A stretch of 64,000 nucleotides of DNA. Origin: Desulfurivibrio alkaliphilus AHT 2. Lineage in GTDB: Bacteria > Desulfobacterota > Desulfobulbia > Desulfobulbales > Desulfurivibrionaceae. Every line of letters starts with the position of its first letter. Position 1 is the first letter of the stretch. Below the pieces are notes generated by a model. That model saw nothing but the letters and a program-made list of their open reading frames with translations. It did not search any database and was not told where the DNA came from. The DNA lies in NCBI RefSeq assembly GCF_000092205.1, contig NC_014216.1, positions 1 through 64,000 on the forward strand, given 5' to 3'. Both the position numbers and the translations under genes were made by a program. Positions 1 through 64,000 of this stretch are shown piece by piece.

Positions 1-498
1 TTTTCTTTGGCTCAAAGCTAGTCCATGGAAAATACAGCCAAATAAATGATCGGGGAAAATAGACATGTTTAAGGCCTGTTAGCCTTATGTTTATGCTAAC
101 CACACTGGAAAACGCTCTTTGTCGACTGTTGAAAACTGCTCACCGGCAATTTGAGAAATGGCGGCAAAGGGCTTTTGACAGTCCGCCGCGGGTTGAATAC
201 AACACCGCGAACACGGGCGAGGGCCTGCCGCGATATTGTCTCGCCGCACCGGCTTTATTCTATTTAAAACATTAGGTTTTATGTTACCCCCGTAACAGCC
301 GATCGCTGGCCGTTACCCCGGCGGTATCGTCGTATTGTTTGCCGTTGCTGGCAGCTTTGCCGCCGGTGGGCAGGATTTATCCAGTGTCCTGAGGGGGTGT
401 CACATTGAGGTGGTAGGTGGGTAGTCGGTTCTCGGGCGTGGCGGTGTTGAAAGCTTGGCGGTGCTGGTTGGCCTAGGTAAAGAAGATGGGGAAAGGGG
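1..498. other. Region upstream of dnaA without a convincing gene
   Basis: About 500 bases before dnaA hold no ORF with recognisable protein character; the 62-codon frame near 87-275 has no homology that I recognise and no ribosome binding site. The first 110 bases are AT-rich compared with the rest. A replication origin would be plausible next to dnaA, but I found no good DnaA box. The nearest is TTATCCAGT at about 377-385, two mismatches from TTATCCACA. A good sigma-70-type promoter lies in this stretch and is listed separately. Confidence 0.5.
175..203 (+). promoter_or_regulatory. Candidate sigma-70 promoter upstream of dnaA
   Basis: A perfect -35 hexamer TTGACA (175-180) is followed after exactly 17 bases by TACAAC (198-203), four of six matches to TATAAT. 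Transcription from here would give dnaA a leader of roughly 290 bases. Seen in sequence; function is inferred. Confidence 0.45.
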
Positions 499-1860
499 AT
501 GAGCATGATTTGGCCTGAAGTAAGAAAAATTTTGCAGCATCAACTTCCTGAAAGTGTTTTTAACCTCTGGATCGAGCCCTTGCGGTGCCTGGCGGAAGAT
601 GACCAGGTGTTGGAGTTGGCCGGTCCCGATCGCTTTTTTTGTTCCTGGGTGGCCGACCATTACCATGCTGCCATGCAGGAGGCTCTTCAACGGTTGGAAA
701 AGCCGGGGGTCGGAATCCGTTTCCGGGTTGATCCGGAACTGGTCTCCGACGATACGGCAGGAGCCGGCGCCGATGGGCGTGTAGGCAAAGAGCAGTTGCG
801 GCTGCCGCAGATGCCCAAAGGGCGGCCCCGCATTCGCACCCTCCATCCGCGGTACACCTTCGACGAATTCATGGTGGGGGAGTCCAACGCCCTGGCCTTT
901 ACCGCCTGTGAAGCCATAGCCGCCGGTGGCGCCGAGGCCGAGCCCTGTGTCTTCATCAACGCCGGCACCGGCCTGGGCAAGAGTCACCTGGCCCATGCCG
1001 TGGCCCATCATTTATATAATCATTCCCCCAGCACCAGGCTTTGCTGCCTGACCACCCAGCAACTCACCGCGGAACTGGTCCGCCACATCAGAAGCAACAC
1101 CATGGACCAGTTCAAGGAAAAGTTTCAACGCCAGTGTGATGTACTGCTGGTGGAGGATGTCCAGACCCTGTCGGGGAGGGGTAAAACCCAGGTGGAGTTG
1201 GCCGAGGCGGTGGACTGTTTGCTGGAAAACGGGCGCCGGGTGCTGTTTACCGGCGCGGTGGGCCCCCGGGAGATCCCAGACCTGGACGATGGGGTGCGCT
1301 CCCGCCTGGCCTCCGGGCTGGTCACCTCTATCAACCCGCCGGACATGCAGACCCGGCGTCTGATCATTCAGCGTAAAGCCGCCTACCACAAGCTGGCTTT
1401 AGACGAGGAGATGGTGGAGTTTCTGGCGGAGAAGGTCCGGGGTGATGTCCGCCGGTTGGAAAGCGCCATTGTTGGGCTTAAGGCCAAGGCCAATCTGCGC
1501 AAAAGCCAGCCCACCATGGCCATGGTCAAGGAGGTGGTGGCCACGGTGGTGGGCGGTGATGGCGGCGGCCTGTCCGCCGAGGCGATTCGTGATTTTGTCG
1601 CCGCCCAGTTCCAGGTCAGCGTCGGTGAGCTGCAGTCCAAATCGCGGAAAAAGGATGTGGCTTTTCCCCGCCAGGTTTCCATGTATCTGGCCCGCAAACT
1701 GACCGACGAGGCCCTGGCCGGGATCGGCAAGGCCTTCAATCGTGATCATTCCACCGTGGTGCATTCCATTCGGGTAATCACCGAGGCGGTGGCCCGCAAC
1801 GGCAGCGTGCGCGGGCAGGTGGAGCATCTCACCGAAAAGCTTAAACAGCGTCAGAAATAG
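499..1860 (+). CDS. dnaA: Chromosomal replication initiator DnaA
   Basis: 453-residue DnaA, the AAA+ protein that opens the replication origin. The N-terminal helicase-interaction domain is visible (WPEVRKILQHQLPESVFNLW), then a linker, then the AAA+ core with Walker A GTGLGKS (about residue 158) and Walker B LLVEDVQ. The C-terminal HTH domain has the DnaA signature around FNRDHSTVVHSI. AAAGGGG precedes the ATG. The AAA+ core is divergent: Walker B has VED where IDD is usual, the segment after it lacks the usual FF(H/N)TFN stretch, and the sensor-1 region reads FTGAVGPREIP instead of LTSDRxPKEI. The box VII arginine context (VRSRL) is kept. dnaN does not follow; a convergent hemG overlaps the last 10 bases. 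Confidence 0.93.
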   Translation: MSMIWPEVRKILQHQLPESVFNLWIEPLRCLAEDDQVLELAGPDRFFCSWVADHYHAAMQEALQRLEKPGVGIRFRVDPELVSDDTAGAGADGRVGKEQLRLPQMPKGRPRIRTLHPRYTFDEFMVGESNALAFTACEAIAAGGAEAEPCVFINAGTGLGKSHLAHAVAHHLYNHSPSTRLCCLTTQQLTAELVRHIRSNTMDQFKEKFQRQCDVLLVEDVQTLSGRGKTQVELAEAVDCLLENGRRVLFTGAVGPREIPDLDDGVRSRLASGLVTSINPPDMQTRRLIIQRKAAYHKLALDEEMVEFLAEKVRGDVRRLESAIVGLKAKANLRKSQPTMAMVKEVVATVVGGDGGGLSAEAIRDFVAAQFQVSVGELQSKSRKKDVAFPRQVSMYLARKLTDEALAGIGKAFNRDHSTVVHSIRVITEAVARNGSVRGQVEHLTEKLKQRQK

Positions 1861-3248
1861 ACCGGGCGCACGGCTGCCTGTTCCTCTTCCTGGCGGCCCC
1901 GGGTGATGAGCTCGGCGGCTTTTTGGGCGGCCTTCATCATGTCGTTCATCCCGATGCCGTCCCAGCCGAAGCCGGTCAACTGCAGGCTGGGGTGTCTGGT
2001 GGCCAGCTTTTCCCGCCAGGCCAGCAGGCGGGGATGATCCTGCTCCAGTTGCGGAATGCCGCCGGCTCCCCGCAGCACCCGGGCGAAGGCCGGCGGGGCC
2101 TTTAAGGGCAGCAGTTGACGCAGATCCTGATAGATGTTGGCGATCATCGCGGCATCGTCCAGTTCCAGTCGTTCCGGGTGGCGCCGGCCGCCCACCAGGG
2201 CTTCCAGCAGTACATGACCGGCGGGGGCCCGTTCCGGGAACATGTGTGAGGAGAACAGGGCCCCCAGGGTGAAGCGGTTTTCCCGCTCCGGGGCCAGGTA
2301 GCCGAAGCCGGCCGGAATTGTCGCCTCATCCCGGCTGAAGCCCAGGGCCACGGTAACGATGCGGGCCTCGGGCACACTGCCGACCGGTGGCTTGAAGTCC
2401 GCCAGCAGTTCCAGCGCCTGGTTCACCGGCAGGGCCAGCACCAGGCGCTTTGCCTGGTAGGGGCCGCTATTGGTCGTAATCTCCCAGCCGCCCTCGGTGA
2501 GCGGGCGAATTTTTTCCACTCTACACTGGTAAACAATCTCTTTTTGCTGGCTCAGGCGAGTAATCAGCTGTTCCATGCCTTGGGGAAAGCTGGTCATGGC
2601 CGGCAATCCGGCGGGGCCGGACTTGGCGCCGGTGGTCGCCGGCGGTTTGCTGCGGCGCTGCCGCCTTTCCCGCCAGAGGCCGCGAAGCAGTGAACCATGT
2701 TCTTTCTCCAGCCGCCGAACGCCGGGCATCACTGCGTCGATGCTCAAGCGCTGGTAGTCACCGGCAAAGGTGCCGGTAACCGCCGCGTCCACCAGCGGCA
2801 GCACTTCCCGGCCGAAGCGGTGTTCAGCCCATTGGCCGATGCTGGCGCCATCGGCCAGGGTTTTTTTGAAGGGTTCCAGCGCCAGCCGCAGCTTACCGGC
2901 TAAAGAGAGCAGAGGGGTGGTCAGCAGGGCTTGCGGGCTCTGGGGCAGGGCCACCAGCCGCCCGTGATGGCAGACATAGCGAACATTCTGCCCCAGCGGC
3001 GCCTTGAGCGCCTCCTGCTCCAGGCCGGTTTCCTGCAGCAACTGTCGGCTGGCCGGGTTATTGTCGAGAAAACCGTGCGGGCCCCATTCCGCCCGGTAAC
3101 CTTCGTCATTGAAGGAACGGATGGCCCCGCCTGCTCGTCCGTCGGCCTCCAGGAGCAGGGCGGGAGTGCCGGCGGCAGCCAGAAAGTGGGCCGTGGCCAG
3201 GCCGGAAAGGCCGGCCCCGACGATAATCACTGCGTGCTGTTGGTCCAT
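1851..3248 (-). CDS. hemG: Protoporphyrinogen oxidase, HemG/HemY flavoprotein type
   Basis: 465-residue FAD-dependent amine-oxidase-fold protein that would oxidise protoporphyrinogen IX (or coproporphyrinogen III) in haem synthesis. The N-terminus has the dinucleotide-binding motif VGAGLSGLATAHFL followed by an acidic residue and GGAIRSF, then WGPHGFLDN, typical of PPOX. The C-terminus has LTGFGWDGIGMNDMMKAA, matching the conserved FAD-contact region. Length fits the family. It is convergent with dnaA and overlaps it by 10 bases. No other haem genes are nearby. The enzyme class classically uses oxygen, so in an anaerobe the electron acceptor is open. Whether it is a PPOX or a coproporphyrinogen oxidase (HemY of Gram-positives) cannot be settled by eye. 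Confidence 0.88.
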   Translation of the reverse strand: MDQQHAVIIVGAGLSGLATAHFLAAAGTPALLLEADGRAGGAIRSFNDEGYRAEWGPHGFLDNNPASRQLLQETGLEQEALKAPLGQNVRYVCHHGRLVALPQSPQALLTTPLLSLAGKLRLALEPFKKTLADGASIGQWAEHRFGREVLPLVDAAVTGTFAGDYQRLSIDAVMPGVRRLEKEHGSLLRGLWRERRQRRSKPPATTGAKSGPAGLPAMTSFPQGMEQLITRLSQQKEIVYQCRVEKIRPLTEGGWEITTNSGPYQAKRLVLALPVNQALELLADFKPPVGSVPEARIVTVALGFSRDEATIPAGFGYLAPERENRFTLGALFSSHMFPERAPAGHVLLEALVGGRRHPERLELDDAAMIANIYQDLRQLLPLKAPPAFARVLRGAGGIPQLEQDHPRLLAWREKLATRHPSLQLTGFGWDGIGMNDMMKAAQKAAELITRGRQEEEQAAVRPVYF

Positions 3249-3332
3249 GGTCGCTCGCTGGTTAATGGTTATCGGGTTACGGTTTTACTTGTTTTTCTCT
3301 TTTATTTGGCCTAATTATGATGACTTTGCAAG

Positions 3333-3353
3333 AAGTCCATGGGCGGACTTTTT
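3333..3353. terminator. Small hairpin with T-run between hemG and the flavodoxin-like gene
   Basis: AAGTCC-atgggc-GGACTT followed by TTT, a perfect 6-bp stem. It lies between divergently oriented genes, so a terminator for either neighbour is not obvious. It could be a fragment of a dispersed palindrome; a similar CTTTTTGCGA tail recurs near 15988-15997. Confidence 0.25.
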
Positions 3354-3536
3354 GCGATTCCACCAGTTATGCAGTTATGGTTAAACTTTGCCAGTAATCT
3401 CCAGCCGTGTTGGCCGCTGAGGCTGAAACCACAAGGTGCCGGACCCCAAGTTACCAGACTTTATCGTCCTCCGCCTGCTGAATCGGTGGCCATGGCGGTG
3501 TCGGCCAGGTAACGGCTGGTTTTTTGGGAGATCTCC

Positions 3537-4214
3537 ATGCCCTCTGCTCCGGTCAGGGTTCTTGTGCTCTTTTATTCCTACAGCGGTCAGAGTTCGGTGT
3601 TGATCCGGCGGTTGGTTGCCGGGCTGAGCGACGAAGGCGTAGAGGTGTGCCAGGAGCGCCTCCAGCCACGGCAACTCTTGCGTTTTCCTTTGGGCTCGGT
3701 GGTTAAAACCATCTGGCTGATGATCATTACCTTTTTTCGGACCCGTTTCGCCATTCAGCCCCTGGCGGTCAGCGATGACGACCCCTTCGACCTGGTGGTG
3801 CTGGCAGGACCTACCTGGTCCTGGAGTCCCAGCGGCCCGGTGTTGACCCTGCTGGACCAGCATCCGGGGCTGTTCCGGCAGCGGCCGGTGCTGGCGGTAA
3901 TCTCCTGCCGCGGCTACTGGCGCGCTCACTGGCGCTATTTGCGCAAACGCCTGACCGGCCTGGGTGCCGATCCCTTCGGACCCCTGGTTTTCAGCCATCC
4001 CCAGCGGGAGCCATGGCGCACCATTGGGGTTTTCCTGAAGGTGGCGGGTATGGCTCCGGAGCGCTCCTCATCGCTGTTCAGCCGTTTATACCCCCGGTTT
4101 GGCCACACTCGGCAGCAGTGCGACGAAGCCTACGCCCTGGGGCGGCAACTGGCCACCCGCCTGAAAAGTGGGGTGGGCGCGGAAAAAGTGCGCGACTTTA
4201 AATGCCTCCCCTGA
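3537..4214 (+). CDS. Flavodoxin-like protein
   Basis: 225 residues. The N-terminus VRVLVLFYSYSGQSSVLIRRL is a flavodoxin/WrbA-type phosphate-binding loop (YSYSGQS), and residues about 80-95 carry DLVVLAGPTWSWSPSGPV, matching the second FMN-contact loop of flavodoxin-fold proteins. This suggests an FMN-binding electron carrier or quinone/flavin reductase; no redox partner is adjacent. A GGGAG ribosome binding site precedes the ATG. The C-terminal part (VFLKVAGMAPERSSSLFSRLYPRFG) is not typical of short-chain flavodoxin. It ends 24 bases before the convergent corrinoid adenosyltransferase gene. Confidence 0.7.
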   Translation: MPSAPVRVLVLFYSYSGQSSVLIRRLVAGLSDEGVEVCQERLQPRQLLRFPLGSVVKTIWLMIITFFRTRFAIQPLAVSDDDPFDLVVLAGPTWSWSPSGPVLTLLDQHPGLFRQRPVLAVISCRGYWRAHWRYLRKRLTGLGADPFGPLVFSHPQREPWRTIGVFLKVAGMAPERSSSLFSRLYPRFGHTRQQCDEAYALGRQLATRLKSGVGAEKVRDFKCLP

Positions 4215-4238
4215 ACTACTAAAACGTCAACGTTCAGC

Positions 4239-4766
4239 CTACCACTCAATCCCCTTCTGGGCCTTGATCCCTTTTTGGAAAGGATGCCGGATCTCCTGCA
4301 TTTCCGTCACCAGATCGGCAGCTGTCAGCAATTCCGCCCCTGGGTCGCGGCCGGTGACCAGCAGGTGCATGGTTGCCGGCCGCTGCTGAAAAATCGGCAG
4401 CACTTCGCCGGCCTTAAGAATGCCGAAATGGATCAGATAGCTGAACTCATCCAGGATCAGCAGGTCGCAGCTGTCGGCCTCGAGCTTTCGGCAGGCCAGT
4501 TGCCAGCCGGCCAGGGCGCTTTCCCGGAACCGGGTCATCTCCCTGTCCCGCCAACTGAAGCCCGAGCCGACCTGGTGAATTTCCACCAAACCGGTGGTGG
4601 CCGCGAGCTTTTCGAGAGCGTGCAGTTCGCCGCAGGCCCGGCTTTTCACAAACTGGATAAGGCAAACCCGCAGCCCCTGGCCGACGGCCCGCAGCGCCTG
4701 GCCGAAAGCGGCGCAGGTTTTCCCTTTACCGTGGCCGGTATAGATGATGAACAGTCCGGTGGTCAT
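4239..4766 (-). CDS. cobO: Cob(I)yrinic acid a,c-diamide adenosyltransferase (CobO/BtuR type)
   Basis: 175 residues from the chosen start. It transfers the adenosyl group of ATP to the cobalt of corrinoids. The P-loop GHGKGKT lies at residues about 11-17, followed by CLIQFVKS and the LILDEFSYLIHFG region, all characteristic of the BtuR/CobO family. An upstream in-frame start would add 46 residues of proline- and arginine-rich sequence with no family counterpart. The ATG at 4766 forms an ATGA overlap with the stop codon of the M48 protease gene, so this start is preferred. It is the last gene of a three-gene minus-strand cluster with the protease and the J-domain protein. The functional link to those partners is not obvious. 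Confidence 0.88.
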   Translation of the reverse strand: MTTGLFIIYTGHGKGKTCAAFGQALRAVGQGLRVCLIQFVKSRACGELHALEKLAATTGLVEIHQVGSGFSWRDREMTRFRESALAGWQLACRKLEADSCDLLILDEFSYLIHFGILKAGEVLPIFQQRPATMHLLVTGRDPGAELLTAADLVTEMQEIRHPFQKGIKAQKGIEW

Positions 4767-6586
4767 GGTTTTGGTTCCGGTGGTTGAGGTGGGGCCTGGC
4801 GGCGAAATTTTTCCAGTTGCTGCCGGTAATAACGGCCGTTGTCGGAGGCGGCCAGGGCGGCTTTGGCGGCGGCCACCGCCTTGTCCCGCTCGCCGTTGCG
4901 CCACCAGGCCATGGCCAGGGTGTCGAGAATATGGGCCTGGGGGGCCAGGGCTGCCGCTTGCAAAGCCAGCTCCAGGGCCCGGGGGTAGTCGTGGACGGCA
5001 GTATCTTCGGCGGTGAGCAGCAGCCAGGCCAGATTGTTCAACACATCCGGATGTTCAGGGGCCAACCCCAGGGCCTCTTCATAAGCGCCGATGGCGGCCC
5101 GGTATTCTCCCTGAAAATAACGCAAATCCCCCAAGTGCTGCCGCCAAACGGGGTTTTCCGGCTCCCGGCGGATCTCCTCTTTGATGATGATTTCGGCCAG
5201 TCGCAGGCGCGCCTGTTCTTCCGCCTGCTCGCCGGGCAGTTGCCAGAAGGCGAGCAGCAGGCCGAGCAGCAGCAGCAAAAACAGACCCATGGCCCGGCCC
5301 ACTTTGCGGTGGTGCTGTTTGATCAGCCGGGGGTTATCATCGCAGGCGGCCAGAAAGTCTATCCGCTGGCCCAGGCTGAAGTGGTGCCAGCTGGGCAAAT
5401 CACGGATGCGGCCGTCGGGGCCGGCGATCTTTTCAAAGACCCGGATCAGCGGGGCGGCGTGGCCCATTGCACTCAGGGCGTAAAGATCGGCCTGGCGCTC
5501 GAAATTGCGCATGAAAAAACCAAAGATAAAGCGAAAGTAAACAATGACCAGGGTCAGCAGGGTAACGGTGCCCAGCAGGCTGATAATGGCCCCTGCGGTC
5601 TGGCCGCTGACGGCCATGAGGCCGCCCAGCAGTTCGGAGTTCAGCAAAACGGCCAGCATGGGCAGGGAGGCCAGGTGGGCCAGCAGGGCAAAACCCAAAA
5701 AGAACAGGAGGTAAAGGGGGAGATGCCGGTGCCTGACATGGCCGATCTCATGGGCTACCACCGCTTCCAGTTCCTCCTGGTTTACGGTCTGCAGCAGGCC
5801 GGGGGTGATCAGCAGATAGCGAAAATGGCGGCTCAATCCCATTACCCCGGCGGTGAGCAATCTTCCTTCAAACAGAGGCCAGAGCATGATCTCCCGGAAA
5901 CCGACCCGGTGGTGGCGGCAGAACTCCTCCAGTCGCCGGCGCAACGGACCGTCGGGCAGGGGTTGGCAGCCCCAGAGGCGGGTGGCCAGCCAGGGGAAAA
6001 CCAGCAGCAACAGAAGAAAAAAAGTCAGGATCAGCAGGGGCTCTCCCCAGGCCGAGGTCAGCAGCCGTTTAACCGGTTCCAGAGGGGTCAGGCGCAGCAG
6101 GTCGGCGACAAAAGTGATCAGCAGCCAGGGCAGCAGGATCACCAGGTTGAGCTTGAGGTTGGAGAGCAGAAAGGCCTGGCCCGAGTGGTTGCCTCCGAAG
6201 ATCAGGTTGTAGGCCGGCCGGCTGCGGTTCCAGACCAGCACCAGGTAGCAGAGAAACAGGGCCACCCCGGCATAGGGCACCAGGGTGGGCAGGAGGGTTG
6301 AACCGGGCAAGGAGGCAAAGTAGAATTTGATGTCCAGCAGGTAGACGTCGAGGGCAAAGTTGAAAACCGCCAGAATGGAAAGGCGTTTTTCCAGGCTGAA
6401 GTAGGCGGAGGCCTGGAAGGGGCCGGGGCGGCGAAAATAATAGTGGCAAAGGGCGGCAAACAGCAACGTTTTGCCGGCCAGCAACAGGAAGGTAACCGGC
6501 CCGGAGAAGGCCGGTTCATCGGGAATACCCCGGGTGGCCAGGATAATAATCACCACCAGGAGGTAAATAAGGTTATTGTAAGGCAA
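4763..6586 (-). CDS. Membrane-bound M48 family zinc metalloprotease with C-terminal TPR repeats
   Basis: 607 residues. Several hydrophobic segments occupy the N-terminal 200 residues. The zinc motif HEIGH lies at about residues 276-280, and the third-ligand region NFERQADLYA follows about 80 residues later, between more membrane segments (FRFIFGFFMRNFERQAD). This is the Ste24/HtpX layout. The last 150 residues contain tetratricopeptide-like repeats (GEYRAAIGAYEEALGLAPEH and HDYPRALELALQAAALAP), giving a probable soluble docking platform. Likely role is membrane protein quality control. The start is 10 bases from the upstream J-domain gene and the stop overlaps the corrinoid adenosyltransferase start, so the three genes form one transcription unit. 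Confidence 0.85.
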   Translation of the reverse strand: MPYNNLIYLLVVIIILATRGIPDEPAFSGPVTFLLLAGKTLLFAALCHYYFRRPGPFQASAYFSLEKRLSILAVFNFALDVYLLDIKFYFASLPGSTLLPTLVPYAGVALFLCYLVLVWNRSRPAYNLIFGGNHSGQAFLLSNLKLNLVILLPWLLITFVADLLRLTPLEPVKRLLTSAWGEPLLILTFFLLLLLVFPWLATRLWGCQPLPDGPLRRRLEEFCRHHRVGFREIMLWPLFEGRLLTAGVMGLSRHFRYLLITPGLLQTVNQEELEAVVAHEIGHVRHRHLPLYLLFFLGFALLAHLASLPMLAVLLNSELLGGLMAVSGQTAGAIISLLGTVTLLTLVIVYFRFIFGFFMRNFERQADLYALSAMGHAAPLIRVFEKIAGPDGRIRDLPSWHHFSLGQRIDFLAACDDNPRLIKQHHRKVGRAMGLFLLLLLGLLLAFWQLPGEQAEEQARLRLAEIIIKEEIRREPENPVWRQHLGDLRYFQGEYRAAIGAYEEALGLAPEHPDVLNNLAWLLLTAEDTAVHDYPRALELALQAAALAPQAHILDTLAMAWWRNGERDKAVAAAKAALAASDNGRYYRQQLEKFRRQAPPQPPEPKP

Positions 6587-6596
6587 GGATAAACCC

Positions 6597-7475
6597 TTAG
6601 AGGAAGCTGCGTTGGCCGGTGAATTCCCGGAACAGGCGGTTGTTGTGGCGGTGGTATGCCGCCAGCAGGCGGGCCAGTTTTTCGCGGGTCAGGATATTTT
6701 CGGCCACGAAATATTCCCCGAACTTGCGCTGCAGTCTTTTCTGGGCCTGGATCAGCAGGCGCAATTGGGGATCGGTGAGCAGCCCCAGGGCATGGGCGGT
6801 TTCGCCAAAGCGCTGGTTGGCCTGGCGGGTGTTTAGCACCATGGCGATTTCCCGGTCGTTAAGCAGGCCGTAGCGGCGGCTGATTTCACCGATCCGTGGC
6901 CGCTGGCTGCGCTGCCAGGCCAAAGCCTGGACGATGTTGCGCCAGGAAGCCACCCCCGAGTAGTATAAAAAATGGCCCAGCAGTAAACGGCGATTGGGCA
7001 GGGGCCCGCGGTAGAGCGCATCGATGTCCCAGAAAGGGTGGATGGTGCCGGAGCGCTGCCCCTGTTTGTTGCTGCTGCCGGCCTGGCTCCTGGCACCGGC
7101 CTGGTTGCTGCCGGAATGCCGGTTGCGGCCGGGGGTGGTCCGAGGGCGGCAGCTGTTGCCGGCCGGGCGTTGCCGTTGGCCGGCCGGTTCCTTGCCCGGG
7201 ATGATGATCCCCTTTTCCCGGGCTTCCAGGTACTGCCGCAAAGACTCGTAAGCCTGCTGGACATCGTGAAAATGCAGGCCGTCCTGGTGCTCCGGAGGCA
7301 GGTGGCCGGTGGCGGCAAAACGATCGGGATGGGTTTCCAGAGCCCTTTTGCGGTAGGCGCATTTTACCCCGGACAACTGGAGGTACTCCAGAAAATCCCG
7401 GGAAATATCGAGTTCCGGACCGAAAATAACTTCGCAGGCTCGATACAGATCTTTTTCCGCCAGCATTAAAGTCAT
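6597..7475 (-). CDS. J-domain protein
   Basis: 292 residues. The N-terminal 85 residues form a J-domain: the HPD signature is at residues 49-51 (LETHPDRF), preceded by a basic helix (CAYRKRAL) and followed by VQQAYESLRQYLE. Such domains stimulate the ATPase of DnaK. The middle is a low-complexity Gln/Arg/Ser/Gly linker (about residues 95-140). The C-terminal half (HPFWDIDALYRGPLPNRRLL) is an uncharacterised helical domain found with J-domains in related bacteria; ISRRYGLL and LARLLAAYHRHN are typical pieces. It is first in the minus-strand cluster, immediately upstream of the M48 membrane protease, which fits a shared quality-control role. The start could be M1 or M4. Confidence 0.8.
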   Translation of the reverse strand: MTLMLAEKDLYRACEVIFGPELDISRDFLEYLQLSGVKCAYRKRALETHPDRFAATGHLPPEHQDGLHFHDVQQAYESLRQYLEAREKGIIIPGKEPAGQRQRPAGNSCRPRTTPGRNRHSGSNQAGARSQAGSSNKQGQRSGTIHPFWDIDALYRGPLPNRRLLLGHFLYYSGVASWRNIVQALAWQRSQRPRIGEISRRYGLLNDREIAMVLNTRQANQRFGETAHALGLLTDPQLRLLIQAQKRLQRKFGEYFVAENILTREKLARLLAAYHRHNNRLFREFTGQRSFL

Positions 7476-7542
7476 GCCTGACTCCAGCAGGTTGGGGCCG
7501 AGTTGCTGCTTGTTCAGGTTTAGTCGGCTCTTGACTTAAGTG

Positions 7543-7567
7543 CTTGTCAAATGCGAAAACTGACAAG
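7543..7567. promoter_or_regulatory. Inverted repeat between the J-domain gene and pgi
   Basis: CTTGTCA and TGACAAG form a perfect 7-bp inverted repeat with an 11-base spacer, in the divergent 260-bp gap between the J-domain gene and pgi. It is operator-like in size; nothing else supports a regulator. Confidence 0.25.
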
Positions 7568-7734
7568 AGCAACCATTTGTGATTAATTGACTTTTTAGCA
7601 AAAAAGCCACGCCGGGGCAAGGAGAAAGGGCTCAAAGCCGGTTCTGCCGGTTTTAGTCCGGGCCTAAACGGTACCAACTTCCCGGTCTAACGGGCCAGCG
7701 GCGGCTGTTACAATGGACAGAGCAAGGAGAAAAA

Positions 7735-9351
7735 ATGACTGGAGCAGATGATTATTTGGTCGATTTTACAAGCTATAAATCTTATTCAGCGCTGCGCTCC
7801 CTGGCGGCTGAACCGTTCAACCTCAAGACCCCCGGGGTGATGAGCCCGGAACGGATCGCCGCTTGCCGGGCCGTTGGCGGCGGTTTTGAGCTGCTCTTTT
7901 TCGGCCAGCGGGTGGCGCGGCCGGAACTGGCGGCCCTGCAGGAACTGGCTGATGAGGCCCGGCTGGTGGAGCAGTTTGCCGCCCTGCGCCGGGGTGCGGT
8001 CTTTAACCGGATTGCCGGTTTTGCCAGCGAAGAGCGTCAGGTGCTGCACTGCAGTTGCCGCGATATCTTCCGCGACCGGCCCGCCGAGCCGCATGCCACC
8101 GCCCAGGCCAAAGCGGAGCTGGATAAATTGCAGCAATTTCTCGCCGATCTCGATCAGGGCCGGCTGACCACCCCGCAAGGCGAACCGTTCACCGGCATGA
8201 TCCAGATCGGGATCGGCGGCTCCGATCTGGGCCCCCGAGCCCTCTATCTGGCCCTCCAGGCTTACGCCCACCCGGATCGCCGGGTGGAGTTCATCAGCAA
8301 CGTCGACCCCGATGACGCCGCCCGGGTGCTTAAGGAAATGGATCTCTCGCGCACCTTGGTCAACGTGGTCTCCAAAAGCGGCACCACCCTGGAAACTTTA
8401 GCAAACGAGGAACTGGTGCGCCGGGCCTACCGGCAGGCGGGTCTGGACCCCAACGCCTATTTCGTGGCGGTCACCGGCCAGGGCAGCCCCATGGACAACC
8501 CGGCCAATTACCTGCGCTCGTTTTACATGTTCGATTACATCGGCGGCCGCTACAGCGCTACCTCCATGGTGGGCCTGGTGATGCTGGGTTTTGCCCTGGG
8601 CTACGAGCCGGTGCAGGAGATTCTGCAAGGGGCGCATGCCGCCGATGAGGCGGCCATGGAGCCGGATATCATGAAAAATCCGGCCCTGCTGCTGGCCCTG
8701 CTGGGAATCTGGAACCGCAATTTCCTGAGGCATGAAAGTCTGGCGGTGCTGCCCTACAGCCAGGCGCTGGTGCGCTTTGCCGCCCACCTGCAGCAGTTGG
8801 ACATGGAGAGCAACGGCAAATCCATCGACCGCCGCGGCCAGGCCTTGAACTGGGACAGCGGCCCCATCGTCTGGGGAGAACCGGGCACCAACGGCCAGCA
8901 CGCCTTCTACCAGTTGCTGCACCAGGGCACCGGCCAAGCGCCGGCGGAGTTCATCGGTTTCCGCCACAGCCAGTACGGCCAGGACCTGGAAATCCAGGAA
9001 ACCACCGCCCAGGAAAAGCTGCTGGCCAACCTGCTGGCCCAGTCCCTGGCCCTGGCGGTGGGGCAGGACGACCCCAACCCCAACCGCCGTTTCCCCGGCA
9101 ACCGCCCCAGCAGCATTCTCTTGGCCGATCGCCTGACCCCGGAACGGATGGGCGCCCTGCTGGCCCTGTACGAGGCCAAGGTGGTCTTCCAGGGTTTTGT
9201 CTGGAACATCAACTCGTTCGATCAGGAAGGCGTGCAGCTTGGCAAACGGCTGGCCAACCGCCTGCTGGAGCAATTCGCCGCCCGCCGCCGGGGCGAAAAC
9301 CCGCCGGAAGACCCGGTGGGCCAGGCGCTGTTGAAAAACGCCGGTCTGTAA
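7735..9351 (+). CDS. pgi: Glucose-6-phosphate isomerase
   Basis: 538 residues. It interconverts glucose 6-phosphate and fructose 6-phosphate in the cytoplasm. Clear family motifs are IGGSDLGPRAL, VSKSGTTLET (phosphate binding), NGKSIDRRG and WGEPGTNGQHAFYQLLHQGT, the last with the catalytic Glu and His regions. AAGGAG precedes the ATG by a normal distance. Length is typical of the long bacterial type. It stands alone on the plus strand; gap, pgk and tpiA lie 35 kb away. The stop is followed by copy 1 of the 131-bp palindromic element. Confidence 0.96.
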   Translation: MTGADDYLVDFTSYKSYSALRSLAAEPFNLKTPGVMSPERIAACRAVGGGFELLFFGQRVARPELAALQELADEARLVEQFAALRRGAVFNRIAGFASEERQVLHCSCRDIFRDRPAEPHATAQAKAELDKLQQFLADLDQGRLTTPQGEPFTGMIQIGIGGSDLGPRALYLALQAYAHPDRRVEFISNVDPDDAARVLKEMDLSRTLVNVVSKSGTTLETLANEELVRRAYRQAGLDPNAYFVAVTGQGSPMDNPANYLRSFYMFDYIGGRYSATSMVGLVMLGFALGYEPVQEILQGAHAADEAAMEPDIMKNPALLLALLGIWNRNFLRHESLAVLPYSQALVRFAAHLQQLDMESNGKSIDRRGQALNWDSGPIVWGEPGTNGQHAFYQLLHQGTGQAPAEFIGFRHSQYGQDLEIQETTAQEKLLANLLAQSLALAVGQDDPNPNRRFPGNRPSSILLADRLTPERMGALLALYEAKVVFQGFVWNINSFDQEGVQLGKRLANRLLEQFAARRRGENPPEDPVGQALLKNAGL

Positions 9352-9394
9352 CGGGGTGTTTCAGTGCAAAGGGCAAGCCGCATGCAGCCTGGAC

Positions 9395-9525
9395 GGGGGC
9401 CGCGAAAACCGGTAGCGGCGGGTTTGGCGGCGGCCGGGCACATGGACGTGCAGGAGGCCGCCGCCACCTCGGAGGCGGGCAGGATGCCCGCCGAGAATGA
9501 GCCGCTACCGGTTTTCGCGGCCCCC
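9395..9525. repeat. 131-bp palindromic dispersed element, copy 1
   Basis: A 25-bp perfect terminal inverted repeat (9395-9419 and 9501-9525; core CCGCGAAAACCGGTAGCGGC) encloses two nested hairpins: GGCGGCGGCC/GGCCGCCGCC (9426-9435 and 9456-9465) and GGCGGGCA-gga-TGCCCGCC (9474-9492). Two further copies of exactly the same length lie at 10930-11060 and 57203-57333. Similarity continues about 20 bases on each side (left tail like AAGCCGCxTGCAGCCxGGAC, right tail like CCCCTGGCCACAACCAA). No coding capacity. It sits between pgi and the 3' end of aroA. Confidence 0.9.
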
Positions 9526-9594
9526 ACCCCCTGGCAACAACCAACGACTTGTAAAGACCCCTTAGCCCCCGCGGGCATCTTACGTGGGGAAGAT

Positions 9595-10887
9595 TTACGG
9601 TAAGATGCTTTCCAGGCGCTGCCAGAAGTCGGGGAAGGATTTTTTTACGCAGCCGGGGTTTTCGATGCGGATGCCGGGGATGGCCAGGCTGGCCACGGCA
9701 AAGCTCATGGCGATGCGGTGGTCGTTGTGGGTGGCGATTTCCGCTCCTTGGTAGTCATGTTGGCGGCCCCGGCCTTCGACAACCAGATAATCGGGGCCCT
9801 CTTCGGTCTTTACCCCCAGTTTGGCCAGTTCGGCGGCCATTACTCCCAGCCGGTCGCACTCCTTGATCCGCAGGTGGGCGATGTTGTTGATCCGGGTCCG
9901 GCCTTGGGCCAGGGCCGCCACCACCGCCAGGGTGGGGACCACGTCCGGGCAGTCGCCCATGTCCACCTCCACCCCCCGCAGCTCATCCGGTGCCGCCACG
10001 CTGATCCCCGCCTGGTCGCGTTCCACCCGGCAGCCCATTTGCTCGAGAATATCCACCAGCACCGCATCCCCTTGCAGGGAGGGGGAGGGCACGTTGGTTA
10101 CCGTTACCTTGCCGCCGGTAACCGCGGCGGCGGCCCAGAAGTAGGAGGCGCTGGAGGCGTCGCCCTCCACCCGGTACTCCCGGCCCTGGTAGATCCCCTG
10201 GGGAATTTTGAAATGGTTGAGTTCCGGGGCGGCTTCCGCCTCGATGCCGAAATCCCGCATTACCGCCAGGGTCATCGCCACGTAGGGCTTGGAGAGCACC
10301 TCACCTTCCACCTTAAGCTCGGCGGGCTGGCGGGCGTAGGGAGAGACCAACAGCAGGGAGGAGAGATACTGGCTGCTCTTACCCTCCGGCAGCACGGTGG
10401 CCCCCCCGGCCAGACCGTCGGCCTGGATCTCCAGCGGCGGGCAGCCGGTGCCCTGGATGCTGCGGATCTGCACTCCCCAGCCCCGCAGGGCCTGCAGCAG
10501 GGGCTCGATGGGGCGCTGCTGCATCCGTTCATCACCGTTGATCAGAAAGATACCCCGGCCCAAAGCCGCCACCGAGGTCAGAAAACGGGTGGCGGTGCCG
10601 TTGTTGCCCAGGTAGATCTCGGTGGCCGGCGGGGCCACCCGGCCGCCCTGGCCGAAAATCCGCCATTTATCGCGACCGGTATCGATGACCATGCCCATGG
10701 CCAGCAGGGCCTTGGTGGTGTAATCGGTGTCTTCGCTGGCCAGCGGCCCGCGCAGGATACTTTCTCCCTTGGCCAGAGCGGCGGCAATTAAGGCCCGCTG
10801 GGTGATGCTCTTGGAACCGGGGACCTCGACCGCGGCGGTGATGGGGCCGCAAGGGGTAATTTCCTGCCACTCGTTTTGTTCTTTCAT
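9595..10887 (-). CDS. aroA: 3-phosphoshikimate 1-carboxyvinyltransferase (EPSP synthase)
   Basis: 430 residues from the ATG at 10887. It joins phosphoenolpyruvate to shikimate 3-phosphate. N-terminal VEVPGSKSITQRALIAAALA is the conserved shikimate-phosphate-binding segment. LGNNGTATRFLTS corresponds to the LGNAGTAxR motif with Asn in place of Ala, and EGDASSASYFWAAAAVTGG and LRIKECDRLGVMAAELAKLG are further hallmarks. An extension of the frame upstream (62 residues) runs through the 131-bp repeat and is not part of the protein. It is the last gene of the minus-strand aroD-aroE-aroA series, separated from aroE by repeat copy 2. Confidence 0.95.
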   Translation of the reverse strand: MKEQNEWQEITPCGPITAAVEVPGSKSITQRALIAAALAKGESILRGPLASEDTDYTTKALLAMGMVIDTGRDKWRIFGQGGRVAPPATEIYLGNNGTATRFLTSVAALGRGIFLINGDERMQQRPIEPLLQALRGWGVQIRSIQGTGCPPLEIQADGLAGGATVLPEGKSSQYLSSLLLVSPYARQPAELKVEGEVLSKPYVAMTLAVMRDFGIEAEAAPELNHFKIPQGIYQGREYRVEGDASSASYFWAAAAVTGGKVTVTNVPSPSLQGDAVLVDILEQMGCRVERDQAGISVAAPDELRGVEVDMGDCPDVVPTLAVVAALAQGRTRINNIAHLRIKECDRLGVMAAELAKLGVKTEEGPDYLVVEGRGRQHDYQGAEIATHNDHRIAMSFAVASLAIPGIRIENPGCVKKSFPDFWQRLESILP

Positions 10888-10929
10888 TGGGTACCTGTAT
10901 ATACTTGTCTTTGGTTGTGGCCAGGGGGT

Positions 10930-11060
10930 GGGGGCCGCGAAAACCGGTAGCGGCTCATTCTCGGCGGGCATCCTGCCCGCCTCCGAGGTGGCGTCGGCCT
11001 CCTGCACGTCCATGTGCCCGGCCGCCGCCAAACCCGCCGCTACCGGTTTCCGCGGCCCCC
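10930..11060. repeat. 131-bp palindromic dispersed element, copy 2 (inverted)
   Basis: Same element as at 9395-9525 but in opposite orientation. The 25-bp end repeats (10930-10954 and 11036-11060) carry one mismatch (GTTTTC versus GTTTCC). The inner GGCGGGCA-tcc-TGCCCGCC hairpin is intact as GGCGGGCATCCTGCCCGCC. The larger inner stem has one change, because GGCGTCGGCC replaces GGCCGCCGCC-type sequence on one arm. It lies in the intergenic space between aroE and aroA and would be in their transcript. Confidence 0.9.
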
Positions 11061-11098
11061 GTCCTGGCTGCAAGCGGCTTGCTTGTTGTGCGTTAGTT

Positions 11099-11929
11099 CT
11101 AAAGGTTTTCCAGTAAAGTTTGGCGCATTATGGCCAGCGGGGCCTCTTGGTTGGTCCACATGGTGAACTGGGCTGCTCCCTGGTACAGCAGCATGGCCAG
11201 GCCGTCGATGCAGTGGCAGCCTGCCGCCTCCGCCTCCCGCAGCAGTCGGGTCTGCAAGGGCGAGTATACGATATCCATCACCACCGGAAAGGCGGCCAGG
11301 GCTGCCGCCGGAAGCGGGCTTTGTTCCGCCAGGGGGGCCATGCCCACCGAGGTTGCGTTGACCAGGGCATTGGCCGCTTGTTCGGCGGCCTGTTCCAGGG
11401 GTACCCAGGGGCAGTCCAGTTGTTGCGCCAGTTCCTGTCCCCGCTCGGGGGTGCGGCTGGCCAGAATCACTTTGGCCCCCGCCTCCCGCAGACCAAACCC
11501 GATGGCCCGGGCCGAGCCGCCGGCGCCCAGCAGCAGTACCTTGGCCCCGGCCAGCTCCAGGGCCTCGCCCAAGGCCTGGTTGGCTCCCAGCCAGTCGGTG
11601 TTGGCGCCATGCAGTTCATCGCCCCGGCGGACGATGGTGTTGACCGCGCCGATGCGTGCCGCCACCGGGTCCACCTTGTCCAGTTGCTCAATCACCGTCT
11701 CCTTGTGGGGGATGGTGACGCTGGCGCCGGCAATTCCCAGGGTGCGGATGGCGGCCACCGCCGCCGCGCCGTCCAGGGCCGGCAGGGGGACATAGACCTT
11801 GTTGAGCCCGCAGGCGGCGAAGGCGGCATTGTGCATTGCCGGGCTGCGGCTGTGTCGCACGGGGTTGCCGATGATACCATAAACTTCGGTGCTGCCGTCG
11901 ATTTTCAACAAAGGTTGCGTTCCATTCAT
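11099..11929 (-). CDS. aroE: Shikimate dehydrogenase
   Basis: 276 residues, NADP-dependent reduction of 3-dehydroshikimate. N-terminal GIIGNPVRHSRSPAMHNAAF is the shikimate-binding signature, and SVTIPHKETVIEQLD carries the catalytic Lys. The Rossmann motif LLGAGGSARAIGFGL is followed by ILASRTPERGQELA, where the Arg suggests NADPH. The C-terminal DGLAMLLYQGAAQFTMW is typical. It lies between aroD (48-base gap upstream) and aroA. The ATG at 11929 is the only sensible start. Confidence 0.95.
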   Translation of the reverse strand: MNGTQPLLKIDGSTEVYGIIGNPVRHSRSPAMHNAAFAACGLNKVYVPLPALDGAAAVAAIRTLGIAGASVTIPHKETVIEQLDKVDPVAARIGAVNTIVRRGDELHGANTDWLGANQALGEALELAGAKVLLLGAGGSARAIGFGLREAGAKVILASRTPERGQELAQQLDCPWVPLEQAAEQAANALVNATSVGMAPLAEQSPLPAAALAAFPVVMDIVYSPLQTRLLREAEAAGCHCIDGLAMLLYQGAAQFTMWTNQEAPLAIMRQTLLENL

Positions 11930-11977
11930 GGTGGTTGCGGGGCAAGCCTGACCGGTTGCAAAGCGCCCCGTGATCGC

Positions 11978-12847
11978 TTATTGCAGCAAGTTTTCCAGTT
12001 GCCGCAGTTTCGAGGCCGGTAGCTGGCCCGGCGCGGTGGCGCTGCCGCCGTCTTCGGCCGCGTAGGTCATGAAGCCGCCCAGCAGGCAAGTGGCCAGGCG
12101 GCTGATTTTGCCCCGGTCGCCCATGCAGAAGACGATCAGGGGAAAGTTCAGTTCGGCGGCTTGCTCCAGCAGGGCCAGTGCGCGCAGGACATCCAGGGGG
12201 GAATGGGCCATGGTGACCATTTTGCCCATATCGGCCCCGCTTTCATACTGCTCGCGCAGGATGGCCCGCAGGGCGGCGGCATCGGGGGTGCCGGTGAAAT
12301 CGTGCCAGGAAACGATTACCCGGCTGGTGCTGAATATATTTTGTGCGGCCAAGTTTTCGGCCTTTTCAGCATTGCCGGAACGGTCTACTTTGTCGGGCTG
12401 GCCGACCTTATCGGGCTTACCGGTCTTGTTGGCCCCGTCGGCCCTGTCGGGGTCGTGTGTCCAGAACAGTCGCCGCCCGCCGGTGCTCCCGCGCCGGGCG
12501 GCTTCGATGACCTGCCGGCGCAGGTCCGGGGCGGTGCGTAGTTCGATGTCAACCCAGGCCCGGTCGGCGGCCAGGGCCGCCAGCAAGGGGGCCAGCCGCT
12601 GCTCTTCCGGCTCCCGGGCCTCTCCGCCTTCCCATTGGGGGCGGTTGGTGAACAGCAAAGGTGCCTGTACCGCCGTCGGCAACGACTGCACCGCCTCCAT
12701 GGTGGTGGAGCGGTCGCTTAAGGCGTCCAGGCGGATTTCAACCAGCTCGGCGCCCCGGGCCGCCGTGGCGGCGGCCGGCGGGAACTCGCCCAAGGACCGG
12801 CGGGCGATGGAGACGCAGATTCGGCTGGCAATGGTTGCTGGTGTCAT
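11978..12847 (-). CDS. aroD: Type I 3-dehydroquinate dehydratase
   Basis: 289 residues, Schiff-base class I enzyme making 3-dehydroshikimate. AELVEIRLDAL near residue 33 is the conserved barrel strand, SWHDFTGTP carries the catalytic His, and GADMGKMVTMA carries the Schiff-base Lys (usual GADIVKIA). The protein is about 40 residues longer than the usual 250. The extra length is a hydrophilic insert after FWTHDPDRADG, built from 6-residue units (NKTGKP, DKVGQP, DKVDRS, GNAEKA), which looks like an expanded 18-bp repeat. It is the first gene of the aro operon. A 14-bp tandem duplication covers its start codon (see 12844-12862). The C-terminal GGFMTYAAEDGGSATAPGQL is the conserved end. Confidence 0.92.
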   Translation of the reverse strand: MTPATIASRICVSIARRSLGEFPPAAATAARGAELVEIRLDALSDRSTTMEAVQSLPTAVQAPLLFTNRPQWEGGEAREPEEQRLAPLLAALAADRAWVDIELRTAPDLRRQVIEAARRGSTGGRRLFWTHDPDRADGANKTGKPDKVGQPDKVDRSGNAEKAENLAAQNIFSTSRVIVSWHDFTGTPDAAALRAILREQYESGADMGKMVTMAHSPLDVLRALALLEQAAELNFPLIVFCMGDRGKISRLATCLLGGFMTYAAEDGGSATAPGQLPASKLRQLENLLQ

Positions 12848-12862
12848 ATTGCTGGTGTCATA
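12844..12862 (-). promoter_or_regulatory. Duplicated start region of aroD with a 5-codon upstream frame
   Basis: TTGCTGGTGTCATA (plus strand) is repeated perfectly in tandem at 12835-12848 and 12849-12862. Read on the minus strand, the duplicate creates ATG ACA CCA GCA ATA TGA, whose stop codon overlaps the aroD ATG as ATGA. This could couple or modulate initiation, or be a neutral slip. No clear ribosome binding site is visible before the mini-frame. Confidence 0.45.
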
Positions 12863-12946
12863 TGGTTGTCGGCCACGGCCGAATTGGTTATGATGCCCGT
12901 TTCAAGGCCACAACTATATCATCAACCGTAAGAGTGTCAATTCATA

Positions 12947-13486
12947 GTGTACCGTTTGTTCACCGCCATTGATCTGCCGCCCGAGCTGGCGGCCCGCCTG
13001 GCCGCCATGGGCTTTGGTCTGCCCGGGGCCCGCTGGGTGCCCGAAGAGCAGTTGCATCTTACCCTGCGTTTTATCGGCGAGGTGGACGGTGGAATATTCC
13101 ATGAGATCCGGGAGGCCCTGGCCGATGTCCGGGCCGAACCCTTCACCATGCACCTGCAGGGCTTTGGTTGTTTCCCGCCCCGGGGGCCGGCCCGCATTCT
13201 CTGGGCCGGGGTGGAGCCCGTGCCGCCGGTGGCCGCGTTGTATCGCAAGGTGGAAAATGTGCTGGTACGCCGGGGGCTGGTGGCACCGGAAAAACGTAAA
13301 TTTGCCCCCCATGTCACCGTGGCCCGCTTACAGCAGGCGCCCAAGAGCCGGCTGGGCAATTTCCTGGCCGGCAACAACCTTTACCGCAGCGAAGAGTTCA
13401 CCGTCGACCAGTTTCACCTCTACTCCAGCCAACTCACCAACAAAGGCGCCATCCACTACCTGGAAGCCAGTTACGATCTGCGCTAA
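12947..13486 (+). CDS. thpR: RNA 2',3'-cyclic phosphodiesterase (2H family)
   Basis: 179 residues. The 2H phosphoesterase fold is shown by the two HxT motifs HLTLRFIG (about residue 44) and HVTVARL (about residue 124), at the spacing expected of the LigT/ThpR family, and by the N-terminal YRLFTAIDLPPEL. The family opens 2',3'-cyclic phosphates and ligates tRNA halves in vitro; the in vivo substrate is not settled. The start is GTG at 12947; no ATG fits the conserved N-terminus. It is divergent from the aro operon and alone on its strand. Confidence 0.9.
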   Translation: MYRLFTAIDLPPELAARLAAMGFGLPGARWVPEEQLHLTLRFIGEVDGGIFHEIREALADVRAEPFTMHLQGFGCFPPRGPARILWAGVEPVPPVAALYRKVENVLVRRGLVAPEKRKFAPHVTVARLQQAPKSRLGNFLAGNNLYRSEEFTVDQFHLYSSQLTNKGAIHYLEASYDLR

Positions 13487-13816
13487 TGCATGGTTTAGGC
13501 GAGTCTTTTATCCCTCTTCTTTCCGTTTATGGCGGGAAGCAAAGCAAAAGTAAATATTCAGCAGAAAAAATTAACCTGTAAGCCGGCTTGGCATTTTGTT
13601 GGGAAGGCAAGCCCTGAAAAAAGCGCGTTTTTCCGTGCTCAGGTTGTGTTGTGGTGTGGCGTTTTGCCGCACGGGTGCGACAATTTGCCCAATTGATCGT
13701 CGCACCGACCGCCATTACCATCGGTCACTGTGAAGGGCCACCGGGTGGTATCCCGGTGGCCGACATCGTGGCATCCCGTTTGTGGGCGGTCAAAGCAACC
13801 AGAGAGGAGAACGAAA
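13487..13816 (+). promoter_or_regulatory. Structured leader upstream of the split-Soret cytochrome gene
   Basis: No gene in this 330-base gap. Three perfect hairpins follow each other directly: GGTGCGAC/GTCGCACC (13674-13681, 13699-13706), GACCG/CGGTC (13707-13711, 13722-13726) and GGCCACCGGG-tggtat-CCCGGTGGCC (13736-13761). The last ends 55 bases before the start codon and has no T-run, so it is not a normal terminator. The layout fits a cis-regulatory RNA leader or a multi-site operator. The AT-rich part at 13540-13580 could hold the promoter, but I cannot assign hexamers with confidence. Confidence 0.45.
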
Positions 13817-14602
13817 ATGGAACAGGAAGCAAAGGTTACCAAAAAAGTCGAAGGGATTGATCTCTCTCGCCGTGAAATGCTGATCGGTGCCGGTGCCCTG
13901 ATGGCCGGCGTGGCGGCCTCGCAATTGGGGGTGCTGAACACCGCCAAAGCGGCACAGGCCAGCAATGGCGAGGTCTGGCCCTGGCCTTACGAAAAACTTG
14001 ATCCGGCCAGGGTCGGCGAGACCGCCTATCATGCCTGGTACGACGTTTTTTGCTCTCAGGCCGTTACCACCGGTCTTTTCGAGCAACTCCGGGAAAAGGT
14101 GGGCGAGCCGTGGAGTTCTTTTCCCATCAACTCGCTGCGTTTCGGCATGGGCGGCATGCTGGGCTGGGGCCTTACCTGCGGCGCACCGGTGTCCGGGGCC
14201 CTGGTAATCGGGCTGGTCACCCCGGCCGAGGTGGCCACCCCCATGGTTCGCGACCTGCTGGGTTGGTACGCCAATACCCCGATGCCGGTATATTCCCCGC
14301 AAAACGGTCGCTACAATGGCGAAATTCCCAAATCGGTGGCCCAAAGCCCGCTGTGCCATCAGTCGGTGGGCCGCTGGATGAAAACCGCGGATCGTCCTTT
14401 CGGCAGCGATGAAAGAAGGCACCGCTGTGCCAGCGTCACCGCCAGCGTGGCCTACCGCACCGCCGAGATGCTCAACGACTGGAAAGACGGCAAATATGTC
14501 GTTCCCGCCGACAATTGGGACGGCGCGGCGGCCATGGGGCTGCCGTCGCAGCAGAACTGCATGAGTTGTCACAGCGATGGGGTGCCGAGCCCGCCCAGGT
14601 AA
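13817..14602 (+). CDS. Split-Soret-type cytochrome c, Tat-exported
   Basis: 261 residues. The N-terminus has a twin-arginine signal (LSRREMLIGAGALMAGVAAS, cleavage probably after AKA around residue 47). The mature part has the Cys-rich domain of the C_GCAxxG_C_C family (DVFCSQAVTTGLFEQL, LRFGMGGMLGWGLTCGAPVSGAL, SPLCHQSVGRW) and one haem c site near the C-terminus, CMSCH. This combination is known from split-Soret cytochrome c of Desulfovibrio, a periplasmic dihaem dimer that may act in electron storage or nitrate/sulfur respiration. AGAGAGGAGA precedes the ATG; in-frame upstream codons lack a ribosome binding site. A strong hairpin follows the stop. Confidence 0.85.
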   Translation: MEQEAKVTKKVEGIDLSRREMLIGAGALMAGVAASQLGVLNTAKAAQASNGEVWPWPYEKLDPARVGETAYHAWYDVFCSQAVTTGLFEQLREKVGEPWSSFPINSLRFGMGGMLGWGLTCGAPVSGALVIGLVTPAEVATPMVRDLLGWYANTPMPVYSPQNGRYNGEIPKSVAQSPLCHQSVGRWMKTADRPFGSDERRHRCASVTASVAYRTAEMLNDWKDGKYVVPADNWDGAAAMGLPSQQNCMSCHSDGVPSPPR

Positions 14603-14611
14603 TTTCATGCT

Positions 14612-14642
14612 GGCGCGGGGGTGGAGTTTTTCCGCCCCCGCC
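14612..14642 (+). terminator. Hairpin after the split-Soret cytochrome gene
   Basis: GGCGCGGGGGTGG-agttttt-CCGCCCCCGCC, a strong GC stem 10 bases after the stop codon and 30 bases before the end of the convergent ispDF. It has no T-run beyond the stem, but is placed as a transcription stop between convergent genes. Confidence 0.55.
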
Positions 14643-14671
14643 GGCTCCGTGGTGCCTTGTGCTCGCTTTCG

Positions 14672-15895
14672 CTACAGTAAAAGAGCGACGGCGTGGGCGG
14701 CGATGCCTTCCTCGCGGCCGGCAAAGCCCAGTCCTTCGGTGGTGGTGGCTTTGAGGTTGATCTGGCTCGGGTTAACCTGGCAGGCGGCGGCCAGATTGGC
14801 CTGCATGGCGGCCAGCTGGGGGGCCAGCTTGGGTTTTTCGGCGATGATGGTCAGATCGGCGTGGTGCAGTCGGCAGTTTGCCGCCCATACCTTGGTCATG
14901 ACCTGCGCCAGCAGTTTGAGGCTGCTGATGCCCCGGTACTGCTGGTCGTTATCGGGAAAATGGCGGCCGATATCGCCGGCGCCCAAGGCGCCCAAGATGG
15001 CGTCGCACAGGGCGTGGGTTAGCACGTCGGCATCGGAGTGGCCCAGCAGGCCCAGGTGGTGCTCAATGGTAACCCCGCCCAGGATCAGCGGCCGGTCGGT
15101 AACCAGGCGGTGGACATCATAGCCGTGGCCGATACGCGGCAAAGGTAAGCGGTCACCGTGACCAGTTACCGGCAAGCTTGTCGAGGCCAGTGTGGCCTGG
15201 GCCAGGGGCAGATCTTGGGGGGTGGTGATTTTAAAATTGGCGCTCTCGCCCTCTACCAGGGCCACCGGGCAGCCGATTCTTTCCAGTAGAGAGGCCTCGT
15301 CGGTGCCGGTAAAACCGTCGGTGTCGGCGGCGGCCAGCGCCTTTTGCAGCAGGATGAAACGGGCTGCCTGGGGGGTTTGGGCCTGCCAGAGGCCGGTGCG
15401 GCTTATGGTGCTGTCGATCAAAGGAAGGTTGGCATTGCCTTCTGCTGCGCCAGCCTTTTTAAGGGTATCCCGCACCGGCAAGGCGGCGATGGCCGCACCC
15501 TGCCGGCGGGCCGCTGCCAGGGTGCGCTGGATAAGGTTTGGGCTGACCAGGGGGCGGGCCCCGTCGTGGACCGCCACCAGCTCATACCGCTCCGGCAAAG
15601 CGGCCAGGGCCGCCAGGCCGCAGGCCACCGAGTCCTGGCGGCTGGCGCCGCCGGCTACCACCAGCACATCGGCCAGGTCGTGGCGGGCCAGCATCTGCCG
15701 GGCGGCGGTCAGGTAGTCGCTCCTGGCCACCACCACGATCCGGCCCACCTCGGGTACGGCGGCAAAGGCTTGAACACAGTGAACAAACAGCGGTATCCCG
15801 GCCAGTTCGAGAAACTGCTTGGGCAACTCCCCGCCCATCCGGGTGCCGCTTCCTCCGGCGGCGATTATCGCGGCGCTGTCTGGTTTTTGAGCCAT
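14672..15895 (-). CDS. ispDF: Bifunctional IspD/IspF, MEP isoprenoid pathway
   Basis: 407 residues from the ATG at 15895; a TTG seven codons upstream is an alternative. The N-terminal part (to about residue 230) is 4-diphosphocytidyl-2-C-methyl-D-erythritol synthase: AIIAAGGSGTRMGGELPKQF is the CTP-binding loop and VHDGARPLVSP is conserved. The C-terminal part, from about residue 250, is 2-C-methyl-D-erythritol 2,4-cyclodiphosphate synthase: IGHGYDVHRLV and GLLGHSDADVLTHALCDA carry the zinc ligands, and DIGRHFPDND follows. Fusion of the two non-consecutive MEP enzymes is well known in alpha-, delta- and epsilon-proteobacteria. ispE is not in the window. Confidence 0.95.
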   Translation of the reverse strand: MAQKPDSAAIIAAGGSGTRMGGELPKQFLELAGIPLFVHCVQAFAAVPEVGRIVVVARSDYLTAARQMLARHDLADVLVVAGGASRQDSVACGLAALAALPERYELVAVHDGARPLVSPNLIQRTLAAARRQGAAIAALPVRDTLKKAGAAEGNANLPLIDSTISRTGLWQAQTPQAARFILLQKALAAADTDGFTGTDEASLLERIGCPVALVEGESANFKITTPQDLPLAQATLASTSLPVTGHGDRLPLPRIGHGYDVHRLVTDRPLILGGVTIEHHLGLLGHSDADVLTHALCDAILGALGAGDIGRHFPDNDQQYRGISSLKLLAQVMTKVWAANCRLHHADLTIIAEKPKLAPQLAAMQANLAAACQVNPSQINLKATTTEGLGFAGREEGIAAHAVALLL

Positions 15896-16020
15896 GGAAA
15901 TTTGATACCGTCGCAAAAACCCGCCAAACGGGTTGGTCGGTAACGCGAAAGCAATTAGTTACAAAGCGCGCCCAGTCGGCGGCGCGGCTTTTTGCGACGC
16001 CGACAAATTTAAAAAGGATC

Positions 16021-16377
16021 GGGGCGGGCTGTAAGCCGAATTCTGTACCCGTTGCCGGGCCATGGTCATTTCTCTAGGGCGCCGGTTGCCCGGCGTCTCA
16101 TGCGATCTACCCGGAAACATCGGGCGGGCCGCCCTCAAACGTTTCCCTATTTGATCTTGCTCCGGGAGGGGTTTACCCTGCCTTGCCTGTCACCAGGCAA
16201 GCGGTGGGCTCTTACCCCACCATTTCACCCTTACCGGTTGCCCGGCGGTATAATTTCTGTGGCACTTTCCCTGGGGTTACCCCCGGTTCGCGTTACGAAC
16301 CTCCCTGCCCTGCGGAGTTCGGACTTTCCTCCGACCCCTTGCTCGTAGCAAAGTGCCGGCGACCATGCGCCCGCCCC
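16021..16377 (-). ncRNA. rnpB: RNase P RNA, bacterial class A
   Basis: The catalytic RNA of RNase P, read on the minus strand. The ends GGGGCGGGCGCATGG... and ...GGCTTACAGCCCGCCCC pair to form P1. The conserved core GGAGGAAAGTCC is at about 16322-16334 (complement), and ACAGAATTCGGCTTACAG near the 3' end is the universal P4-side sequence. Length of about 357 nt is normal. An imperfect GC hairpin (15975-16004) follows the 3' end and may terminate it, although a T-run is missing. Boundaries are accurate to a few bases. Confidence 0.93.
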
Positions 16378-16459
16378 GAAGAATGCAATTTACGCCTTTT
16401 GCGCCTGAAAGACAAGAGTGAAGAGGGGCGCGTCAGCGCCAGCGGGAGCCGGTATCTCC

Positions 16460-17185
16460 TTACACCTTTTCCTTCTCTTCGGCCTCCTGGGGGAACATGA
16501 TGCGGTTGCAGGTGGGGCAGAGCAGCAACCGCTCTTCCTTGAGCAGGTCGTTGTAAAGCTGGGGCGGAATGTTCATGAAGCAGCCCCGGCAGACCCCGGC
16601 TTCTACCCCGGCCAGGGCCAGGCCGTTGCGCCGCTCCCGCAGGGTGTCGTATTTTTTGAGCATCGCCGGCGGCACGTTTTTGACCTTGGTGTTGCGCTTT
16701 TTGATGATCTTTTCCTTGTCGTTGGTCAGGGCGGCGTGGCGTTTTTCGGCCTTTTTGGTGTCTTCCTTCAGCAGTTTCTCTTCGCCGCTGCGCAGGTTGT
16801 CGGTTTCCTCGATCTTCTTTTCCAGCTCCTCCAGCTCTTCGGCGATCCGCAGCAGCTCTTCCTCCCGCTCCTTGTTGGCCTTCTTGGCGTCGTCGGACTC
16901 CTTGAGCAGGCTCTGGTACTCGCGGTTGGTCTGAATGTTCATCATCTTGGCCTGGCGGTCGCGGATCTTTTCCAGATCCTCTTCCAGGCCCGTTTCCAGT
17001 TCCTGCTTGCGCTGCGACAGGGAGTTTTGTGTTTCCCGAAGTTGTTCGGCTGTCTGCTGGTACTCCTGGATGGTCTGGCGCCGTTTTTCCAGTTCGGAAT
17101 CCACCGCCGTCAGTTGTTCTTCCAGGGCGGAGATTTCCAGGTCGATGGTCTGCAGGGCTTTAAGTTGAGCAATTTCGTCTTTCAA
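16460..17185 (-). CDS. Coiled-coil protein with C-terminal C4 zinc ribbon (DUF164/CdsZ-like)
   Basis: 241 residues. About 175 residues of charged heptad-like coiled coil rich in Glu, Gln, Lys and Leu precede a zinc ribbon made of VCRGCFMNIPPQ and LLCPTCNRIMF. The family is widespread and conserved in bacteria; homologues in other species are described as chaperone- or secretion-related, but the biochemical role is not established. The stop is 82 bases upstream of the rnpB 5' end, and the gene is preceded 53 bases away by the NIF3-family gene in the same direction. The NIF3 and zinc-ribbon gene pair, followed by rnpB, is a common order in Desulfobacterota and Clostridia. Confidence 0.85.
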   Translation of the reverse strand: MKDEIAQLKALQTIDLEISALEEQLTAVDSELEKRRQTIQEYQQTAEQLRETQNSLSQRKQELETGLEEDLEKIRDRQAKMMNIQTNREYQSLLKESDDAKKANKEREEELLRIAEELEELEKKIEETDNLRSGEEKLLKEDTKKAEKRHAALTNDKEKIIKKRNTKVKNVPPAMLKKYDTLRERRNGLALAGVEAGVCRGCFMNIPPQLYNDLLKEERLLLCPTCNRIMFPQEAEEKEKV

Positions 17186-17238
17186 TTGTCGCCTCGTGTG
17201 GTTCCTGGTTAGTGTAGTACTTTGATTTACCTGTGCAT

Positions 17239-18069
17239 TTATTTTTTATGCAGCCGGAAAGGGCTTTGTTGCCGGCGGCTGCTCAATACCGGAAGGTCGT
17301 GGCCGGCGGCGGCCAGTTCGCGGGCCAGACGGGCGGTGAGTCCTTCGATAATCGGGTTTTCGCTGTGGTAATGTCCGGCGTCCACCAGGCAGAACTCTTC
17401 CATTTCCGCCCAGCGGGCCACGGCGTGTTTGATCTCGCCGCTCACATAGATATCCGCCCCGGCCCGGTGGGCGGCAGCCGCCAGATCCGAGCCGCTGCCG
17501 CCGCAAACCGCCACTTTGCGCACCATGGCCGGCAAGGGCCCGGCCACCGGGGCAGCTTCCAGTTCCAGGGCGGTGAGCAGGCGGGCCAGGAAATCATCGC
17601 CGCCGATCGGTTCCGTAAGCTCACCGATGCGGCCGAAGCCGATGCCTTCCCGGTCGTCGGCGGGGGGTGGGGCGGTGGGGTGTAAAACCTGCAGGTTGTG
17701 AAGGCCCAGGCGCAGGGCCAGGGCTTCGCTTACCCCGCCCGGTACCACGTCGAGGTTGGTGTGGCAGGCAATGATGTTGATGCCCTGGTGAACGGCGGTG
17801 AAAAGTAACCGGCCCGGCGGCAAGTCCGGGCGGAGTTGGGACAGAGGCTTGAAGATCAGGGGATGATGGGTGATGATGGTGTTGCACTGGTGAGCCTGGC
17901 ATTCCGCCAGCAGGTCCTCGGTGGGGTCCAGGGCCAGGAGGATGCCGCGCACCTCCCGTTGCCCGTCGCCCACCAGCAGCCCTGTGTTGTCCCATTCTTC
18001 AGTGCGGGCAAAGGGGCTGAAGGAGTCGAGCAGTTTAAGCAGTTTATTGACGGTAAAAGTAATGCTCAT
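17239..18069 (-). CDS. NIF3-like dinuclear metal centre protein
   Basis: 276 residues. The metal-binding motifs of the NIF3/YbgI family are present: NTGLLVGD near the N-terminus, ITHHPLIF (His pair), ACHTNLDVV (His/Asp) and, near the C-terminus, VDAGHYHSENPI. Members form hexameric rings and are often named GTP cyclohydrolase 1 type 2, but the true substrate is unknown. The ATG at 18069 aligns with the family N-terminus (ITFTVNKLLKLLDSFSP); the frame extends 11 codons further without support. A bidirectional terminator lies 62 bases upstream of the start. Confidence 0.88.
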   Translation of the reverse strand: MSITFTVNKLLKLLDSFSPFARTEEWDNTGLLVGDGQREVRGILLALDPTEDLLAECQAHQCNTIITHHPLIFKPLSQLRPDLPPGRLLFTAVHQGINIIACHTNLDVVPGGVSEALALRLGLHNLQVLHPTAPPPADDREGIGFGRIGELTEPIGGDDFLARLLTALELEAAPVAGPLPAMVRKVAVCGGSGSDLAAAAHRAGADIYVSGEIKHAVARWAEMEEFCLVDAGHYHSENPIIEGLTARLARELAAAGHDLPVLSSRRQQSPFRLHKK

Positions 18070-18130
18070 TAAATTCCAATCGCGTTGGCGGCGGCGCTGC
18101 AAAAGCCGACTGGGCTGGCGTTTGGGCGTA

Positions 18131-18167
18131 AAAAAAGGTGCCGATCGGGAGAGATCGCACCTTTTTT
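18131..18167. terminator. Bidirectional Rho-independent terminator
   Basis: AAAAAAGGTGC and GCACCTTTTTT form an 11-bp perfect stem with an inner GATC/GATC pairing. It has A- and T-runs on both sides, so it can end transcription on either strand. It lies between the tRNA gene and the NIF3-family gene and isolates the latter from tRNA read-through. Confidence 0.8.
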
Positions 18168-18295
18168 GAGTCCTGCGAGGGCGGCTGCCCGGAACCCGGG
18201 AAGCTTTCGCAGTACTTTGTTCGCTAGACTAAAAGAAAGAAATTTGCGGCGGCCCATTATCATTGAAGCTTGTGTGGTGAAACTGGCAAAAAAGT

Positions 18296-18372
18296 TGGTG
18301 GGCCCACCTGGACTCGAACCAGGGACCGACCGGTTATGAGCCGGTGGCTCTAACCAACTGAGCTATAGGCCC
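18296..18372 (-). tRNA. tRNA with CAU anticodon, probable tRNA-Ile2
   Basis: A full cloverleaf is readable on the minus strand. The acceptor GGGCCTA pairs with TGGGCCC, the D-arm starts TAGCTCAGTTGGTTAGAGC, the anticodon loop is CTCATAA on an ACCGG/CCGGT stem, and the T-arm is CCTGGTTCGAGTCCAGG. The 3' CCA is encoded. CAU anticodons belong to initiator Met, elongator Met or lysidine-modified Ile. The GGGCCTATAGCTCAG start resembles minor tRNA-Ile (TilS substrate), and it lacks initiator features (no GGG/CCC anticodon stem). Elongator Met cannot be excluded. Confidence 0.9.
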
Positions 18373-18480
18373 ATGTTGTATTACAACATCGTGCTGAAGC
18401 TTAGGAAACCGGTACTTATATCGCGCGGTGCCGGTTTTGTCAAGCATCTTCTTGCCGGGTCATTATGTTGCTTCAACGGG

Positions 18481-18518
18481 CGGGTAAACGCCCAGCATTA
18501 TCGCTGGGTGTTTACCCG
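18481..18518. terminator. 16-bp hairpin after the small sulfite reductase gene
   Basis: CGGGTAAACGCCCAGC-attatc-GCTGGGTGTTTACCCG, a 16-bp stem with one G-T pair, beginning 12 bases after the stop codon of the sulfite reductase gene on the minus strand. No T-run, but position and strength fit a transcript end. The GGGTAAACG ends resemble the GTAAACG ends of the inverted repeat at 58444-58528. Confidence 0.55.
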
Positions 18519-18529
18519 ACGTTCAGCCG

Positions 18530-19189
18530 CTAGCTGCAGACCTGCTGCTTGAAGGTCTCAAAACCCACTCGATCGATGAACCGGCCCATCCGTTCACCTT
18601 TTTTGCCTTCTTTGGCGAAGTAATCGATGATGGCGGCGGTGATCCGCCGGGCCTGGGCGTCATCCACGTCTTCCATCAGGGTTTCGGCCAGCCGGGGCCG
18701 GGAGGCGGCGTTGCCCCCCACCAAGATGGTCCAACCATTGGCCTTGCCGACAAAACCGATATCCTTTACCGAGCTTTCCCCGCACTGGTTGGGGCAGCCG
18801 GAAACTCCCAGCTTGAGTTTGCCCGGCAGTTCCTTGCCGTGGTAGTTCTCGTCCAGCTCCTTGGCCAGCCCCATGGAGTCCTGCTTGCCCAGCCGGCAGA
18901 GGGTGTTGCCGGGGCAGGTTTTGATGCTGCGCACGCACATGCCCACCGCCGCGCCGGGCGCCATATCCAGATCCTGCCAGGCCTGGTCGATTTCGCCTTC
19001 CTTGAGCCCGACAATGGCAATACGAGCCGCGCTGGTAACCTTTATCGCCGCACACTGGTACTTTTCCGCCACATCGGCAATCCGCCGCAACTGCGCCGGG
19101 TTAATCAGCCCCAGGGGCAGATGGGGGACGATGGCATAGCTTTCCTTGTCGCGCTGCAAAACCGCGCCTTTTTCTCCGTCTTTCAACAT
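18530..19189 (-). CDS. Small assimilatory-type sulfite reductase (sirohaem/[4Fe-4S])
   Basis: 219 residues, the length of the monomeric low-molecular-weight sulfite reductase described from Desulfovibrio and methanogens. The sirohaem-[4Fe-4S] ligand motifs are TCPGNTLC (C-x5-C) and SGCPNQC (C-x3-C), and the N-terminal NIR_SIR half-domain is seen as YAIVPHLPLGLINPAQLRRIADVAE and IKVTSAARIAIVGL. The expected reaction is six-electron reduction of sulfite or nitrite; the physiological role is unsettled. It has a good AAAAAGGAG ribosome binding site and is monocistronic between a hairpin and a divergent rmuC. Confidence 0.88.
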   Translation of the reverse strand: MLKDGEKGAVLQRDKESYAIVPHLPLGLINPAQLRRIADVAEKYQCAAIKVTSAARIAIVGLKEGEIDQAWQDLDMAPGAAVGMCVRSIKTCPGNTLCRLGKQDSMGLAKELDENYHGKELPGKLKLGVSGCPNQCGESSVKDIGFVGKANGWTILVGGNAASRPRLAETLMEDVDDAQARRITAAIIDYFAKEGKKGERMGRFIDRVGFETFKQQVCS

Positions 19190-19456
19190 GGCTTGCTCCT
19201 TTTTGGTTTATAATTTTATGGTTTTATTGTCGGTTTTCGTGAAACAGTGCGATTTTTGTTCGGCCGGTTGCCGGTTTTTGCCCTGCCTGGCGGGATAGTG
19301 TTTAATGATTGACTAAAGCAATGTGCTTTTTTTGCCCGTAAATGTCAAGGAGATGTCGCCGCAGCTCTCGCCCGCCGGGGTGGATCATGTTAAGTTTATG
19401 GCTGAAACGCCACGGCAATAACCAATGTTTTGTCAATTTGTCAAACGGAGTAGCCT

Positions 19457-20899
19457 ATGTCTGCCAGCCTGATTAATTTTGCCCCTGCCGTGCTGCTGGG
19501 AGCCTTGGCCGGTAGCGTGGTCGCCTGGCTGTACTGGCGCCAACATTTTAAGCGCCTGCGGGAAACCGCCGAGCAGCGGCGCCTGGCCGACCAAGAGCTG
19601 TGGGCGGAACGCCTGGCCGGTCGCGATACTCGCCTTGAAGAACTCCGGCAGGAAATCGCCCGGCTCCACGATCAAACCGGCGAGCTGCAACAGGAAAACG
19701 CCGGCCTGCAGGCCCGGGTGGCGGAGTTGAATGCCAGCCTGGCCGGGGAGCGCAAGGTTACCGAAGAAAAGCAGGCCCTGCTGCTTGAGGCCCGGCGGGA
19801 ACTGGCGGACACCTTCAAGGCCCTGTCCGGCGATATCTTCCAGCAAAACAGCCGCGCCTTCATGGAGCTGGCCAAGTCCGCCTTCGGCCGCTTCCAGGAA
19901 CAGGCCGGCGGCGAGCTGGATCAGCGCCGCCGGGCCATCGCCGAGCTGGTCACCCCCCTGCGGGAATCGCTGCAGAAGGTGGACCAGCAGTTGCGCCAGG
20001 TGGAAAAAGAACGGCTTACGGCCTACGCCGGCTTGAGTGAGCAGGTAAAGACCCTGGCCACCACCCAGGCTCGCTTGCAGGGGGAAACCGCCAACCTGGT
20101 CCGCGCCCTGCGAACCCCCAATACCAGGGGCCGCTGGGGCGAGATCCAGTTGCGGCGGGTGGTGGAGATGGCCGGCATGGTCAACTACTGCGACTTTTAT
20201 GAACAGGAAGCGGCGCCGGCCGCCGACAGTCGCCTGCGCCCGGACCTGCTGATCAAACTGCCCAGCAACAAAAATATCGTGGTGGATTCCAAGGCGGCCC
20301 TGTCGGCCTATCTTGAAGCCCTGGAGGCCCCGGACGACGAAACCCGCCGCCTGAAACTGAAGGAGCACGCCCGCCAGATTCGCACCCACCTGGGGCAGCT
20401 CTCGTCCAAATCCTACTGGGAACAGTTCCAGCCCACCCCGGAATTCGTGGTGCTGTTCCTGCCCGGCGAAAACTTTTTCAGCGCCGCCCTGGAGCAGGAC
20501 CCGGAACTGATCGAGGCCGGGGTGGCCCAGCGGGTAATCCTGGCCACCCCCACCACCCTGATCGCCCTGCTGCGGGCGGTCTCCTACGGCTGGCGGCAGG
20601 AGAAGATCGCCGAGCACGCTCACCGCATCGGGGACCTGGGCCGCCAGCTTTACGACCGCCTGGGCGTGCTGGTGAGCCACTTCCTGGCGGTGCGGCGCGG
20701 CCTGGCCGGGGCGGTGGAGTCTTACAACAAGGCGGTGGGCTCTCTTGAAAGCCGGGTGCTGGTAACGGCCAGAAAGCTCAAGGAACTGGACCCGGGCCTG
20801 GACAAGGAGTTGGAAAGCCCCGAGGCCCTGGACCTGCAGCCCCGCCTGCCGCAGTCGGGGGCGGAGCAAGACCCGGAAGAGCAACCTCCAAAAGAGTAA
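19457..20899 (+). CDS. rmuC: DNA recombination protein RmuC
   Basis: 480 residues. It has an N-terminal membrane anchor (residues about 8-25, [19 protein letters not shown]), a long coiled coil to about residue 210, and the RmuC domain with [37 protein letters not shown] and the [18 protein letters not shown] block. The family is PD-(D/E)XK-related and limits inversions at short inverted repeats in E. coli. This is notable in a window with several large palindromes. Only 7 bases separate it from the next gene, so the two are co-transcribed. Confidence 0.93.
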
Positions 20900-20906
20900 C
20901 CTCGTA

Positions 20907-23225
20907 ATGGCGTTTATGAAACGGCGTGTTTGCGTAGCCATTCTGGTAATGGGGTTCAGCGGCCTGGTGGCCGAGATCCTGCTGCTCCGGGAACTGCTGA
21001 TTGTCTTTTCCGGCAACGAGTTGAGCATTGGGATCATTCTGGCCAACTGGCTGCTGCTGGAAGCCTTCGGCTGTTACTTCGTCGGCCGGCGGACGGAGCG
21101 TTCCCGGCGGAGGTTAATGGACTTTACCTTCCTCACCGTCCTCTTTTCCCTGGCCCTGGTGCTGGCCGTTTTTCTTACCCGCTTGATCAAGCCCCTGCTG
21201 GGTGTTTCCATTGGCGAAAGTATCGGTGTGATGCCGATGTTTTATTCCTCGTTGCTGATTCTGCTGCCGGTCAGCATTCTCCACGGCGCCCTTTTTACCT
21301 ACAGTTGCCAGATCTATGCCGACCTTTCGGCCCGCAACGCCTCCCCGGCCGGCCGGGTGTATGTGTATGAAACCGTGGGCACCATTATCGGCGGTATTGC
21401 CTGCACCTACCTGCTTATTCCCCATCTCCACGCCCTGCAGGCGGTGGTCTGGTTGGCCCTGTTGAATTTTGCCGTCTGCCTGGTCCTGCTGGCCCCGCTG
21501 CGGCAAGCCGGGGCCGGGCCCAAGGCGGTGCTGGCGGCGGTGGGCGGGCTTCTGGTGCTGGGCGGCTACGCGGCTTTAAGCGGCCAGGTGGAAAGATGGC
21601 ACCACCACGCCATTAAGGTCCAGTGGCAGGGGCTAAATGTCGTTCATTACCAGCACTCGCCCTACGGCAACATCAGTGTGGTGGAAAACGAGGGGCAGTA
21701 TATCTATTTCCTGGATGGGGTTGCCGCGATCTTCGCGCCGATCCCGGATATCCCGATGGTGGAAAAGTTTGTTAACATCCCCCTGCTGGTCCACCCGGAG
21801 CCCCGTGAAGTCCTGGTGTTAAGCGGTGGGGCAGGGGGGGTGATCAACGAGATTCTCAAGCATCCCACCGTCGACTCGGTGGAATACGCCGAGCAGGATC
21901 CCCTGCTGCTTGAACTGCTGGAGCGCTTTCCCACCCCGCTCACGGTCTCGGAGCTGACCGACCCTAAGGTCAGGGTTCACCCCATCGACGGCCGGCTGTG
22001 GTTGAAAACCAGCCGGGAGCGTTACGACCTGATTTTTATCGGGGTGGCCGAACCGGCCAACCTGCAGGCCAATCGCTACTTTACCGCCGAATTTTTCGCC
22101 CTGGTCCAAAGCCGGCTCAAGCCGGACGGCATCGTGGTGCTGGGGCTGCCCGGCTCGCTGACCTTCCTTAATGATGAACTGAAAAACCTCAACAGCAGTA
22201 TCTTTCATACCCTGGAAAGCGTCTTTGCCCATCTTCGGGTCATTCCCGGCGATGGTCGCAACCTGTTCATGGCTTCCGACGCCCCGGCGATTACCACCCT
22301 GGATGCCCCCAAGCTGCTGGCCAGGCTGGAGGCGCGGGAAATTTCCACCGAGGGGATGATGCCCTGGCATATCGAGCGGCAACTGCACCCGGGCTGGCAG
22401 GAATGGTTTGCCGACTTCATTGCCGACAGCAGCCGGAAAATAAATTACGACTTTCAGCCGTTGGCGATGTTTTACCAGCTTACCCACTGGAATGCCCTTT
22501 ACTCTCCGGCTTTTGGTCGCTTGTTTCAGCAGTTTGAACGGGTAAACCTTGGCTCTGGTGCTTTGTTGCTGCTGGGTTTGCCGGTGGCCTGCCTGCTGGC
22601 GCGGCGGCTGGCAGTACGGCCGCTGCGGCTGGGTATTCCCCTTGCCATTGCCGGAACCGGCTTTGCCGGCATGATCTACAGCCTGGTCGTCATTTTTGCC
22701 TTCCAGACCATTTACGGCTACGTTTTTTCATGGATCGGCCTGCTGGTGGCCGCCTTCATGGCCGGCGCGGCCGCCGGGGCCATGCTGACCTCGGCCGCCC
22801 TCGGCGGCGGGGTTAAAACGGCCCCGTTGAAACTGTTCAAGCAGCTTGAGCTGGTTATTATCGGCTTTTCGCTGCTCCTTCCGCTGCTGTTTGTGGCCAT
22901 TAATGCTTACGCCCTCAGCGAGAGCGCGCTGCTGTTTGCCCGACTGTTGTTTCTGCTGGTTTCCCTGGCCGGCGGCTTGCTGGTCGGGGCCCAGTTTCCG
23001 CTGGCCAACCAGCTTTATCTGGGGTCGCAAACCGGCCTGAGCCATACCGCGGCGCTGCTTTATACCTCCGATTTACTGGGCGGCTGGGTCGGTGGCATTA
23101 TCGGCGGGGTGGTGCTGCTGCCGGTGCTGGGCCTTACCGGTACCTGCATGGCGATAGGGATGCTTAAAGTGGTCAGTTTTGTTATAATAAGCAGTGAGCC
23201 TGCCGGGCTGTACAAGGAGGTTTGA
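20907..23225 (+). CDS. Polytopic membrane protein with a spermidine-synthase-like domain
   Basis: 772 residues. About six or seven membrane segments come first (residues 8-205), then a soluble Rossmann domain (about 240-480) resembling polyamine aminopropyltransferase, then a second membrane block (about 545-765). The SAM-type motif reads LSGGAGGVINEIL rather than GGGDGG. The usual catalytic D(S/A)xDP after strand 4 is IGVAEPANL here, so the catalytic Asp is missing. The fold is clear, but aminopropyl transfer is doubtful. It lies just after rmuC, and its stop codon overlaps or abuts the start of a radical SAM gene (AAGGAGG inside its last codons), so the three downstream genes form one unit. 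Confidence 0.82.
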   Translation: MAFMKRRVCVAILVMGFSGLVAEILLLRELLIVFSGNELSIGIILANWLLLEAFGCYFVGRRTERSRRRLMDFTFLTVLFSLALVLAVFLTRLIKPLLGVSIGESIGVMPMFYSSLLILLPVSILHGALFTYSCQIYADLSARNASPAGRVYVYETVGTIIGGIACTYLLIPHLHALQAVVWLALLNFAVCLVLLAPLRQAGAGPKAVLAAVGGLLVLGGYAALSGQVERWHHHAIKVQWQGLNVVHYQHSPYGNISVVENEGQYIYFLDGVAAIFAPIPDIPMVEKFVNIPLLVHPEPREVLVLSGGAGGVINEILKHPTVDSVEYAEQDPLLLELLERFPTPLTVSELTDPKVRVHPIDGRLWLKTSRERYDLIFIGVAEPANLQANRYFTAEFFALVQSRLKPDGIVVLGLPGSLTFLNDELKNLNSSIFHTLESVFAHLRVIPGDGRNLFMASDAPAITTLDAPKLLARLEAREISTEGMMPWHIERQLHPGWQEWFADFIADSSRKINYDFQPLAMFYQLTHWNALYSPAFGRLFQQFERVNLGSGALLLLGLPVACLLARRLAVRPLRLGIPLAIAGTGFAGMIYSLVVIFAFQTIYGYVFSWIGLLVAAFMAGAAAGAMLTSAALGGGVKTAPLKLFKQLELVIIGFSLLLPLLFVAINAYALSESALLFARLLFLLVSLAGGLLVGAQFPLANQLYLGSQTGLSHTAALLYTSDLLGGWVGGIIGGVVLLPVLGLTGTCMAIGMLKVVSFVIISSEPAGLYKEV

Positions 23226-23227
23226 TG

Positions 23228-24301
23228 ATGAAAAACAAATTCCCGCACCATTGTACCCGCCGCTGTTTTCTGGCCGACACCGCCAAATTCGGCGGCCGGC
23301 TGGCACTGGCCACGCTGCTGTTGAAGCCTTTGGCGGCCGAGGCCCGGAGCCGGCCGGCCGATAACGGTTTTGAGCCCTCCTACCTGCGTTTGCACCGCAG
23401 CGGCGAGCTGCGGCAGCGGGCCGAAAAGCTCTGGGCGATGATGGCCGAGTGCCGGCTTTGTCCGCGCCAGTGCGGGGTCAACCGGCTGGAGGGGGCCACC
23501 GGCTTTTGCCGTTCGCCCGGCTCCAACCTGGTGATTTCCTCGGCGCACCGCCATTTCGGAGAAGAACGGCCGCTGGTGGGCCGGCGAGGTTCCGGCACCA
23601 TCTTCCTGACCCATTGCGGCCTGCGCTGCGTGTTTTGCCAGAACTGGGAAATCAGCCACCTGGGCCGGGGGCATACCAGCAGCGAAGAAGACCTGGCCGA
23701 GATGATGCTGCATTTGCAGCAAACGGGTTGCCACAACATCAACCTGGTCAGTCCCAGCCACTATTCGGCTTCGATTCTGAAGGCCCTGGATATTGCCGCC
23801 GGCAAAGGCTTGCGCCTGCCCATCGTTTACAACACCTGCGGCTGGGAGCGCCAGGAGATTGTGGCCCTGCTGGACGGGGTGGTCGATATCTACCTGCCGG
23901 ACTTCAAGTACTGGGACCCCGGCATGTCGGAGAAATATTCCGCCGGGGCCGATGATTACCCCGGGGTCACCCGCCAGGCGATTCTGGAGATGCACCGTCA
24001 GGTGGGGGTGGCCAGGCCGGGACCAGACGGCATAATGCAAAGGGGGTTGATGATCCGCCACCTGGTAATGCCCAACAACAAGGGCGGGTCGAAAAAAATA
24101 ATGGAGTGGATTGCGGAAAATCTGCCGCAGGATACCTACGTCAACATCATGGCCCAGTACACCCCGTACCACAAGGCCTTCGATTTCCCGAAAATCGCCC
24201 GCCGGATCACCAGAGAGGAATACCAGGAGGTGGTGGAGCGGGCCCGGGAGCTGGGGCTTACCAACCTGGATGTCCAGGGCTACTGGTGGTTGCGCCGCTA
24301 G
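23228..24301 (+). CDS. PflA-like radical SAM protein with a Tat-type N-terminus
   Basis: 357 residues from the ATG 7 bases after AAGGAGG; ATG at 23225 and TTG at 23222 are also in frame. The radical SAM cluster motif is CGLRCVFCQNWEISH, preceded by an accessory Cys set (CRLCPRQCGVNRL, GFCRSPG), the layout of COG1313/PflX-like proteins. Unusually, the N-terminus is TRRCFLADTAKFGGRLALATLLL, a twin-arginine motif followed by a hydrophobic stretch, suggesting export or membrane anchoring. The substrate is unknown. It is translationally linked to the membrane spermidine-synthase-like protein and followed by a paralogue without the signal. Confidence 0.85.
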   Translation: MKNKFPHHCTRRCFLADTAKFGGRLALATLLLKPLAAEARSRPADNGFEPSYLRLHRSGELRQRAEKLWAMMAECRLCPRQCGVNRLEGATGFCRSPGSNLVISSAHRHFGEERPLVGRRGSGTIFLTHCGLRCVFCQNWEISHLGRGHTSSEEDLAEMMLHLQQTGCHNINLVSPSHYSASILKALDIAAGKGLRLPIVYNTCGWERQEIVALLDGVVDIYLPDFKYWDPGMSEKYSAGADDYPGVTRQAILEMHRQVGVARPGPDGIMQRGLMIRHLVMPNNKGGSKKIMEWIAENLPQDTYVNIMAQYTPYHKAFDFPKIARRITREEYQEVVERARELGLTNLDVQGYWWLRR

Positions 24302-24320
24302 TAAGCGAACAGCCAGGCCG

Positions 24321-24345
24321 GGGGACAGATTTCAAATCTGTCCCC
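24321..24345. repeat. Perfect 25-base palindrome between the two radical SAM genes
   Basis: GGGGACAGATTT-c-AAATCTGTCCCC, a 12-bp perfect inverted repeat with a one-base centre. The same palindrome type is common in GC-rich Desulfobacterota and Geobacter genomes, where it behaves like a REP sequence. It is too tight to be a classical terminator and has no T-run. Confidence 0.6.
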
Positions 24346-24377
24346 GATTACGCTACGCCTGTTAAGGGTATGTAATC

Positions 24378-25349
24378 ATGAGCAAAAAGTCTATTCCGGC
24401 CTGGCGGCAGCTGGCCGCCGATGAACTGGCCCGCCGGGCCGCCGTCGCCCATGAGCGCCTGCGGGCCTGCGAAAGCTGCCCCCGCCGCTGCCGGGTGGAC
24501 CGGCTGGCCGGCAAGCTCGGCTTCTGCCGCACCGGCGCCCTGGCCCAGGTGGCCAGCTACGGCCCTCATTTCGGGGAGGAAGAGCCCCTGGTGGGCCGGG
24601 GTGGCTCCGGCACCATCTTTTTCGGCAACTGCAACCTGGGCTGCGTCTTTTGCCAGAACTACGACATCAGCCACCCCCACGACGATCAGGCCGGCGGCAT
24701 GGAGGTGGACGCCGCCGCCCTGGCCGGCATGATGCTGGAGCTGCAGGAGCAGGGCTGCGTCAATATCAACCTGGTCACCCCCAGCCACGTGGTGCCCCAG
24801 ATCCTGGCGGCCCTGGTGGAGGCCCGCCGGCTGGGGCTTGCGCTACCCCTGGTCTACAACACCAGCTCTTACGACAGCCTGGCCACCCTGCAACTGTTGG
24901 CCGGGGTGGTGGATATCTACCTGGCCGATTTCAAATACTGGCGCCCGGCGGAGGCCAAACGCCTGCTGCGGGCCGAAGATTACCCACAGCGCGCCCGGGA
25001 GGCGATTGAAGAAATGCACCGCCAGGTGGGCGACCTGCAACTTGACGACCAGGGCCTGGCCCACCGCGGCCTGCTACTGCGCCACCTGGTGATGCCCGGG
25101 GGCCTGGCCGACAGCGAGGCCATTTTCCACTTCCTGGCCCAAAAGATCTCGCCCCACACCTACACCAACATCATGGAGCAGTACCACCCCAGCGGCCAGG
25201 CCCACCAATTCCCGCCCATCGACCGCCCCCTGGACCGGGCCGAATACCAACAGGCCCTGGAACTGGCCCACCGGGCCGGCCTGCACCGCCTGGATGAACG
25301 CGCCGCCGCCCGCCTGCTGCGCCGGCTGCTGCGCGGGGGCGGAGGGTGA
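24378..25349 (+). CDS. PflA-like radical SAM protein, cytoplasmic paralogue
   Basis: 323 residues. Same architecture as its upstream neighbour without the Tat-type leader: accessory cysteines CESCPRRCRVDRL and GFCRTG, radical SAM motif CNLGCVFCQNYDISH, then NINLVTPSHVVPQIL and DIYLADFKYW. Shared blocks such as LLLRHLVMPG and YTNIMEQYHP show a gene duplication. The family activates glycyl radical enzymes or modifies other proteins in its better-known members; no glycyl radical enzyme is in the window. The end is Arg/Gly-rich. Confidence 0.88.
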   Translation: MSKKSIPAWRQLAADELARRAAVAHERLRACESCPRRCRVDRLAGKLGFCRTGALAQVASYGPHFGEEEPLVGRGGSGTIFFGNCNLGCVFCQNYDISHPHDDQAGGMEVDAAALAGMMLELQEQGCVNINLVTPSHVVPQILAALVEARRLGLALPLVYNTSSYDSLATLQLLAGVVDIYLADFKYWRPAEAKRLLRAEDYPQRAREAIEEMHRQVGDLQLDDQGLAHRGLLLRHLVMPGGLADSEAIFHFLAQKISPHTYTNIMEQYHPSGQAHQFPPIDRPLDRAEYQQALELAHRAGLHRLDERAAARLLRRLLRGGGG

Positions 25350-25453
25350 CCTGGGCTTGCCCGCCTGCCATATCTGCGCCACCAGTGGGAATCTGTGTAG
25401 CGTGGAAAAAGCATGCGTGACGCTGGTATTAATTTAGTCGTGAGGGAAGCCTG

Positions 25454-26203
25454 GTGTCTGAACAACAGGGGCATACTGAATATATCGCTTTTTTGGACGA
25501 ATGTGGTGACCACTCGCTGACCAAGATCGACCGGGACTTTCCGATCTTTGTTTTGTCGCTCTTGCTGGTCAAGCGAACGGATTACCGGGACGTGATCCTG
25601 CCGACAATCAACGCTCTCAAGCTCAAGTATTGGGACCACGAGGGGGTCAGTCTGCACAGTCGGGATATCCGCAAGTCAACCGGGCCGTTTGCGATCTTGC
25701 AGAACTCCTCGTTGCGCCGACCGTTCATGGAAGATCTCTCGGCTTTGATGCGTGATTTGCCGTATGAAGTGTTCATTGTCGGGATCCACAAGCAGAAATT
25801 GCGTGACCGCTATGTCCGTGCCGAAAATCCCTACGAACTGGCACTGACCTTTGCAATGGAGCGTTTGCTTTACTGCCTGGAACAGCGTGAGCAGTCGATA
25901 TTGCCGATCATTGCCGAGGCGCGCGGAACCAACGAAGACAATGCCCTGAAGGCGGCTTTTTTCGACCTGATCAGTAATGGGACGCGATACATCGGGAAGG
26001 GCAGATTCGAGAGGATGGTGTTTCCGCTCAGGTTTCACAATAAGCGTAAAAACATCGCCGGGATTCAACTTGCGGATTTGTGCGCTCATCCTGCGGCTCG
26101 ACACATACTGAAGCCGGAACAGCCGAACCAAGCGTTCGCGATAGTCAGGAACCATCTGTATGGCGGCAATGGGAAGGTTAACGGCTGGAAGGTGTTCCCC
26201 TGA
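25454..26203 (+). CDS. DUF3800 family protein
   Basis: 249 residues. The family signature is the N-terminal acidic motif IAFLDECGDHSL and the C-terminal KNIAGIQLADLCAH, an RNase H-like arrangement of acidic residues. DUF3800 proteins are common in phages, mobile elements and defence islands; a nuclease or transposase-like role is suspected but not proven. The GTG start has GAGGGAA six bases before it. It marks the left edge of the accessory region: base composition becomes less GC-rich than in the radical SAM genes just upstream. Confidence 0.82.
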   Translation: MSEQQGHTEYIAFLDECGDHSLTKIDRDFPIFVLSLLLVKRTDYRDVILPTINALKLKYWDHEGVSLHSRDIRKSTGPFAILQNSSLRRPFMEDLSALMRDLPYEVFIVGIHKQKLRDRYVRAENPYELALTFAMERLLYCLEQREQSILPIIAEARGTNEDNALKAAFFDLISNGTRYIGKGRFERMVFPLRFHNKRKNIAGIQLADLCAHPAARHILKPEQPNQAFAIVRNHLYGGNGKVNGWKVFP

Positions 26204-26336
26204 AAACGAAAACGGGCAACTCCTTTCAGAGCCACCCGCCGACCGAGAATTCCCAGTCCATGGGTAGTTTGGATATTTAGAGAGAAAAAGTCAAGAAAAA
26301 TATCCGCAAAAATAATGGAAATCGGCGACCCTGCCC

Positions 26337-26405
26337 GGGGTGGGCCGCAAAGGTTCGGGGAATGATCGGGTAAGGCTTGGGGGTGGGCATGTCGTTGAAA
26401 CTGGA
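26337..26405 (+). repeat. WYL-gene upstream repeat, copy A
   Basis: GGGTGGGCCGCAAAGG, then CGGGTAAGGCTTGGGGGTGG, then ATGTCGTTGAAACTGGAGCG: the same upstream region and first codons as the intact WYL gene at 27369, here followed at once by an AlbA-type relic. It is a leftover of a former WYL gene start. Copies B (27316-27399) and C (28776-28859) match closely. Confidence 0.8.
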
Positions 26406-26416
26406 GCGTGTTGAAA

Positions 26417-27189
26417 ATGATTATTGCTGAATTGCTCAAGGCCGATGAGGGCAAAAACCTGGAGTTCAAGCAGGATCTTTCCTCGCCCCGCAACCTGCTC
26501 AAAACTCTGGTGGCCTTTGCCAACTCCGCCGGGGGCAGGGTCGTTGTCGGCGTGGCGGATAAAACGCGGGAGCCGGTGGGGATCGACAACCCGCTCGCGG
26601 CGCCCCCATCCGGGTCGTCTTTTTCGATGACCGTATCGAGGTGGAAAGCATGGGCATTCTCCTGCCCGGCCTGACCATCGAGGAGATCAAACAAGGCACT
26701 TCCCGTATTCGTAATCCGGTTATCGCCCGCGTTTTCAAAGAACTCAGCCTGATCGAACAGTGGGGCACCGGTGTGCGCCGCATATTTACCGAAGCGCGGG
26801 CACTGGGCCTGCCTGAACCCAAAATTGAAGAAATCGGCCTGCGCCTGCGCTTTACCGTTTATCTGGCAGAGCCGCACCGCATTCAGGTTGGCGAGACAAA
26901 GAGCCGGCCAAGGCCAGAGTCGGGGGTAGAGTCAGGGGTAGAGTCAGGGGTAGAGTCGAAGATGGCCGTAATGGTTCTTTCGTTTGTGAAAAAAGAATCT
27001 CTTTCTAAGTCTGAAATGGCAAAGCGGCTTGGTAAGGCCAAGCCAACCCGTTATCTCAATGACCTGATTGCCAGACTGTTGCGCGAAGGATATGTGGCAT
27101 ACACCATCCCCGACAAACCTAACAGCCGCCTACAAAAATACCGGCTAACCCGGAAAGGAAGGGAATTGCTGGAGGGAAACCAGCCATAG
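26417..27189 (+). pseudogene. AlbA/Schlafen-type ATP-binding gene, internally deleted and frameshifted (relic 1)
   Basis: The first part (26417-26590) encodes the AlbA_2 start: LLKADEGKNLEFKQDLSS and TLVAFANSAGGRVVVGVAD. The usual central 200 residues are missing. After a frame change, the C-terminal part (about 26600-27189) resumes with VVFFDDRIEVESMGILLPGL, SLIEQWGTGVRRIF and a winged-helix end (YTIPDKPNSRLQKYRLT). A 12-bp unit encodes the tandem VESG repeats (about 26928-26970). Intact relatives at 37899 and 39466 show what is missing. It could not make a normal protein; the C-terminal frame alone could still be translated from an internal ATG at 26650. Confidence 0.78.
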
Positions 27190-27315
27190 CCGCCGTGAGC
27201 CAAATCGTGGACGGCTGAGCGGTTTTTGCAGGCGGTGGCTCACTATTTGGACCAGCGTAGCCGGTATAATGGCAACCGTTGCAACCCTTCCTGGTAGCGG
27301 TTAAACTCGTGGCCT

Positions 27316-27399
27316 GGGGTGGGCCGCAAAGGTTTGGGGAATGATCGGGTAAGGCTTGGGGGAAGGGCATGTCGTCGAAACTGGATCGTATTTACTGGC
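27316..27399 (+). repeat. WYL-gene upstream repeat, copy B (belongs to the intact gene)
   Basis: Includes GGGTGGGCCGCAAAGG and CGGGTAAGGCTTGGGG and runs into the start of the intact WYL gene. Similarity with copy C also extends upstream through GCGGTTAAACTCGTGGCC (about 27298-27315). Confidence 0.8.
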
Positions 27400-28328
27400 T
27401 GTACCAGCAGCTCAAGGCCGACCGCCGCCCCTCCCGCGCCCGTTATTGCCGGCGGTTTGAGGTTGCCGCCAGCAGCTTCAAGCGTGATCTGGAATTCCTC
27501 CGCCACCGCCTCCAGGCCCCCATCGCCTACGACCGCCGCCTCAACGGTTATCGCCTGACCGACGACGCCTTCGAGCTACCCTCCTGCTGGTTCGACCCGC
27601 CCGCCCTGATCTTCCTGGCCGCCGCCTGCAATCAGCTTCGGCATCTGGACGGTGGCGGCTTCCGGGAGCTGGCGGACAAAATGGAAAACCTGCTCCGGCT
27701 CCACCACAGCGCCCTGCCGGCCCTGATCTCCTGCGAAAACGTGGGTTGGGTGAACTGCCCCAGCGGCCATCTGGACACCCTGCTGGAAGCCATGCTGGAC
27801 CGCCGGCTGCTCAACCTGGTTTATCATACCGGCCACAGCGACCGGACCAACCACGACGCCCCCCGCAAGGTGGAGCCTTACCGGCTGCATCACTATATGG
27901 GCACCTGGTACCTGATCGGCTACTGCCACCGGCGCCGGGCGGCCCGGATTTTCCAGGTGGCCCGGATCGCCGAGCTTACCCTGAGCGAAGAAAGCTTCTC
28001 CCGGCCGCGCTTCGACGTGGATGCCCACATCCGCCAATCTTACGGGATTTTCAAAGGCGGGGCGGACCTGCAACAGGTCACCCTGAAATTCGACCCCTAC
28101 ATGGCCCGTTTCGTTGGCCGGGAATTCTGGCACCCGGAGCAGCACACCGAACCAACCGCCGACGGCGGCCTGCTGCTGACCCTCCCGGTGACGAACCACA
28201 CGGAAATCATGATGCAGACCCTGCGCTACGGCCACCACGTCGAGGTCCTGGCCCCGCCGGAACTGCGCCGGCGGATGGTTGAGGAGATTCGGCGGATGGG
28301 TGGGGTGTATGGGGGTGAATGGGGGTGA
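27369..28328 (+). CDS. WYL-domain transcriptional regulator
   Basis: 319 residues. N-terminal winged-helix DNA-binding part (LDRIYWLYQQLKADRRPSRA, FEVAASSFKRDLEFLRHRL), then the WYL domain: LVYHTGHSDRTNHDAPRKVEPY, HHYMGTWYLIGYCHRRRAARIF and the C-terminal WCX part ending LAPPELRRRMVEEIRRMGGVYGG. WYL regulators sense nucleic acid or nucleotide ligands and frequently control phage-defence genes. Good purine-rich ribosome binding site (GGGGGAAGG). A nearly identical but internally deleted copy lies 1.4 kb downstream. The position between AlbA relics suggests it formerly or still regulates the island. Confidence 0.88.
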   Translation: MSSKLDRIYWLYQQLKADRRPSRARYCRRFEVAASSFKRDLEFLRHRLQAPIAYDRRLNGYRLTDDAFELPSCWFDPPALIFLAAACNQLRHLDGGGFRELADKMENLLRLHHSALPALISCENVGWVNCPSGHLDTLLEAMLDRRLLNLVYHTGHSDRTNHDAPRKVEPYRLHHYMGTWYLIGYCHRRRAARIFQVARIAELTLSEESFSRPRFDVDAHIRQSYGIFKGGADLQQVTLKFDPYMARFVGREFWHPEQHTEPTADGGLLLTLPVTNHTEIMMQTLRYGHHVEVLAPPELRRRMVEEIRRMGGVYGGEWG

Positions 28329-28498
28329 GCAATGAGCAGCTACGAACCACACGAAAGGAACCAAAGAGAACCACATATGGACACCGATGAACGTGGACTG
28401 GCCATCGAGGCAACTCACAAGAAATTCTTGTCGGTTCGGTTGGAGGGTAAGCTGGAAGTCAAACGGCTAACGGTTTGTAAACCTGAAAGATTTTCCAT
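28329..28498 (+). other. Gene-free remnant sequence between WYL and the RhuM-like relic
   Basis: An 88-codon frame crosses this stretch but has no recognisable domain. Its second half overlaps, in another frame, the RhuM-like relic. I read it as decayed sequence. Confidence 0.4.
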
Positions 28499-28648
28499 GA
28501 AATGGCAAAGGAATTGGCCGAAAGCGAGTTTGAAAAGTTTCACCAAAAACGGCTGTCAGATTCAACAAAAGCCGAGAGTGATTTTGACAAAGTTGTGAAA
28601 CAGCTCGAAGCCTCCAGAAAGGACGGCCGAGCAGACCGGGGCGGTTGA
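28499..28648 (+). pseudogene. C-terminal relic of a RhuM-like gene
   Basis: In the frame beginning at 28499, 49 codons read EMAKELAESEFEKFHQKRLS...ESDFDKVVKQLEASR before a stop. This matches the C-terminal pattern of RhuM-family proteins (LAxxEFEKFRxxQDRLxxSDFDKxxKxL). No upstream part of the gene remains. RhuM proteins are frequent companions of restriction and toxin modules. The assignment rests on short similarity only. Confidence 0.45.
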
Positions 28649-28775
28649 TCAGGTGATGGGGCAAATTTTTCTGGTCACCCTGGTGGCAGCCTTCGGGGGG
28701 CAAGCCATGTTCCTGACCGCCCACGAAGTTGATTGAGTTGCAACCGCTCCGGGTCGCGGTTAAACTCGTGGCCTT

Positions 28776-28859
28776 GGGGTGGGCCGCAAAGGTTTGGGGA
28801 ATGATCGGGTAAGGCTTGGGGGTGGGTATGTCGTCGAAACCGGATCGTATTTACTGGCT
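28776..28859 (+). repeat. WYL-gene upstream repeat, copy C
   Basis: Near-identical to copy B including the upstream GCGGTTAAACTCGTGGCC, GGGTGGGCCGCAAAGG and the first codons of the WYL gene. It belongs to the truncated second WYL copy. Confidence 0.8.
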
Positions 28860-29394
28860 GTACCAGCAGCTCAAGGCCGACCGCTGCCCCTCCCGCGCCC
28901 GCCTGGATCGCCGACCTTACCCTGAGCGAAGAAAGCTTCTCCCGGCCGCGATTCGATGTGGATGCCCACATCCGCCAATCTTACGGGATTTTCAAAGGCG
29001 GGGCGGACCTGCAGCAGGTCACCCTGAAATTCGACCCCTACATGGCCCGTTTCGTAGGCCGGGAATTCTGGCACCCGGAGCAGCGCACCCGGAGCAGCAC
29101 ACCGAAGCCACCGCCGACGGCGGCCTGCTGCTGACCCTCCCGGTGACGAACCACACGGAAATCATGATGCAGACCCTGCGCTACGGCCACCACGTCGAGG
29201 TCCTGGCCCCACCGGAACTGCGCCGGCGGGTGGTTGAGGAAATTCGGCGGATGGGTGGGGTTTATGGGGGGGTGAGCAATGGAGCAGGGGGGCATTTTTT
29301 CGGTTTTGGGAAATTTTCGGATGGGGTGGGTCACTATATGGGCCAGGGGGTGGTTACACTGGACGGCCACGGGATATGGCGATCTAGTTTTTAA
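28828..29394 (+). pseudogene. Second WYL-regulator copy, internally deleted
   Basis: Residues 1-25 match the intact gene (SKPDRIYWLYQQLKADRC). A deletion of roughly 520 bp then joins the codons after PSRAR to the region encoding ARIAELTLSEE in a shifted frame. A 14-bp tandem duplication (GCACCCGGAGCAGC at 29071-29084 and 29085-29098) brings the frame back, so the end again reads EQHTEATADGGLLLTLPVTN through RRRVVEEIRRMGG. The frame stays open to 29394 but lacks most of the WYL domain, so a regulator function is unlikely. Confidence 0.8.
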
Positions 29395-29596
29395 GTTTTG
29401 CTTGAAAAACGCGTGGACACTTCTTAAGTGAAGAGTGGTAACATCCTTGGGTCAGGGGCTATTGCCTTGGTCACAGCGTGGAGGGTCGCTTGGATGATTT
29501 TTACTTCTCTGGCTATCACCAATTTTGGGGTGATAGCCAGGTATGTGTAACTACATGTGGCTGTTGTAGCTGCCATATAAGGGGGTTGACAGAATC
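29275..29596. other. Intergenic stretch before the helicase unit
   Basis: About 320 bases downstream of the WYL relic, overlapping its read-through end. It holds a small palindrome CACTTCTTAAGTG (about 29417-29429) and the 12-bp inverted repeat listed separately, but no coding sequence that I recognise. Base composition turns AT-richer here, which continues into the two genes that follow. Confidence 0.5.
29509..29540. promoter_or_regulatory. Perfect 12-bp inverted repeat upstream of the helicase unit
   Basis: CTGGCTATCACC-aattttgg-GGTGATAGCCAG, 56 bases before the first gene of the unit. No T-run follows, and a promoter-like TTGACA occurs just downstream at about 29585. The position favours an operator or a leader hairpin over a terminator. 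Confidence 0.5.
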
Positions 29597-30496
29597 ATGG
29601 GTCGTCGTAAGTACGAATATCCACCAGTAATGGCGCCTATCGCAAGTGGACCTGTGGTCGAAATATCGACGCCTAGCTTATTGGACAGCTACCAAATGGC
29701 GCAGAGCTGGGCGAAGAGTTTCGGTGACAAGCTTGATGCAATCCGCAAGATTGAGAAATCGATAGACCACGCTGATGCGCGCTCATCTTTGTGGAAACGA
29801 CTTGAGTGGCTGGGAAGCTGGGCGCGTAAGAGAAAGGAGGACTGGAACACCGAAGCTAATCGCCTCGACTGTTTGCGTGCCAGCACGAAGAACGAAGCAG
29901 AGTCGATGCGGCTTCACACACAGTTCGATGTTGGTGACGATGGAAGTCCAACGTGGGCTCGTGTAGTAGATGCATTTGAGAAGCTCTCCACAGCGGAGAG
30001 AATTTGGGACGTAACCGCTCACGGTGGTCCTGATCACAGCAAATCATCAGCCAGTCAATTGGTTCAACGACATGATGTGCACTTTGGGGTTGACTCATTG
30101 CCCACAGTCCGACCAGATATCCGTTCACTTCGTATTGTGAGCGCCAATGGCCCTGATATTTGGATATATCCAAGCATGATCGCCGTCGGTGGCCTTTACG
30201 ATTCGCCGGCCCTTGTTGATCTTATGGAGGTGCAAGTTAGCTGCGCTCCAAAGAGATTCATTGAAAAAGAACAGCTGCCCAGCGACGCACGGCAGGTCGG
30301 ACATACGTGGCGTTATATAAATAAAGACGGAGGACCAGATCGCCGCTTCTCTGACAACCCTCAGTGGCCGGTCATGTTGTACGGCGAAATTGATCTGAAA
30401 TCGACGGGCGGGCTATTCGAGAGGTATCACGTTAGTGATATAGAGAAAGCTAGACAGTTTGCGCGCTGTCTCACTGAGCACAAAGCCACCATTTGA
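29597..30496 (+). CDS. Unknown protein, first gene of the helicase unit
   Basis: 299 residues, no domain that I can name. The N-terminal half is helical and charged (SYQMAQSWAKSFGDKLDAIRK, SLWKRLEWLGSWARKRKEDW). The C-terminal half has a compact block GHTWRYINKDGGPDRRFSDN followed by QWPVMLYGEIDLKSTGGLFE, a pattern seen in uncharacterised bacterial proteins, often beside nucleases. No signal peptide or membrane segment. Codon use is less GC-rich than in the flanking core genes. It lies 64 bases before the giant helicase-nuclease gene in the same direction, so joint expression is likely; it may be a partner or specificity subunit. Confidence 0.7.
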   Translation: MGRRKYEYPPVMAPIASGPVVEISTPSLLDSYQMAQSWAKSFGDKLDAIRKIEKSIDHADARSSLWKRLEWLGSWARKRKEDWNTEANRLDCLRASTKNEAESMRLHTQFDVGDDGSPTWARVVDAFEKLSTAERIWDVTAHGGPDHSKSSASQLVQRHDVHFGVDSLPTVRPDIRSLRIVSANGPDIWIYPSMIAVGGLYDSPALVDLMEVQVSCAPKRFIEKEQLPSDARQVGHTWRYINKDGGPDRRFSDNPQWPVMLYGEIDLKSTGGLFERYHVSDIEKARQFARCLTEHKATI

Positions 30497-30560
30497 GATA
30501 AGAATGCATACGTGGGGCGGACATAACCGCTTGCTCAACCGGGGTTCTTCGGCTTAACGA

Positions 30561-33500
30561 GTGGAATTGGCTGTTTTTTGTGGCGGATTACCGGGTAAAT
30601 ACTATTGGGGCTATAGACATTTGATACTGGAGAAACCCATAAATGTCTCCATCCACTGCGAGGCAGCGGCGAAGTTAAACTTTGCCTGTCATCAGAGCGC
30701 GTTCGCTTTACTGCGAGAGTTGCGGATCGACAACGCTGACCGTGAAACGCGATTGGACGACGTACTCGTCACCCTGTCGTCGAACCCCTCTTTCCTGAAG
30801 CCCAAATCCTGGCGGCTGGCTCGGATTGCTCCTGAAGGGTCGATCTCGATCAAGGATCGGGATATTGAACTTGACGGAGGGTTTCTCCTTAACCTGGCTG
30901 ATGCTGTGCGCGGCACCATCACCATCACCGCCGAAAAGAACGGAGTGGTTCTGGCGGAAGAAACAAAATCCGTCGATTTGCTGGCTTATAACGAATGGGG
31001 CGGCGCAGGTTACATGCCCGAATTGCTTGCTGCATTCTCAATGCCCAACGACCCGGCGGTGGATCGTGTGCTGCGGGATGCAAGCCTCGTCTTGCGAAAA
31101 GCAGGAAAACTTGACGGCATTGATGGTTACAAGGCGGGGAGTCGTCAGCGGGTATGGGAAATCGCGTCTGCCGTCTATACCGCCATCTGCAACCTCGGTA
31201 TTACCTATTCAGTGCCCCCGGCTAGCTTCGAGCGGGACGGACAAAAAATCCGGTTGCCCAGCCAAGTTTTGGAAAATCGCGTAGCAACCTGTCTCGATTG
31301 CACCATGCTGATCTCCTCGGCATTGGAGCAGGCCGGGCTCAATCCCATCATTGCACTACCCGAGGGCCATGCGGTAGTTGGCGTGTGGTTGCAGCCCGAA
31401 GAGTTCACAACCATCGTCGTCGACGAAGCAGAAACCCTGAGAAAGCGCATTCAGCTCAAGGAACTTGTGCTGATTGAGACGACCTATGCAACATCGCATC
31501 CGTCTCCACCATTTTCCAAGGCCGTTGCGGCTGCGGCGGAAGTGATTGCACCAGACAAGGATAACACCTTCAACTCGGCTATCGATATCCGCCGTGCCCG
31601 TGCCCATCGTATTTCTCCTCTCGGGCTGAAATCCAGCCAACCTTTGGGGCCAACAGGAGACGAGGGGAGAGAACGTATCGAACTTGTCCTTGAAGAGGCT
31701 CCGGTACTGCCCGACTTCGACGATGGCGCCGAGGATGAAGAGGCGCTTGACACGTCAGTTAGTCGACTGGAGCGATGGCAGCGCAAACTATTGGACCTCT
31801 CCGCGCGAAACCCGCTTCTCAATCACAAATCCACTAAAACCAGCTTGCGTTTTATCTGCCCTGCGCCGGGACTCCTGGAGGAAAAGTTGGCCGAAGGGGC
31901 ACGAATTTTGATCCAGCCGGTTCCGCGCCCCACCAGTAGAGGGCAGGATGAAGAGCTTCACCGGCAACGAACCGGTGAGATTATCGCCGAAGAGTATGCC
32001 AGCAATGCGCTTGCGAAGAAGCAAGTCCTGGTCGACCTGCCGGGAGAGGAACTCGCCCGCCGCGCGATTGAAATTTACAGAAAGGCCCAAACCGCCCTTC
32101 AGGAGGGTGGCGCAAACACACTCTATTTAGCACTCGGTTTCCTGCTGTGGAAACGTGACGAGAAGGATCAGCGTCGGCTCCGTGCGCCGCTGATTCTGGT
32201 GCCCATCACTTTGGAACGAAAATCCGTCCGTAGCGGACTTCGAATGTTGGCCCATGACGATGAGCCACGCTTTAACACCACCCTTTTGGAGATGCTGCGA
32301 AAAGATTTTGAAATCGATATCCGGGGGTTGGACGGTGAACTGCCGGGAGATCAAAGAGGTATCGATGTCAGCAAGATTTGGAACAAAGTTCGCAAGGCGG
32401 TGAAAGATACGCCAGGTTTCGAGGTCGTTGAGGATGTGGTGCTGGGCCATTTTTCCTTTGCCAAATATCTCATGTGGAAGGATCTGGTCGACCGTACCGA
32501 TGCGTTACGGCAGAGCGCGATTGTCAAACACCTTATCGATACGCCGCGTGACCCTTATCCCAGCGATATAGCTTTTGTGGACGGTGCCGACGTTGACCGG
32601 CATTTCAAGCCGTCCGATATGCTGACTCCGCTGCCGGCGGACTCATCGCAAATGGCGGCAATCGCTACCGCGGACCGGGGGAAAGATTTCATTATCATCG
32701 GCCCGCCTGGAACAGGCAAGAGCCAGACTATCAGCAATCTGATCGCACATACGTTGGGCAAAGGAAAGACAGTACTTTTTGTTTCGGAAAAAACCGCAGC
32801 GTTGGATGTCGTATACCGTCGTTTGAGAGACATCGGGCTGGGTCGATTCTGTTTGGAGCTTCACTCCAACAAGGCTCGTAAAGTTGATGTGCTTGCGCAA
32901 TTGAGTGATGCATGGGAACACCATCAAAGCGCCAAGGCAGAAGCCTGGGAAAAGGAAGCGGAACGTCTGCGGAGCTTGCGCGATCAACTGAATTGTGTTG
33001 TGGACCGATTACATATTCCCCGCCGGAATGGCATGACCGCCCATTACGCCATCGGCGTGAAAGTCCGGGACGAGGATTTAGCGTCGCGTGCGGTGTTTTC
33101 CTGGCCGTCTTCTGATCAGCATGATGAGGACCAACTTGACGCAATGCGTGAGGCGGTCGAGAGACTCCGTGTTCAAGTCGCTGCAGTGAGGGTTGTTACT
33201 GACAGCCCGTTCCAGTTGGTGTCGCAAGGTGACTGGTCTCCACAATGGGAAGGTCAGGTGATAGAGCGGGCTGGTCGTTTATCTACGGCGGCGTCTGCGG
33301 CAGATCGCGCTTGTGAAGCACTTCTGGATGTCACCGGAATCGCTGTGCCGGATCGTTCGATGGCGCGCATGGATGCCATTGCCGAATTGGCAACGGTGTT
33401 GCTGGAGTCCTATCGCAAGCAGGCAGCCTACGCCTTGGGGTCGAACGGACCAGATTGTATCGAGGCGCTGGAAGAGGCTGTGCAGCGGCTTAAAGGCTAT

Positions 33501-36500
33501 GCGGAAGCGCAGGCGGCGCTGAGTTGCGCTTACGAACCTATGGCTTGGCGAGAACTGGACGGGGATGACATCGCCCGGCGCTGGCAGGAAGCGGAAGCTG
33601 CCTGGTGGCCGAAGAGTTTTTTCGCCCGCCGTCGCTTGGTCAAGGATATGAAGCTAAGAGGGGCACTTGGGGTTCCAGACCCGGTTTGCGACGCGCCGGT
33701 GCTGAAGCAGTTGCGCGTGGAAGGCGAAGCCATCGACCGTCTGGACAAACAGCTTACGGAGTTTAAAGATTGGCAGGGACATACAACCAGTCCCGATACG
33801 GCGTTAGCCTTGCAGGCCCTCGGGCAACGGGCACGGCTGGCAGTCGGCAGACTGGTGGACGATGCATCGACATTGGTGGACATTCGCAACAAGGTCCGAA
33901 CCCTGATGCATGACGGCAACGATTTGCTTGCGCCTGAGGCTGCGGTTGGTCGTGCGGCACAGGAGTTTTTGGCAGCCAACCGCGAGTTGCAAGAAGCTTG
34001 TGGCGCGTTTGAGGCTATTGCCGGCCAGTCGGTGAGGAAGCACTTTGCGGAAACGGGAAGAGCGCTACCTGCCATTCTGGAGACGGCCGAAACCATCGCG
34101 GCGCGCCATGCCGAATTGCGCGAATGGTGTGGTTGGCGCCGCCGTCGCGCGGAGGCAATGGACCTGGAGTTGGGGCCTTTGGTGGAAGCAATCGAGAAGG
34201 GTCATGTCCCGACCGAAGAAATTGAAGCGACTTTTGAAGCCTCATATTGCACATGGTGGTCGGGTGCGCTGATCGGAGAAGACGAGGCTTTACGAACCTT
34301 CTCGACGCCCGAGCATGTTGCGACAATTGAGAAATTCCGTGAGATCGACAGTCAATTTCAAAACCTTACGGCGGCCTACATTGCTGCCAAGTTGACGGGC
34401 GATCTCCCCGACGCCGATGACGTCAAGCGAAGTTCATCCTGGGGCGTTCTTCGCCATGAAATCCAAAAGAAAAGGCAACATAAACCGGTTCGAGAATTAA
34501 TCCGGGATATACCCGACGTTCTGACCAAGCTGGCTCCCTGCCTCATGATGTCGCCGCTTTCCGTCGCCCAGTATTTGCCCGCTGATCAGGCGCTATTCGA
34601 TGTCGTCATCTTTGATGAAGCATCGCAAATAACCACTTGGGATGCGGTCGGCTCGTTGGCGCGTGGCCGACAGGCCATTGTTGCCGGCGACCCGAAACAA
34701 ATGCCGCCAACGAACTTCTTTGCGCGAGCTGATGACGACCCGGATGGCGAGGTGGCTACGGGAGGGGATTTGGAGAGCATCCTGGATGAAATGTTGGGGG
34801 CGGGTATTCCGCAGCGCACCCTTAACCTGCATTATCGGTCGCGTAAGGAAAGTCTCATCGCGTTCTCCAACAGCCGGTACTATGGGAATGAACTCGTCAC
34901 TTTTCCCGCCCCAATACACCCAGATCGTGGTGTTCGCTTGATCAAGTCTGACGGTTTTTACGCACGTGGCAAGGCGCGCCATAACGAAGGGGAAGCAAAG
35001 GCAATCGTTGCAGAGATTTTACGAATACTAACCCACGAAAATGAAGCAGTGCGGAGACAATCCATCGGCGTCGTGACCTTCAATACCGAACAGCAGTCCC
35101 TGATCGAAAATCTGCTGGACCAAGCGCGTGCCAAAAATCCACGGATCGAATGGGCTTTTTCCATGGACAGCACGCACGAGCCGGTGTTTGTAAAAAATCT
35201 GGAAACCGTGCAGGGGGACGAGCGGGATGTAATTTTGTTCAGTGTCACTTATGGGCCGGATCAGGGTGGTCATGTCACCATGAATTTTGGCCCGCTCAAT
35301 CGTGACGGGGGAGAGCGTCGCCTGAATGTTGCCATGACGAGAGCGCGTTCGGAAATGCTGGTGTTTTCCACGCTTAGTCCTGATCGTATCGACCTTTCGC
35401 GAACGCAGTCTCGAGCGGTAGCGGATTTGAAACACTTCCTGGAATATGCCGAACGCGGCCCCTCGGCACTCAGTGCGGCAGTTTATGGCCCCATGGGAGA
35501 TTTTGATTCACCGTTTGAGTCTGCCGTTGCACGTGCGTTGCGCGATAAGGGCTGGGACATCCACCCGCAGGTCGGTGTGTCCGCCTACCGGATCGATCTG
35601 GGTATAGTTCACCCGGACAAGCCGGGGGTCTACCTTGCCGGCATCGAGTGCGATGGTGCCATGTATCACAGTTCCGCTTTTGCACGAGAGCGCGACAAAA
35701 TTCGCCAGTCGGTACTGGAGGGGCTTGGCTGGACCTTGTTACGCGTGTGGTCGACGGATTGGTGGACCAATAGTGCCAAGGCTTTGGAAACTCTCCACCA
35801 GGCGCTGAAAGGCCGCCTGGACGTGGATCGGAGAGAGCGCGAAAAGGCACCTCGCAACATGGAGGAAAGCGCCGTGGGGGCATCTTCACGCTCTGAGCAT
35901 GTTGATGGCTCCGGTGAAGAGTTTTCCATGCCGGCTATGTCCGCCGACGTGACAGTTGACGAGAATGGTGCATCAAACCAGGATTTCGAGCCGCATGGAG
36001 GTTATATTGCCGCCAGCCCTGCGATGCCGGAACCGGCAGCTAACATTATGCCATCAAAAAGAATGCAGGGGCCTTCAGGTAATCTGTGTGATAGCTATGT
36101 GCCGGCGCACTTCAGTGGAGAGGGTTATAAGGCTGATCCTGATATGTTCTATTCCGAGGAATATAAGCCCCGTCTTTCGGCCATGATCGATCATGTTATT
36201 GATACGGAAGGACCAATCCATGAAGATTTGTTGGTCCGACGCATCGCCCGCCATCACGGGTTTCAGCGCGCGGGTCGTCAGATCCGCGACATCGTGATCA
36301 GCATTGCCAAGCGTCGCAGGGGACGCACGAAAGAAGACGTTGGTATGTTTTTTTGGCGCAAGGGAACGGTCAAAGAGCGCCTTGTTCCCGCCCGCTATAA
36401 AGGCCGTGACGATGAATTGCGAAAGGTGGAATATATTTGCAATGAGGAAATCAGTGCAATTGTAAAACTGTTGTCCATCGGCAGTGATCCCATTGAATTG

Positions 36501-36587
36501 GCGCGCCGGATCGGCATTGCACGGTTGAGCCAGGGTGCTCGAAGCCGTTTGAGTAAAGTATTTGCTTGGAATTCGCCGCGTGGGTGA
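30561..36587 (+). CDS. Giant DUF4011/SF1 helicase with Vsr-like nuclease and DUF3320 domains
   Basis: 2008 residues, GTG start. Domains in order: an N-terminal region; a transglutaminase-like segment with C244 (RVATCLDCTML) and H270 (LPEGHAVVGVW); DUF4011 beginning about residue 400 (RWQRKLLDLSARNPLLNHKS); SF1 helicase motif I GPPGTGKSQT (K720) and VLFVSEKTAALDVV; a long coiled insertion (about 780-1290); motif II VIFDEASQIT (D1352, E1353) and AGDPKQMPPT; the C-terminal helicase lobe GVVTFNTEQQ, VQGDERDVILFSVTYG and RRLNVAMTRARS; a Vsr/MTES_1575-type endonuclease about 1660-1740 (IECDGAMYHS, RDKIRQSVLEGLGW, LRVWSTDWW); and a DUF3320-like C-terminal domain about 1865-1925. Such proteins occur in defence islands and are likely to restrict foreign DNA. 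Lower-GC codon use suggests transfer. Confidence 0.9.
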   Translation: MELAVFCGGLPGKYYWGYRHLILEKPINVSIHCEAAAKLNFACHQSAFALLRELRIDNADRETRLDDVLVTLSSNPSFLKPKSWRLARIAPEGSISIKDRDIELDGGFLLNLADAVRGTITITAEKNGVVLAEETKSVDLLAYNEWGGAGYMPELLAAFSMPNDPAVDRVLRDASLVLRKAGKLDGIDGYKAGSRQRVWEIASAVYTAICNLGITYSVPPASFERDGQKIRLPSQVLENRVATCLDCTMLISSALEQAGLNPIIALPEGHAVVGVWLQPEEFTTIVVDEAETLRKRIQLKELVLIETTYATSHPSPPFSKAVAAAAEVIAPDKDNTFNSAIDIRRARAHRISPLGLKSSQPLGPTGDEGRERIELVLEEAPVLPDFDDGAEDEEALDTSVSRLERWQRKLLDLSARNPLLNHKSTKTSLRFICPAPGLLEEKLAEGARILIQPVPRPTSRGQDEELHRQRTGEIIAEEYASNALAKKQVLVDLPGEELARRAIEIYRKAQTALQEGGANTLYLALGFLLWKRDEKDQRRLRAPLILVPITLERKSVRSGLRMLAHDDEPRFNTTLLEMLRKDFEIDIRGLDGELPGDQRGIDVSKIWNKVRKAVKDTPGFEVVEDVVLGHFSFAKYLMWKDLVDRTDALRQSAIVKHLIDTPRDPYPSDIAFVDGADVDRHFKPSDMLTPLPADSSQMAAIATADRGKDFIIIGPPGTGKSQTISNLIAHTLGKGKTVLFVSEKTAALDVVYRRLRDIGLGRFCLELHSNKARKVDVLAQLSDAWEHHQSAKAEAWEKEAERLRSLRDQLNCVVDRLHIPRRNGMTAHYAIGVKVRDEDLASRAVFSWPSSDQHDEDQLDAMREAVERLRVQVAAVRVVTDSPFQLVSQGDWSPQWEGQVIERAGRLSTAASAADRACEALLDVTGIAVPDRSMARMDAIAELATVLLESYRKQAAYALGSNGPDCIEALEEAVQRLKGYAEAQAALSCAYEPMAWRELDGDDIARRWQEAEAAWWPKSFFARRRLVKDMKLRGALGVPDPVCDAPVLKQLRVEGEAIDRLDKQLTEFKDWQGHTTSPDTALALQALGQRARLAVGRLVDDASTLVDIRNKVRTLMHDGNDLLAPEAAVGRAAQEFLAANRELQEACGAFEAIAGQSVRKHFAETGRALPAILETAETIAARHAELREWCGWRRRRAEAMDLELGPLVEAIEKGHVPTEEIEATFEASYCTWWSGALIGEDEALRTFSTPEHVATIEKFREIDSQFQNLTAAYIAAKLTGDLPDADDVKRSSSWGVLRHEIQKKRQHKPVRELIRDIPDVLTKLAPCLMMSPLSVAQYLPADQALFDVVIFDEASQITTWDAVGSLARGRQAIVAGDPKQMPPTNFFARADDDPDGEVATGGDLESILDEMLGAGIPQRTLNLHYRSRKESLIAFSNSRYYGNELVTFPAPIHPDRGVRLIKSDGFYARGKARHNEGEAKAIVAEILRILTHENEAVRRQSIGVVTFNTEQQSLIENLLDQARAKNPRIEWAFSMDSTHEPVFVKNLETVQGDERDVILFSVTYGPDQGGHVTMNFGPLNRDGGERRLNVAMTRARSEMLVFSTLSPDRIDLSRTQSRAVADLKHFLEYAERGPSALSAAVYGPMGDFDSPFESAVARALRDKGWDIHPQVGVSAYRIDLGIVHPDKPGVYLAGIECDGAMYHSSAFARERDKIRQSVLEGLGWTLLRVWSTDWWTNSAKALETLHQALKGRLDVDRREREKAPRNMEESAVGASSRSEHVDGSGEEFSMPAMSADVTVDENGASNQDFEPHGGYIAASPAMPEPAANIMPSKRMQGPSGNLCDSYVPAHFSGEGYKADPDMFYSEEYKPRLSAMIDHVIDTEGPIHEDLLVRRIARHHGFQRAGRQIRDIVISIAKRRRGRTKEDVGMFFWRKGTVKERLVPARYKGRDDELRKVEYICNEEISAIVKLLSIGSDPIELARRIGIARLSQGARSRLSKVFAWNSPRG

Positions 36588-36858
36588 CTTAATCAAAGTT
36601 AAGTATGAGAAATTCTTGCAGATTCAAACCAAATGGGTCATGAGGCCAAAACACCAATGGAAAAACAAATTGATACAACCAAAAACAAAAAACATCGCCG
36701 TGGCCTGCGCCATTGCCGAGCATAGCGCCCCTGGCTCTGTCCCCCCGGCGCGGGTGAGCATGATCGGCAACAAAACTACCATTGAATGGTATGGCCGCCA
36801 CGCCGCCGCTATATCAACCCAGGACGAATCGCTCACCGACACTAAGCGTCATGGTTAA

Positions 36859-37839
36859 ATGAACCCTCTGCAGGAGCACATCAAACACTTCACCCGCCTG
36901 AAACGCGCACCGGGGCCGATCTGGTCGGAAGCGTCCAGGGGCAGGGCGCCGCATAAGCCGCTGTTGTTGCTGGCGGTGCTTGACTTGGCCCACCGGGGGG
37001 TGATCAACTCCCCCTTTATTTCCGTTACCGATGACTTGGTGGAGTTGAACGAGCTTTTCAACCTTTACTGGCGGCGGATCGTGCCGGTGGGGCAGTCCCC
37101 CAGCAGCATCGCCTTCCCGTTTTCCCGCCTGGACCGCGAACCTTTCTGGGAACTGGTCCCCCAGCCGGGACAAACCATCACTACGCCGTTGATCAACAAT
37201 ACCTCGTCGGTCAGTTACCTGCGGCGCTACGCCCTGGGAGCAAAACTGGCCGACGGGATATTCCAGGCCATGCAGAGCGAAGATGGCAGGAGTGCGTTGC
37301 GGGAAGCCCTGCTCCTGTCCTGTTTTTCGACCAGTGCTCAGGCCCTGTTGCGGGAACAGTCGCGGATCAACCGTGAGGCCTACGATTACAGCCGGTTGCT
37401 GGAAGAACAGGTCCACCGGCAGGTAAAGGAGGCTATGGCGGCCGACCGCTACAGCCCGGAGGCGCGGAGCCAGGGGTTCCGGCGGTTGGTGGTGAAGACC
37501 TATGACCACCGTTGCGCCCTGTGCGGCATCCGCATCGTCACCCCGGACGGCCATACCGTGGTGGAGGCGGCCCATATCGTTCCGTGGCGCCGGACCAGAA
37601 ACGACGATCTCCGCAACGGCATGGCCCTTTGCCGTACCTGCCACTGGGGGTTCGATAAAGGTATGTTGGGGGTTTCCGACCAGTACACGGTTCTCACCGC
37701 CCCCACCATTGGCATCGACCCCAACTTCCCCGGCCTGCTGTCTATGCTGGCCGGCCGGGCCATCATCCCACCGGTTGAACGCGACCACTGGCCGTCCCGG
37801 GAATATCTGGCCGCCCACCGCCGGGAGTGGCGCCTGTGA
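36859..37839 (+). CDS. HNH endonuclease with probable sulfur-binding-type N-terminal domain
   Basis: 326 residues. The N-terminal 160 residues resemble the DNA sulfur-binding domain of ScoMcrA-like restriction enzymes (COG3440): RGRAPHKPLLLLAVLDLAHRG, then FNLYWRRIVP and IAFPFSRLDREPFWEL. The C-terminal HNH/zinc module has CALCG (C219, C222), VVEAAHIVPWRR (H239), DLRNGMALCRTCHWGFDKG. The prediction is a modification-dependent nuclease cutting phosphorothioated or otherwise modified DNA; no dnd genes are in the window, as expected for a cell that attacks such modification. No clear ribosome binding site. Its sequence is GC-rich again, unlike the preceding helicase gene, so it may have arrived separately. 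Confidence 0.8.
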   Translation: MNPLQEHIKHFTRLKRAPGPIWSEASRGRAPHKPLLLLAVLDLAHRGVINSPFISVTDDLVELNELFNLYWRRIVPVGQSPSSIAFPFSRLDREPFWELVPQPGQTITTPLINNTSSVSYLRRYALGAKLADGIFQAMQSEDGRSALREALLLSCFSTSAQALLREQSRINREAYDYSRLLEEQVHRQVKEAMAADRYSPEARSQGFRRLVVKTYDHRCALCGIRIVTPDGHTVVEAAHIVPWRRTRNDDLRNGMALCRTCHWGFDKGMLGVSDQYTVLTAPTIGIDPNFPGLLSMLAGRAIIPPVERDHWPSREYLAAHRREWRL

Positions 37840-37898
37840 AGGCACTTAGCTGGAGGGTCCATCTATGGGTAAGGAAATAACAAAACCGGAGCACTAAG

Positions 37899-39464
37899 TT
37901 GAAACCATCCGAAGTCAAAGAAATTCTCACCACCGGCGAGGGGTTGCACGTGGAGTTCAAGGAGGCCCGCGACCGGCTGCCCGGTTCCTTCTTCGACACG
38001 GTTTGCGCATTCTTGAACACCGATGGCGGCACCATATATCTCGGGGTAAATGATAACGGCGGGGTCACCGGGGTGGAGCCCAGGGCCGTGGCCCGGCTGA
38101 AAAGCGACATCGCCAACCTTTCCAACAACCCCCGGCAGCTTGACCCACCCTTTTTGCTCTTCCCCCACGAGCTGGCGATTGACGGCAAAACGGTGATCGC
38201 CGTTCAGGTGCCGCTAAGTTCCCAGATTCACCGGCACGGCGGCGAGATCATGCTGCGCAGCGAGGATGGCGATTACCGCCTGCGCGGCACCCACCAACTG
38301 GCCGGGCTGGCCAACCGCAAGCTGAGCCTGTTTAGCGAACAGCGGGTCTTGCCCCACCTGACCGTCGCCGACCTGCGGCCGGAGCTGTTCGACAAGGCCC
38401 GGAGCCTGATGCGAATCGGCGACCGCCGCCACCCCTGGCTGGCCTTCAGCGATGAAGAGTTGCTGAAAGTGGGCGGATTTTTCAACCGCGATCCCAACAG
38501 CGGCCGCCCCGGTCTTACCCTGGCGGCGGCCCTGCTTTTCGGCAGCGATGAAGTTATCCAAAACGCCGTCCCCGGCTACAAGTTCGATTGCCTGCTGCGC
38601 CGCCGCAACCAGGAACGCTACGACGACCGCCTGATCGTCCGCACCAACCTGATCGACGCCTACGACCTGATGATGGGCTTCATCGAAAAGCACCTCGATG
38701 ATCCCTTCCACTTGGAGGGCGATTTACGGATCAGCCTGCGGGAAAAAATCTTCCGGGAGGTCGTCTCCAATATCATCGCCCACCGGGAGTACACCAGCGC
38801 CGCCCCGGCCACCATCAAAATCTACCGCGACCGGGTGGAGCTGGAAAACCCCCACGTGGCCCACTTCTTCGGCCGGATCACCCCCGACAATGTGCGGCCC
38901 TTCCCCAAAAATCCGACCATCTGCAAGTTGATGATCCAACTCGGCCGCTTCGACGAGCTTGGCTCCGGGGTGATCAACGTCCACCGCTATCTGCCGCTCT
39001 ACGCCAATGGCGCCACCCCGGTCTTCCAGGAAACGGGCCACAGTTTCGTCACCACCCTGCCGTTGACTGTGGACCGGGAAGGACAGGGGAGTGAACGGGC
39101 AACCGAACACGCCACCCCCGAAGTCGGCCAACAAGTTACCCAACAGGTCATCCAACAAGTCACCCAACAGGTCGGCAGTGCTGACGATTATTCACGACTG
39201 CTACCTGTTCTAAGGGCATGTGCGACAAAATCACTTTCAAATAAAGAGTTGCAGGCGGCTGCTGGAATCAGGGATCGCTCAACCTTCCACATCAACTACC
39301 TCACCCCGTTACTTAAACTGAACCTGCTGGAACGTACCATTCCGGACAAACCGACCAGCAGCAAGCAAAAATACCGCCTTACCGAAAAGGGCAGGCAACT
39401 GCTGGCGGCAGCTAACCACAGCACCGATAAACGCAATGAGTGGCCAGGGGACACAGGGGACTGA
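37899..39464 (+). CDS. AlbA/Schlafen-type ATP-binding protein with RecG-like ATPase and winged helix
   Basis: 521 residues, TTG start. N-terminal AlbA_2 (Schlafen) domain: LTTGEGLHVEFKEAR, FLNTDGGTIYLGVNDNGGV. The middle (about 265-395) has a GHKL-like fold (LREKIFREVVSNIIAHREY, FDELGSGVINVHRYL). A glutamine/valine tandem linker (QQVTQQVIQQVTQQV, 39124-39171) leads to a C-terminal winged helix ending TIPDKPTSSKQKYRLTEKG. The family is annotated as transcriptional regulator or RecG-related helicase, but lacks helicase motifs; roles in defence or tRNA/DNA binding are suggested. The stop lies two bases before the next AlbA-type gene. A deleted copy of this gene lies at 42419-42705. Confidence 0.85.
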   Translation: MKPSEVKEILTTGEGLHVEFKEARDRLPGSFFDTVCAFLNTDGGTIYLGVNDNGGVTGVEPRAVARLKSDIANLSNNPRQLDPPFLLFPHELAIDGKTVIAVQVPLSSQIHRHGGEIMLRSEDGDYRLRGTHQLAGLANRKLSLFSEQRVLPHLTVADLRPELFDKARSLMRIGDRRHPWLAFSDEELLKVGGFFNRDPNSGRPGLTLAAALLFGSDEVIQNAVPGYKFDCLLRRRNQERYDDRLIVRTNLIDAYDLMMGFIEKHLDDPFHLEGDLRISLREKIFREVVSNIIAHREYTSAAPATIKIYRDRVELENPHVAHFFGRITPDNVRPFPKNPTICKLMIQLGRFDELGSGVINVHRYLPLYANGATPVFQETGHSFVTTLPLTVDREGQGSERATEHATPEVGQQVTQQVIQQVTQQVGSADDYSRLLPVLRACATKSLSNKELQAAAGIRDRSTFHINYLTPLLKLNLLERTIPDKPTSSKQKYRLTEKGRQLLAAANHSTDKRNEWPGDTGD

Positions 39465-39465
39465 A

Positions 39466-41130
39466 ATGGAGATGAGTCAACCGAAACTGCAAAAACTGCT
39501 GGACCACCTGGTCGCCTCTTGGGAAAACGAAGTGGTGGAATTCAAGCAGGCAGGCAAAGATTATCCCACCGACAAAATCGGGGAGTATTTTTCCGCTCTG
39601 GCCAACGAGGCCAATTTGCGTAATCAGGAAAGAGCTTGGCTTGTTTTCGGGGTCAACAATAAAAGCAGACAAATTGTCGGTTCCGACTACCGGCTGAACC
39701 CGGAACGGCTGCAAAGTACCAAGATGCAGATTGCCGAAAACACGGAACCAAGTGTAACTTTTCGCAATATTCATCAACTGCGAAATTCAAAGGGTCGGGT
39801 GGTACTCTTCGAGATTCCGGCAGCCCCCCGTGGAATGCCGATTGCGTGGAAAGGACACTACTATGCCCGGGCCGGGGAAAGCCTTACCCACCTTGGCCTG
39901 GACAAGCTCGATGAAATTCGTCAACAGACCATGGCTGGCGATTGGTCGGCCAGGCTGGTCGCGGATGCCACCTTCTCCCACCTTGACGAAGGCGCCTTAC
40001 AGAAGGCACGCGAATCTTTTGCTCGCAAATATGCCAATAGGTTCCCGGCAGAAGAAGTCATGGCCTGGCCATTGGCAACTTTCCTTGATCGCGCCAAGTT
40101 GACTCAGGATGGCAAAATCACCCGGGCAGCAATCCTGTTGCTGGGGCGACCGGAATCTGCCTATCTCCTTTCACCGCATCCAGCGCAGATGACCTGGAAG
40201 CTGGAGGGTCCGGAACGGGCCTATGAGCACTTCGGCCCGCCTTTTCTGCTGAACACCACGCGGCTGTATCGAAGAATTCGCAATATTCAGCTTCGTCTCC
40301 TGCCCGATGAGGCTCTGTTTGCGGTGGAAGTATCCAAATACGATCAGAAAGTCGTGTTTGAAGCCCTCCACAACTGTATCGCCCATCAGGATTACAGCCG
40401 CAACGGCCGTATCCTGGTGACCGAGTTGCCGGACAAGCTGATTTTTGCAAACGAAGGTGGTTTTTTTGAGGGTAAGCCGGAAGATTACGTAACCGGCGAC
40501 AAAACGCCCCATCGATACCGGAATGCCTTTTTGGCCCAGGCAATGGCCGAGTTGAACATGATCGACACCATGGGCTACGGCATATACTCCATGCACCTCG
40601 GGCAGGCCAGGCGCTATTTCCCGATGCCGGACTACGAACTGGGCGAACCGGCGGCGGTTAAGATGACAGTCTATGGCAGCGTAGTGGACCCTGCATACAG
40701 CCGCCTGCTGATTCAAAAAACCGACTTGCCGCTTGATGAGATTCTGGCGTTGGACCGGGTACAGAAACGACTGCCTATTTCCGATGATATGATCAGGCGT
40801 TTACGTCGCGATGGCCTTATTGAAGGGCGTAAGCCGAATCTGCACGTTTCCGCAACCGTGGCCAAGGTGACAGCCAGCAAGATCGATTACATCTGGACCC
40901 GGGCGCAGGACGATGACTACTATTGCAAGTTGATCACCGACTACCTGAAAAAATTCGGCAGAGCCACCCGGGGGGAAATTGACAAGCTCCTGCTGAATAA
41001 ATTGAGTGATGCCCTGGGTCAGGAACAGAAGAAAAAGAAGGTCGGCAATCTACTTACAAAACTTCGCAGATCAAAAATGATCCGCAACGACGGCACCCGT
41101 GCCAAGCCAAAGTGGGTATTGGCCGAATAG
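39466..41130 (+). CDS. Second AlbA/Schlafen-type ATP-binding protein
   Basis: 555 residues from the ATG at 39466 (ATG at 39472 also possible). AlbA_2 domain: ENEVVEFKQAGKDYPTDKIG, ERAWLVFGVNNKSRQIVG, GHYYARAGESLTHLG. The GHKL-like part has FEALHNCIAHQDYSRNG and NEGGFFEGKPEDYV; the wing-helix region DEILALDRVQKRLPISDDMI follows. The C-terminus is lysine-rich and ends PKWVLAE. This subtype (ATP-binding protein, often called a putative DNA-binding regulator) accompanies restriction systems in many genomes. It is only distantly similar to its neighbour, so the pair is two subfamilies, not a recent duplication. Confidence 0.85.
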   Translation: MEMSQPKLQKLLDHLVASWENEVVEFKQAGKDYPTDKIGEYFSALANEANLRNQERAWLVFGVNNKSRQIVGSDYRLNPERLQSTKMQIAENTEPSVTFRNIHQLRNSKGRVVLFEIPAAPRGMPIAWKGHYYARAGESLTHLGLDKLDEIRQQTMAGDWSARLVADATFSHLDEGALQKARESFARKYANRFPAEEVMAWPLATFLDRAKLTQDGKITRAAILLLGRPESAYLLSPHPAQMTWKLEGPERAYEHFGPPFLLNTTRLYRRIRNIQLRLLPDEALFAVEVSKYDQKVVFEALHNCIAHQDYSRNGRILVTELPDKLIFANEGGFFEGKPEDYVTGDKTPHRYRNAFLAQAMAELNMIDTMGYGIYSMHLGQARRYFPMPDYELGEPAAVKMTVYGSVVDPAYSRLLIQKTDLPLDEILALDRVQKRLPISDDMIRRLRRDGLIEGRKPNLHVSATVAKVTASKIDYIWTRAQDDDYYCKLITDYLKKFGRATRGEIDKLLLNKLSDALGQEQKKKKVGNLLTKLRRSKMIRNDGTRAKPKWVLAE

Positions 41131-41139
41131 CCTGTGGCC

Positions 41140-41225
41140 TTGCAGAAAGAAAACAATGTTTTGCAGAAAGGAATTTTTTAAAAATCAAGTTGAATCAGCG
41201 GGTTATTTTTTCTGCTTGCAGAAAG
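41140..41225 (+). repeat. Three short direct repeats TTGCAGAAAG
   Basis: Identical decamers at 41140-41149, 41161-41170 and 41216-41225 in an AT-rich gap after the second AlbA-type gene. They could be regulator sites or slippage products; spacing of 21 and 55 bases is irregular. Confidence 0.4.
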
Positions 41226-41304
41226 AAAAAAGAAAAAACCTGATTTGCCACCTACTGGCACAGCCGGGAATTTGTTCCCTTCGACCCCAACGATGCCGGC
41301 CACC

Positions 41305-41382
41305 ATGTTTGAAGAAAACCGCAGGGAAGGAGTAGCCGCCCAGGTAAACTTCGCGGAGAAAGTAGAGGAGTTACAATCATGA
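41305..41382 (+). pseudogene. 25-codon tail of a lost gene, coupled to AlbA relic 3
   Basis: ATG at 41305 opens 25 codons ending NFAEKVEELQS, and the stop TGA overlaps the ATG of the next gene as ATGA. The open frame extends further upstream in phase (to about 41272). The coding-like character and tight overlap suggest the 3' end of a deleted upstream cistron, or a real leader peptide. Confidence 0.35.
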
Positions 41383-42344
41383 GCGCCATACCTTCACCGG
41401 AAGCCATCAGCAATCTGCTGACCCGGATCGACCAGGTCCCGGCGGACCAGCTAGAGTCCGAGACGCTGGATTTCAAGCGCTGGCTCGATGCCAAAAAGTC
41501 ACTGGCCGAGGCGGTCAAGATGGCGGTTTGCTTTGCTAACGCCGGGGGCGGGGTGGTGGTTTTCGGAGTCAAGGACGATATCCGGGGCCGGCAGCGGGCA
41601 ATCACCGGTTGCAGCCGCTACGATCTGGACACCTGGCGGCGGGGCATTTATGAAGGCACCATGCCCAACCTCACGGTGGATGTGTCCGAACTGACCGAAC
41701 CCGAAGGCACCCTGATTCTGGTCCGGGTCCCCAAAGGGCCGGCCCCCGCCCTACGGCACTTCCGCCGGCCTTTACCAGATCCGGGTGGGAAAAAACTGCA
41801 TGCCCTATTCACCCGAGGAGTTTCAACGTCGCCAGGTCGGGCTTGGGGCATTGGATTGGAGTGCCGAGCCGGTTGACGGCCTCACACCCGAAGAGTTGGA
41901 CCCCACGGAAACCGCCCGGCTGCGCATCTCCGGGAGCACGCCGACATTGACGTGACGACGGCCGCCCAACTCACCCAATTGCCCGATGGGCGAACCAGGG
42001 ACCGGCTGGAACAGTTCTGTCATCGCCCCAATCCCTGGCTGGAAAGACGGGGCAAAAAAAGCGGGGTTACCTACCACCTCGCCGCCTCGGTGGCGGCGGA
42101 GCTGGTGGGTAAAGGCATCTACAGCCGCTCACGGGCCATCGACAAGGTGCAATGGCCGGTCCTGATCCGGCACTACGTCGAGCAGCATGGTTCCATCAAC
42201 AACAGCGAATGCCGGGAACTGTTGCTGCTGGGCAACAGCGGATTGGCGCAAAGCTCCGTGTCCAGGTTGCTTGCCAATAGCGACTTCCTTGAGCCATACG
42301 GCTCCAGCCCTAAAACCAGGAGGTATCGGCTGAAGAATGGATAA
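41379..42344 (+). pseudogene. AlbA/Schlafen-type gene, frameshifted and internally deleted (relic 3)
   Basis: Good ribosome binding site (GAGGAG) and start. The first 120 residues are a normal AlbA_2 domain (ESETLDFKRWLDAKKSLAEA, FANAGGGVVVFGVKDDIRG). Near 41750 a frameshift occurs: the expected continuation YGTSAGLYQIRVGKNCMPYS is in another frame and runs to about 41950. A large deletion then removes the centre, and from about 41950 the C-terminal domain resumes (LPDGRTRDRLEQFCH, SVAAELVGKGIYSRSRAID, NNSECRELLLLGNSG), ending RRYRLKNG. Not functional as one protein. Confidence 0.8.
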
Positions 42345-42384
42345 CCTTCTCTCTTTTACTCAATTTCTGGCGGTTGATGGCACG

Positions 42385-42410
42385 TTGTTAAGTAAATTTG
42401 TTAAGTAAAT
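42385..42410 (+). repeat. 13-bp tandem repeat
   Basis: TTGTTAAGTAAAT twice in perfect tandem, then a partial third unit, exactly between two AlbA-type relics. Probably a slippage or junction scar. Confidence 0.5.
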
Positions 42411-42418
42411 TAAGTACA

Positions 42419-42705
42419 GCTACCGGACAAAGAGTTGCTGAAAGTTGGCGGGTCACTCCCGAAGTTCGGGCAATGCTTTCAGTTTTAACAGCGGCCATGA
42501 GCCGGGCGAGATCATGAGCAAGCTGGGGCTGACGGATGAAAAACATTTTCGGGAACACTACCAGCAAACCAGTATAAAACTGGGGTTGATCGAGATGACC
42601 ATTCCGGACAAACCGACCAGCAGCAAACAAAAATACCGCCTCACCGAAAAGGGCCGGCAATTGCTGACGGCATCGAATTTCAGCCCCGGCCAAAGCAATG
42701 AATAG
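42419..42705 (+). pseudogene. C-terminal relic of an AlbA-type gene (relic 4)
   Basis: Begins with a piece like DKELLKVGG, which matches the centre of the gene at 37899 (EELLKVGGFF). It then jumps to the C-terminal winged helix with VTPEVRAML, a frameshift near 42500, MSKLGLTDEKHFREHY, and the end TIPDKPTSSKQKYRLTEKG identical to that gene. It is therefore a deletion derivative of a paralogue of the 37899 gene. It marks the right edge of the accessory region. Confidence 0.75.
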
Positions 42706-42792
42706 CCGTTCGGCGGAATGATGGATTAAGGGTCCGGGCATGCCTGGTGTTGCCGTTGTCTGCCGTGGCGCGCCTCATGGCGGTTTTTATCC

Positions 42793-42821
42793 TTGCCTCC
42801 AGGCCATCCCTTTCGTATAAT
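42793..42821 (+). promoter_or_regulatory. Sigma-70-type promoter of the gap operon
   Basis: TTGCCT (42793-42798), 17-base spacer, perfect TATAAT (42816-42821), 62 bases before the gap start codon and the only good promoter in the gap upstream of this core-metabolism cluster. Confidence 0.7.
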
Positions 42822-42883
42822 TCGCGTCTTTGTCAAATTTGCCCAACTTGCGTTATTTTTAAACCAAAAGGAGATTTGTAACC

Positions 42884-44092
42884 ATGAAGTTAGGGATCAA
42901 CGGCCTTGGCAGGATCGGCAAACTCTCTCTCTGGCATCACGTTTCCCGGCAGCACTTTACCGAGCTGGTGGTCAACGTGGGGCGCGAGGTTGGTACCTCG
43001 CTGGCCGATATCGCCGGGGTGATCGAGCGGGACAGCACTTACGGCCGCCTGGCCAACTACCTCTATGGTTGCAAGGCTCCCAATTCGGTGATCACCGACC
43101 TGGATGAGGGCAAGGGTACCATGAAGGTCAACGGGGTGCCGGTGACCATTCTGCGCCAGTCCCGCGACCCCAAGGGTATTGCCTGGAAAGATAACGGGGT
43201 TAGGCTGGTGGTGGATACCACCGGCGCCTTTACCGATCCCACCGCCGATGCCGACGCCCCCCGGGGCTCGCTGCGCGGCCACTTGCAGGGCGGGGCCGAG
43301 AAAGTGCTGCTTTCGGCGCCCTTCAAGATCAAGCAGAAGGGTCTGGAGATGCCCGAAGACGCGGTGACCACGGTGATGGGCATCAACGACACCGACTACG
43401 ACTCCGCCCGCCACTCCCTGATCTCGGCGGCCTCCTGCACCACCACCTGCCTGGCCTTCATGGTCAAGCCCCTGCTCGATTACTTCGGGGCAGACAAGTT
43501 TTTAAGCGCCTCCATGGTCACCGTCCATGCCGCCACCGGCAGCCAGCCGGTGCTGGACCGGGTGCCAGGCGCCGGGGCCACCGACCTGCGCAAGAACCGC
43601 AGCATCCTGAACAACATCGTGCTCACCTCCACCGGGGCGGCCAAGGCCCTGTTTCTGGTGTTGCCCGAGATGAAGAAGATCGGCTTCATCGCCGAATCGG
43701 TGCGGATTCCCACCTCCTCCGGTTCGTTGATCATCCTGGTGGTCAACTTCCAGGATGACCCGGAACGCCCCATCAACCGTGAGCTGATCAACTCGGTCTA
43801 TAGCGACTTCGGCAAGCAGACCAGTTACCTGATGTACAGCGACGAGCAACTGGTGTCCGGCGATATCGTCGGCGCGCCGGCTGCCGCGGCGGTTATTGAA
43901 GGCAAGGAAACCCATACCCGCACCGCCAATATCAACGTCAACATGGGCCAGTTCAAGTGCGAAGGCGCCCCGGACAAACTGGAGGTGCCGGTTACCCAGG
44001 CGGTGATCTACGGCTGGTACGACAACGAGTTGGGCAGCTACACCAACCTGCTGGGTGACCGTACCGTGAGCATCGCCGAAGAGATGGTTTAA
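42884..44092 (+). CDS. gap: Glyceraldehyde-3-phosphate dehydrogenase, long form
   Basis: 402 residues against about 335 in the usual enzyme. Rossmann start INGLGRIGKLSLWHH, catalytic SAASCTTTCLAF with the active-site Cys, TVHAATGSQPVLD, LTSTGAAKAL and C-terminal WYDNELGSYTNLLGD are all present. The extra residues lie mainly in the N-terminal half (for example GREVGTSLADIAG and the stretch around DADAPRGSLRGHLQGG). AAGGAG stands before the ATG. It starts the gap-rimI-pgk-tpiA-secG run, so it is presumably the glycolytic/gluconeogenic enzyme. NAD versus NADP preference cannot be read with confidence. Confidence 0.92.
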   Translation: MKLGINGLGRIGKLSLWHHVSRQHFTELVVNVGREVGTSLADIAGVIERDSTYGRLANYLYGCKAPNSVITDLDEGKGTMKVNGVPVTILRQSRDPKGIAWKDNGVRLVVDTTGAFTDPTADADAPRGSLRGHLQGGAEKVLLSAPFKIKQKGLEMPEDAVTTVMGINDTDYDSARHSLISAASCTTTCLAFMVKPLLDYFGADKFLSASMVTVHAATGSQPVLDRVPGAGATDLRKNRSILNNIVLTSTGAAKALFLVLPEMKKIGFIAESVRIPTSSGSLIILVVNFQDDPERPINRELINSVYSDFGKQTSYLMYSDEQLVSGDIVGAPAAAAVIEGKETHTRTANINVNMGQFKCEGAPDKLEVPVTQAVIYGWYDNELGSYTNLLGDRTVSIAEEMV

Positions 44093-44134
44093 GGCAAGCG
44101 GCACCCTGTGACCGCTTACCGGTGAAGCCGGTTG

Positions 44135-44617
44135 GTGAAAATTTTTATCAGAGACCTGGCGGCGGCGGACCTGCCGGCGGTGGCGGCCATGGAGGCCGAT
44201 GAACCCGGCGGCTGGAGCCTGGAGCAATGGACCGCCGAACTGGCCCGCGCCGGCGGCTGGCAATTGGTTGCCCTTGATTCGGCAACCGGCCGGGTGATAG
44301 GATATATGGCCGGGATGGCGGTCGGGAACGAGGCGGAGATCTTCCGCCTGCTGGTGGCCCCGGACTGCCGCCGGCGCGGGGTGGCCACCGGTTTGCTGCG
44401 GCAGCTCTGGAAGCGGTTGCCCGGCCTGGGGGTAACTTCCTGTTTTCTGGAAGTCAGGGCCGCCAACCGGGCCGCCCTGGAGTTGTACCGGCAAATGGGG
44501 TTTGAGCACTGCGGCCTGCGACCCGGCTATTACCACGACCCCGAGGATGACGCGGTGGTGCTGGCGCGGCCGGTGGCAAAGGGGCCGAACATGCTTAACC
44601 AAGGAGGGAGCGCGTGA
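44135..44617 (+). CDS. rimI: Ribosomal-protein-alanine N-acetyltransferase-like GNAT protein
   Basis: 160 residues, GTG start (a TTG one codon upstream is also in frame). GNAT acetyl-CoA-binding motif [21 protein letters not shown]. Also [20 protein letters not shown] and [15 protein letters not shown], the typical RimI C-terminus. N-terminal [20 protein letters not shown] and [12 protein letters not shown] also fit RimI, which acetylates ribosomal protein S18. It sits between gap and pgk, its stop overlapping the pgk start by 4 bases, an unusual partner for glycolytic genes. Confidence 0.85.
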
Positions 44618-45792
44618 AAAATATCAGGGATATCGACTTAAAAGATAAAAAGGTGCTGATCCGGGTGGACTTCAACGTTCCCCTGGACGAGCAGGGCAAC
44701 ATCACCGACGACATTCGCATCCGCTCGGTGCTGCCCACCCTGAACCACGCCCTGGATGAAAACGCTGCGGTGATCATCTGTTCCCATATGGGTCGCCCCA
44801 AGGGCCAGCCCAAGCCGGAGTTCAGCCTGGCCCCGGCGGCCAAGCGGCTCTCCCGGCTGATCGCCAAGGAGGTCAGGCTGGCCCCGGACTGTGTCGGGCC
44901 GGAGGTGGAAAAGCTGGCCGCCGAACTTAAACCTGGTGAAGTGCTGCTGCTGGAAAACCTGCGCTTTCACCCCGAGGAGCAGGCCAACGACGAAGAGTTT
45001 GCCCGCCGCCTGGCGGCCCTGGCCGATGTCTACATCAACGACGCCTTTGCCGTGGCCCACCGGGCCCACGCCTCGGTGGTGGGGGTGCCCCGCCAGATCA
45101 AGGAAGCCGGGGCCGGTTTTCTGCTGCAAAAAGAGATGGATTACTTCCACCGCTCGGTGGGCGACCCGGCCCGGCCGCTGGTGGCCGTCATCGGCGGGGC
45201 CAAGGTTTCCAGCAAGCTCGGGGCGCTTACCAACATGCTGGACCGGGTGGACAAGATGATCATCGGCGGCGCCATGGCCAATACTTTTCTGAAAAGCCAG
45301 GGCCTGGATGTGGGCCGTTCCAAGGTGGAAGAAGAGCTGCTGGACACCGCCCGGGAGTTGCTGGCCAAGGCCAAGGCCAAAGGGGTCAAGCTCTACCTGC
45401 CGGTGGACTGCATCGTCGCCCAGGAGTTGGATGCCAAGGCGGAGACCAAGCGGGTCACCTGCCAGGAGATTCCCGCCGAATGGATGGCGCTGGATATCGG
45501 CCCGGCCACCACCATGCTTTTTACCGAGGCCCTGGAAGATGCCAAGACCATCATCTGGAACGGCCCCATGGGGGTCTTTGAGGTAGATGCCTTTGCCCGG
45601 GGCACCATGGCCATGGTCCAGGCCCTGGTTCGTTCCCACGCCCTGACCATCGTCGGCGGTGGCGATACCGACGTGGCCATTCACCGGGCCGGCGAGGTGG
45701 ACAGCATTTCCTACGTCTCCACCGGTGGCGGCGCCTTTCTGATGCTGATGGAAGGCAAAAAGCTGCCGGGGGTTGAAGTCCTTGGCGGGTAA
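44614..45792 (+). CDS. pgk: Phosphoglycerate kinase
   Basis: 392 residues, GTG start with strong AAGGAGGG seven bases upstream. [73 protein letters not shown] and the C-terminal nucleotide-binding GGGDTDVAI are all in place. It uses 1,3-bisphosphoglycerate and ADP in the cytoplasm. Translationally coupled to rimI by a GTGA overlap; tpiA follows after 69 bases. Confidence 0.97.
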
Positions 45793-45861
45793 AGCCGCGC
45801 TCCATGCCGCCAAACTGGTTTGGCAAAGTTTTGAAATAAAAAAACGGCCGGAGGAGATTCT

Positions 45862-46611
45862 ATGCGTACCCCGCTGATTGCCGGGAACTGGAAGATGCAC
45901 CTGAACCTCGATCAGGCCGCCGAGCTGGCGGCGGCGGTGGCCGGGGTGGCGGAGGCTTGCCCCGACCGGGAAGTTATGATCGCGCCGCCCTTCACCGCCC
46001 TGGCCCGGGTGCGGGAGGTGGCCGGGGAACGGCTGATCCTGGCCGGCCAGAACGTCTGCTGGGAGGAGAAAGGCGCCTTTACCGGCGAGATTGCCCCGCC
46101 CATGCTGCGCGAGTTGGGTTGCCGGATGGCAATCGTCGGCCACTCCGAGCGCCGCCACGTCTTCGGCGAAGACGATGCCATGGTCAACCGCCGCCTGCGC
46201 GGGGCCATGGCCCACGGCCTGGTGCCTATCCTCTGCATTGGCGAGACCCTGGATGAGCGGGAGGCCGGCCAAACCATGGCGGTGCTGGAACGGCAGGTGC
46301 GGGATGGTCTGCAGCAGGTGGAAATCAGCGAGGCCGCCGGCCTGGTGATCGCCTATGAACCGGTTTGGGCCATCGGCACCGGCAAAACCGCCAGCCCCGA
46401 CCAGGCTCAGGAGGCCCATGAATTTGTGCGCCGATTGCTTTGCGAGGTCTATGAGAAAAATATTGCCGCCGGCATCAGAATACTGTATGGTGGCAGCGTT
46501 AATGCCGCCAATGTTGATGAAATCATGGCCCAGGCGGATGTTGACGGTGCCCTGGTCGGCGGCGCGTCATTGTCGGCCGAAACTTTTGAGCGCATCATCC
46601 GCTTTGCTTAA
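45862..46611 (+). CDS. tpiA: Triosephosphate isomerase
   Basis: 249 residues. IAGNWKMHLN (substrate Lys), GHSERRHVFGEDD (catalytic His), the catalytic Glu in AYEPVWAIGTGKTASPDQA with the flexible loop, and LYGGSVNAANVDEIM at the phosphate site. Ribosome binding site GGAGGAG. It links dihydroxyacetone phosphate and glyceraldehyde 3-phosphate, downstream of gap and pgk and upstream of secG. Confidence 0.97.
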   Translation: MRTPLIAGNWKMHLNLDQAAELAAAVAGVAEACPDREVMIAPPFTALARVREVAGERLILAGQNVCWEEKGAFTGEIAPPMLRELGCRMAIVGHSERRHVFGEDDAMVNRRLRGAMAHGLVPILCIGETLDEREAGQTMAVLERQVRDGLQQVEISEAAGLVIAYEPVWAIGTGKTASPDQAQEAHEFVRRLLCEVYEKNIAAGIRILYGGSVNAANVDEIMAQADVDGALVGGASLSAETFERIIRFA

Positions 46612-46654
46612 TTTGCCGGGTGGGCGCTGTTTTTATTCTCGGTGAGAGTTAAGG

Positions 46655-47029
46655 ATGTATACAGTTTTAATTGTTTCCCATATCCTGGTTTGCCTATTTC
46701 TGGTGACCATCGTGCTGCTGCAGCACGGCAAGGGGGCCTCCATCGGCGCCTCTTTCGGCGGTTCCAGCCAGACGGTGTTCGGCACCGAAGGGCCGTTGCC
46801 GCTGATGAACAAGATCACCACCATGGCTGCCGTGGTGTTCATGATCACCTCGATTTCACTGGCTTATATCTCCAGCCGGGCCGGCGACGGTTCGGTAATG
46901 GAAAGGGTGCGGACCACTCCGGCGCCCATCGAGGAAGTGCTGCCGGAAAGCGACGAGCCGGTAACCATCCCGCTGCCGGGTGCCACCGATGGCGACGTCC
47001 CGCGCACCTTCCCGGGTGAAGCAGAATAA
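46655..47029 (+). CDS. secG: Protein translocase subunit SecG
   Basis: 124 residues. Two membrane segments (IVSHILVCLFLVTIVLLQ and TTMAAVVFMITSISLAYIS) flank the conserved cytoplasmic loop GKGASIGASFGGSSQTVFG, characteristic of SecG. The C-terminus is an acidic, proline-containing tail. The tpiA-secG-tRNA-Leu order is widely conserved in proteobacteria. It is the last coding gene of the gap cluster. Confidence 0.95.
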   Translation: MYTVLIVSHILVCLFLVTIVLLQHGKGASIGASFGGSSQTVFGTEGPLPLMNKITTMAAVVFMITSISLAYISSRAGDGSVMERVRTTPAPIEEVLPESDEPVTIPLPGATDGDVPRTFPGEAE

Positions 47030-47034
47030 AAAAC

Positions 47035-47119
47035 GCCGAAGTGGTGGAACTGGTAGACACGCTATCTTGAGGGGGTAGTGGGGCAACCCGTGCGAGTTCG
47101 AGTCTCGCCTTCGGCACCA
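47035..47119 (+). tRNA. tRNA-Leu (GAG)
   Basis: Class II tRNA. Acceptor GCCGAAG pairs with CTTCGGC, discriminator A and encoded CCA. D-arm GTGGTGGAACTGGTAGACAC, anticodon loop TTGAGGG on CTATC/GGTAG, long variable arm (TGGGGCAACCCG) and T-arm GCGAGTTCGAGTCTCGC. It follows secG directly and is probably in the same transcript. Confidence 0.95.
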
Positions 47120-47154
47120 AATCATAATCCAGCGAAGTTTGCTGAAGCATTGCA

Positions 47155-47200
47155 ACCCCGTCCATCCGGCCAGATCGGCCAACGATGCACGGGGTTTTTT
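47155..47200 (+). terminator. Rho-independent terminator after tRNA-Leu
   Basis: ACCCCGT and ACGGGGT (outer stem), CATC/GATG and GGCC/GGCC inner pairs, followed by TTTTTT. It closes the gap-tRNA-Leu unit 9 bases before the 3' end of the convergent zwf. Confidence 0.85.
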
Positions 47201-47209
47201 CATGCCTGG

Positions 47210-48763
47210 TCAATTGGCCAGCAGTTGCATCCAGTGGTGGGCTTCGGCCGGGCCGGGGGTGCCGGCGGGGTAGGTTTGCAGCAGTTTGGCGGCGGTTTCC
47301 GGGCAGCTTTCGCACTCGGCCAGAATCGGGGTCAGGAAGGACCACGACAACTCCACCCCGTCCTGGCGCCAGAACAGCATGTGGTCGCCGATGATGCAGT
47401 CCAGCAGGACCATTTCGTAGGCGTCGAAGTTTACCGCTCCCCGTTCTCCCTGGCGGCGTTCGTAGTTGAAGCCCATCTCCGCCCGGTGCAGGCATTCCTT
47501 GCTGCCCGGGGTTTTGGCCTGGAAGTTCAAGGTGATCTTCTCTTCCGGGTAAATTTCCAGCACCAGCCGGTTGGCCAGCAGGTTGGCCGCCGTTTCATGG
47601 TTGAACATGGAGTGGGGAACTTCCTTGAACTGGATGACGATCCGGCTCTCCTTGGCCGGCATCCGCTTGCCGGAAACCAGGTAGAACGGCACCCCCCGCC
47701 AGCGCCAGTTGTCGATGCCCAGCTTCATGGCGGCGAAGGTGGGGGTCAGGGAGTCCGGCGCCACGCCCGGTTCTTGGCGGTAACCCGGAACCTCCCGGCC
47801 GTCGATGGTGCCGGGGCCGTACTGCCCCAGCACCAGGTTGTCGCTCAGCCGCCCCCGGTTCAGTGGCTTCAAGGCCCGGAAGATCTTGGTTTTTTCGTCA
47901 TGCACCTGGATATCCTTGAAGCGGCTGGGCGGCTCCATGGCGGTAAGGGCCAGCAGTTGCATCATGTGGTTCTGGAACATGTCCCGCAGTACCCCGGCCT
48001 GCTCGTAAAACCCGGCCCGGTGTTCCACCCCCAGCTTTTCGGCGCTGATGATCCCCACATAATCGACGTAATTGCGGTTCCACAGAGGCTCGAAGATGGC
48101 GTTGGCAAAGCGCAGCATCAGGATGTTCTGCACCGTTTCCTTGGCCAGATAATGATCGATGCGGAAAATCTGCTCTTCACTGAACCCGGCATGCAGGGTT
48201 TGGTCCAGCGCTTGGGCAGAGGCCAGGTCGTGGCCGAAGGGTTTTTCCACCACGATCCGGGACCAGTGGGCGGCGTCTTGGTTCGACAGGCCCGCCGGGC
48301 CCAGTTGGGTGGCGATCACCGGATACAGGGCCGGCGGTACCGACAGGTAGAACATGCGGTTGGGGGCGGTGCCCCGTTGCCGGTCCAGTTGGTTCAACAA
48401 CTCTGCAAGTTGCCGGTAGGAGTCGGGGGAGTCGTAGGAAAGTTGCTGGTAGAAGAGGTTGGCGGCGAAACGCTGCCAGCCCTCGCTGCTGGTTTCGGCT
48501 TGCCGGTCTGGTTCAAACTCCGCCAGGTGGCGGCGAAACTCCTCGTGGCTCATGGCACTGCGGCCGCAGCCCACGATGTTGAAACGCTCCGGCAGGCAAC
48601 CATGGGCAAACAAGTTGGCCAGGGCGGGGATCAGCTTGCGGGCGGTAAGATCGCCGGAAGCGCCGAAAATCACGATGCTGCACGAGGGCAGTTCAGAACT
48701 GTTGCGCAGGTTGCAGGAGCCTTGGGTGGTGCGTTGCCGGCAATCAGTTTGCTGCAAAGACAT
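47210..48763 (-). CDS. zwf: Glucose-6-phosphate 1-dehydrogenase
   Basis: 517 residues. The coenzyme motif is IVIFGASGDLTARKLIPAL, and the active-site signature is RIDHYLAKETVQNIL with the catalytic His nearby. LRFANAIFEPLWNRNYVD and WRWRGVPFYLVSGKRMP are also classic. It makes 6-phosphogluconolactone with NAD(P). An AGGGAG ribosome binding site lies in the 5-base gap after the membrane protein gene, so the two are co-transcribed. pgl and gnd are not in the window. Confidence 0.96.
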   Translation of the reverse strand: MSLQQTDCRQRTTQGSCNLRNSSELPSCSIVIFGASGDLTARKLIPALANLFAHGCLPERFNIVGCGRSAMSHEEFRRHLAEFEPDRQAETSSEGWQRFAANLFYQQLSYDSPDSYRQLAELLNQLDRQRGTAPNRMFYLSVPPALYPVIATQLGPAGLSNQDAAHWSRIVVEKPFGHDLASAQALDQTLHAGFSEEQIFRIDHYLAKETVQNILMLRFANAIFEPLWNRNYVDYVGIISAEKLGVEHRAGFYEQAGVLRDMFQNHMMQLLALTAMEPPSRFKDIQVHDEKTKIFRALKPLNRGRLSDNLVLGQYGPGTIDGREVPGYRQEPGVAPDSLTPTFAAMKLGIDNWRWRGVPFYLVSGKRMPAKESRIVIQFKEVPHSMFNHETAANLLANRLVLEIYPEEKITLNFQAKTPGSKECLHRAEMGFNYERRQGERGAVNFDAYEMVLLDCIIGDHMLFWRQDGVELSWSFLTPILAECESCPETAAKLLQTYPAGTPGPAEAHHWMQLLAN

Positions 48764-48768
48764 ACTTG

Positions 48769-49911
48769 CTACTCCCTTTCAGTTGTGGTTTGTGCCCGCG
48801 GGGCCGGCAAATGCCGGCCTTTCAGCAGGGCGCGGGCCGGGGCCAGGCCGGAGAGCAGAAACATGGTCACCGCCGCCGCCGGCAACCAGGGGATGTCGGT
48901 AAGCAGGTAAGCGGAGAGCAGCAGCAAGGCGGTCAGCAGTGGCAGCAAGGCGAACAGCAGGTGGTTTTGTTGCCGCCCGTGGCCCATCTTCCCGTCGGTT
49001 GCCAAGGCAGTGGCCGGGGCTCCATGGGCGCTCACCCCACCCTGGTCGCGCAGCAGCAGGTAATAAATGCCGAAGGTGGCCCAACTGAAATGGGCCAGAT
49101 GGGCATGCAGGCTCAGCACCACCTTGGTCCCCGGGCCATAACCATAACCCAGGATGTAGGCCAGCAGATACCAGATTCCGGTCAGGCTGGTGAGCAGCAG
49201 CCCGATAAAGGCGGTCAGCAGAAACGGCTCCCGCAGGCGATGGGCCTGGAGCAGGTACCAGCTGATGAGCAGCAGCAGCAAAACGGCGCTGGCCAATTTC
49301 AGCGGCGGCCAGGCCAGCAGCATGCCGGCAAACATACTCAGCACCCCGCCCACCAGCAGCACCGCCGTCAATCTTATCCGTTTGGCGCTGATTTTTAACA
49401 GGTCCACGTAACGGGAGAAAAGCAGCAGCGACATGGGAAAGGAAAAGGCCAGCAGGACGTAAGAAAAACGGGTTTTAAAGCCAAATAGCTCGGAAAAATT
49501 CAAAGCATAGATAAAATATAGCCAACTCAGCAAAGAGATGATCACCGCCCAGGTTAGAAAGAGGTCTTCCCGGCGGTTGGTGGTGGGGATAAAATAAAAA
49601 AAGAGGGTTGCGGAAGTAAGCAGAAAGGCCCCGCCGGTGACGGTGAGCAGCAGTTTGTTAGTCAGCAGGGCGCCTGCCGCCAGCAGCAGCGAGAGGATGG
49701 CCAGCAGACGCCGCAGGGCGGCGGTTTTTTCGCCGTAGCGGGCCGGGCTGACCAGAAAGTGCAGCAGCATGGTATAGCTGAACCCCAGCACCCCGATAAA
49801 ACCGTGGGTGTTGATGTCGGGGGCCAGTAGCGCTCCGCCCTGGCCGGGCCAGGCGGTAAGAGCGGTGAGCATGAAATGGATCAGGCAGGCAAATTCTAGC
49901 ATAATCGCCAT
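48769..49911 (-). CDS. Polytopic membrane protein of unknown role upstream of zwf
   Basis: 380 residues with about eleven hydrophobic segments and few soluble residues apart from a loop near residue 310 (GGVSAHGAPATALATDGKM). Two segments carry conserved-looking histidines: NTHGFIGVLGFSYTMLLHFL and LSLHAHLAHFSWATFGIYYL. This spacing recalls haem-copper oxidase subunit I-like or NnrS-like membrane proteins, but key motifs of a full oxidase are absent. Possibly a haem- or metal-binding membrane protein. It is upstream of zwf in one unit and divergent from apbE. Confidence 0.65.
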   Translation of the reverse strand: MAIMLEFACLIHFMLTALTAWPGQGGALLAPDINTHGFIGVLGFSYTMLLHFLVSPARYGEKTAALRRLLAILSLLLAAGALLTNKLLLTVTGGAFLLTSATLFFYFIPTTNRREDLFLTWAVIISLLSWLYFIYALNFSELFGFKTRFSYVLLAFSFPMSLLLFSRYVDLLKISAKRIRLTAVLLVGGVLSMFAGMLLAWPPLKLASAVLLLLLISWYLLQAHRLREPFLLTAFIGLLLTSLTGIWYLLAYILGYGYGPGTKVVLSLHAHLAHFSWATFGIYYLLLRDQGGVSAHGAPATALATDGKMGHGRQQNHLLFALLPLLTALLLLSAYLLTDIPWLPAAAVTMFLLSGLAPARALLKGRHLPAPRAQTTTERE

Positions 49912-50061
49912 TTATCGCCCAATGTGCCATGGCTGTCAAGGCGGAAAAAATCCATCCTGGCCGTTGCCTTGGGGGTGCACGGTTGACTTTTAAGCGGTTT
50001 TTGTTGTAGTCAATAGAATCCATTAAGGTAGCAGAGCGCACTTTTGCTGAGGGATGCTGGT

Positions 50062-51075
50062 ATGGCGGAAAGCGAGAAAGAACAGGGGGCGGTGTTCAGT
50101 CGCCGTTCAGCCCTGAAAATCTTTGCCCTGGCCGGGGCCGCCGGGGCTTTCGGGCTGACCTTCGCCGGAGGTGAGCGGGGCTGGCAGGTGGTGCGCCGGG
50201 GACAGGTGCTTATGGGTACCCCTGTGGACCTGGTGGTCTACAGCCGCGACCGGGATCAGGCCCAGGCGGCGGTGGCTGCCACTTTGGCCCGGATGGGCGA
50301 GCTGGAGTCCCGGCTCAGCCGGTTTAACCCCGACAGCGAGGTGGGGCGGCTCAACCGCAGCGGGGAGATCGACGAGGCCGGCGAAGATCTGCTGGCGGTG
50401 CTGGCTTTGGCGCAACAGGTCAGCGCCAAAAGTGACGGCGCTTTCGATATCACCACGCTGCCCCTGCTGCTCCGGCACCAGCAGGGTTTGACCGCCGACC
50501 CGGACCAGATCGCGGCGGCCCGGCGGGCCGTGGCCTATGAGCAGTTGCAGGTCGGCAAGCGGCGGGTGCGCTTGGGCCGGCCGGGGATGGGGATCACTTT
50601 GGATGGCATCGGCAAGGGCTATATCGTCGATCGCGGGGTGGATACCCTGGCGGCCCACGGCTTTGACCGGGTTTACGTGGCCGCCGGCGGCGACCTGGTG
50701 GCCCGGGGCGGCAAACCCCGCAATGAGCCCTGGCGCATCGGCATCGCCCCGCCCCGGCCGGGGATGAACCGCGAGCTGGCGGTGGTGGCCGGCGACAACC
50801 TGGCGGTGGCCACCTCGGGCGATTATCTGCAGCATTTCAGCGCCGATTACCGGCACCATCATATTATCAACCCCCGTACCGGCTTTTCGCCGCCGCAGTT
50901 GGCCAGTTGCACCGTCACCGCCCCCGACGCGGCCCTGGCCGATGCCCTGGCCACCGCCTGCCTGGTGCTGGGGCTGCCCGATTCCCTGGACCTGCTGGCC
51001 GCTTTTCCCGGCTGTGAAGGTTATTTTATCGATAAGGACCTCAAGGTCCGGCATACCGACGGGTTTCGCGTCTAA
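50062..51075 (+). CDS. apbE: FAD:protein FMN transferase ApbE
   Basis: 337 residues from the ATG at 50062 (GAGGGA eight bases before; the frame extends to a TTG at 50044). The N-terminus FSRRSALKIFALAGAAGAFG is a signal or membrane anchor with twin arginines. Family motifs are LMGTPVDLVVYSRD, LSRFNPDSEVGRLNRS, LDGIGKGYIVDRGVDTL and the C-terminal HHIINPRTGFSPPQ. It uses FAD to attach FMN through phosphoester bonds to threonines of NqrB and NqrC, the genes that follow. Only 3 bases separate it from nqrA, so it is part of the operon. Confidence 0.95.
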   Translation: MAESEKEQGAVFSRRSALKIFALAGAAGAFGLTFAGGERGWQVVRRGQVLMGTPVDLVVYSRDRDQAQAAVAATLARMGELESRLSRFNPDSEVGRLNRSGEIDEAGEDLLAVLALAQQVSAKSDGAFDITTLPLLLRHQQGLTADPDQIAAARRAVAYEQLQVGKRRVRLGRPGMGITLDGIGKGYIVDRGVDTLAAHGFDRVYVAAGGDLVARGGKPRNEPWRIGIAPPRPGMNRELAVVAGDNLAVATSGDYLQHFSADYRHHHIINPRTGFSPPQLASCTVTAPDAALADALATACLVLGLPDSLDLLAAFPGCEGYFIDKDLKVRHTDGFRV

Positions 51076-51078
51076 ACC

Positions 51079-52491
51079 ATGGAATCCATGGAACTCACCA
51101 TCGCCAGGGGACTGGATATTCCCATCAGCGGGGCGCCGCGCCAGGTTATCGAGCCCGCCGGCCGGGTCGGCCACGTGGCTCTGCTGGCCGACGATTACCC
51201 CGGCCTGCGCCCCTCCATGGAGGTGCGGGAAGGCGATCGGGTGGCCGCCGGCCAGGTGCTGTTCACCGATAAGCAAAACCCCGGGGTCAACTTCACCGCC
51301 CCGGCCGCCGGGGTGGTCAGCGCCATCAACCGGGGGGCGCGGCGCCGCTTGCAATCGGTGGTGATCGCCCTTGAGGGCGATGAGCAGCGCTCCTTTGCGG
51401 TCGGCGGCGGGGAAGGGCGCTCGCCGGAAAAAATCCGCCGGGTACTGGTGGACTCCGGCCTCTGGACGGCTTTCAAAACCCGGCCTTACGGCAAGGTGGC
51501 CTCGCCGTCGGCTTCGCCCGCCGCCCTGTTTGTCACCGCCATCGACACCCGGCCCCTGGCCGCCGAGCCGGCGGTGGTGATTGCCGAGGCGTCGGAGGAT
51601 TTCCGGGCCGGGCTGCAACTGCTCGCCACTCTGGCGCCCAAAACCTATCTCTGCACCTCGCCGCCGGCGGCACCCTTGCCCGGCGAAGATCTGCCGGGCA
51701 TCACCGTGGCCCGTTTCAGCGGTCCCCATCCCGCCGGTCTGCCTTCCACCCATATCCACTTTCTCGACCCGGTGGGGCCGGGCAAGGAGGTCTGGCAGAT
51801 CGGTTACCAGGATGTCATGGCCATCGGCCACCTCTTCCGCCATGGGCGGCTTGCCAGCTCACAGGTGGTGGCCCTGGCCGGGCCGGGCATGGCCAACCCC
51901 CGCTTGGTAAGGACGGCTCGCGGCGCGGCTCTGCCCGAACTGCTGCGCGATGAGCTGGTGACCGGCGCCTTGCCGCCCGAGACATCGCCGGAGAACCTTC
52001 AGGGGGGAGGGCAAGCTGCGGCCTTGCCCGGTCGTTTGTACCGGCTGATCTCCGGCTCGGTGCTGGACGGCCACCACGCCCACGGCCCTTTTGCCTACCT
52101 GGGCCGTTACCACCAGCAGATCTGCGCCCTGCCCGAAGACGACGGCAGTTGCCTCTTTGGCTGGGCGCGCCCCGGCTGGGATCGCTTTTCCCTGGTGCCG
52201 GCCTTCCTCTCGGCCCTGCGCCGCCGGCCGTTTGCCATGAGCACCGCCACCTGGGGCGGCCGCCGGGCCATCTTCCCCCTGGGCACCTACGAGCGGGTGA
52301 TGCCGCTGGATATCATCGCCACCTCCCTGCTCAAAGCCCTGGCCTCCGGCAACCTGGAACGCTGCCTGGAGTTGGGGGTGCTGGAACTGGTGGAAGAGGA
52401 TCTGGCCCTGTGCAGCTTTGTCTGCCCCGGCAAGAACGATTTCGCTCCCCTCCTGCGGGAGATGCTGACCCGGATCGAAGAGGAGGCGTGA
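51079..52491 (+). CDS. nqrA: Na+-translocating NADH:quinone reductase subunit A
   Basis: 470 residues, slightly longer than the usual 447. ARGLDIPISGAPRQVIEPAG, VADDYPGLRPSMEVREGDRV, NPGVNFTAPAAGVVSAINRG and GTYERVMPLDIIATSLLKAL identify it. NqrA is the peripheral quinone-proximal subunit. A second in-frame ATG lies at 51088. First structural gene of the nqr set; nqrB follows after 4 bases. Confidence 0.96.
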   Translation: MESMELTIARGLDIPISGAPRQVIEPAGRVGHVALLADDYPGLRPSMEVREGDRVAAGQVLFTDKQNPGVNFTAPAAGVVSAINRGARRRLQSVVIALEGDEQRSFAVGGGEGRSPEKIRRVLVDSGLWTAFKTRPYGKVASPSASPAALFVTAIDTRPLAAEPAVVIAEASEDFRAGLQLLATLAPKTYLCTSPPAAPLPGEDLPGITVARFSGPHPAGLPSTHIHFLDPVGPGKEVWQIGYQDVMAIGHLFRHGRLASSQVVALAGPGMANPRLVRTARGAALPELLRDELVTGALPPETSPENLQGGGQAAALPGRLYRLISGSVLDGHHAHGPFAYLGRYHQQICALPEDDGSCLFGWARPGWDRFSLVPAFLSALRRRPFAMSTATWGGRRAIFPLGTYERVMPLDIIATSLLKALASGNLERCLELGVLELVEEDLALCSFVCPGKNDFAPLLREMLTRIEEEA

Positions 52492-52495
52492 AGCG

Positions 52496-53707
52496 GTGAT
52501 CAAGGCTCTGGATCGATTTCTGCGCTCGTTGGCGCCGCACTTCCACCAGGGCGGCCGGCTGCAGCGTTGGTACCCGCTGTACGAGGCCACCGACAGCTTC
52601 CTCATGGGCAGCCGGCTTACCAACCCCGGCGCACCCCACGTGCGGGATGCCATCGATTTCAAGCGGATCATGATCACGGTGATCATCGCCCTGATCCCCT
52701 GCGTGCTGATGGCCCTGTGGAACACCGGCTACCAGGCCAACCTGGCCCTGGTCAACCTCGGGCTGGAACTGCCGGCCGGCTGGCGCGGGGTGGTGATGAG
52801 CCGGGTGGGGGTTGACCCCGCCAGTCTTTCCTCCAACCTGGTGCACGGGGCGCTCTACTTCCTGCCCGTTTACCTGGTCTGCGTGGTGGTGGGCAGTGTC
52901 TGGGAGACGATTTTCAATATTATCCGCGGCCATGAGTTTTCTGAAGCCTTCCTGGTCACCAGCCTGCTGCTGCCCCTGACCCTGCCGCCCACCATTCCCC
53001 TGTGGCAGGTTGCGGTGGGCACCAGCTTCGGGGTAATTTTCGCCAAGGAGGTGTTCGGCGGGGTGGGGCGCAACTTCATGAACCCGGCGCTGACCGCCCG
53101 GGCCTTCCTTTTCTTTGCCTACCCCGCCGAGATGAGCGGCGATGAGGTGTGGGTGGGGGTCGACGGCCTGAGCAGCGCCACCCCCCTGGCCACCCTGGCC
53201 GCCGCCCCCGCCGATCAGCCGGTGGCCGCTTTGGACTTCACCTGGGGCGCGGCCTTTGCCGGCATCATCCCCGGTTCCATGGGCGAGACCTCGGCCTTGG
53301 CCTGCCTGCTGGGGGCCGCCCTGCTGCTGGTTACCCGCATCGCCTCCTGGCGGATCATGCTGGCCATGCTGCTGGGGGCATTGGCCTGTAGCCTGCCGTT
53401 CTGGCTCATCGGCTCGCCGGACAACCCCATGGCCAACGTGCCGCCCCACTGGCACCTGGTGCTGGGCGGCTTTGCCCTGGGGCTGGTCTTCATGGCCACC
53501 GATCCGGTCACCGCCCCCCACACCGAGGCGGGCAAATGGCTCTACGGGCTCTTTATCGGCGCCCTGACCATTATCCTGCGGGTGCTCAACCCCGCCTTTC
53601 CCGAAGGGGTGATGCTGGCCATCCTGCTGGGCAATATCTTTGCGCCGCTCTTCGACTACCTGGTGATTCAGGCCAATATCCGGCGGAGGGCGCTGCGTTA
53701 TGGCTAA
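52496..53707 (+). CDS. nqrB: Na+-translocating NADH:quinone reductase subunit B
   Basis: 403 residues, GTG start. Integral membrane subunit with about ten helices. The covalent FMN site is expected at the Thr of VDGLSSATPLATLA (family motif SGAT). GGVGRNFMNPALTARAFLFF and MATDPVTAPHTEAGKWLYG are conserved. It carries FMN and riboflavin and forms part of the sodium path. It overlaps nqrC by 8 bases. Confidence 0.96.
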   Translation: MIKALDRFLRSLAPHFHQGGRLQRWYPLYEATDSFLMGSRLTNPGAPHVRDAIDFKRIMITVIIALIPCVLMALWNTGYQANLALVNLGLELPAGWRGVVMSRVGVDPASLSSNLVHGALYFLPVYLVCVVVGSVWETIFNIIRGHEFSEAFLVTSLLLPLTLPPTIPLWQVAVGTSFGVIFAKEVFGGVGRNFMNPALTARAFLFFAYPAEMSGDEVWVGVDGLSSATPLATLAAAPADQPVAALDFTWGAAFAGIIPGSMGETSALACLLGAALLLVTRIASWRIMLAMLLGALACSLPFWLIGSPDNPMANVPPHWHLVLGGFALGLVFMATDPVTAPHTEAGKWLYGLFIGALTIILRVLNPAFPEGVMLAILLGNIFAPLFDYLVIQANIRRRALRYG

Positions 53708-54482
53708 GGAGAGTACCGCCCGAACGGTGTTGACCGTGCTGCTGCTGGCCCTGGTCTGTTCGACCCTGGTGGCCGGCACGGCGGTGGGGCTTAGAGAGCG
53801 GCAGGAGGCCAACCAGCGCCAGGACGAGATGAGAAACGTCCTGATCGCCGCCGATTTGTACCAGCCGGGCGCCGATGTCGAGGAACTTTTCAAAACCGTG
53901 GAGGCCCGCATTATCAACTTGGAAGACGGCGCTTTACTGCCGCCCGAGAAAATGGACCCGGCGGAGTACAACCAGCTCAAGGCCGCCCTCGACCGCGAAC
54001 TTGGTCGGGAATTGCCCAAGGATGCCGACCAGGCCCGCCTGGGTCGCCGGGAAGACTACTCCCTGGTGTACCTGGTGCGGGAAAACGGTGAGCTGGCCAA
54101 AGTGGTACTGCCCATCCGGGGCCGGGGGATGTGGTCCATGATGCACGGCTACGTGGCCCTGGGGCCCGATCTCAACACCGTGGCCGGCGCCACCTTTTAC
54201 CGCCATGGTGAAACCCCCGGCCTGGGCAGCGAAATTGAAAACCGCGACTGGCTGGCCGGCTGGCGGGGCAAAAAAGTTTACGATGCCGACGGCCGGCCCG
54301 CCCTGCGGGTGGTCAAGGGTGAAGCACCGCCGGGGGAGGAAGGCCGCCACCAGATTGATGGCATCTCCAGCGCCACCGGCACCTTGAGGGGGGTAAGCGA
54401 CCTGCTGCAATTCTGGTTCGGCGATCACGGTTTCAAACCGTTTCTGGAACGGTACCGCGACGGAGGAATCCATAATGGCTGA
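53700..54482 (+). CDS. nqrC: Na+-translocating NADH:quinone reductase subunit C
   Basis: 260 residues. One N-terminal membrane helix ([20 protein letters not shown]), then the periplasmic FMN-binding domain with [19 protein letters not shown] and the flavinylation motif [14 protein letters not shown], where the Thr would be modified by the ApbE encoded three genes upstream. Overlaps nqrB and nqrD by 8 bases each. Confidence 0.95.
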
Positions 54483-55101
54483 GGAAACCCGGGGGCAGTT
54501 GTTTTTCAAGGCGATTTTCGAGCGCAACCCCATCACCGTGCTGGTGCTGGGGATCTGCTCGGCCCTGGCAGTTACCGGCAATATGGCCACCGCCCTGGTG
54601 ATGTCCATCTGCCTGACCCTGGTCACCGCTATTGCCAGCACCACCATCAGCCTGCTGCGGGAGAATATCCCCAACACGGTGCGCATCGGCATCCAGATCA
54701 CCATCATCGCCACCCTGGTGATTCTGGTGGACCAGGTGCTTAAGGCTTATTTCTACGATCTTTCCCGCCAGCTTTCCATCTACGTGGGGCTGATCATCAC
54801 CAACTGTATCGTCATGGGCCGGGCCGAGGGCTTTGCCATGAGCAACCCGCCGGACAAGGCCTTTCTCGACGGCCTGGGCAACGGCCTGGGCTATTCGTTT
54901 ATCCTGATGAGTGTGGCCTTCTTTCGGGAACTGTTCGGGGCCGGCACCCTGTTCGGGGTCACCGTGCTGCCGCTGGTCACCCGGGACGGCTGGTATCAGG
55001 GCAACGGCATGATGCTGCTGCCGGCCAGCGCCTTTTTCCTGGTGGCCCTGCTGATCTGGCTGCTGCGGGAAATTTATCCGTCGCAACGGGAAAAGGAGTA
55101 A
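54475..55101 (+). CDS. nqrD: Na+-translocating NADH:quinone reductase subunit D
   Basis: 208 residues, six-helix integral membrane subunit. [20 protein letters not shown], the conserved half-site [15 protein letters not shown] with the Cys that co-ligates an Fe centre with NqrE, and [14 protein letters not shown]. Paired with nqrE in inverted topology. Confidence 0.96.
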
Positions 55102-55110
55102 AGCCAAGCC

Positions 55111-55722
55111 ATGTTCGGCCACTATTTCGAGATCTTTTTCACCGCGCTCTTTGTCGAGAACCTGGTGCTCACCTTTTTCCTGGGGATGTGCACCTTTCTG
55201 GCCATTTCCCGGCAGGTCAAAACCGCCTTCGGGCTGGGGCTGGCGGTGGTGATCATCCAGGCCATCACCGTGCCGCTCAACAACCTGATCTACAATCTGG
55301 TGCTGCAACCCGGTGCACTGGGCTGGCTGGGGCTGGCCGATATCGACCTGACCTTCCTCGGGCTGCTGGTCTATATCGGGGTGATCGCGGCAACGGTGCA
55401 GATCCTGGAGATGTTTCTCGACCGGTATGTGCCGGCGCTCTACAACACCCTGGGGATCTTTCTGCCGCTGCTCACCGTCAACTGCGCCATCCTCGGCGCC
55501 AGCCTGTTCATGGTGGAGCGGGATTACGCCCTGGGTGAGAGTGTGGCCTACGGTCTGGGGGCCGGCGGCGGTTTTCTGATTGCCGTGGTGCTGCTGGCCG
55601 GGATACGGGAAAAACTGGAATACGCCGACCCGCCCGCCGGCCTGCGCGGCCTGGGGGTAACCTTCATCGCCGCCGGCCTGATGGCCATGGCTTTTATGGG
55701 AATCGCGGGAATTGCCTTCTAA
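55111..55722 (+). CDS. nqrE: Na+-translocating NADH:quinone reductase subunit E
   Basis: 203 residues. Membrane subunit with [20 protein letters not shown] (Cys ligand), [19 protein letters not shown] (second Cys) and [19 protein letters not shown], all conserved. Together with NqrD it holds the intramembrane iron centre. The stop overlaps the nqrF start by one base. Confidence 0.96.
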
Positions 55723-56948
55723 TGTTTGAAATAGTGGTTGCCATAGTCGCCTACTTGGTGATCCAGACCTTCCTGGTGGGGTTGATCATCGCCGCCAAGC
55801 GCAAGCTGCTGCCCGGCGGGGATCTGACCATTGTGGTAAACGGCGAGAAAAAACTCACCGTGCCGCCAGGCGGCAAGCTGCTCACCGCCCTGGCCGACCA
55901 GGGGATTTTTCTCTCCTCGGCCTGCGGCGGCGGCGGCTCCTGCGCCCAGTGCCGGGCCACGGTTAAAAGCGGCGGCGGGGCCATTCTGCCCACCGAGCGC
56001 TCCCATATCAATCGGCGGGAAGCCCGGGAGGGGGTGCGCCTGGCCTGCCAGGTGCCGGTGAAGCGGGACATGGAAATCGAGGTGCCGCCGGAGATGCTGG
56101 AGACCAAAAAGTGGCGCTGCGTGGTGGAATCAAACCACCATATCGCCACCTTCATCAAGGAACTGGTGCTCAAGCTGCCCCCCGGTGAGGAGGTGGATTT
56201 CAAGCCCGGGGGGTATATCCAGATCGAAATCCCGCCCTATGTGCTCTCTTTTTCCGATTTCGACATCGCCGAAAAATTTCTGGGCGACTGGACCCGTTTC
56301 AAACTGTTCCAGTACATGTCCAAGGTCCACCAGCCGGTGACCCGGGCCTATTCCATGGCCAACTACCCTGGCGAAAAGGGGATGCTCAAACTCAACGTGC
56401 GGCTGGCCACCCCGCCCCTGGATGAAGAGGAGGTCAACCCCACCCCGCCGGGCAAGGCGTCTTCCTATATCTTCAACCTCAAACCCGGCGATGAAGTGAC
56501 CATCTCCGGGCCTTACGGCGAGTTTTTTATCCGGGAAGGCGAGTCGGAAATGGTCTATGTGGGGGCCGGGGCCGGTATGGCGCCCCTGCGCAGCCACATT
56601 TTCGAACTGCTCAAGGGGCGGCAGAGCAAGCGCAAGATCTCATTCTGGTACGGCGGCCGCTGCCTGCGGGAGGTATTTTACCTCAACGATTTTGAACAGC
56701 TGGCCCGGGAGTTTCCCAATTTCTCCTTCCACCTCTCACTCTCCCGCCCCCGGCCGGAGGACAACTGGACCGGCCCCGTGGGCCATATCCACAAGACACT
56801 GTACCAAAACTATCTCAAGGATCACGAGGCCCCCGAAGACATCCAATACTACGCCTGCGGCCCCCCGGCCATGACCGCCTCCCTGATCGAGATGCTGCAG
56901 GAGCTGGGGGTAGAACGTGATCACATCTTCTTCGACGACTTCGGCTAA
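55722..56948 (+). CDS. nqrF: Na+-translocating NADH:quinone reductase subunit F
   Basis: 408 residues. N-terminal membrane helix, then a plant-type [2Fe-2S] ferredoxin domain ([15 protein letters not shown], distal Cys in RLACQV), an FAD-binding domain with RAYSMANYP, and an NADH-binding domain ([32 protein letters not shown]). It accepts electrons from NADH and passes them into the complex. Complete, with normal length. Confidence 0.97.
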
Positions 56949-56954
56949 GCTGTT

Positions 56955-57152
56955 ATGCTAGAATTTTTTCTAACCCTGGCTCTGACTTTAACGGTGGTGG
57001 TTGCATTCGGGCTGCTGATCAATTATTGTCGACACCGTTTGCGTAAAACCCCCCATGGCCTGAGTGGCATGTGCCAAAAAACCGGCGGCCGGCTATGTTC
57101 CACCTGCACCGACGGAATAAAACCCAACCCGCCGAACTCGCCCCACAGGTAA
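56955..57152 (+). CDS. nqrM: NqrM-like maturation protein of Na+-NQR
   Basis: 65 residues. One N-terminal membrane helix (FFLTLALTLTVVVAFGLLIN) followed by a Cys-rich tail GLSGMCQKTGGRLCSTCTDG. This matches the size, topology and Cys spacing expected of NqrM (DUF539), which helps insert the iron centre between NqrD and NqrE. Position six bases after nqrF is also as in other nqr operons. The tail ends in a proline/asparagine stretch. Sequence similarity is weak because the protein is tiny. Confidence 0.75.
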   Translation: MLEFFLTLALTLTVVVAFGLLINYCRHRLRKTPHGLSGMCQKTGGRLCSTCTDGIKPNPPNSPHR

Positions 57153-57202
57153 GCGCCTGCAGGGTGCCCCAAGGCAAGATGCCAGTTGCTTGCAGCTCGG
57201 AC

Positions 57203-57333
57203 GGGGGGCGCGGAAACCGGTAGCGGCGGGTTTGGCGGCGGCCGGGCACATGGACGTGCAGGAGGCCGCCGCCACCTCGGAGGCGGGCAGGATGCCCGCC
57301 GAGAATGAGCCGCTACCGGTTTCCGCGCCACCA
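57203..57333. repeat. 131-bp palindromic dispersed element, copy 3
   Basis: Same length and internal structure as the copies at 9395 and 10930. The end repeats are more diverged at the tips but keep GCGGAAACCGGTAGCGGC and its complement. Inner GGCGGGCA-gga-TGCCCGCC and GGCGGCGGCC/GGCCGCCGCC stems are perfect. Flanks TTGCTTGCAGCTCGGAC and CCCTTGGCCACAACCAAC match those of the other copies. It lies between nqrM and ccsA. Confidence 0.9.
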
Positions 57334-57418
57334 CCCCTTGGCCACAACCAACAACGTCAAAACCACCGAAGGGCACCTCTCCCCAACATCAAAGCAAAAA
57401 ACAGTGCAGTGAAGAACT

Positions 57419-58447
57419 ATGGAAAATCTGATTTCTGCGGTTGAAACTTACAGTCAAGGCGGGGCCTTGCTGATGCCCCTGCTGCTGCTTTGCGCCCTGC
57501 TGTTAACGGTTACCGGCCTGGGCAATCTGCTGGCCCCCCGCCCTTTCATGCCCCGCTGGTCGGGCCGGCTGCTGCAGCTCACCGCCGTCTTGATGCTACT
57601 GGGCTTTCTGGGAATGATCTGGTTTCACTGGCAGATCGCCCAGCACGCGGTGCTGGAACTGCCGGAGCAACTGGCGGCCATGCTCAACCAGCAACTGGAA
57701 GCGATGAACCGGGGGGCCACCTACGGCATCCCGCTGTACGATCCCCAGTCCCCGCCCCGTTACCTGATTCCGCCCTGGATCGAGTACCAGCGCTACTACT
57801 TCTGGTTTTTCTGCTTTGCCCTGATGGCCCTGCTGGTGCACCGCCGCCTGGATAATCAGCGCTTCCGGGGCAGCCTCTACCTGCTGCTGGCGGCTCAACT
57901 GGTGGTGCTCTATGTTTGGGCCGATCCTTTCCGCGAGCCCCTGCCGCGCTTTTTTGCCGAGATAACCCCCTGGTTCACCGCCCCCTCGGCCTGGGAACAA
58001 CTGGGAATGTTCATGCAGCTCTACCCCCGGCTGGAGTTTTACTACACCGCCTCCTACATGTGGTTTCACCCGCCACTGCTCTTTATCTCTTATGCCTGTA
58101 TCACCATCTTTTTTGCCGTCTCCCTGCTGATGCTGATTCGCCGGGAGCTGGAAGTGGAGAGGGTGGGCTATGACTACGCCAAGTTCGGTTATTTTCTACT
58201 CACCCTGGGGATGCTGCTGGGCTACCCCTGGGCCCTCAAGGCCTGGGGCCCCAACTGGTGGTGGGACCCCAAGGTCAGCAGCTCCATCATGCTCTGGGCC
58301 ATCTTCAGCACTTACCTGCATACCCGGATCTATGCCAACAAGAAAGGGATGTGGTACTTTTCCGCCGCCCTGGGGCTGCTATGTTTCGTGGCGATGATTT
58401 TCACCTTTGTCGCCTCCTATATCTTTCCCGGTGAACACTCTTTGTAA
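57419..58447 (+). CDS. ccsA: CcsA/CcmC-family cytochrome c biogenesis protein
   Basis: 342 residues, about eight membrane helices. The haem-handling WWD motif reads WGPNWWWDPKVSSSIMLWAI, and histidine-containing flanks occur in SYMWFHPPLLFISYA and TYLHTRIYANKKG. In this family the tryptophan-rich loop presents haem for ligation to apocytochromes. The partner ResB/CcsB is not adjacent. It fits an organism with many periplasmic c-type cytochromes such as the split-Soret protein at 13.8 kb. The stop codon lies inside the 85-bp inverted-repeat element. Confidence 0.88.
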   Translation: MENLISAVETYSQGGALLMPLLLLCALLLTVTGLGNLLAPRPFMPRWSGRLLQLTAVLMLLGFLGMIWFHWQIAQHAVLELPEQLAAMLNQQLEAMNRGATYGIPLYDPQSPPRYLIPPWIEYQRYYFWFFCFALMALLVHRRLDNQRFRGSLYLLLAAQLVVLYVWADPFREPLPRFFAEITPWFTAPSAWEQLGMFMQLYPRLEFYYTASYMWFHPPLLFISYACITIFFAVSLLMLIRRELEVERVGYDYAKFGYFLLTLGMLLGYPWALKAWGPNWWWDPKVSSSIMLWAIFSTYLHTRIYANKKGMWYFSAALGLLCFVAMIFTFVASYIFPGEHSL

Positions 58448-58528
58448 ACGTGCAGCAGCACCGCATCTTGCGGCGATCACGCGGCGCCGGTCCGCTTGCC
58501 GCAACCTGCGGCACTGCTGCACGTTTAC
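58444..58528. repeat. 85-bp inverted-repeat element with three inner hairpins
   Basis: Outer perfect 15-bp stem GTAAACGTGCAGCAG/CTGCTGCACGTTTAC (58444-58458, 58514-58528). Inside are three small stems: CCGCA-tct-TGCGG (58461-58473), GCGG-cgccggt-CCGC (58481-58495) and GCCGCA-acc-TGCGGC (58498-58512). The whole folds as a cloverleaf. It overlaps the ccsA stop codon and could act as its 3' end structure; no T-run follows. Confidence 0.75.
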
Positions 58529-58590
58529 AGCCCGTTATAGCAGCAGTGGTTGGCCCAAGTTGGCTTTGTAAAATGCAATGAAAATGGTGT

Positions 58591-59220
58591 ATGGTGTCTT
58601 TTATGGAAGCTAAAGGTTCGAGTTCATACGATTATAAGTTGATTTTGGCGACCACCGCAGTGCTGGGGATCATCTCGGTGATTTGCGTGGCGGCGATGTT
58701 TTATTTCAAGGCCGCCGCCATCCACGAGTTGCCCGCCGCCGCCCAGTGGGCCTACATGAACACCATGAACGGTATCATGGCGCCCTTTATCATCGCCCTG
58801 ATCCTGCTGCTGGGGATCTGCGTGCCCAAGCGGCTGTTGCCGGAACGCTGGCTCAACCGTTTTACCGTCGCCCTGCTGGCCGCGGCCCTGGTCACCTTTT
58901 TGGCGGTGGGCGGCCACCCGGCCCTGTTGCTGATCCTCTTTGCCTCCCTGGCCCTGCAACTGGTGGTGCTGGGCATGGCCCTGGCCGGCAGCGCCAGCCT
59001 CAACTTTGAAAGTAAAAATTACTGGGTGCGGCTGGGTTCATCCCTGGTACACTTGGGTTTGATCCTTTTCGTGCTGGATCTTTATTTCCACAATTATCAC
59101 ACCCTGCATCTGGTGCTCTTCTGGGTCACCACCGGCGCGGTGGTGCTGGGGATGCTGTTTTGTTTCTACGCTGAACAGGTAGCGGGGCTGGTTCGCCGCT
59201 ATTGGCCGGCCAGGGGCTAA
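58591..59220 (+). CDS. Small polytopic membrane protein downstream of ccsA
   Basis: 209 residues, six hydrophobic segments (for example ILATTAVLGIISVICVAAMF, PFIIALILLLGICVP and VRLGSSLVHLGLILFVLDLY). No motif that I can name. His residues cluster near the fifth helix (YFHNYHTLHLVLFW), suggesting possible cofactor contact. It follows ccsA on the same strand, so a part in cytochrome c or membrane redox biogenesis is possible but unproven. The start could be ATG 58591 or 58603; neither has a clear ribosome binding site. Confidence 0.65.
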   Translation: MVSFMEAKGSSSYDYKLILATTAVLGIISVICVAAMFYFKAAAIHELPAAAQWAYMNTMNGIMAPFIIALILLLGICVPKRLLPERWLNRFTVALLAAALVTFLAVGGHPALLLILFASLALQLVVLGMALAGSASLNFESKNYWVRLGSSLVHLGLILFVLDLYFHNYHTLHLVLFWVTTGAVVLGMLFCFYAEQVAGLVRRYWPARG

Positions 59221-59273
59221 GCCTTGGCGGCGTCCTGCCGGGGACGGGGCGTTCAAAAACTGGGGGGAGGGCG

Positions 59274-60074
59274 ATGCCGTTATCGTTGATGCAGTGGTTG
59301 CTGCTCACCGGTTTGCTGTTGATTACGCAGCCGGCCTTCAGTGCGACTTCGTCTCCCGCCTCCGACCCCACTTCCGGCCCCGCCGAACCTCCGCGCCTGG
59401 TGCTCAACAGCCCCTTTTCCGCGCCCATTACCTCTCCCGACCAGGATGGCTTTCTCGATTTGCTTTATGCCGAGCTTTTCGGCCGCCTGGGCATTGATTT
59501 TGAAATTCAACTGCTGCCCGGCGAACGGGCCCTGCGCAATGCCGATGCCGGGATCGACGACGGCGATGTCTGCCGGATTGCCGGCCTGGACGCCATCTAT
59601 CCAAATCTGCGCCGAACCTCCGAGGCGGTGCTGGAATACCGGATGACCATTTTCAGCCGCCGCCACGATTTTGAAGTGACCGGCCCGGCCAGCCTGGAGC
59701 CTTACGAGCTGGGTTTTTTAAGCGGCTGGAAAATCCTGGAAGATGTTACCGCCGACCACCCCCGCCGTATCATGCTTGATGACACCGAGCAGCTTTTTCT
59801 GATGCTGGCCCATGATCGCCTGGATCTGGCCCTGATCGACCGGATTCTGGGCCTGGAGGCCGTGGCGCGGCTGGATGTGGAGGATGTCCGGGTGCTTGAG
59901 CCCTCTTTGTTGCACGGCCATTGGTACCTCTACCTGCACAAGCGGCACCAGGAGCTGCTGCCGGCCATCGACCGGGAGTTGCGGCGGTTGAAAGAGGATG
60001 GCACCTACGAGCGCCTGCGCCGCCGGGCTTTCGGGAAATTCGAAACGTTTGATGCCGAGGAGCACATACCCTGA
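59274..60074 (+). CDS. Periplasmic substrate-binding-like protein (SBP_bac_3 type)
   Basis: 266 residues from the ATG at 59274 (GGGGGGAGGG just before). Signal peptide LMQWLLLTGLLLITQPAFSA. The mature part is like extracellular solute-binding family 3: GFLDLLYAELFGRLGIDFEI, LPGERALRNADAGIDDGDV, DDTEQLFLMLAHDRLDLALI and LYLHKRHQELLPAIDRELRRL. No transporter genes are nearby; instead its stop overlaps the start of a hybrid histidine kinase by one base. That suggests a sensory rather than a transport role. Confidence 0.8.
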   Translation: MPLSLMQWLLLTGLLLITQPAFSATSSPASDPTSGPAEPPRLVLNSPFSAPITSPDQDGFLDLLYAELFGRLGIDFEIQLLPGERALRNADAGIDDGDVCRIAGLDAIYPNLRRTSEAVLEYRMTIFSRRHDFEVTGPASLEPYELGFLSGWKILEDVTADHPRRIMLDDTEQLFLMLAHDRLDLALIDRILGLEAVARLDVEDVRVLEPSLLHGHWYLYLHKRHQELLPAIDRELRRLKEDGTYERLRRRAFGKFETFDAEEHIP

Positions 60075-61948
60075 TGAGCAACACCCGTTTTTCCTGGTGG
60101 CACAGCATCGGTCGCCGTTTTATCATCTATATCCTGCTCTTCAGCTCGGTGGTGACCCTGCTGGGCACGGCGGTGCACCTCTATTTCGAGTACCGCCGGG
60201 ACCTGCGGAGCATCGAAGCTAATATCAAGCAGATCGAAACCGGTTACCTGGCAAGCATCAGCGAAGGGCTTTGGTCTTTTAACGAACGCATGGTCCGGGT
60301 GCAACTGCTGGGGATTCTCGACCTGCCCGACATCCGTTACCTGGAGATTAAGCGCGAGGGTGAAGCGCCTTTTGCCATTGGTGAGCCGGTGCGGGAGCGG
60401 AGTGTGATGTACCACTTCCCTTTGAGATACAGCCACCGGGGACAGGAGATTGATCTGGGCCGCTTAAAGGTGGTGGTGGGCATGGATGAGGTTTATGCCC
60501 GGATGTGGAGCCGGGTGCTGGTGATTTTTGCCACCCAGGCGGTGAAAACCTTTTTTGTTTCCACCTTTATCTTTTTTCTCTTCTACTTCCTGGTGGGCCG
60601 CCACCTCGGGGTGCTGGCCGATTACGCCCGCTCCCTCAAGCTAAGCCGTCTGGATCGGCCGCTGGTGCTCCACCGTGGCGGCTTGAGCGGCTCGGACCAA
60701 GATGAACTGGGCCAGGTGGCAACGGCCATCAACGAAATGCGTCAGGCTCTGCTGGCGGAAAGCGAGCAACGGGAGAAGATGGCCGCCCAGTTGCTTCAGG
60801 CTCAGAAGATGGAGGCGGTGGGGACCCTGGCCGGTGGGGTGGCCCATGACTTCAACAATATTCTCACCCCCATCATCGGCTACTGCGAACTGGCCAAGAT
60901 GCAGTTGTCGCCGGCGGAACAGGAAAAAATGCAGGTGGAAGAAATCCTGCAGGCGGCCAGACGGGCCCGCGACCTGGTGCAGCAGATTTTAACCTTCAGC
61001 CGGCGCCAGGAGCAGGAGCGCGTCCGGCTTGAGCTGCAGCCGATCATTAAAGAGAATATCAAGTTCCTGCGCTCTTCCTTGCCCAGCACCATTGAGATCA
61101 GCCAAGACCTGGCCGCCGATTGCGGCCAGGTGCTGGCGGATCTGACCCAGATTCAGCAGGTGATTTTAAACCTCTGCACCAACGCCGCCCAGGCCATGGA
61201 AGAGCAGGGTGGAGTGCTGGAGATTAATCTGCGCCGGGTGGAGATTGGCGACAGCCAGCAGCTTGCCGGGGAGCCTTTGCCGCCGGGGAATTATGCCTGC
61301 CTGACGGTGAGCGACACCGGGGTGGGGATGGATGGTGTTACCCGGCAGCGGATCTTTGAACCTTATTTCACCACCAAGGAGCAGGGCAAAGGCACCGGGC
61401 TGGGGCTGGCCATGGTGCATGGGATTGTAAGAGGGCATGGGGGGCGGCTGGCGGTTTACAGTGAGCCGGGCAAGGGCACGGTGGTGCGGGTTTTTCTGCC
61501 GCTGGCGGAAGCTGCCGGTGGTACGGCAGCAACGCCGGCAGCCGATACTGGCGAGTCGGCGCCTCGGGGGACGGAGCGAATCCTGGTGGTGGATGATGAA
61601 AGCAGGATCGTCGAAATGCTTACCGGCCTGCTGGGGCACCTTGGCTACCGCGCCCAGGGGCGGACCGACAGCCGGGAGGCGCTGGCGCTGTTCCGCCAGG
61701 ACCCCCGGGCCTTTGATCTGGTGATCAGCGATCAGACCATGCCGGGGCTCACCGGCGGCGAGCTGGCCAAGGCCCTGCGAGAGATCAGGCCTGATTTGCC
61801 GGTGATTATCTGCACCGGCTTCAGCACCCGGATGAGTGCCGAACAGGCCAGGCGGGAAGGGATTGATGGTTACCTGATGAAGCCCTTCAGCCTGGATGAC
61901 ATCGCCGGCCTGGTGCGCCGGGTGCTCGACGGGGATTCCGCAACTTAA
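60074..61948 (+). CDS. Hybrid sensor histidine kinase with receiver domain
   Basis: 624 residues. Membrane helix (FIIYILLFSSVVTLLGTAVH), periplasmic sensor of about 130 residues, second helix (TFFVSTFIFFLFYFLVG), HAMP-like linker, HisKA with GGVAHDFNNILTPIIGY (phospho-His H258), HATPase with N-box NLCTNAAQAMEE, VSDTGVGMD and GKGTGLGLAMVHGI, and a C-terminal receiver with VVDDES, phospho-Asp D553 (VISDQTMPG) and LMKPFS. Receiver at the C-terminus means a downstream phosphorelay partner is expected elsewhere. It is coupled to the upstream periplasmic binding protein through TGATG, which probably feeds its sensor domain. Confidence 0.92.
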   Translation: MSNTRFSWWHSIGRRFIIYILLFSSVVTLLGTAVHLYFEYRRDLRSIEANIKQIETGYLASISEGLWSFNERMVRVQLLGILDLPDIRYLEIKREGEAPFAIGEPVRERSVMYHFPLRYSHRGQEIDLGRLKVVVGMDEVYARMWSRVLVIFATQAVKTFFVSTFIFFLFYFLVGRHLGVLADYARSLKLSRLDRPLVLHRGGLSGSDQDELGQVATAINEMRQALLAESEQREKMAAQLLQAQKMEAVGTLAGGVAHDFNNILTPIIGYCELAKMQLSPAEQEKMQVEEILQAARRARDLVQQILTFSRRQEQERVRLELQPIIKENIKFLRSSLPSTIEISQDLAADCGQVLADLTQIQQVILNLCTNAAQAMEEQGGVLEINLRRVEIGDSQQLAGEPLPPGNYACLTVSDTGVGMDGVTRQRIFEPYFTTKEQGKGTGLGLAMVHGIVRGHGGRLAVYSEPGKGTVVRVFLPLAEAAGGTAATPAADTGESAPRGTERILVVDDESRIVEMLTGLLGHLGYRAQGRTDSREALALFRQDPRAFDLVISDQTMPGLTGGELAKALREIRPDLPVIICTGFSTRMSAEQARREGIDGYLMKPFSLDDIAGLVRRVLDGDSAT

Positions 61949-61970
61949 TCGCCTGTCTTCGGCCGGCTGT

Positions 61971-64000
61971 TTAAAAGCGCAGGCGGCGGCGCAGTTCGTC
62001 GCGCAGCCGTTCCTCCAGTTCCTCTTCCAGTTGCTGTTGCGGGCTGGGGGCTTCGGGATCTTTACGATCCGGCCGATCCAGCGGTACGCCCAGCAGATCT
62101 TCCAGCGCTCGCCGGCCCTCCTGTTGCAGCCGATCCTGCAGTCGCCGCAGGTTTTCCTGCAGTTTGGCCTGGGCGGCGCCGTCCAGAGAGGGGCGGAAGG
62201 TGGGATTCTCGAAAGTGCCGCTGATCCTGATGGGCACCACCAACCCTTGCAGGGCGTCCAGCTCCGCTCCCTCCTGGCCTTCGGCGGTGGCCACCACGGC
62301 GGCGGTGAGCAGATAGTCGATCTCTTCGCTGACCAGGTTGGCCGTTCCTTCGCCGGTTACCCTTAGCAGGGGAGACATCATGCGCAGATCCTGGTTGCTG
62401 ACCAGGCCGTTGGTAATCCTGGCGCTGCCGCTAAGGGTGGTAAAGTCGGTGACCGCCTGCTCATCGGCGGCAAAGGTGCGCCGCTCGATCAGGGCCGTGG
62501 TCTGCCGCAACAGCCGGCCGAGATTGATCCCTACCACCTCGCCGTCCTGGAAGCTGAGCTCGGCCTTGCCGTTGAGGTTGGCCTTGAATTCGTCAAGCTC
62601 GTTACCCCGGGTGGTGAGCTCGTAACTGATATCCGCCCGGCCCCGGATTTTTTCCTGTTCCTGGGTCAAATCGCGCAGCAGCGGCCCAATGCGGACCCCC
62701 CGCAAACGGTTGGTGGTTTGCAGCTGCGGCTGTTCACCACGGGCATCGATGTTGATGGTGCTGTCCATCTCGCCCTGGTACAGCGCTGCTTGCAGCGGGG
62801 CGACCCGGATCTCGCCGTCCCGGGCCCTGGCTTGCATCATAAAATTGCTGACCCGCAAACCGCTTACTTTCAACTCGCCGACCTTCAACTCACCCTCAAG
62901 GAGCAACTCGCGCAGCAGTTCCACCGGCAGCAGGGCGGTGCCCGCGGCGGCGGTTTCCGGGGTTACCGGCTGCTCTTCGCTTTCCGGCGGCAGGTAGCGA
63001 TCAAGGTCGATGGCGTCCACTTCGATCTTGAAGGCCAGGTCCTGCCGGGCAAGATCGTGCACCGTCACTTCACCCCCGATACTGGTGTCGTCCAAGACCA
63101 GGCGCAGGGGTTTAACGGTGAACCGCTCCGGGGTGCCGTCGATTTCAGCCTTGAGTTGCAGGCTGGTCAGGGTTCGTGGGTCGGCGGTGTCCGGCAGTTC
63201 CACCTCCAGGATGGGCAGTAGCTGGCGGGGGTTGAAAGGGGCCAGGGAAAGGGCCAGCTTAAAGTCCGGCTCAGAAAGAAGATTCCGGGCCGCCAGGTCC
63301 ATTTGGGCCTCCAGCCCCAAGATGGCGGCTGAAAGATTGTCGATGCTCAGGCGTTGAAGGTCTGGCTCGGCGGAGAACCCGGTGCTCAGGTTGAAGGAGT
63401 GGCGGCGGGCGGCGGCAATCCGGTCGGCCAGCGCCCAGAGTTCGGCCCCGGGTGGCGGGCCGTCGTCGGTCTGGGCGGTGGGCCCGCCCTGGAAGGCACT
63501 GGCGACCTTGAGCAGCAGCGGCAGGTCGCGACCGGCCAGCCTGGCCTGGCCGTCGAGGGCGGGCAGTTCGGCGTCCAGCTTGCTTACTCGCCCGTTTACG
63601 GTAAGCTCGGTGGCCAGCGCCCGCAGGTGCAGGTGGGGGACGACGATGTCGGCCCCTTCGCTGTTGAAGGTGGCCTCGGCCAGCAGGCCCCGGTCACGCA
63701 GGCCGGCCAGTGCCCTGCTCAGGGCTTGCTGATCGGCCCCGGGCTGCAAACGGGCGGCGATGGCCAGCAGGGCCGGCAAGTCTGACCCTTCGGCCCGGAT
63801 ACCCCCCAGAACCTCGGGCTGGTCGGAATAAATGTTGTCTGCCTCCAGGCGCCCGCGCACCGTGGTGCCCAGCAGCTTGGCTGTAAGCTTGGGCACCATG
63901 ATCCGGCCCTGTTGCGGGTCGACGGTGAACTCGGTGGCCAGGTTGATGCTGCGGTCCTGCACGGCGGTAAGCTGGCGGCCCAGGGGCGAGTCGAAAACCT
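61971..64000 (-). CDS. AsmA-family outer-membrane biogenesis protein, partial
   Basis: At least 676 residues; the N-terminus lies beyond the right window edge, since the frame stays open through position 64000. The visible C-terminal AsmA region includes LKVGELKVSGLRVSNFMMQA, LYQGEMDSTINIDARGEQPQ, TTRGNELDEFKANLNGKAEL, FQDGEVVGINLGRLLRQTTA and VPIRISGTFENPTFRPSLDG. AsmA proteins are inner-membrane anchored and span towards the outer membrane, affecting lipid transport. The last 60 residues are charged and Arg-rich. The gene is convergent with the histidine kinase, with 22 bases between. Confidence 0.9.
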   Translation of the reverse strand, partial: VFDSPLGRQLTAVQDRSINLATEFTVDPQQGRIMVPKLTAKLLGTTVRGRLEADNIYSDQPEVLGGIRAEGSDLPALLAIAARLQPGADQQALSRALAGLRDRGLLAEATFNSEGADIVVPHLHLRALATELTVNGRVSKLDAELPALDGQARLAGRDLPLLLKVASAFQGGPTAQTDDGPPPGAELWALADRIAAARRHSFNLSTGFSAEPDLQRLSIDNLSAAILGLEAQMDLAARNLLSEPDFKLALSLAPFNPRQLLPILEVELPDTADPRTLTSLQLKAEIDGTPERFTVKPLRLVLDDTSIGGEVTVHDLARQDLAFKIEVDAIDLDRYLPPESEEQPVTPETAAAGTALLPVELLRELLLEGELKVGELKVSGLRVSNFMMQARARDGEIRVAPLQAALYQGEMDSTINIDARGEQPQLQTTNRLRGVRIGPLLRDLTQEQEKIRGRADISYELTTRGNELDEFKANLNGKAELSFQDGEVVGINLGRLLRQTTALIERRTFAADEQAVTDFTTLSGSARITNGLVSNQDLRMMSPLLRVTGEGTANLVSEEIDYLLTAAVVATAEGQEGAELDALQGLVVPIRISGTFENPTFRPSLDGAAQAKLQENLRRLQDRLQQEGRRALEDLLGVPLDRPDRKDPEAPSPQQQLEEELEERLRDELRRRLRF

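What the first reader, a model, noticed from the sequence alone, without database searches (positions are those of the whole stretch)
29597..36587. Two-gene unit: unknown protein plus 2008-residue helicase-nuclease
The large protein combines a transglutaminase-like segment, DUF4011, SF1 helicase, Vsr-like nuclease and a DUF3320-like domain. It follows a 299-residue unknown gene 64 bases upstream. Composition differs from the flanks and the unit sits in a decaying defence-like island. The pairing with the unknown protein, which has a WRYINKDGGPDRRF block, might define a system variant not yet described.
Basis: partly seen in the sequence, partly recalled or inferred. Interest (0 to 1): 0.65.

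Follow-up and report, generated by a model that had tools for sequence, protein, structure and literature searches.

The report
Anti-phage helicase-nuclease with unnamed partner
A bacterium from Egyptian soda lakes carries a known type of giant anti-virus helicase-nuclease directly behind a small gene of an unnamed protein family that elsewhere sometimes sits beside, or is fused to, parts of other anti-virus machines, so the small gene may be a shared helper for such defences.

Summary
Both genes are real and intact. The 2008-aa protein is not new: it scores 2162 bits against NCBIfam 'anti-phage protein ProA' (cut-off 1500) and 1224 bits against PADLOC PDC-S37. Its transglutaminase / SF1 helicase / Vsr nuclease / winged-helix layout was described in 2013 (PMC3710099). 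The 299-aa protein has no Pfam, NCBIfam or PADLOC match. It belongs to PHROG_17982 (unknown function): usually DUF4236 + helical hairpin + a C-terminal domain with the block NKDGxPDRRF, predicted PH-like. This copy lacks DUF4236. Pairing with ProA is rare: 2 of 16 ProA loci read. But the domain lies next to an SF1 helicase-nuclease gene, same strand, in the window, a P. aeruginosa plasmid, Anaeromyxobacter, Azospirillum and, more weakly, Uhrbacteria; the label needs 5 changes on a tree of 135 domains. It is also fused to a Shango SngA protein and to a ProA-type C-terminus in Salinibacter. Best reading: a ProA defence gene with an accessory adaptor/sensor. ProA is known; I found no description of the partner family's link to helicase-nucleases. 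Function of the pair is untested.

The parts
29597..30496 (+). 299-aa accessory gene (P0001), PHROG_17982 / 'GGPDRRF' family, without the usual N-terminal DUF4236
29672..29905 (+). helical hairpin (residues 26-103) of P0001
   Evidence: AlphaFold2 model, pLDDT 93
29906..30493 (+). C-terminal domain of P0001 (residues 104-299), predicted PH-like barrel with C-terminal helix
   Evidence: AlphaFold2 models; Foldseek / VIA-align; PHROG_17982 matches residues 103-297 at 7e-39
30308..30349 (+). conserved WRYINKDGGPDRRF block (residues 238-251)
   Evidence: W238, G245, D248, R250 invariant in 47 aligned proteins, N242, K243, F251 nearly so
30561..36587 (+). ProA-type anti-phage helicase-nuclease, 2008 aa
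   Evidence: NCBIfam NF058533 2162 bits, cut-off 1500; PADLOC PDC-S37 1224 bits
31008..31550 (+). transglutaminase-like segment (about residues 150-330; Cys244, His270); weakly supported in this copy
   Evidence: published for this architecture in PMC3710099
31785..32297 (+). DUF4011
32640..32891 (+). SF1 helicase, N-terminal half (AAA_11), Walker A GPPGTGKS at 32700-32723
34776..35369 (+). SF1 helicase, C-terminal half (AAA_12)
35514..35807 (+). Vsr-like nuclease MTES_1575, motif residues present (RIDLG, GIECDG)
36141..36290 (+). DUF3320 (winged helix per PMC3710099)

Best explanation
The unit is a horizontally acquired two-gene defence locus. The large gene is a ProA-type helicase-nuclease: the SF1 motor, loaded through its winged-helix end and DUF4011 region, moves along invading DNA and the Vsr-like domain cuts it. 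The small gene makes a soluble hairpin protein with a PH-like domain that acts as adaptor or sensor: it binds a partner through the conserved NKDGxPDRRF face and recruits or releases the helicase-nuclease. Shown: family membership, intact catalytic motifs, a confident fold prediction, recurrent adjacency of the partner domain with helicase-nucleases, and its fusion to a Shango SngA protein and to a ProA-type C-terminus. Inferred: co-transcription, physical interaction, DNA cleavage, anti-phage activity of this copy, and the adaptor role. My confidence: ProA identity about 0.97, DNA-targeting defence about 0.75, functional partnership about 0.55.
For: ProA over its cut-off. Walker A lysine and the DE of Walker B in 15 of 15 aligned ProAs; nuclease D1679 and D1698 in 14 of 14 that reach that part, E1696 in 13 of 14 (the Bacteroides copy differs). 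64-bp same-strand spacing. Adjacent same-strand partner + helicase-nuclease in Anaeromyxobacter oryzae (182 bp; PDC-S37 1223.8 bits, against 1224.4 for the window protein), a P. aeruginosa plasmid (103 bp; ProA 2366 bits) and four Azospirillum (10-11 bp in three, the fourth, L096, overlapping as called). The label 'helicase nearby' (8 rows) needs 5 changes on a 135-row ML tree, all 5 forced by well-supported branches; gains and losses are not told apart. The domain is fused at the N-terminus of SngA in a SngABC operon and, as a partial match, lies in one frame with a segment matching ProA model positions 1692-1903 (the DUF3320 end) in Salinibacter (1.2e-25).
Against: Only 2 of 16 ProA loci read have the partner, so ProA does not generally need it. 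74 of 80 genome loci of the partner family show no helicase-nuclease adjacent (36 of the 80 are contig pieces under 20 kb), nor do 48 of 48 viral loci, 15 of 16 plasmid loci, 4 of 5 loci of the phylum sample and one more of the class, G564, read with 1.5-kb flanks only. Gene order differs (partner first in the window and Anaeromyxobacter, second elsewhere). The Azospirillum and Uhrbacteria helicases are only distant relatives without DUF4011. No interaction or activity was tested.
Confidence: 0.5

Rival explanations
1. Neighbours by island crowding. ProA is a stand-alone defence gene; the 299-aa gene is an independent cargo or defence gene of mobile elements that landed upstream, and the other adjacencies are of the same kind.
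For: Most relatives read are without a helicase. In viral contigs the family lies within 1 kb of a contig end in 15 of 48 against 4.1 expected, a cargo-like position (near-copies included). ProA neighbours vary from locus to locus. Gene order is not conserved.
Against: Operon-like spacing on the same strand in four lineages. A rough chance estimate gives 0.006 adjacent cases expected in 80 loci against 6 seen in 3 lineages (it ignores that defence genes cluster and rests on one phylum's helicase density). Fusions to SngA and to a ProA-type C-terminus.
Confidence: 0.35
2. The 299-aa protein is a regulator or restraint of ProA (antitoxin-like): it keeps the helicase-nuclease silent and lets go on infection.
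For: In this locus it is upstream on the same strand; the hairpin + PH-like architecture suits protein binding (inference).
Against: 14 of 16 ProA loci lack it, so ProA is normally tolerated alone; in the P. aeruginosa and Azospirillum loci it is the second gene.
Confidence: 0.15
3. The 299-aa gene is a decaying remnant: a DUF4236 family protein that lost its N-terminal domain, with no function left.
For: 43 of 47 aligned relatives have DUF4236 and this one does not; long branch on the tree (1.13).
Against: Open frame, all invariant residues kept, confident fold; no DUF4236-like remnant seen by eye in a three-frame reading upstream.
Confidence: 0.1

Closest known systems
ProA anti-phage protein (NCBIfam NF058533) / PADLOC PDC-S37
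   Same: The 2008-aa protein is a full-length member: model positions 1-1878 of 1903, 2162 bits over a cut-off of 1500; same domain order.
   Different: Carries an upstream partner gene; 14 of the other 15 ProA loci read here lack one.
Hhe (NCBIfam NF042953, PADLOC Hhe), DUF4011 anti-phage helicase
   Same: Related helicase-nuclease core (841 bits).
   Different: Far below the Hhe cut-off of 2000; this is ProA, not Hhe.
MTES_1575-type protein of Anantharaman et al. 2013 (PMC3710099)
   Same: Transglutaminase + SF1 helicase + Vsr REase + winged helices overlapping DUF3320 (passages read).
   Different: That protein also bears a HEPN domain; none was matched here.
Shango (SngABC)
   Same: One SngA (Arthrobacter plasmid) carries the same PH-like domain at its N-terminus.
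   Different: The large gene here is not a Shango component; only the accessory domain is shared.
PHROG_17982 / DUF4236-bearing proteins
   Same: P0001 residues 103-297 match PHROG_17982 at 7e-39; DUF4236 relatives align over the hairpin and C-terminal domain.
   Different: P0001 lacks DUF4236 and lies beside ProA.
ApsAB / DdmDE (two-gene helicase-nuclease + Argonaute-like partner)
   Same: General plan of a helicase-nuclease plus a partner protein (PMC11096173, passages read).
   Different: There the motor is SF2 and the partner Argonaute-like; here SF1 and PH-like. Analogy of plan only.

Membership tests
ProA (NCBIfam NF058533) | score over the curated cut-off (1500 bits) | tested here: met
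   2162 bits, model 1-1878 of 1903
ProA (NCBIfam NF058533) | domain order TG-like / DUF4011 / SF1 helicase / MTES_1575 / DUF3320 | tested here: met
   the TG-like part is weak by Pfam in this copy (0.11), Cys and His conserved in 15 of 15
ProA (NCBIfam NF058533) | intact Walker and nuclease residues | tested here: met
ProA (NCBIfam NF058533) | protects against phage | not testable with these tools
Hhe (NCBIfam NF042953) | score over the curated cut-off (2000 bits) | tested here: not met
   841 bits
Shango | SngA, SngB and SngC genes together | tested here: not met
   No Sng model among the PADLOC matches (E <= 0.01) of the ten window proteins scanned
PHROG_17982 | profile match over the C-terminal domain | tested here: met
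   7e-39 over residues 103-297, profile 183-379 of 390
DUF4236 proteins (PF14020) | N-terminal DUF4236 domain | tested here: not met
   0 families in P0001; 43 of 47 alignment members match
PH-like superfold | structural match of the C-terminal domain to PH-fold structures | tested here: inconclusive
   By title, the listed VIA-align rows are mainly PH, FERM/PTB and Pob3/Rtt106-type structures; best Z 6.6, 95 aligned, rmsd 3.2, under the 8 that would be clearer; Foldseek has none at E <= 0.001 and also lists other folds such as RseB
Two-gene 'ProA + GGPDRRF' variant | recurrent adjacency in independent lineages | tested here: met
   Window and P. aeruginosa plasmid (ProA proper), and a PDC-S37-type helicase in Anaeromyxobacter; but 2 of 16 ProA loci only
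Two-gene 'ProA + GGPDRRF' variant | both genes needed for protection | not testable with these tools
   -

The most novel reading that the evidence does not exclude
The NKDGxPDRRF domain (PH-like; no Pfam family was matched by it) is a shared recognition or adaptor module of bacterial immunity, plugged separately into several helicase-nuclease systems: beside ProA, beside PDC-S37-type and other SF1-Vsr helicases, fused to Shango SngA, and fused to a ProA-type C-terminus. The window pair would be a stripped form in which the module works without DUF4236 as a free subunit of ProA.
Probability: 0.4. Interest if true: 0.72.

Novelty: new variant of a known kind. Interest (0 to 1): 0.5.

Why it matters
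How large helicase-nucleases of the DUF4011 class recognise invaders I did not find described in the held papers (searches; open-licence papers only). A partner domain reused beside or inside several unrelated helicase systems would be a direct handle on that question. It can be tested with one two-gene clone, single deletions and a pull-down. It would also give a first role to a large family of unknown proteins found on plasmids and prophages.

Tried and rejected
P0001 alone in genome contigs found nothing by exact peptide patterns; the alignment A1 then found 346 relatives, of which the tool kept the best 80.

ProA by sequence against the PDB gives only SF1 helicase cores; the TG-like region gave no PDB sequence match, nor did the 299-aa family beyond chance.

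Reading the 299-aa protein as TerB_N was rejected: in the Arthrobacter SngA the domain lies at residues 55-251, before TerB_N at 316-523.

Literature: no paper on ProA as an anti-phage protein, on 'Prometheus' as a guessed name, or on DUF4236 with defence was seen in the held library, which lacks most subscription journals.

Dropped from counts: L054 (weak helicase match 6.7 kb upstream of the partner gene) is not among the 6 of 80. L110 is counted but weak: a Fic gene lies between (1121 bp), and its close relative L079 has no helicase. The neighbour clustering used 78 of the 80 loci, because L077 and L127 gave no focal ORF. For the tree, domain pieces under 140 residues (the Salinibacter fusion among them) and identical rows were left out: 148 loci gave a domain, 135 rows used; the label is more clustered than in 500 shuffles, as the four Azospirillum rows make it. 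In the chance estimate the 38 helicase genes were counted by hand at 130 bits or more, one N-terminal-only match left out, and genome size taken as 395 x 3.3 Mb; it is rough.

Phylum counts: the A1 profile reported 26 of 395 genomes, but 21 of these match only the DUF4236 end; 5 reach the C-terminal domain.

Full report
Setting. The window is the start of a 3,097,763-base single-contig genome, the length published for Desulfurivibrio alkaliphilus AHT2 (PMC5016858, passages read). The unit lies between a radical-SAM gene (24378-25349) and gap-pgk-tpi genes (42884 on; these flank names are my reading of the translations), in a stretch with DUF3800, WYL-WCX, HNH and three Schlafen-AlbA genes. In genome G002 of the same genus the same flanks are 6.8 kb apart, with a relative of the HNH gene but without the unit. 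P0001 was found in none of the four other genomes of the genus searched, and no ProA match was reported in the two of them included in the phylum search. So this is a variable, defence-rich spot.

The large protein. It is a full-length ProA: 2162 bits against NF058533 (cut-off 1500), and its best PADLOC match is PDC-S37 (1224 bits). Pfam finds DUF4011, both SF1 halves, MTES_1575 and DUF3320. The transglutaminase-like part is weak by Pfam: DUF553 E 0.11 here; over 13 members scanned, DUF553 in 5 (best 0.063) and Transglut_core in 3 (best 0.0042), with unrelated families at similar values (DUF6197 in 2, best 0.0021). It rests more on Cys244 and His270, kept in 15 of 15 aligned proteins, and on the published reading. 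Walker A lysine and the Walker B acidic pair are kept in 15 of 15; nuclease D1679 and D1698 in 14 of 14 that reach that part and E1696 in 13 of 14, the Bacteroides copy differing (two of the 15 rows are near-copies). The same architecture, with a HEPN domain added, was described in 2013 (PMC3710099, passages read). In the phylum 6 of 395 sampled genomes have a ProA over the cut-off. In plasmids, relatives at E <= 1e-30 occur in 376 of 72,556 records, 242 of them in Klebsiella. This part is a new member of a known family.

The small protein. It has no match in Pfam, PADLOC or NCBIfam but matches PHROG_17982, unknown function, at 7e-39. Searches found relatives in 35 plasmid records, 2 phage records, 346 genome stretches of which the best 80 were kept and 48 viral contigs. 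In an alignment of 47, 43 have DUF4236 and 5 an SH3 domain; P0001 has neither. The C-terminal domain is the shared core: W238, G245, D248, R250 and others are invariant. AlphaFold2 gives a confident model (pLDDT 93 whole, 90 for the domain alone): a helical hairpin, then a barrel closed by a C-terminal helix. Fold comparison points to the PH superfold: SIN1, MTMR6, PLC, FAK-FERM, Rtt106 and Pob3 rows, best Z 6.6 with 95 residues at 3.2 A. Foldseek has no match at E <= 0.001 and lists some other folds (RseB) among the PH rows, so I call it PH-like, not proven. In 12 of 47 rows the hairpin holds a strongly hydrophobic stretch, perhaps a membrane anchor; P0001 does not.

Are the two genes a pair? 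Among the 80 genome loci, 7 hold an SF1 helicase match to ProA. Leaving out L054 (6.7 kb away, weak), 6 remain: Anaeromyxobacter oryzae, four Azospirillum and one Uhrbacteria. 36 of the 80 loci are contig pieces under 20 kb, so absences there are incomplete. A clustering of neighbours within 6 kb, done on the 78 loci with a focal ORF, puts this helicase among its largest clusters (6 loci); the other clusters of 5-6 loci are LysR-type genes scattered 1-5 kb away and neighbours shared within Bacteroidota (the LysR naming is my reading of the printed N-termini). In Anaeromyxobacter the partner gene ends 182 bp before a helicase that scores 1223.8 bits on PDC-S37, with the same gene order as in the window. 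The Azospirillum helicases (200.9 bits on ProA in the one scanned, no DUF4011) end 10-11 bp before the partner gene in the two pairs measured; one search gives the same spacing for L102 and an overlap, as called, for L096. The Uhrbacteria case is weaker (Fic gene between, 1121 bp).

ProA side: of 16 ProA loci read (window, five in the phylum, ten plasmid records), two have the partner: the window and a P. aeruginosa plasmid, where an under-annotated DUF4236-NKDGxPDRRF gene starts 103 bp after a 2366-bit ProA. One of the ten plasmid ProAs (L042) scored as two pieces of 1218 and 1179 bits and was not flagged as over the cut-off. The ten were chosen by hand from 60 listed of 376 records. Fifteen further, more distant helicase loci of the phylum have no partner. 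Other negatives: 48 of 48 viral loci, 15 of 16 plasmid partner loci, 4 of 5 loci of the phylum sample and G564 of the class, read with 1.5-kb flanks, have no such helicase.

On a maximum-likelihood tree of 135 domains the 8 helicase-linked rows need 5 changes, all forced by supported branches, so the link was made, or lost, repeatedly. A rough chance estimate for adjacency within 1.2 kb is 0.006 in 80 loci against 6 in 3 lineages; it does not allow for clustering of defence genes and uses one phylum's helicase density.

Fusions. In an Arthrobacter plasmid the domain (residues 55-251, 3e-35) is the N-terminus of SngA in a SngA-SngB-SngC Shango operon (312, 598 and 928 bits). [quoted passage not shown] In a Salinibacter plasmid a 632-aa protein combines the domain (7.8e-14, a partial match, model positions 62-170 of 198) with a segment matching ProA model positions 1692-1903 (1.2e-25) and two DUF3320 stretches; that model stretch holds little beyond the DUF3320 end, so the segment is ProA-type rather than surely ProA. 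These fusions are the strongest hints that the domain works with such machines.

Judgement. The large gene is a known anti-phage family; this copy looks intact. The small gene is most likely an accessory adaptor or sensor, at about 0.55; the main rival is coincidence in defence-rich mobile DNA. Whether the pair works as one system needs the two-gene clone and single deletions.

Noticed in passing
window 36859-37839: HNH protein resembling phosphorothioate-DNA restriction enzymes (NF045808, 116 bits, below the cut-off of 180); a relative lies at the same spot in genome G002.
   Followed up: partly
window 37899-41876: Three Schlafen-type AlbA_2 genes in a row, the last one short, plus a partial HATPase_c_4 / Fic-like_C gene at 26641-27189.
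   Followed up: no
window 27369-29394: A WYL-WCX regulator and a shorter fragment downstream of it, with the WCX end kept.
   Followed up: no
L040 8824-11895: Shango SngA with the NKDGxPDRRF domain fused at its N-terminus, beside SngB and SngC with an extra exonuclease domain on the helicase.
   Followed up: partly
L221 9001-10899: Salinibacter plasmid protein joining the domain (partial match) to a ProA-type C-terminus with two DUF3320 stretches, preceded by an annotated ion-transporter gene.
   Followed up: partly
L062, L065, L124, L126, L128: Long relatives carry AAA + AAA_lid_6 ATPase domains, three of the five also an FtsK_gamma domain; in L062, L126 and L128 (and L067, a short relative) a gene of one ion-channel-like cluster is adjacent: possibly another defence-like system.
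   Followed up: no
L224, L227: Rhizobium plasmid relatives beside hxsA-hxsC-hxsB (His-Xaa-Ser) genes; L224 also near TIR, caspase and E2-like genes.
   Followed up: no
L153-L200 (viral contigs): Family members lie within 1 kb of a contig end in 15 of 48 against 4.1 expected, as prophage cargo genes do; near-copies are included.
   Followed up: partly
L044 11680-12777: The P. aeruginosa partner gene is annotated only from 11974 as 'hypothetical protein'; the open frame with DUF4236 starts at 11680.
   Followed up: yes
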